Shown here one piece after another: positions 1-17,242 of a stretch of DNA of 17,242 nt; positions within the stretch are counted from its first letter, which is position 1, and each line of letters begins with the position of its first letter. The stretch comes from a bacterium (GTDB taxonomy: Bacteria; SAR324; XYD2-FULL-50-16). The translations under genes and the position numbers were made by a program. Location of the stretch: positions 1 to 17,242 of the forward strand of contig JAJRZQ010000043.1 of assembly GCA_024275165.1 (NCBI GenBank). Direction: 5' to 3'. The notes beneath the pieces are model-generated. The model was not told where the DNA came from. It ran no database searches and saw nothing but the letters and a program-made list of their open reading frames with translations.

Positions 1-88
1 AACAAACAATATGGGCCTGAAGGCCAAAGCCCAAGAACTGGGGGTGGATGAGGACTCTTTAAAGGAGTTTGTCGCCCGTCAGCAAAAG
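1..88 (+). repeat. Direct repeat, copy 1 (start of small membrane protein gene A)
   Basis: Bases 1-88 match 2249-2336 with a single difference (position 19, G against A). Identity stops abruptly inside the reading frame after the CAGCAAAAG stretch. Homology may continue to the left beyond the window, because copy 2 has matching coding sequence upstream of this point. Confidence 0.95.
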
Positions 89-418
89 GCCAAAGAGCGG
101 AAAAAAGATATTGCGCAACTTGCCGAAGAGTTTGGGGTAGACACAGTTACATTATCTTCTGAATTTCGAATAGGGTCAATATTCAGTATTTCGCTAAATG
201 CATTACTAATTTTTTGTTTTTTAATATTACCGCCTCTTGTGGGTCTATTTGAATTGATAGTGGGCTCTGCGCATAATGATTTGTCTTCAAGTGCTTTAGG
301 TCTATTAGGGTGTTCTCTTTGGCTTTTACTTGGAGTATTTTTTGAAATTCGTCTTTGGAAAAGTTATAAGATTATTCAACGAATGATTCAGAAAAATAAA
401 TCAGCTATTTATGCCTAA
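1..418 (+). CDS. Small two-segment membrane protein, copy A (candidate entry-exclusion protein), 5' partial
   Basis: The reading frame is open from the window edge. By comparison with copy B at 2238-2555 the true start lies about 10 bases outside the window, so only five codons are missing. Seen: a charged, helical N-terminal part containing GLKAKAQELGVDEDSLKEF, a second weakly similar motif (IAQLAEEFGVD) directly after it, then two long hydrophobic stretches separated by a short loop, and a basic C-terminal tail. The first 88 bases are almost identical to copy B, after which the two proteins are unrelated in sequence but alike in layout. Its stop codon overlaps that of the traG-tail remnant on the other strand (415-417 against 416-418), the same geometry as copy B with traG. 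I infer an inner-membrane entry-exclusion protein like TraS or Eex. No family match can be claimed; a phage-exclusion or immunity membrane protein is the alternative. Confidence 0.7.
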   Translation, partial: TNNMGLKAKAQELGVDEDSLKEFVARQQKAKERKKDIAQLAEEFGVDTVTLSSEFRIGSIFSISLNALLIFCFLILPPLVGLFELIVGSAHNDLSSSALGLLGCSLWLLLGVFFEIRLWKSYKIIQRMIQKNKSAIYA

Positions 419-619
419 TTTTTCCTACCAAAGTTTGTTCCAATAATATCATTGAGTGCATTTTCAACAGGAGAATTTCTTGATCGAGAAATGTTTTCAT
501 CATCTTTGTCTGCAAAAATATTTTTCATCATTTTGCTGTAATCACGGTTAAATTGATTCTGGTCTAAAGAGCCTGATCGGCTGTGATAAGTAACTAAATT
601 CTCTTGTTTTTCTCTGAGA
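415..619 (-). pseudogene. traG: Remnant of a second traG 3' end (TraG C-terminal tail)
   Basis: Reading the minus strand from about 619 to a TAG at 415-417 gives 67 codons with no start and no upstream continuation. The peptide resembles the C-terminus of the intact TraG. Both carry KQE, then a tyrosine about six residues later, then FNRDYSKMMK here against FDHAYANMMK in the intact protein, followed by an Asp/Asn/Glu-rich stretch. The two are clearly related but far from identical, so this is a divergent allele and not a recent copy. Homology ends near 619, where the plus-strand ATPase fragment begins, which marks a recombination joint. The stop codon overlaps the stop of membrane gene A exactly as the intact traG stop overlaps that of gene B. 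It is probably not translated in place. Confidence 0.75.
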
Positions 620-1145
620 AACCAAGATCAAGACTTTAGGCGATAAATACAAAGAAGAAATTAAGAAACTGCAAACTAATGCGGCCAATAACATTGGAAT
701 CCCATTTTATATTTATAGCGGTAAAATTCTGCAAAATCACCAAAATGGCTTAGGTGCCCAATTACGCGTCGACCCTTCTAAAAGCAAAACCCCTATGAAA
801 TTAGTTAGTAATTTTGATAGTGATCAAGATATTTTAAACAGCATGAGTTCTGGCCAGCTTTCTGGTATTGTGATGGCCTTAACTTTATCCCTTAATCAAG
901 CCTTTTGTAATACTTCAAAACTGGGGATGCTAATGATTGATGATCCTTTACAAACGATGGATGACATCAACTTAGCCTCTCTCATTGAATTGCTGAGAAG
1001 CGGCTTTAAAGGCAAGCAATTGATCCTCTCAACTCATGAAGACCACTTGTCCCAGCTCATTCAATACCGCTTTAAACAATATGGTTATGTTCCAAAAGTT
1101 ATAAATTTGATGAAGGAAAGTCTAAATTCCACAGAAATTGAATAA
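618..1145 (+). pseudogene. 3' fragment of an SMC/Rad50-like ATPase gene
   Basis: The frame is open from 618 (a TGA precedes it at 615-617) to 1145, about 175 codons, without a plausible start at the left edge; the first ATG is at 795. Seen: a short charged helical piece (end of a coiled coil), an ABC-type signature-like SSGQLSG at about residues 77-83, a Walker B-like LMIDDPLQTMDD at about 106-117, and an STHEDH switch-histidine motif near 138. This is the C-terminal half of the nucleotide-binding head of an SMC/RecF/Rad50-like ATPase; the N-terminal Walker A half is missing. Such ATPases occur in DNA repair and in anti-phage systems (Lamassu LmuB-like proteins are one possibility), but the fragment is too short to choose. 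The truncation coincides with the end of the traG-tail remnant. Confidence 0.7.
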
Positions 1146-1281
1146 AATTTTAACATTATTTTAAGATCGTCCACATTCTCGTTACTGTTATGATTGAGGT
1201 TGCCACCATTTCGTGAGCACCTTAAATCGCTGAGAGAATTATTTATTCTTTTGACAATGGTCATGTAAAAGAAAAATAAGC

Positions 1282-1508
1282 GTGGCGGAGCAGATCAAAG
1301 ACCGATCCAAGTTTCTTTTTTCGCGTCTCTTAAAGGCCTTAGAGGCGGAAATCTAGCAAGAAGCCGTTTCTTTCGGCACCGACGAACTCAACGGAGCCTT
1401 TTTATCTGGGAGGCGATTGAACGGGATTTGGGGGTTTTTGAGCGGGATTTTCACGAGGCGGCCCATCAATCCAGCCTCAACAGTGAATGCTCGATAGCCG
1501 ATTCTTGA
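1282..1508 (+). pseudogene. Decayed ORF of unknown family
   Basis: From a GTG at 1282 the frame reads VAEQIKDRSKFLFSRLLKAL and a few more residues to an in-frame TAG near 1355, then continues as QEAVSFGTDELNGA. A one-base shift near 1400 leads into another protein-like stretch (IWEAIERDLGVFERDFHEAA) ending at TGA 1506-1508. One stop and one shift would be needed to join the parts. Base composition resembles the tra backbone and not the AT-rich neighbours. I do not recognise the family. Confidence 0.35.
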
Positions 1509-1532
1509 ATACTTGCGCTTTTACTATTTTTA

Positions 1533-1561
1533 TTGATTTATGTATTTATGTGTGTTATGGT
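1533..1561 (+). promoter_or_regulatory. Possible hicAB promoter
   Basis: TTGATT at 1533-1538 and TATGGT at 1556-1561 are separated by 17 bases. Both are imperfect matches to sigma-70 boxes in an AT-rich stretch, and the predicted start would leave only a few bases before the hicA ATG, so support is weak. HicAB operons are usually repressed by HicB bound near the promoter; no clear operator is visible. Confidence 0.3.
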
Positions 1562-1575
1562 TTTGATAAAAAAGG

Positions 1576-1767
1576 ATGATAGTGACAAAGCGAGAGATTG
1601 AAAAATACCTCAAGCAAGCTGGGTTTGTAAAACAAGGAGGGGGTAAACACGATCTCTGGTTTAAAGAAGGTGTTGGCTTGATCCCTGTACCTCGCCATAA
1701 GGGAGATATCCCCCTAGGTACGGCGCGCAGTATTTTGCGCCGGGCTAAGATAGACAAAAAAATTTAA
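1576..1767 (+). CDS. hicA: HicA-type toxin (mRNA interferase)
   Basis: The 63-residue length and layout are typical of HicA: a basic N-terminus, a GGGKHDLWF segment with the expected catalytic histidine at residue 25, then VPRHKGDIPLGTARSIL. HicA folds as a small double-stranded-RNA-binding-like domain and cleaves mRNA when not bound by HicB. The ATG at 1576 follows an AAAAAAGG stretch. hicB begins nine bases after the stop, so the two are co-transcribed in the usual toxin-first order. Nothing is missing from the protein, so the pair may be active and act as an addiction module of the element. Function is assigned from family motifs only. Confidence 0.9.
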   Translation: MIVTKREIEKYLKQAGFVKQGGGKHDLWFKEGVGLIPVPRHKGDIPLGTARSILRRAKIDKKI

Positions 1768-1776
1768 GGCAAAACG

Positions 1777-2178
1777 ATGTACTACGCAATTTTTACACAA
1801 ACTATGGAAGGGGTGGAAGTCCGCTTTCCCGATGCACCCAGTGCCATCACCTTTGGCAAGGACTTGGATGAAGCCTATGAAATGGCCGTCGATGTGCTTT
1901 CGGCCATCTTGGCGGCAGGCAAGAAAGGGCAGGATTACCTAACCCCTCATGTCTTAGAAGACCTGCAAAAGGGGATGAAGGAGGGGGAATTGATCTTTCC
2001 GGTGCGACCAGACTCAAAAATTATGGAAAGCTATTCCCCCAAAGAAAGAGTCAGCGTCATGCTGGATAAGGCGTTGCTTTCCGAAATCGACAAAGCCCGA
2101 GCCAACCCCAAGGTAGACCGCTCGAAGTGGCTTGCCAATGCGGCCCATTACTTTTTAGGGCAGCAAAAGGCTACATGA
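1777..2178 (+). CDS. hicB: HicB-type antitoxin with ribbon-helix-helix-like C-terminus
   Basis: 133 residues. The N-terminal half (about 1-60) shows the HicB partial RNase H-like fold pattern (MYYAIFTQTMEGVEVRFPDA, then DLDEAYEMAVDVLSAIL), which binds and blocks HicA. The C-terminal part (about 88-128, ERVSVMLDKALLSEIDKARA and following) looks like a ribbon-helix-helix DNA-binding domain, which would let the protein repress its own operon. AAGG lies seven bases before the ATG. Length is normal for the RHH subgroup of HicB. The gene ends with TGA, 59 bases before the start of membrane protein gene B, which has its own promoter. Confidence 0.9.
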   Translation: MYYAIFTQTMEGVEVRFPDAPSAITFGKDLDEAYEMAVDVLSAILAAGKKGQDYLTPHVLEDLQKGMKEGELIFPVRPDSKIMESYSPKERVSVMLDKALLSEIDKARANPKVDRSKWLANAAHYFLGQQKAT

Positions 2179-2186
2179 GTTCTTTG

Positions 2187-2215
2187 TTGAATTGAGTCAA
2201 ATATTAAGGTATGAT
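2187..2215 (+). promoter_or_regulatory. Sigma-70-like promoter of small membrane protein gene B
   Basis: TTGAAT at 2187-2192 and TATGAT at 2210-2215, spaced by 17 bases, are good -35 and -10 matches. The predicted start, about 2222, lies before a GGAG at 2229-2232 and the ATG at 2238. An in-frame ATG at 2211 overlaps the -10 box, which argues against that earlier start. This would give expression independent of both hicAB and the tra operon. Confidence 0.6.
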
Positions 2216-2237
2216 AACGCAAACTTTTGGAGATATC

Positions 2238-2555
2238 ATGAGCGAGCAAACAAACAATATGGGCCTAAAGGCCAAAGCCCAAGAACTGGGGGTGGATGAG
2301 GACTCTTTAAAGGAGTTTGTCGCCCGTCAGCAAAAGAAAGAAAGGCAAATTCTTCCAGTTGTGAGCTTTAACGATATGTTTCTAGCGAAATATATTAACT
2401 TTATTTTTCCCCCAGTCTTTTTGTTTACATTCATTTTTGGGGGATTTTTTGGCAATTGGGGTTGGCTTTCAATAATTATTTGGGTGGTTTTTGGCTCCTT
2501 ACAACTATTTGAATATAAAAAATATTCAACTATTAGAAAGCTTTATAAAATCTAG
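2238..2555 (+). CDS. Small two-segment membrane protein, copy B (candidate entry-exclusion protein)
   Basis: 105 residues. The start at 2238 is chosen because GGAG lies five bases upstream and a good promoter covers the earlier ATG. Residues 1-33 are nearly the same as copy A (MSEQTNNM followed by GLKAKAQELGVDEDSLKEF). After that the sequence switches to an AT-rich tail encoding two hydrophobic segments with many Phe/Trp residues and a basic end (KKYSTIRKLYKI). Its TAG (2553-2555) overlaps the traG TAG (2552-2554) within one CTAG. Small hydrophobic inner-membrane proteins encoded just past traG are known entry-exclusion proteins (TraS of F, Eex of SXT/R391), which block entry of a second copy by recognising donor TraG. 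Position, size and topology fit; opposite orientation and lack of a recognised family keep this an inference. Confidence 0.75.
   Translation: MSEQTNNMGLKAKAQELGVDEDSLKEFVARQQKKERQILPVVSFNDMFLAKYINFIFPPVFLFTFIFGGFFGNWGWLSIIIWVVFGSLQLFEYKKYSTIRKLYKI
2249..2336 (+). repeat. Direct repeat, copy 2 (start of small membrane protein gene B)
   Basis: Pairs with bases 1-88 (87 of 88 identical). The repeat codes for the conserved N-terminal motif, and sequence similarity stops at its end although the reading frame goes on. The pair could serve as homology for recombination that deletes or exchanges the 2.2 kb between them. Confidence 0.95.
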
Positions 2556-5293
2556 AATATTTTACTGATTTTTTGATCTCCTTTTGTAATTCCATATTCA
2601 TCATTCGCATCTAAAGCTTCATTGTCAGCATTATTTAAAGCCTTCTTCATCATATTTGCATATGCGTGATCAAAAGCATCGCGATTAGGTAAATTTCCAT
2701 TTTTATATGCTTCAAATATAGCCTCTTGTTTTTTAAGTAAGGCACCATAGATCATATTTTTCTGTTCAGTTACGCTTTTATTGCTATAAGTAGACGCTCC
2801 AACATTAATCCCAGCTTTGCCTAGTAATGTATTAGTCGTACTAAGACCAGCTTCTCCTTTTGCCCCCCCAGACTCGCTCATTTGCTTTGAAACAACTTGC
2901 TGAATTGCATTTGCAGCTACCATCGCTTGCCCTTTCATAGCGGCTTGATCTAAATTCCCGTGAGCATCATACAAGTTGTCGGTTAATGCTTTGTCGCCAG
3001 TTCGGGCCATATAAGCTAAGGATTCTGCATCTATATGTGACCCAGCTTTTTGAGTGCGGCTGGTATCCACCTCGCTGGTACGCATGAACTTGCTCGATCG
3101 CACATCGCTTTGGGTATCGCCTGTTTTGGAGCGGGAGGCCTGGGTGGCGTCCAGCACCCCTTCGCCGCTGTTGGCGTTGATGTTGAAATCCATCATCTGC
3201 CCTTCATGCAGGTCCGCGGCAGCGGTTTCCCCCTTGTTTGTTCTCATCAGTTCCTTGGCCCCCGCCAAGGTCGCCGCTGTTAGGGCCATGCTTCCCTTGG
3301 CCATGACCTGTCCCTTTTCGCCCACGGCGAGGCTATCCAGCTTCATGCCCGACTTGATTCCCTGAAGGCCGTTTTTCTTGGCCGCTTGGGCCATCTTGGC
3401 GGTTACCACGCTCCCGCTCGCCTTAAACTTGGCGATCTGCGCTTGGCTGGATAAGCCCACCTTGCTCCAGGCCGCCACTTCTCCCTCTTGACTGCCCAAG
3501 GTGGTGCCGATTTGACCGGCGGACATATCGGCGTTGGCGGCCGCCCGATCGGAAAAACCCATTTCGTGGGCCACCCGGTTTTGGGCGTCGTGAGTGGCGA
3601 GTTTTTGCTGGGCGTCCATGGCCGCCGCTTCCTCGTGGCCGGCCATGTTCTCCGCCTGGGCAGCCCCGTAGGCGATACCCGTCTGTTTTTGGGCCGCGTT
3701 GGCCCGGCCCCGCCGCAGAAAATCGGGGCTCGCGTTGGCCACGGAAACCGAACCAAAGGACTGCTCCAGTTCGGTGAGCTTTTTCCCTTTGCCTTCGATG
3801 GACGCCGCCTGCGCCCCTTGGCTCGCTCCCGCCGTGATGGATCCGGTCATCTGCCCCACGGCGCCGGCCATCAAGGCCCCGGAACTAAACCCGGCTATAC
3901 TGGCAAAGGTGGCCGCCAAGGTCACCCCCAGCATCCGCATGGTGCCGAAGAGCCCCAAGGCCTTGCCCGCAGCGGAAGGGGTGAGCATCATCCCGTCGTA
4001 CCCCGTCTGGTTCATGGCCACCTCGGCAAAATAGTCGATCGCCATATTGATCGTCAGCACATGGGTCACCGCGTCCATGATCCCCCAGAACATGACAAAC
4101 ACAAACAAGCCCATCATCTGGTTGAGCACCTTGCCGTAGACGGGGGTGACCAAAAATAGAGCGAAAATCGGCAGCAAAATAATCGAAAAGGCGATGACGA
4201 TCCCCCGGATAACCGGCATATACTCATTGGCCACCATAAAGGTGGTCATCCCCTGCATCATCATGTTTTGGTTGGCCAAGGCCATAGCCGCCTTGTCGGT
4301 GGAAGAGCTGTTCAGCGCATTGTTGAGAGAAGCCGCCAAATGCGCCTGACGGATATAATCGATCGAGGGCATGGGGTTGCCTTGCGAGGCCGCCAGCTTG
4401 ATGTGCCCGTCGATGATGCTCTTGCAGGAGGCATAGCTGGAGATATCGTCGGGGTCGATCCCCGCCTGCTTGCAGATGGATTTGCGGTATTCCTCAAAGG
4501 TGCCCGGGGACGCGTAATAGTTCTTTATCCCCCCGACCCCGGTCCAGGCCTCGGCGCAGGACATGGCCAGCCCCGTGGGGTTGGCGGCATCGTAAACCAC
4601 GGTGGGAACAATCGGGTCGGCCGCTTGGTCCAAGATACCGATGAAATCGTTGTTTTTGGCGATATTGTTGATGGTCAGGGTGGTGCCCGGTCGTTGCAAC
4701 TCAAAAAGCAGGCAATTGCTCATGTAGCCCTCCAGGCTTTGTTCCCTCAGGCCGTCGCTCATCCCCGGCTTGATCTCGGCGATTTTTTTGATCAAATCGA
4801 ACCCGATGCCCCCCGCCCCGGAACGATAACTCATGGCTTGGTCCAGCACGGAAGTATCCACGATCTCGATAATGGAGCGCTCAATACTGTTGGTCACCCC
4901 TAAAAAAACCACCGCCAGTTCGGGGATCCCGGATATCTCCATGGATTTGTTCAAGACCTTGTCTTGCACCATCAGACTGCCGGTGGGGACAATGGTGCCG
5001 ATATAAACGGTAATTCCCGCGAAAAGAGGGAGCAAGGGGGCAAACCCAAAATCCACCTTGCCCGCCTTGATCCCCCGAATCGCCTGCAAGGCCATGATCC
5101 CCAACCCAGAGGCCACGGCCAGGGGCAGAAAAAGCAAGTGATAGCGGCTATCGGAAAAAATCAGGGCCATGGTCTTTATAGCGTTGGTCACTGGGCCGAA
5201 AGCGTTGTAGACATGGTATTCCATGGTAACGGCCAGGGCTTGGCCGGGTAGGACCGTCAATAAAAACACCAAAGCCAGAGAAGAGCGTTTCAT
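2552..5293 (-). CDS. traG: TraG, mating-pair stabilisation and exclusion protein
   Basis: 913 residues, close to F TraG. The start at 5293 has GGAG seven bases upstream and begins a signal-like segment (MKRSSLALVFLLTVL). The N-terminal third holds membrane segments (YHLLFLPLAVASGLGIMAL; FAPLLPLFAGITVYIGTIV) typical of TraG_N. Further membrane segments lie around residues 390-500, followed by a long soluble, Ala/Gln-rich periplasmic region. TraG acts in pilus assembly, stabilises mating pairs with TraN, and its C-terminal region is the partner of the entry-exclusion protein. Odd: from about residue 748 (below position 3050) the gene turns AT-rich. By hand count G+C is 22/60 at 2641-2700 against 38/60 at 3481-3540, suggesting that the tail came from another source. 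It is last in the operon and ends against membrane gene B with overlapping stops. Confidence 0.93.
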   Translation of the reverse strand: MKRSSLALVFLLTVLPGQALAVTMEYHVYNAFGPVTNAIKTMALIFSDSRYHLLFLPLAVASGLGIMALQAIRGIKAGKVDFGFAPLLPLFAGITVYIGTIVPTGSLMVQDKVLNKSMEISGIPELAVVFLGVTNSIERSIIEIVDTSVLDQAMSYRSGAGGIGFDLIKKIAEIKPGMSDGLREQSLEGYMSNCLLFELQRPGTTLTINNIAKNNDFIGILDQAADPIVPTVVYDAANPTGLAMSCAEAWTGVGGIKNYYASPGTFEEYRKSICKQAGIDPDDISSYASCKSIIDGHIKLAASQGNPMPSIDYIRQAHLAASLNNALNSSSTDKAAMALANQNMMMQGMTTFMVANEYMPVIRGIVIAFSIILLPIFALFLVTPVYGKVLNQMMGLFVFVMFWGIMDAVTHVLTINMAIDYFAEVAMNQTGYDGMMLTPSAAGKALGLFGTMRMLGVTLAATFASIAGFSSGALMAGAVGQMTGSITAGASQGAQAASIEGKGKKLTELEQSFGSVSVANASPDFLRRGRANAAQKQTGIAYGAAQAENMAGHEEAAAMDAQQKLATHDAQNRVAHEMGFSDRAAANADMSAGQIGTTLGSQEGEVAAWSKVGLSSQAQIAKFKASGSVVTAKMAQAAKKNGLQGIKSGMKLDSLAVGEKGQVMAKGSMALTAATLAGAKELMRTNKGETAAADLHEGQMMDFNINANSGEGVLDATQASRSKTGDTQSDVRSSKFMRTSEVDTSRTQKAGSHIDAESLAYMARTGDKALTDNLYDAHGNLDQAAMKGQAMVAANAIQQVVSKQMSESGGAKGEAGLSTTNTLLGKAGINVGASTYSNKSVTEQKNMIYGALLKKQEAIFEAYKNGNLPNRDAFDHAYANMMKKALNNADNEALDANDEYGITKGDQKISKIF

Positions 5294-5454
5294 TGTTTTC
5301 TCCAGATGAAGCGTTGAAGTTTGGTTGGAGGAAGGAACCGGGTCGCCAAGCGGGTCTCTTCCAAGGCGGGCAACAGTTCCGGACAACCTGAAGGCAACAG
5401 CAAAAAAAGCGTTGGGAAATCGGCTAAAAGCAGTAAAATTGGATTCTTTTTCAT
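5290..5454 (-). CDS. 54-residue small ORF coupled to traG
   Basis: Starts MKKNPILLLLADF, with a hydrophobic leader (to about residue 24) ending in LLPSGC, then a proline-rich, basic tail ending FIWRKQ. Its ATG (5454) overlaps the stop of the upstream ORF as ATGA, and its own TGA (5290-5292) overlaps the traG ATG as ATGA. Such coupling at both ends strongly suggests real translation. The LPSGC could be a poor lipobox, since residue -3 is proline and not leucine, so a lipoprotein is possible but unproven. No family is recognised. An alternative is a leader whose translation only serves to bring ribosomes to traG. Confidence 0.6.
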   Translation of the reverse strand: MKKNPILLLLADFPTLFLLLPSGCPELLPALEETRLATRFLPPTKLQRFIWRKQ

Positions 5455-5743
5455 TTTGTCGTTCTTGTTTTCAGGTTGATGAAGTTCATGGCCAACCGCT
5501 CTTTGGCTTGACGCGGTTCTTGTTGTCGGATTCGTTCCTTGGCAAAGCGGGTTAAATGGCTTGCCGGATAGATTTCATGAGCTACCCAGGTTTTGGCGCG
5601 CCGCGCCGCCTCTTTTTCTCCCAACTCCTTCCAGAGCGCGACAAACAAGTCTTGGTGCTCGTCGATCAAGCGCAACTCTTGGCGCAAATCCTGGAGCGCA
5701 ATTCCTTTCTTTTGCCTTCTGCCCCTTTTTTGCCTTTCTTCAT
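5451..5743 (-). CDS. Small charged protein between traH and traG, apparently frameshifted
   Basis: An ATG at 5743 lies four bases past the traH stop and reads MKKGKK before leaving the productive frame after 25 codons. The frame one base back is open from just after the traH stop down to 5451 and encodes a protein-like stretch with IDEHQDLFVALWKELGEKEA and ASHLTRFAKERIRQQEPRQA. This frame has no ATG; a TTG at 5687 would give 78 residues. One extra A in the A6 run (positions 5726-5731) would join the ATG to the long frame and give about 97 residues. It could therefore be a -1 frameshift, a sequencing error, or a TTG start. The product is soluble, helical and highly charged; the family is unknown. 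It is coupled by ATGA to the 54-residue ORF. Confidence 0.55.
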
Positions 5744-5747
5744 GGGA

Positions 5748-7193
5748 CTACCTCAGCATTTTGGCTTTCATGACGCCTTGGATCTGGGCCTTCTTCTCCT
5801 TGCCGAATCCGCCGATGGTAGAGAGATGAGAAATCTTTTGCTCCGCCTCGGCGATCGCTTGGCCGTATTCGCGGGTAATGCTCTGGTGGAGCTTCCAAGA
5901 GCTATCCTTCAGCCTTGAGAAACCTTCCATGGCCCCGGCCATGATGTGGATCTTGCAGCTGTTGGGTTGCTCGCTCGCCGTGGACTGGATCATGGTTGCC
6001 AGATTGAAGGCTTCCTCGGCGATGGCCGCGACATCCCCCAACATCCGGTAGGCCCGATCCATGGCCCAAAGCCTCCCGAACTCTTCGAGCAGATTGTCTT
6101 CCAACTTGGTGGTGACCGAAATCTGGGCGATCCTACTGACGGGAAAACCGCTGGTTTCCAAAGAGGCCTTTTCCGCAGGGGTCAAGGCTCCCTTGGTCTT
6201 GATTTTGGTCTGGTAGGCGGCCATCACCATTTTGGAATGGGCTTCCAAGTTGTCGCTGACCCCGTTGACCGTGCGCTTGACCTCAACGCATTGGGTGGTG
6301 ATCCCGTCGATCCCAACGATTTTCTGCTCCGCGTGACCGGAGATAAACCGTTGCAGACTCAAGGCCGCGTTGGCCGAGCAGGGCGGGTCGAACTTGACCA
6401 TATAACCGTCCCGCTTTTCGATGATGATGTCTCCAAAAAGCCCTCTTACAAAATCCATGTGCCCGCTCGGATAACCGAGTTTATCCCCGATATGCGAAAG
6501 TACCGAGCCGGAGCGGCCAAAAACATCCCTGACCTGGGCCGGGCAACCGGCCAAAAGCCCGTCGATCTGGGCCGTGGTGACCACCCCCCCGGCGGCTTGA
6601 ATCTTTTCGGTTTCGTCTCTCCAAAAATTCCCCGCCACGCTCTGCTGGAAACTGACAATGTCTTCGGTGATTTGCTTGTTGTCCGAAAGGGGGCTGGCGA
6701 TGGTGGCCACCAAGGCCTTGGAGGCCTTGCATTCATCCAATTGCATTGAATTCATGCTGTCCAGCCAGGTATTGACGCTCTTCATCGTGTCCGCGCAAGA
6801 AGCGCAAAGGGCCTTAAAGGCCAATTCAAAGGCCGCGGCAGGGGCTCCGGCCAGGATCCTTCGTAATTTCGTTTCAAAAAACTTTTGATCCACAAAGCCG
6901 TAGGAGCCCATAAAGATATCGATCCCCCCGCAACCGACCTGGATCTTGGGAGGAGTCAAGGTAAAGAAGGGGTCGCCGCGCAAACGGGTGCGGGAGGAAT
7001 AGCTCCCGGCCGTCAAATACCCGTATTCCGAGCCTTTATACACCCCCGGTTTGGTGACGGTTTGCTGGTCCATCCAGGTATCGAGCAGGTTGGCCGCCTG
7101 GGCGAAACCAGGGAGGATAAATAGGGCCGAGACCAGGCATAGGGCCTTAAAAAGCGTAATATATTCCCGCTGACGCGCCTCTGGTTGTCGCAT
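5748..7193 (-). CDS. traH: TraH, F-pilus assembly protein
   Basis: 481 residues, slightly longer than F TraH. AGGAG precedes the ATG at 7193 with a seven-base spacer. A signal segment (LCLVSALFILPGFAQA) ends near residue 34. The TraH hallmark GCGGIDIFMGSYGFVDQKFF lies at about residues 88-107, followed by a cysteine-containing helical region (ALCASCADTMKSVNTWLDSM) and a long helical C-terminal half ending in basic residues. TraH is periplasmic/outer-membrane associated and needed for pilus extension with TraF, TraW, TraU and TrbC. The start overlaps the end of the upstream barrel-like gene by 47 bases, so the two are translationally linked. Confidence 0.93.
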   Translation of the reverse strand: MRQPEARQREYITLFKALCLVSALFILPGFAQAANLLDTWMDQQTVTKPGVYKGSEYGYLTAGSYSSRTRLRGDPFFTLTPPKIQVGCGGIDIFMGSYGFVDQKFFETKLRRILAGAPAAAFELAFKALCASCADTMKSVNTWLDSMNSMQLDECKASKALVATIASPLSDNKQITEDIVSFQQSVAGNFWRDETEKIQAAGGVVTTAQIDGLLAGCPAQVRDVFGRSGSVLSHIGDKLGYPSGHMDFVRGLFGDIIIEKRDGYMVKFDPPCSANAALSLQRFISGHAEQKIVGIDGITTQCVEVKRTVNGVSDNLEAHSKMVMAAYQTKIKTKGALTPAEKASLETSGFPVSRIAQISVTTKLEDNLLEEFGRLWAMDRAYRMLGDVAAIAEEAFNLATMIQSTASEQPNSCKIHIMAGAMEGFSRLKDSSWKLHQSITREYGQAIAEAEQKISHLSTIGGFGKEKKAQIQGVMKAKMLR

Positions 7194-7851
7194 TGCTCGC
7201 TCCTGTTTGGGTTTGAATCAAGGCTTTCCCTGCGCTGCTTAAAGGAGAAGAGCCGTAGATTTGCAATTCCAGCCCTGAATCCTTCCCCGGGATCCGCACG
7301 CCCGAGGCGAACTCAAAGGAATGGGCCAGCATTTTTGGGGTTTGTCGGTCGCTGTACCCGTTGCCCGCCAATTCGATAAAGAGATCCAAGCCCTTGACTT
7401 CCGCCTGATACCCGAAGCTGATTCGGTTCCAGCGGGGTTTCAGATCCTTCGACAGCTCCCTCGTATGCCGGAATTCCGTAAAAAACCCCTCCCCATCGTC
7501 TAAAACCAAGGCCAAGCGCGATTCATCGCGGTTGGACCGGGTCGAGTTTTGCGCGACCTCGTAACTCGTGAAGCCCAACTCGAACCAGGTCCCCCTAAAA
7601 CCGACAAAGCCGCCCGTCTCGCTGTAGTTTTCCTTAGCGGCGGTCTCGTTCCAAAGGTTGATCGCCGCTCCTTGTAAGTTGAAACCAAAATGACTCAACA
7701 GACCCGTACCTGGGTGGATCGCCTCTCCCCTGCGAATGGGGTCGCTTTGCAGTTTGGCCCCGAGGGCCAAGGAGTTCTCTCCCGCGACCAAGGGGCTTGT
7801 AAAACCCCAAACCCCCAACAGCAGCAAGAGTCGTAAACTTTTTCCTTTCAT
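7147..7851 (-). CDS. Exported protein, probable small outer-membrane beta-barrel
   Basis: 234 residues with a signal peptide (MKGKSLRLLLLLGVWGF, cleavage probably after LVA at residue 23). The remainder shows repeated amphipathic strand-like stretches (GGFVGFRGTWFELGF; ISFGYQAEVKGLDLFIELAG; HSFEFASGVRI; GLELQIYG) and ends in ASAGIYYAF. A C-terminal aromatic residue in such a strand is the usual signal for outer-membrane barrel insertion. No F-plasmid tra gene at this position encodes a barrel; traV-like lipoproteins are expected after traB. It may anchor or replace part of the outer-membrane core, or have a surface role. The sequence just before its start is a partial copy of the traB end. 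I do not recognise the family, and the barrel call is from the strand pattern only. Confidence 0.75.
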   Translation of the reverse strand: MKGKSLRLLLLLGVWGFTSPLVAGENSLALGAKLQSDPIRRGEAIHPGTGLLSHFGFNLQGAAINLWNETAAKENYSETGGFVGFRGTWFELGFTSYEVAQNSTRSNRDESRLALVLDDGEGFFTEFRHTRELSKDLKPRWNRISFGYQAEVKGLDLFIELAGNGYSDRQTPKMLAHSFEFASGVRIPGKDSGLELQIYGSSPLSSAGKALIQTQTGASNATTRGASAGIYYAF

Positions 7852-7886
7852 ATCTCTGTTTCCCTTAAGATTGAGTTCAACGCCTT
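7844..7886 (-). repeat. Partial copy of the traB 3' end and following start
   Basis: On the minus strand this reads AAGGCGTTGAACTCAATC and on through the ATG of the barrel-like gene. It matches 8250-8291 (traB end plus the start of the next ORF) at 38 of 42 positions plus one inserted base. Removing that C would restore the traB-like ending VELNLRETEI followed by a stop. Confidence 0.85.
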
Positions 7887-8257
7887 GGGCGCGGGTCAGA
7901 CCCGCCCCTTTGCCGATGAGGACGCTCCAACCCCCTCAGGCGCGGATCGACAAATCGGTGGTTTGGAAAAGGCCCCTGAAAGCGGCTTTGGGGATGTTGT
8001 TTATCGCGCCGCTCTTTTGCGTGCCTCCGCTTTTTTTGCCGAGGGCGAAGCGTCCCAAGCGGCTTTTTGTTTCCTAAAATCTTGTGGTTGAGCCGCTGCC
8101 CCGGGTTGAAATAAAGAGGCCTTTTTTTGTGAATCCGGTGGGCCCGCGGTTTGGCCTCCACCACAAAAAGACGCTCTCGCGCCTCAAGGGGCGCGAGCGA
8201 GCCGAAACAGCTCCAAAGCAGCAGCAAGCGCAGGATTTGTTGGTTTTTTCTTTTCAT
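7877..8257 (-). pseudogene. Degenerate ORF after traB (traV position), with a decayed traB-end copy
   Basis: The frame from ATG 8257 (overlapping the traB stop as ATGA) gives 126 residues. It begins as an exported protein (QQILRLLLLWSCFGSLAPLE) similar to the start of the next gene (SLRLLLLLGVWGFTSPLVA). It then turns into an Arg/His/Pro/Gln-rich stretch typical of an out-of-frame read. In the next frame the distal half reads SGAINNIPKAAFRGLFQTTD and, past one stop, VLIGKGAGLTRAQGVELN. This resembles the traB C-terminus (SGA, KAA, F, GK, GVEL in the same order). LWSC near residue 17 could be a weak lipobox, so a broken traV is possible. Most likely a recombination scar joining part of one gene to a second traB end. 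Confidence 0.5.
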
Positions 8258-8291
8258 ATCTCCGTTTCCCTTAAATGGAGTTCCACGCCTT
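8250..8291 (-). repeat. traB 3' end, original copy of the short duplication
   Basis: Codes for the last residues of TraB (KGVELHLRETEI), its stop, and the overlapping start of the next ORF. It is repeated about 405 bases further on at 7844-7886. Confidence 0.85.
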
Positions 8292-9471
8292 TGGTAATGA
8301 TCACATCCACCCTTTTTCCCGGAAGGATCTCCACCACCGGCAGGCTTTGCTTGGCAAGAGCGATATAAAACTTCTCCAAGGCCCCGGCGGCCTTGGCCAA
8401 TCCCTGACCCATCGCCCCGCTCGCGATCTGCTTGCTGTTGAGGAATTGGGTCTTTTGTCCCGTGGTGTCGGTCGTCACCTGTTGGGCCGATTGGGCGGAC
8501 AACTCCCCAAAGCCGCCGATAAAACCGGCCAAGGCGGAGCGGGCCAGGCTGGCCCCGAACTTGGCCACCACCTTGCCCGCCAGCCCCATGTTCCCGTCGG
8601 CGTCCACCACAAAGCCCTCAATCTTCTCCTCAATGACCGCCTTGCCCCGAAGGCTCACGCAACTGATGGAACTGACGCGCATCTCCACCCGTTCGGTGGC
8701 CAAACTCCCAAAGCCCTCGGCAATGATGAAGCAGCCCTTGAGGTTCTTTTTCAGGTTGTTGGGCAAGATCGCCGGCAGGCTGACCCGCAAAATCACCGGT
8801 TGGGGGTTGCCCATCCCCTCCTCGCTGACCAAGGCGTGTACCCCGCTCAAGGTGGTCGCCTTTAAAATGGAGACCGGCAGATAAGTGCTCAAATTGGTTT
8901 TTTGGATTTTCTTTTTTTTGCGCTCGCGGCTACCGGCTTGGACCACCGTCGCTCCGCCGGCCCAGGCTTTCTGCTCCGGCAGGGCGCCATTTTTGGCGCC
9001 CTGCCGGTTCGTCGCGACGGAAAACCCGCCTCCTCCGGGCACATACCTGACGGCGTTGTTGGCGAAAGCCCCACCAGGGGCGGGAGGAAAAGCCCCTCCT
9101 TTTTTCGGCGCGGACCCGCTGGCCGAAGCAGGCCCTCCTCTGGCCAGGTTCGTTTTGATACGGCTCAACTCCATTCGCAGCTTTTGCATCTCCTCTCCCA
9201 TCGCGCCTATCTTGGCGGTTCGCTCTGCCCGCTCTTTTTTAAGCATCTCGTTGGCTTGGGCGAAAATCGACTTCTCCAAGGCCCGATTGTCAAAATGGAT
9301 CACCCGTTGCTTCACCACCTTGGTCGGGGCGACCTCCACCTGCTCGCCCCCCGAAAAAAGCGCCAGAAAAGTCACGCTGCCCACAAGACCGAAGAGAACA
9401 TAGGTTTTTTTCTGTTTCGGGGATTGATCCATCCACCAGGTCTTGATTTTTTCTGGTAACGCCGGATTCAT
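8254..9471 (-). CDS. traB: TraB, VirB10-like envelope-spanning core protein
   Basis: 405 residues against 475 in F. AAGGAG lies just before the ATG at 9471. Layout: short cytoplasmic N-terminus, one membrane segment (about residues 23-40, TYVLFGLVGSVTFLALFSG), a coiled-coil-like charged helix (about 62-110), a Gly/Ala/Pro-rich linker (about 110-165), then the VirB10-like beta domain (about 185-400) with GVHALVSEEG, a conserved Cys pair (GCFIIAEGFG and SSISCVSLRG) and GFVVDADGNMGLAGKV. TraB links the inner-membrane motor to the outer-membrane core with TraK and TraV. It follows traK by 17 bases. A perfect hairpin lies in the linker region. Its end is partly duplicated downstream. Confidence 0.93.
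   Translation of the reverse strand: MNPALPEKIKTWWMDQSPKQKKTYVLFGLVGSVTFLALFSGGEQVEVAPTKVVKQRVIHFDNRALEKSIFAQANEMLKKERAERTAKIGAMGEEMQKLRMELSRIKTNLARGGPASASGSAPKKGGAFPPAPGGAFANNAVRYVPGGGGFSVATNRQGAKNGALPEQKAWAGGATVVQAGSRERKKKKIQKTNLSTYLPVSILKATTLSGVHALVSEEGMGNPQPVILRVSLPAILPNNLKKNLKGCFIIAEGFGSLATERVEMRVSSISCVSLRGKAVIEEKIEGFVVDADGNMGLAGKVVAKFGASLARSALAGFIGGFGELSAQSAQQVTTDTTGQKTQFLNSKQIASGAMGQGLAKAAGALEKFYIALAKQSLPVVEILPGKRVDVIITKGVELHLRETEI
8976..9007. repeat. Perfect 14-bp inverted repeat inside traB
   Basis: CCGGCAGGGCGCCA, a TTTT loop, then TGGCGCCCTGCCGG. On the coding strand the loop is AAAA. No T-run follows on either strand, so it is not a classical terminator. It lies in the part of traB coding for the flexible linker, about residues 155-165. 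Confidence 0.9.
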
Positions 9472-9488
9472 TCGCTCTCCTTGGCCTG

Positions 9489-10295
9489 CTATGGCCGAGG
9501 CTTTCGAGTCAAGGAGAGGCCCCTTTGCTCGTTCACCTTTTCCACCACCAACAAACGGGCCGATTGCCCCTTTTCCAAGGTCATGGGGTCGATGCTGATG
9601 GCCACCGGGTTTTTGGAAATCTCGATTTTCCTAAAATCCATCTCCCGAAGCCTCAAGGTCGGCCCCTTGTTGTTCACCACGAACTCCAAGAGTCGGTATC
9701 CCTCCCCGTCTTGGGAAATCGAGCGTTTGAGTTCGATCCGCAAATGCTCAAAGAGCCGGATCTCCTCTTTCTTCAGCACCGTGGACCAGCTTTGTGGGAT
9801 TTGATCTTGGTAGACCTTTTTGATCATCCTCAAGATCCGCTCGTCTTCGCTTAAGTATCGATTCTTCCTGCGATTCGCCTCGATTCTGTCCAAGCCCCCT
9901 CTGGTCAAGAGCACGGTTTTGGAGGGGACGGCCTTTGGCTTGGCCAGTATCTTGTACATGGCGCCATCGCAGTCGATAATAAACTCGCCGCGCCTCCAGA
10001 CCAGCGTTCGCTTGCCATTGACCTGACTTTGCAAAAAGGTGATGTAGGCGCTTTCCCCCCGGATGATCACATCGATGTTCTTCTCTTTTTGAAAGATCAC
10101 ATCCTTGATGGTTCGGCCCTTACAGCGCACCCAATTGGTATCGACATTGGACAGGATGATCTCGTTGGTGACATCGGGATAAACCCGCGACGGAGTATGG
10201 GAGCTCGCCTTTGACTTGGCCAGGGCCGCCGGTCCAAGGCCGCCCAAAAGCAATAAGCCCGCCAGGCGCAGAGCAAAATTAAGGTTCTTGTTCAT
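9489..10295 (-). CDS. traK: TraK, secretin-like outer-membrane core protein
   Basis: 268 residues from the ATG at 10295, chosen because GGAG sits upstream and a signal peptide follows at once (MNKNLNFALRLAGLLLLGGL, cleavage near ALA, residue 26). The mature part is beta-rich (PDVTNEIILSNVDTNWV; IIRGESAYITFL; FIIDCDGAMYKILAKP), as in TraK, a VirB9-like protein that forms the outer-membrane ring with TraV and TraB. Length is close to F TraK (242). The start overlaps the traE end by 17 bases. Confidence 0.88.
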   Translation of the reverse strand: MNKNLNFALRLAGLLLLGGLGPAALAKSKASSHTPSRVYPDVTNEIILSNVDTNWVRCKGRTIKDVIFQKEKNIDVIIRGESAYITFLQSQVNGKRTLVWRRGEFIIDCDGAMYKILAKPKAVPSKTVLLTRGGLDRIEANRRKNRYLSEDERILRMIKKVYQDQIPQSWSTVLKKEEIRLFEHLRIELKRSISQDGEGYRLLEFVVNNKGPTLRLREMDFRKIEISKNPVAISIDPMTLEKGQSARLLVVEKVNEQRGLSLTRKPRP

Positions 10296-10839
10296 TCCAC
10301 ATCTCCAAGATGAAAAAACGCCCCGCCTCAATCCTGTAGCGGATTTTCAGTTCCGCCTCCTTCGGGGGCTGAGCCGTGGCGTTTAGGGTTTGCAGGATCA
10401 CTCCCTTGAGGGTTAAGAGATCCTCTTGAACGGCAATCTCTTTTTTGGGATGAAAGCTTTGGGTCAAGTTGGCCGTCTGCGCCCCCATCGCCATGTCCTC
10501 ATAGACCTTTCTCGCGTCGGCGTAAGCGTCGGCGTGATACAACTCCAACAATTCGGCTAATTGCCCTTGGACCGTGGAAGGGGTAAAGGTAAAGGCCAAG
10601 CCCGTTACATACCGGGCCATCATCCGTAAATAAGCCCCGTCCGCCCGGTGGTGGTTCACCCGCGCCTGCTCGGTGAGGCTCGCGGGAGGCACCAAGATCA
10701 CCGTCTTGTCGTTCAGGCAGGCCGAGCTTTGCAGCAGGTTGAACAGGCTGACTGCCACCAGACAAAGCATCCCGAACCTATAAAGGCTGACTTTCTTCTT
10801 CAGTCGGTCCATGTGGCTTAAGAATTCCGTCGCTTTCAT
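10279..10839 (-). CDS. traE: TraE, VirB8-like inner-membrane protein
   Basis: 186 residues from the ATG at 10839, which overlaps the traL stop as ATGA. F TraE is 188 residues. One N-terminal membrane segment (YRFGMLCLVAVSLFNLLQ, about residues 19-36) precedes a periplasmic domain with VILVPPASLTEQARV and ADGAYLRMMARYVTGLAFTF, the characteristic TraE pattern. It ends with a beta-rich stretch (ELKIRYRIEAGRFFILEMWN). TraE is a VirB8-like scaffold subunit at the inner membrane. Confidence 0.92.
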   Translation of the reverse strand: MKATEFLSHMDRLKKKVSLYRFGMLCLVAVSLFNLLQSSACLNDKTVILVPPASLTEQARVNHHRADGAYLRMMARYVTGLAFTFTPSTVQGQLAELLELYHADAYADARKVYEDMAMGAQTANLTQSFHPKKEIAVQEDLLTLKGVILQTLNATAQPPKEAELKIRYRIEAGRFFILEMWNEQEP

Positions 10840-11111
10840 TCGATGAACTCCTCTTGAAAAATAAAACAATCCGGGTACCCCTCAAAACCGCTCAGCCCGG
10901 CGTAATAAAAAACATGGACGCTGAATCCCTTGGGGAAATCGCTCTTGATCTTTTCGTACCCCCAGGGGGCTATCCCCACCATCGGCCAAAACCAAGCGCT
11001 CAAGGTGATGGCGAAGATCAAGAACAAAATCGTTAAGATAAAGGTGTCCACTTCCCAAAAGAGGACCATGATCGGCTTGTTTAGGTAGGTGGGCACCTTT
11101 AGGCTCTCCAT
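10836..11111 (-). CDS. traL: TraL, VirB3-like inner-membrane protein
   Basis: 91 residues, as in F. The start at ATG 11111 leaves a two-base gap after the pilin stop; a TTG at 11117 overlapping that stop would add two residues. The TraL signature VPTYLNKPIMVLFWEVDTF is followed by hydrophobic segments (ILTILFLIFAITLSAWFWPM). VirB3-like proteins act with the VirB4-like ATPase TraC at the base of the pilus. No clear ribosome-binding site is seen, so translation probably depends on the pilin gene upstream. Confidence 0.92.
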   Translation of the reverse strand: MESLKVPTYLNKPIMVLFWEVDTFILTILFLIFAITLSAWFWPMVGIAPWGYEKIKSDFPKGFSVHVFYYAGLSGFEGYPDCFIFQEEFIE

Positions 11112-11113
11112 GC

Positions 11114-11458
11114 TCAATACAACAGATCCAGGGTCGCCCCCATGCTGTTGACGATGGAGGGCATCTTGCCGATGACGGCTCCGCCCCCGATGGCCATCGC
11201 CGCCGGCATGATCTGTTGCTTAAAGAGCAAACCGGCCCCCCCGACCCCGCCTAAAACCACGATGGAGTTGCCGATGGGGCCGTTCAGTCCCTTGTTGACC
11301 ACCATGTCGTAAACATCATAGCCCAGTTGCCCTTGGGCCGGGACGGGCAAGGCGTAGGCCGCCTCCCCCAACGCCATCACCGCAAGGCTCATGACAACAA
11401 AAGGAAGGTATTTTTGGGCGAACCCGCAAACCCTCCGCCCTTTATTTTGCCTTTTCAT
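11114..11458 (-). CDS. traA: TraA-like pilin precursor
   Basis: 114 residues from the ATG at 11458, fixed by a strong upstream AGGAGGA. A long basic leader (MKRQNKGRRV, then hydrophobic to AYA at residue 36) is followed by a mature region of about 73-78 residues beginning near LPVPA/QGQ, with two hydrophobic segments (SIVVLGGVGGAGLLF; IMPAAMAIGGGAVIG) around a short FKQQ loop. This is the F-type pilin layout. Cleavage may be after residue 36 or 41. The gene opens the A-L-E-K-B block, and its strong ribosome-binding site, unlike most neighbours, fits a protein needed in many copies. An S26 peptidase that could process it is encoded three genes upstream. Confidence 0.9.
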   Translation of the reverse strand: MKRQNKGRRVCGFAQKYLPFVVMSLAVMALGEAAYALPVPAQGQLGYDVYDMVVNKGLNGPIGNSIVVLGGVGGAGLLFKQQIMPAAMAIGGGAVIGKMPSIVNSMGATLDLLY

Positions 11459-11678
11459 GGTTGGATTCCTCCTGAAAAAGGGGGTAGGGAGGCTTGGCCT
11501 CCCCACCCCGGATGGTGAAGGCGCGAACCAAAGGCCTCATTGCCTTGGGCTCGCGACCCTCACAAACGACGAAGGCCTTGCCCGGTAAAAATCGGGCTAA
11601 GTCCGTCTCCGGCTTCCACCGCGGATATTGGACGATCGCCAAGACCCAAAAGGGGGCTAAGAGGATATATCGCTTCAT
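11442..11678 (-). CDS. 78-residue protein between traF and pilin gene, unknown
   Basis: Its ATG overlaps the traF stop as ATGA, and its end runs 17 bases into the pilin gene, so it is built into the operon. It begins MKRYILLAPFWVLAIVQYPR, a short hydrophobic anchor or signal, followed by RFLPGKAFVVCEGREP and a basic, proline-containing tail. One cysteine. No match to F TraP, TraQ, TraX or TrbD is apparent. The position just before the pilin gene suggests a role in pilin membrane insertion or processing, but this is a guess from location. Confidence 0.6.
   Translation of the reverse strand: MKRYILLAPFWVLAIVQYPRWKPETDLARFLPGKAFVVCEGREPKAMRPLVRAFTIRGGEAKPPYPLFQEESNHEKAK
11467..11473 (-). promoter_or_regulatory. 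Strong ribosome-binding site of the pilin gene
   Basis: AGGAGGA on the minus strand, eight bases before the ATG at 11458. It decides the pilin start over an in-frame upstream codon at 11506 and is the best Shine-Dalgarno match in the operon. Confidence 0.8.
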
Positions 11679-12523
11679 TTTTTCGCTCCTTCATAGATGG
11701 TGGGATCCATCACCCCGCCTCGTTCCTGTTCCAACATGTAATATTCTTCCGGCTCAATCAGGCCTTCCTTGACCCGCAGCTTGCGATAAATCCGGTCCAC
11801 CAGTTGGTTGACCCCCACGACCCCGATGGCGATCACCTCTTCGTTGGGGTCGCCGTCCTTGAGCAACACCAAGGTGGGTGTCACCTGAAGGTTGAAAAAA
11901 GCGGCGATATCGGGCCGCTCGTCCACATCCACGGTTTCGATGCGCCAAGCGGGATAGGACCTGCGAAACTGCCGCAAAATCCCCTCTTGGGTGCGGCAGT
12001 GAACGCAATGGCGCGAATGCAAAAAAACCAATCCGTAGTTGCCCGCCTGGGCATGGAGCAGGCCTTCGATCTCTGCTTGGCGCTTTATGTAGGTCGCCTT
12101 GCGCCCCGGATTGTTGGTAGGCATGGCTTGATCCCAAGCTTGGGCCTTGTCCCGGTTTTTTTCATTCAAGTACCCCGCCACGGCGGAAAAGGCGCTGGCC
12201 TTTCTGGCCGCGATATCCTGTATGGTTTGATACCGGGCCACATCTGCCGGTTTCAGGGTCATGACCGCCCACTTTTTGACCTCCTCCAAATGAGCCTGGA
12301 ATGGATCGGGGTGCATCTGCCAAAGCTCCGCGTCGCTGTAACTCCGAGGGGCTTTGGGCGCTGGGTCGGCAGTCGCGTCCGGCTGTGTTGCCCGCGGTTT
12401 CTGCCAATTGTAATTAAACCACCCGTCGCTGCGGTCTCCCACCGCGGCCCAAGCTGTTTGGCTCCATAAGGCCCAGCTCAGAAGGATTGCCCAAAATTTG
12501 CCGAAAGCGCTAAAAGCGCGCAT
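11675..12523 (-). CDS. traF: TraF, F-type thioredoxin-fold pilus assembly protein
   Basis: 282 residues with a signal peptide ending near AWA (residue 26). A middle helical region (WQMHPDPFQAHLEEVKKWAV) is the usual TraF N-terminal part. The C-terminal half is a thioredoxin fold: GNYGLVFLHSRHCVHC places a CVHC pair at residues 173-176 and VTPT supplies the cis-proline at 216. F TraF has the fold but lacks the active cysteine pair, relying on TrbB; here the pair is present, so this protein may itself form disulfides in TraN, TraU and TraH. AGGAG lies only two bases from the ATG at 12523, unusually close. The start overlaps the peptidase gene by 14 bases. Confidence 0.9.
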   Translation of the reverse strand: MRAFSAFGKFWAILLSWALWSQTAWAAVGDRSDGWFNYNWQKPRATQPDATADPAPKAPRSYSDAELWQMHPDPFQAHLEEVKKWAVMTLKPADVARYQTIQDIAARKASAFSAVAGYLNEKNRDKAQAWDQAMPTNNPGRKATYIKRQAEIEGLLHAQAGNYGLVFLHSRHCVHCRTQEGILRQFRRSYPAWRIETVDVDERPDIAAFFNLQVTPTLVLLKDGDPNEEVIAIGVVGVNQLVDRIYRKLRVKEGLIEPEEYYMLEQERGGVMDPTIYEGAKK

Positions 12524-12983
12524 AACTCCTCGCCAGTAGTCTCGATTGATCGATCAAGCCGAAATAGCGGCTGTCAAAGCTGTCCTCGCTGTCCCCCATC
12601 ACAAAAAGCTTGCCCTCTGGGATCACGCCCTCAAATTCCACAGGGGGAGGCTCCGTTCTCAATCGGCCCAAAACCTCTCCCTCGCAAACCGCTTGGCCCC
12701 GGCCCACCAACAATCGCTCCCCAGGCAAACAGGCGACTCGCTTCACCAAGATCAATTCCCTGCCCCTTGCCAAACGGGGATCGCTCCAGGGGAAAAACAC
12801 ATAATCCCCCTTTTTCACAACCGGGTAGCGCTCCAAGATAAACCATTTAGGGTGAACCGAATGGCTGGCGTTCCTGGCCACATGAGACCAGCCCCATTGG
12901 GCCAACCCCATCAGCAGCAGGGTCGAACCCCCGGCCACAACAAGGCTACGGATTGCTGAAATGAAGGAAGATTTCTTCGCCAT
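12510..12983 (-). CDS. S26 signal-peptidase-like protein (TraF of RP4 / TrhF type)
   Basis: 157 residues with an N-terminal membrane anchor (about 12-30). S26 motifs in order: ASHSVHP (Ser42, at the catalytic serine position), GDYVFF, LVKRVACLPGE (Lys81, the general base) and GDSEDSFDSRYFG (131-142, the SFDSRYFG box of TraF-type members). Such peptidases mature the pilin; in RP4 the TraF peptidase also joins the pilin ends into a circle. This gene shares the name TraF with the unrelated thioredoxin-fold TraF that follows it, hence no symbol. No good ribosome-binding site is seen; translation may be coupled to trbI, which it overlaps by 38 bases. Confidence 0.88.
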   Translation of the reverse strand: MAKKSSFISAIRSLVVAGGSTLLLMGLAQWGWSHVARNASHSVHPKWFILERYPVVKKGDYVFFPWSDPRLARGRELILVKRVACLPGERLLVGRGQAVCEGEVLGRLRTEPPPVEFEGVIPEGKLFVMGDSEDSFDSRYFGLIDQSRLLARSYARF

Positions 12984-13314
12984 TGCTGCTGATCACCATG
13001 TCTTTGCGAATTACAATCCGGTTGCCCCTGAGTTGGGACAACAGGTCTTTGATTCGGTCGATCCGGGCCAGCGCCTCTGCTTCTTGGATCTCCCCCTTGG
13101 CCAAGGCGGTCGCCTGTTCTAAATTGAATCCCAAAATATCCGCCGTTACGATCCGGGTAGCGTAAAACTCGTGGTACCCCCAAAGGAGCAAAACCATGAG
13201 GCCGACCTGCCACAGGCCCTTCAGCGCGAAAGGAATCACTTCTTCCGGCAAGGGGAAAAGCTTTTCCCAAATTTGCCGGTCCTTGTCCGCTTTGGTTTGT
13301 TGGGTTTCATTCAT
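12946..13314 (-). CDS. trbI: TrbI-like inner-membrane protein (F type)
   Basis: 122 residues from the ATG at 13314; F TrbI has 128. A charged N-terminus, one membrane segment (about 32-48, LWQVGLMVLLLWGYHEF), then a periplasmic helix (ILGFNLEQATALAKGEIQEA) and a short beta part (NRIVIRKDMVISSNGEEIFL). This fits F TrbI, which affects pilus retraction and is usually encoded near traW. Similarity is in layout more than in exact motifs, so confidence is moderate. The start overlaps the trbC stop by eight bases. Confidence 0.72.
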   Translation of the reverse strand: MNETQQTKADKDRQIWEKLFPLPEEVIPFALKGLWQVGLMVLLLWGYHEFYATRIVTADILGFNLEQATALAKGEIQEAEALARIDRIKDLLSQLRGNRIVIRKDMVISSNGEEIFLHFSNP

Positions 13315-14098
13315 GTCGCTCCTTGAGTTTGGATAAAAGTTCTTTCGGTAGGGTTCCCTTGCCCTCCTCGACAAAGCGCTTCAAGGCGTACTCCAGCTTG
13401 GCGTCGCCCTTGAGGATCAAAACGCTACCCGGAGCGGGCTTGTCTTGCCCGCTCAAGGGGCCCCGAGCCCAAACCATCGCGGGCACCCGTTTTATCGACA
13501 GCGCGCGAAAGGGATTGGGGTTGATGCTCAAATTCCAAAGCTGCTCGCATGCTTCTTCCAACAAGCAGTCGGGGTTTTTCAAAAAAATCTGTCGGCTCCA
13601 CAGCAGGGTTTTGCTCATGGAACCCCCATAAAGCCCCCGCATCGCCACCTCGATTCGCCCGTCTTGGATATTGCCCGCGTCTTTCAAATAGGAACGAATC
13701 GCTTTTTTGGGCATGGAAGAAGAAACCAAGATATAGAGACGCTCTCCCCTACCGGCCTTGGAGGCGGCCCCGGTAAAATCGGGCAGCGTATAAAGCAGGG
13801 CCTCGCCGCTCTTGCCGGCAAAGGGGTTGTCCTTATTTAAGGGGCCGAAAATATCCTTGCCCTGCCTCGCCCGCTCCTTGGCTAAGGCCTCGTCCAGCGC
13901 TGAAATATCCGGGAGCGGGCCTTCGTGAACAAGACGATCCTTCACCTTCATTTGTTGGCCTCTTTTCTCCGCCCTTTGTTGTAGGCTCTTCATCTCTTGG
14001 TTGAGGGAACCTCCTCGCGGCTCTTGGGCAAACGCGATCCAGCCGCAGGCCGTGAGGGCAAAAAAGCAAAAAAGGATCTTGTCGCGCCTGCCGATCAT
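13307..14098 (-). CDS. trbC: TrbC, F-type pilin assembly protein
   Basis: 263 residues; AAGGAG precedes the ATG at 14098. The signal peptide ends near AFA (residue 24). A charged helical region follows (EMKSLQQRAEKRGQQMKVKD), then the TrbC_F core LYILVSSSMPKKAIRSYLKD with GRIEVAMRGLYGG, a cysteine pair (NPDCLLEEACEQLW) and IKRVPAMVWARG, a thioredoxin-like arrangement without a CXXC. It ends basic. TrbC works in the periplasm with TraW, and in some elements the two are fused. It starts nine bases after the traU stop. Confidence 0.9.
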   Translation of the reverse strand: MIGRRDKILFCFFALTACGWIAFAQEPRGGSLNQEMKSLQQRAEKRGQQMKVKDRLVHEGPLPDISALDEALAKERARQGKDIFGPLNKDNPFAGKSGEALLYTLPDFTGAASKAGRGERLYILVSSSMPKKAIRSYLKDAGNIQDGRIEVAMRGLYGGSMSKTLLWSRQIFLKNPDCLLEEACEQLWNLSINPNPFRALSIKRVPAMVWARGPLSGQDKPAPGSVLILKGDAKLEYALKRFVEEGKGTLPKELLSKLKERHE

Positions 14099-14107
14099 TT
14101 TTTCTCC

Positions 14108-15100
14108 TTACAGGGCGCAGCAGCCGCGCTGCCGCCAGATTAAGGTTACGGAATTGTCGTAAAGGTAAGGGAGGTTTTTCCCCACCCCCCAAACCATGTC
14201 GCTTTGCCCAATGGCGTTGCAGGTCACCCCCCGCGCCGGGAGGGCCGGTTGAAACCGGTAGTGGTGTTTGACCCAAACCGGACTGGGCAAGGAGGCGCAA
14301 TTCCACAAGGCGGGATCCAACAAGGTAAAGCCCGGGGTCCGCCCCATGCGGTACAGCATCCTCGCCGCCAAGCCCGCGGCGCTGATCAGCTCGTTGGCCG
14401 TATTGATGTTCCCCGTCAAGGGATAAGCGCTCCCCCAAGAGCCCAAACACCAAGGTTGCGACGAGTTGGAACAGCCCGCGTTGCTGGCCACGGCATCGGC
14501 GGCGCAGGCCAGCTGCGCCAAGGGATTGGCAAACAGCACCGCTTCTGGTTGCGCTAAAGCCGCAAACTGGTCGTCGTTCCACAGGGGGTCGATTTCCGTC
14601 AGCATCAAGACATCCATGCTCTCATTCTGCATGCAGGCGGAACTCAAGGCCGAACCCAAAATCAAGTCCGCGGGAAAGATCAACCAATGCACATGACGAA
14701 AACTGTGCTCTCCCTCCCCCCCTTGATGCTCCGAATGGCCGTTGTACCCCTGACTCAAGGCCTTGCTCACCTGAGTGCCGATGGAGGGAAAACACCAGGG
14801 TTCGGTCACCGTTTCCGCCATCCGGGCAGGCTCCCAAAAACTCATGCTCATGCCCGTTCGCGCCATCATGGGCGGCGGAGCGGGGCAGGAGCAAACCGGG
14901 GCCTCGTTGCCCGGAATGGGTAAATCGCAGGTCGGGCCGACCTGCGGGGCCGGCGGTGGGGCCGGTTGAGCCCCGATGCGAATAGGAAAAAGACAGGACC
15001 AACACACATCGGTCAAGGGGTTGATGAAGCGAGTCGGGCAAATTGCCCAGGCCTGGATGGAAGGCAACAGCAAGCAGAAAAAAAGAAGGATCTGTTTCAT
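14108..15100 (-). CDS. traU: TraU, F-type periplasmic transfer protein
   Basis: 330 residues, the same as F TraU. Signal peptide to AWA (residue 19), then the conserved CPTRFINPLTDVCWSCLFPI, a cysteine- and proline-rich stretch, and MSMSFWEPARMAETVTEPWC, all standard TraU signatures. Many cysteines imply disulfides and dependence on thioredoxin-fold partners such as the TraF encoded here. Its ATG at 15100 overlaps the traW stop as ATGA. TraU is needed for DNA transfer more than for pilus formation in F. Confidence 0.95.
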   Translation of the reverse strand: MKQILLFFCLLLPSIQAWAICPTRFINPLTDVCWSCLFPIRIGAQPAPPPAPQVGPTCDLPIPGNEAPVCSCPAPPPMMARTGMSMSFWEPARMAETVTEPWCFPSIGTQVSKALSQGYNGHSEHQGGEGEHSFRHVHWLIFPADLILGSALSSACMQNESMDVLMLTEIDPLWNDDQFAALAQPEAVLFANPLAQLACAADAVASNAGCSNSSQPWCLGSWGSAYPLTGNINTANELISAAGLAARMLYRMGRTPGFTLLDPALWNCASLPSPVWVKHHYRFQPALPARGVTCNAIGQSDMVWGVGKNLPYLYDNSVTLIWRQRGCCAL

Positions 15101-15723
15101 GGGCCGACCTTGATTTCAGTAACCCGAATCTTGCCGTCAACCTGCTCGATCAGGCAGGGGACGGCCTGGAGCCGAAACCGAGCCCGCACCGAACGGGGCA
15201 GGTAGTACACCGGGCGCTTCCAGTCTTCAGAGAGCTTGAGATAGCTTCCTCCCTGAGCTAAGAGCGTGACATCCTCCGCTCTCTTGAATTCGCTCTGCGC
15301 AAACCAGGCGAGCTGGACTAAGTCTTCGGGATCCAACACCAAATATCGCCTCGTCAGGGTCACAAAGGCGCTGGGGTCGAACTCGAAACCCTTGGGGTAG
15401 AGGATTCGGCCGTCGGGGCCGATCAAGTCCATGTCTAATCTGTAGGTCATATCGGGCTCAAAGGAGCGGGCTTTTAGGGCTCTGGGCAAGGGTTTGGCCC
15501 GATCCCCCGGTTGCAGTTCCAAGGCAAGTTTACGAAAATTCTCCTTTGTCATCCCCTCTTTCCACTTCCCCTTCTCGATCTCTTGATGAATCACCTCGAT
15601 CAAATCAGGTTCAACGATCTTCCAGGTGCGGCCCGCGATACCTAAATCTTTTGCGAGCGCCAAATTCCTGTATAAAAGACAGGCCAACACCAAAGAAAAG
15701 AAAAGCCTTCTATTTCGTTCCAC
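15097..15723 (-). CDS. traW: TraW, F-type pilus assembly protein
   Basis: 208 residues against 210 in F. The start is a GTG at 15723 overlapping the traN end by 14 bases, with a G-rich GGGGGTG upstream. Signal peptide to ALA (residue 24), then KDLGIAGRTWKIVEPDLIEV, matching the conserved start of mature TraW. Further on DLIGPDGRILYPKGFEFDPS and VPCLIEQVDGKIRVTEIKV agree with the family's C-terminal beta domain. TraW acts with TrbC and TraU in the periplasm. Confidence 0.92.
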   Translation of the reverse strand: MERNRRLFFSLVLACLLYRNLALAKDLGIAGRTWKIVEPDLIEVIHQEIEKGKWKEGMTKENFRKLALELQPGDRAKPLPRALKARSFEPDMTYRLDMDLIGPDGRILYPKGFEFDPSAFVTLTRRYLVLDPEDLVQLAWFAQSEFKRAEDVTLLAQGGSYLKLSEDWKRPVYYLPRSVRARFRLQAVPCLIEQVDGKIRVTEIKVGP

Positions 15724-17242
15724 TAGTCACCCCCTGTTGGATGGTTTGTTGGATGGCCGCGGGATCCACCTGTTGGACCGCCGTGGGATCAAGGTTTAAG
15801 CTGTTGATAAACTCGGTGAAATCGATCTTGGAAAAATCGAGCTTTTGGAACTCGTCCATGGTCAGGCCCCGGCAATCGGGGTTTTGCGCGGTTCCAAACC
15901 CCAAACCCAATTGGGGCCGGCCCTGCTCTTGGATAATCCGCCCGATGATGCTGTCGAATCGGCAATAGCGCCGTCGCTTTTGGAAACATTGCCAAAAGCC
16001 CACGCAGGTACTCCCCGTCTGGACCCCGATGCACCTTCTGTCCGCGCACCATTCCCCCACAAAGCTGTCGATCTTGTCGTCATAGACATGCCTGGAGGTA
16101 TCCCAGTCTTCCTGCACGCAAAAATCGACGCACAACGAAATCGCGGAGACCCCGTTGCATTGGCTGTTCAGGTTGGCCTTGCAGCAGGTGTAGTTGACCG
16201 TCCGCAAATCGGGGCTCCACTTTTTGCACGACTCGGCCATGCCGGCAAAGAGGCGGATATTGGCGTAATCGCAGGTGCCGTCGGGGTTTTTTTGAGCGCA
16301 GCTTTGCCCGGCCGCGACGCTTTTGCCGATCGCCGTGGCGGTCGCCAAACTCCCCACCGCGGAGCCAAAACCATCGGCCTGATTGGGCGGAACTTGGGGC
16401 AAGGTCGGATCCGCCAAGGTTTGGGTGGGGTGACTCGCGTCCACCACCACCTGGCCAAGGGGGCAATAATACTTGCGCTCCAAATGCCAAAAATCCCGCC
16501 AAAGATCATAACTCCCTAAGGTGCCCTTGAAGGTTTTTTTGGATTTAGGGGCGATTTTGCCGGTCTTGTTCCCGTTGATGTAGGTTAGGGTCTGATCGAC
16601 GCTCTCGGTTAGGAGTCGGCAAGCAACCCCTTGGCGGCTCATGTCGGAAAGCAGGTTTTTGCAACTGTCCGTAACGCTTTCGGTAAAATAATCGTAGGTG
16701 CGGTAGGTCACCGAGACCCCGCCCGGTTTGGCGCTGCTATCGACCCGCCGGCTCAGCACATTGGGGGGCAGACCGGGCTCCTTGGTTTGGCAATGGGCGG
16801 TATAGTACCTTTGATCCAGGCCGATCAAGCGAAATTGATCGGTCCGGCTGGGCTGAAAGGTGCCGCAACCCCACCAAAAGGGGGAAGTGGAGGGGATCTG
16901 CGGAGCCCCTAAATCCTGCAAATAAAACTTGGCGCAGGTCAAGTTGCCTTCAATGTTTCGGAATTTATTGAGGGCCAGGTTGAAAATCCCCGTTTGGGCC
17001 GTACTCACGCACCCGGGCATACCAGAAGAAAACCAGGTGCCGCAGACCTCGTTCGAATCGGGGAAGGTGGAGCATTCATAAGACCTGCCGCAGGCAAACT
17101 CATGGGTTACGCTCCACCAAGCAGGGCAGACCCGGACCCCGCTGATGGTTTTGCAACCGCCGGCGTCAGTCCAACTTCTCAAGTGGGTACAAGAGGCGTT
17201 GAGGCTGGCGCAGTTGTTGGTGATCTCTTCCTTGAGTCGGGT
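15710..17242 (-). CDS. traN: TraN, mating-pair stabilisation adhesin, 5' partial
   Basis: 510 codons are open to the window edge, and more of the gene lies outside. Extremely cysteine-rich, with pairs such as CDYANIRLFAGMAESCKKW, TCCKAN and CVGFWQCFQKRRRYC, and the C-terminal signature IIGRIIQEQGRPQLGLGFG with PDCRGLTMDEFQKLDFSKID that marks TraN. F TraN is an outer-membrane protein of about 600 residues whose exposed part binds a recipient surface protein. Here the visible part is the C-terminal core plus part of the middle domain; the signal peptide and probably some of the receptor-binding tip are not in view. In F traN lies after trbC; here it precedes traW. Confidence 0.93.
   Translation of the reverse strand, partial: TRLKEEITNNCASLNASCTHLRSWTDAGGCKTISGVRVCPAWWSVTHEFACGRSYECSTFPDSNEVCGTWFSSGMPGCVSTAQTGIFNLALNKFRNIEGNLTCAKFYLQDLGAPQIPSTSPFWWGCGTFQPSRTDQFRLIGLDQRYYTAHCQTKEPGLPPNVLSRRVDSSAKPGGVSVTYRTYDYFTESVTDSCKNLLSDMSRQGVACRLLTESVDQTLTYINGNKTGKIAPKSKKTFKGTLGSYDLWRDFWHLERKYYCPLGQVVVDASHPTQTLADPTLPQVPPNQADGFGSAVGSLATATAIGKSVAAGQSCAQKNPDGTCDYANIRLFAGMAESCKKWSPDLRTVNYTCCKANLNSQCNGVSAISLCVDFCVQEDWDTSRHVYDDKIDSFVGEWCADRRCIGVQTGSTCVGFWQCFQKRRRYCRFDSIIGRIIQEQGRPQLGLGFGTAQNPDCRGLTMDEFQKLDFSKIDFTEFINSLNLDPTAVQQVDPAAIQQTIQQGVTSGTK

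Follow-up and report, generated by a model that had tools for sequence, protein, structure and literature searches.

Probable joint exchange of the 3' ends of convergent traG and eex-like genes in a SAR324 transfer module

In a draft genome of the SAR324 lineage (Lambdaproteobacteria; 47 contigs), two small membrane genes, A and B, lie at one end of an F-type transfer module, each convergent with a TraG tail. These genes most probably encode entry-exclusion proteins (Eex/TraS-like), the tails having been exchanged as a block and the pair formed by gene A and a traG stump being a displaced older cassette. The features of the window, i.e. the whole stretch of 17,242 nucleotides that was analysed, are as follows.

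1-418, + strand: gene A, putative Eex-like small membrane protein (orphan); frame open from the contig edge, 138 codons, ATG at 11
1-88: direct repeat, copy 1, common eex-like 5' end (conserved flank), 99% identical to 2249-2336
415-617, - strand: displaced traG, stump covering the final ~65 codons, from TraG-tail alignment; no start codon
616-645: junction, abrupt end of both the traG stump and the lmuB fragment (ends of the two homologies)
630-1145, + strand: Lamassu defence gene lmuB (SMC-like), C-terminal fragment, N-terminus missing (PADLOC LmuB, E 3.2e-30, profile positions 470-604 of 611)
1576-1767, + strand: HicA toxin (PF07927, E 3.1e-12)
1777-2178, + strand: HicB-like antitoxin (PF15919, E 1.3e-9)
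2238-2555, + strand: gene B, putative resident Eex-like small membrane protein, 105 aa, convergent with traG
2249-2336: direct repeat, copy 2, 99% identical to 1-88
2337-3055: putative exchanged block, comprising the last ~168 traG codons and the AT-rich 3' portion of gene B (GC3 change point, gene B GC)
2552-5293, - strand: traG (VirB6-like, F-type), proposed donor-side partner, 913 aa (Pfam TraG_N PF07916, E 1.5e-46); variable tail 2552-3055
5748-17242, - strand: remaining genes of the F-type transfer module (TraH, E 2.8e-64; TraN, E 1.6e-15; others by ORF order and size)

Two convergent gene pairs with a common start

The VirB6-like TraG (TraG_N) sits within an F-type transfer module (TraG, TraH and TraN matches), which runs in the order traH, an unknown outer-membrane-like gene, then candidate traB, traK, traE, traL, pilin, trbC, traU and traW, and traN. 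The first-pass annotation had described two convergent pairs with an equal stop offset, and the stop codons indeed overlap by 4 nt both in A/stump (CTAA, 415-418) and in B/traG (CTAG, 2552-2555). A and B also have, as it had noted, a common start and different tails: the repeat is identical at 87 of 88 nt (one mismatch), while from base 89 on no DNA similarity was found between the two genes, which diverge completely. Their hydrophobic segments and their adjacency to traG, in the window and in relatives, point to small predicted inner-membrane proteins. Gene A has two such segments (residues ~69-87 and ~98-116), and its AlphaFold model is helical, with low confidence (pLDDT 60). Gene A lacks its first few codons because the window is a whole contig (C35), whose edge cuts this gene. 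Neither a further copy of the A/B start nor an overlap with the contig's far end was found elsewhere in the genome, which left no means of extending the contig. The A/B history of the window is read from this one contig, which starts inside the repeat.

The profile of the A family matches gene A at 5e-45, gene A itself being a member of the profile, and gene A scores 52 against the traG-adjacent protein of genome G002 (shuffle mean 27.5). Within their own genome, A and B are the only matches of the A/B family profile. No family was found for A or B in Pfam, NCBIfam or PADLOC. The very weak matches to MASE8, Sp-DndD, YidC and others were all far under cut-off and were rejected. Two results count against the best explanation: A and B match none of the named exclusion families of Pfam and NCBIfam, and their comparison with EexC-type proteins gave no clear signal of similarity.

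Small membrane genes converge with traG in other genomes

With the window TraG alone as query against genome contigs, no relative was found; an alignment of TraG cores used as query yielded four loci. A convergent small membrane gene adjoins traG in three other SAR324 loci, and the A/B family profile has five strong matches in SAR324 genomes, all five beside traG tails and none elsewhere. Sphingomonad and Desulfosarcina plasmids also carry a small membrane gene convergent with traG, annotated there as hypothetical. In IncA/IncC, a small membrane gene converges with traG at the known eexC position (pRA1, with a gap of 37 nt; IncC; also pAsa4b). Among the Gammaproteobacterial plasmids with a window-like TraG that were checked (Aeromonas, E. 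coli, Yersinia, Vibrio), no convergent abutting small membrane gene was found. Elsewhere the convergent layout recurs with overlaps of 17 nt or gaps of 2-53 nt; the 4-nt stop overlap is therefore unnecessary for linkage, and the earlier idea that overlapping stops keep the partners linked is rejected.

We compared protein distances in eight sphingomonad plasmids sharing the convergent layout. The mean distance is 0.65 for Eex and 0.44 for the TraG tail, against about 0.20-0.27 for the core. Tail and Eex distances are coupled (Mantel r = 0.80; 0.56 after correction for core distance, P = 0.0002), in line with the matching variation that the first-pass annotation had proposed to look for in related elements. 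The TraG specificity segment and Eex thus vary in step in these plasmids, and in SAR324 by composition only.

These results bear on an unlikely alternative, in which traG merely adjoins a recombination hotspot, with the small membrane genes as ordinary accessory cargo and the A/B repeat as a simple partial duplication that has no functional match to TraG tails. The hicAB genes and the lmuB fragment show that cargo collects at this site, and A and B indeed lack a named family. However, the strong SAR324 matches all occur beside traG and nowhere else, and Eex diverges together with the TraG tail, with synonymous-rate jumps limited to the two gene ends (see below). Moreover, an orphan eex retains a TraG stump in two unrelated lineages.

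The displaced pair

The peptide read from the minus strand at 415-619 aligns ending to ending with the window TraG C-terminus (local score 50, shuffle mean 28, reached by 0 of 500 shuffles). With a profile that includes the window's own tail, the stump has an E value of 1.3e-4, the next best being 0.039, and it stands above 2,000 shuffles (0/2000 reach its score) and all window reading frames but traG. The alignment proposed in the first-pass annotation is therefore significant, and the two TraG tails are divergent, as it had stated. A profile built from the TraG tails of three relatives, without the window's own tail, is too weak and leaves the stump undetected. A 5-residue insertion is common to the stump and the window TraG tail and absent from the three relatives. 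By its sequence, the stump is a relic, 5'-truncated and without start codon. That it is short and clearly similar to the window's own tail only is a point against the best explanation.

The pair formed by A and the stump is read as a cassette left behind, to which a truncated lmuB is attached at one junction (616-645); for this junction we infer a single deletion. A second orphan module lies on a plasmid of Novosphingobium KACC 22771 (record marked complete), where an intact eex lies with a 138-residue TraG stump, which has 47-59% identity with TraG tails; the module is ~455 kb from the main traG. The first-pass annotation had taken one pair as current and the other as displaced or stored: the distinction between current and displaced pairs stands, this second module showing the same arrangement, while an archive for programmed switching is rejected.

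A very unlikely alternative is that the assembly merged strain variants into a chimera at the A/stump segment, which would then not be a real linked orphan. It could be suspected from a contig that starts inside the repeat, in a draft of 47 contigs. Yet no repeat able to join segments at ~620 was found, gene A, the stump and the lmuB fragment each occur once in the genome, and the comparable Novosphingobium orphan comes from a record marked complete.

Joint exchange of the two 3' ends

In the window traG, GC3 is 0.77 up to codon 746 and 0.27 from there on (change point at position 3055, support 3049-3070). The log-likelihood gain is 72.7, whereas 500 shuffles gave no more than 7.7. Together with the B tail, the TraG tail would therefore form one AT-rich imported block; the GC of gene B is 0.49 before 2336 and 0.30 after. 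No GC3 break comparable to that of the window was found in the traG genes of relatives.

Synonymous divergence (dS) was compared in two close pairs of sphingomonad plasmids. In the N. resinovorum pair, dS is 0.05 in the core, 0.66 in the tail, 0.45 in the Eex C-part and 0.15 in the Eex N-part; in the Sphingobium V4/S. herbicidovorans pair, it is 0.66 in the core, saturated in the tail, 2.38 in the Eex C-part and 0.11 in the Eex N-part. Divergence thus rises sharply across a block including both stop codons and drops again in the eex 5' half, which indicates that the tail halves of both genes were exchanged together. For these pairs the sequences themselves show the replacement of a block, and for the window its composition does. 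As for the earlier proposal that a small membrane protein and its TraG tail are swapped as a unit, the conserved neighbourhood, the composition break, the coupled divergence, the dS jumps and the second orphan module uphold pairing and joint exchange, but only the 3' halves of both genes, and not the whole pair, are exchanged. As read from the sequences, the exchange has the traG core as its shared flank on one side and the 5' end of eex on the other.

The divergent part of TraG is not at the internal ~600-670 as in F and IncC: it corresponds to the imported codons 746-913 in the window, and to the linker and C-terminus in sphingomonads, whose least conserved TraG parts are the linker and the last ~120 residues (low-occupancy N-terminal alignment columns aside). 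The G002 pair is mixed, with the greatest divergence at TraG residues ~600-900.

There is little probability that the tails diverged by fast in-place change under selection, with no block exchange. Diversifying selection is expected on the tail and Eex, and amino-acid change is high in both (dN 0.09-0.36 in the tails), but synonymous divergence is also raised and falls sharply at the same borders, and the composition of the window breaks at a single codon. Finally, the near-identical, in-register 88-nt direct repeat could recall a stored cassette for programmed specificity switching, which is highly improbable: recombination between direct repeats would remove the stump, together with the region upstream of gene B, and would not return the old tail to traG, the stump (~65 codons) is shorter than the variable tail (~168 codons), and neither an invertase nor an archive array was seen.

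Proposed mechanism and significance

Entry exclusion determines which conjugative elements share a cell, and matched pairs pose the problem of how both halves change simultaneously with the match unbroken. In the joint-exchange reading, A and B would be predicted inner-membrane proteins of the Eex/TraS type. By analogy with F and SXT, the donor TraG C-terminal tail would be checked against the recipient Eex, a match blocking DNA entry. Because traG and eex converge, the specificity-bearing 3' ends of both would lie side by side, and since these ends adjoin, a block of ~0.6-0.7 kb, with the conserved core of traG at one border and the conserved 5' end of eex at the other, could be replaced by one recombination tract. 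Such a short tract would presumably alter donor and recipient specificity together. In the simplest history, two related elements would have crossed over within the core of traG, and one deletion would then have joined the old traG tail to lmuB.

The orphan A may still block relatives bearing the old TraG tail. It is conceivable, though doubtful, that displaced cassettes are kept more generally, each replacement of a tail block leaving an intact orphan eex that still excludes former kin, as a layered memory of past self-identities. If true, this would resemble the orphan immunity genes of polymorphic toxin systems.

The signature of a conserved core, a divergent block over two stop codons and a conserved eex 5' end would be a simple finder of exclusion genes and groups in lineages without annotated ones. 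To our knowledge, no exclusion gene has been described in SAR324.

Comparison with known systems

Convergent orientation by itself is not new, as IncA/IncC show convergence at the eexC position. In their EexC/TraG systems (with the ACL groups EexD and EexE), a small membrane gene is convergent with traG, as here; its site is the eexC position (eexC is vcrx145 of pVCR94; PMC11493245). When the EexC group is compared with pAsa4b, TraG diverges most in an internal segment (~600-660, 31% identity), most of the C-terminal part having 57-73% identity; this segment is thus placed differently from ours, and no orphan cassette was seen there. pAsa4b is a pAsa4 variant, and pAsa4c is EexE.

In SXT, donor specificity resides in a few internal TraG residues. 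SXT/R391 likewise pair an exclusion protein with TraG, and the exclusion groups are defined by trees of traG and of eex that agree with each other (PMC2791158). Eex families are compared here with no claim of sequence similarity, such families being often mutually unrelated, e.g. IncA/C vs. SXT (PMC9709138). Unlike in SXT/R391, the divergent block here consists of the C-termini of TraG and Eex, joined together.

In F/R100, the donor TraG also recognises a cognate small inner-membrane protein of the recipient. There, traS lies downstream of traG in the same orientation, which keeps the two specificity ends apart. The specificity segment is also internal, in contrast to the one proposed here: a single divergent TraG segment, 610-673, sets specificity (PMC9797247). 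The internal position of the divergent segments in F and between the EexC group and pAsa4b, and not at the C-terminus, is a further observation against the best explanation.

The orphan cassettes of CDI/Rhs systems offer another likeness. In these systems, exchange moves a variable C-terminal tip along with its cognate protein as one unit, and truncated orphan tips are left with intact partner genes. The tip is there a toxin and the partner its antidote, whereas here the tip belongs to a DNA-transfer channel and the partner is a proposed entry blocker.

Gene layout beside traG

The window is the entire contig C35 (17.2 kb) of a 2.69-Mb draft genome, and homologous traG loci were found in same-family relatives, which are Candidatus Lambdaproteobacteria (SAR324) MAGs. 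An F-type transfer module lies on the minus strand with traG at its end (TraG_N, E 1.5e-46; TraH, E 2.8e-64; TraN, E 1.6e-15). Between traH and traB, an unnamed outer-membrane-like protein (7147-7851) had no match in a Pfam search; a look-alike occupies the same position in the relative G002 (L016 12064-12816). The features past traG are, from left to right:

1-418, plus strand: gene A, small membrane protein
415-617, minus strand: TraG tail stump
630-1145: lmuB fragment
before gene B: hicAB
2238-2555, plus strand: gene B, small membrane protein
2552-5293, minus strand: traG

Position 1 falls inside the A/B repeat, so gene A lacks its first codons and upstream region. An element of about 83 nt, ending in CGATTCTTGA, is found at 1436-1518 and, 94% identical, on contig C24 (G000:C24:8609-8690; L002, L019), in each case directly upstream of a putative toxin-antitoxin operon; the two operons differ, being hicAB in the window and a ParDE-like pair on C24.

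Two convergent pairs and an exchanged block

As the first-pass annotation had proposed, both pairs are convergent with an identical 4-nt stop overlap, CTAA for A and the stump and CTAG for B and traG. Its view that A and B have a common start and separate tails also holds: they share 88 nt with one mismatch, beyond which DNA similarity is absent. The proposed alignment of the stump with the TraG C-terminus was obtained for the window's own traG. Against the window's own TraG tail, none of 500 shuffles reached the score of the stump peptide, and a profile including this tail detects the stump (E 1.3e-4, above 2,000 shuffles), but a profile without it does not. The identity of the stump is therefore based on its likeness to the window's traG and on its position. 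Both tails also have a 5-residue insertion that is absent from three SAR324 relatives.

Third-position GC in the window's traG is 0.77 as far as codon 746 and 0.27 in the remainder (log-likelihood gain of 72.7; none of 500 shuffles gained more than 7.7). The best breaks in the relatives' traG gain 3-10. In gene B, GC is 0.49 in the 5' part and 0.30 in the 3' part. As the traG tail and the 3' part of B are both AT-rich, an AT-rich block thus extends from about 2337 to 3055, spanning both stop codons, flanked on one side by the GC-rich core of traG and on the other by the eex 5' end common to A and B. The A/stump pair is built in the same way.

Block exchange was also investigated in eight sphingomonad plasmids with an intact eex/traG pair, eex being the small membrane gene convergent with traG. 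The membrane protein has a mean protein distance of 0.65, compared with 0.44 in the TraG tail and 0.20-0.27 in the core, and the distances of tail and membrane protein remain correlated after correction for core distance (partial r = 0.56, P = 0.0002, n = 8). Synonymous divergence in the core, tail, Eex C-part and Eex N-part amounts to 0.05, 0.66, 0.45 and 0.15, respectively, between Novosphingobium resinovorum HR1a and SA1; between Sphingobium V4 and S. herbicidovorans, it is 0.66 in the core, saturated in the tail, 2.38 in the Eex C-part and 0.11 in the Eex N-part. The block is directly visible in both close pairs, for which a DNA profile was also made; in a third, more distant pair, divergence runs all along eex and the far border is missing. 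Since the synonymous rise is limited to the two gene ends, these sequences indicate that the tail block was replaced by recombination, rather than shaped by selection on amino acids alone. The earlier idea that the pair is swapped as a unit is thus retained for the co-divergence of TraG tail and Eex, but the exchanged tract consists of both gene ends, the core and the Eex N-part being less diverged.

Related loci and convergent layout

Two traG loci in G002 and one in G004, another SAR324 relative, each have a convergent small membrane gene, with a 4-nt overlap at two loci and an 18-nt gap at the third. The three proteins strongly resemble each other; both G002 proteins show a weak but clear likeness to A (scores 52-53 vs. 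shuffle means near 27), and that of G004 is marginal (39). Across 52 genomes of the phylum, the A/B family profile gave strong matches only at these three loci and at A and B; the family has no Pfam or NCBIfam name. Between the two G002 loci (L016, G002:C30; L017, G002:C7), the TraG cores are 60-92% alike and residues ~600-900 only 19-37% alike, which would fit a genome hosting two elements that differ in exclusion type. Part of the 5' module is repeated in frame within the G004 gene (L018 7338-8066; RRFEGMSKEELIE), perhaps the trace of an earlier block insertion.

A convergent small gene also follows traG on plasmids of Desulfosarcina, Sphingobium, Rhizorhabdus and Novosphingobium ("hypothetical" wherever annotated); the two genes overlap by 4 or 17 nt or lie 2-8 nt apart. 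In Sphingobium yanoikuyae pKN1 (L037 9159-9503), eex is apparently disrupted: homology continues, and the annotated ORF is short. A convergent small gene also stands at the eexC position of IncA pRA1, one IncC plasmid and pAsa4b, with gaps of 37-53 nt, so this orientation belongs to the known kind. In the Gammaproteobacterial plasmids checked from other F-type groups, no convergent small gene was found beside traG. Given these varied spacings, the exact stop overlap is inessential, and the suggestion that overlapping stops hold the partners together was abandoned.

Displaced modules

The lmuB fragment is a truncated Lamassu LmuB C-terminus (PADLOC LmuB, E 3.2e-30, profile positions 470-604 of 611), a dead defence-system remnant beside traG. 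The points at which it and the TraG stump break off are no more than ~30 nt apart, near 616-645. In the simplest reading, a crossover in the traG core would have set two related elements in tandem, and a single deletion would then have joined the stump to the lmuB fragment. A second orphan was identified on a plasmid of Novosphingobium KACC 22771, ~455 kb away from the main traG: a TraG tail stump of 138 residues, cut by a transposase-like gene, stands opposite an intact eex of 137 residues. No recognisable eex adjoins this main traG (L044), the distant orphan (L065) being the sole eex found on the plasmid. The initial proposal of one current and one displaced pair in the window is supported. 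In the open-access literature that was searched, we found neither orphan traG-tail/eex modules nor a tail-to-tail exchange block described.

Comparison with known exclusion systems

In F (PMC9797247) and SXT (PMC2791158), exclusion depends on a match between donor TraG and a protein of the recipient, Eex in the case of SXT; by analogy, TraG of the donor would here be checked against the Eex-like protein of the recipient. Because convergence sets a putative C-terminal specificity segment of TraG beside the C-terminus of its partner, one tract could change both. A and B do not belong by sequence to named Eex families (Pfam, NCBIfam, EexC-type), and such families are mutually dissimilar (PMC9709138). 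The AlphaFold model of A has low confidence (pLDDT 60). The internal-specificity architecture of F and EexC-type TraG was not found here: the divergent part is the C-terminal tail, whereas it corresponds to residues 610-673 in F (PMC9797247) and to residues ~600-660 between EexC-type plasmids and pAsa4b. The A/B-TraG system agrees with TraG/Eex systems in its layout and partner protein, in the small size and membrane segments of A and B, and in its coupled variation; it may be considered a variant of this kind, with a putative role in exclusion.
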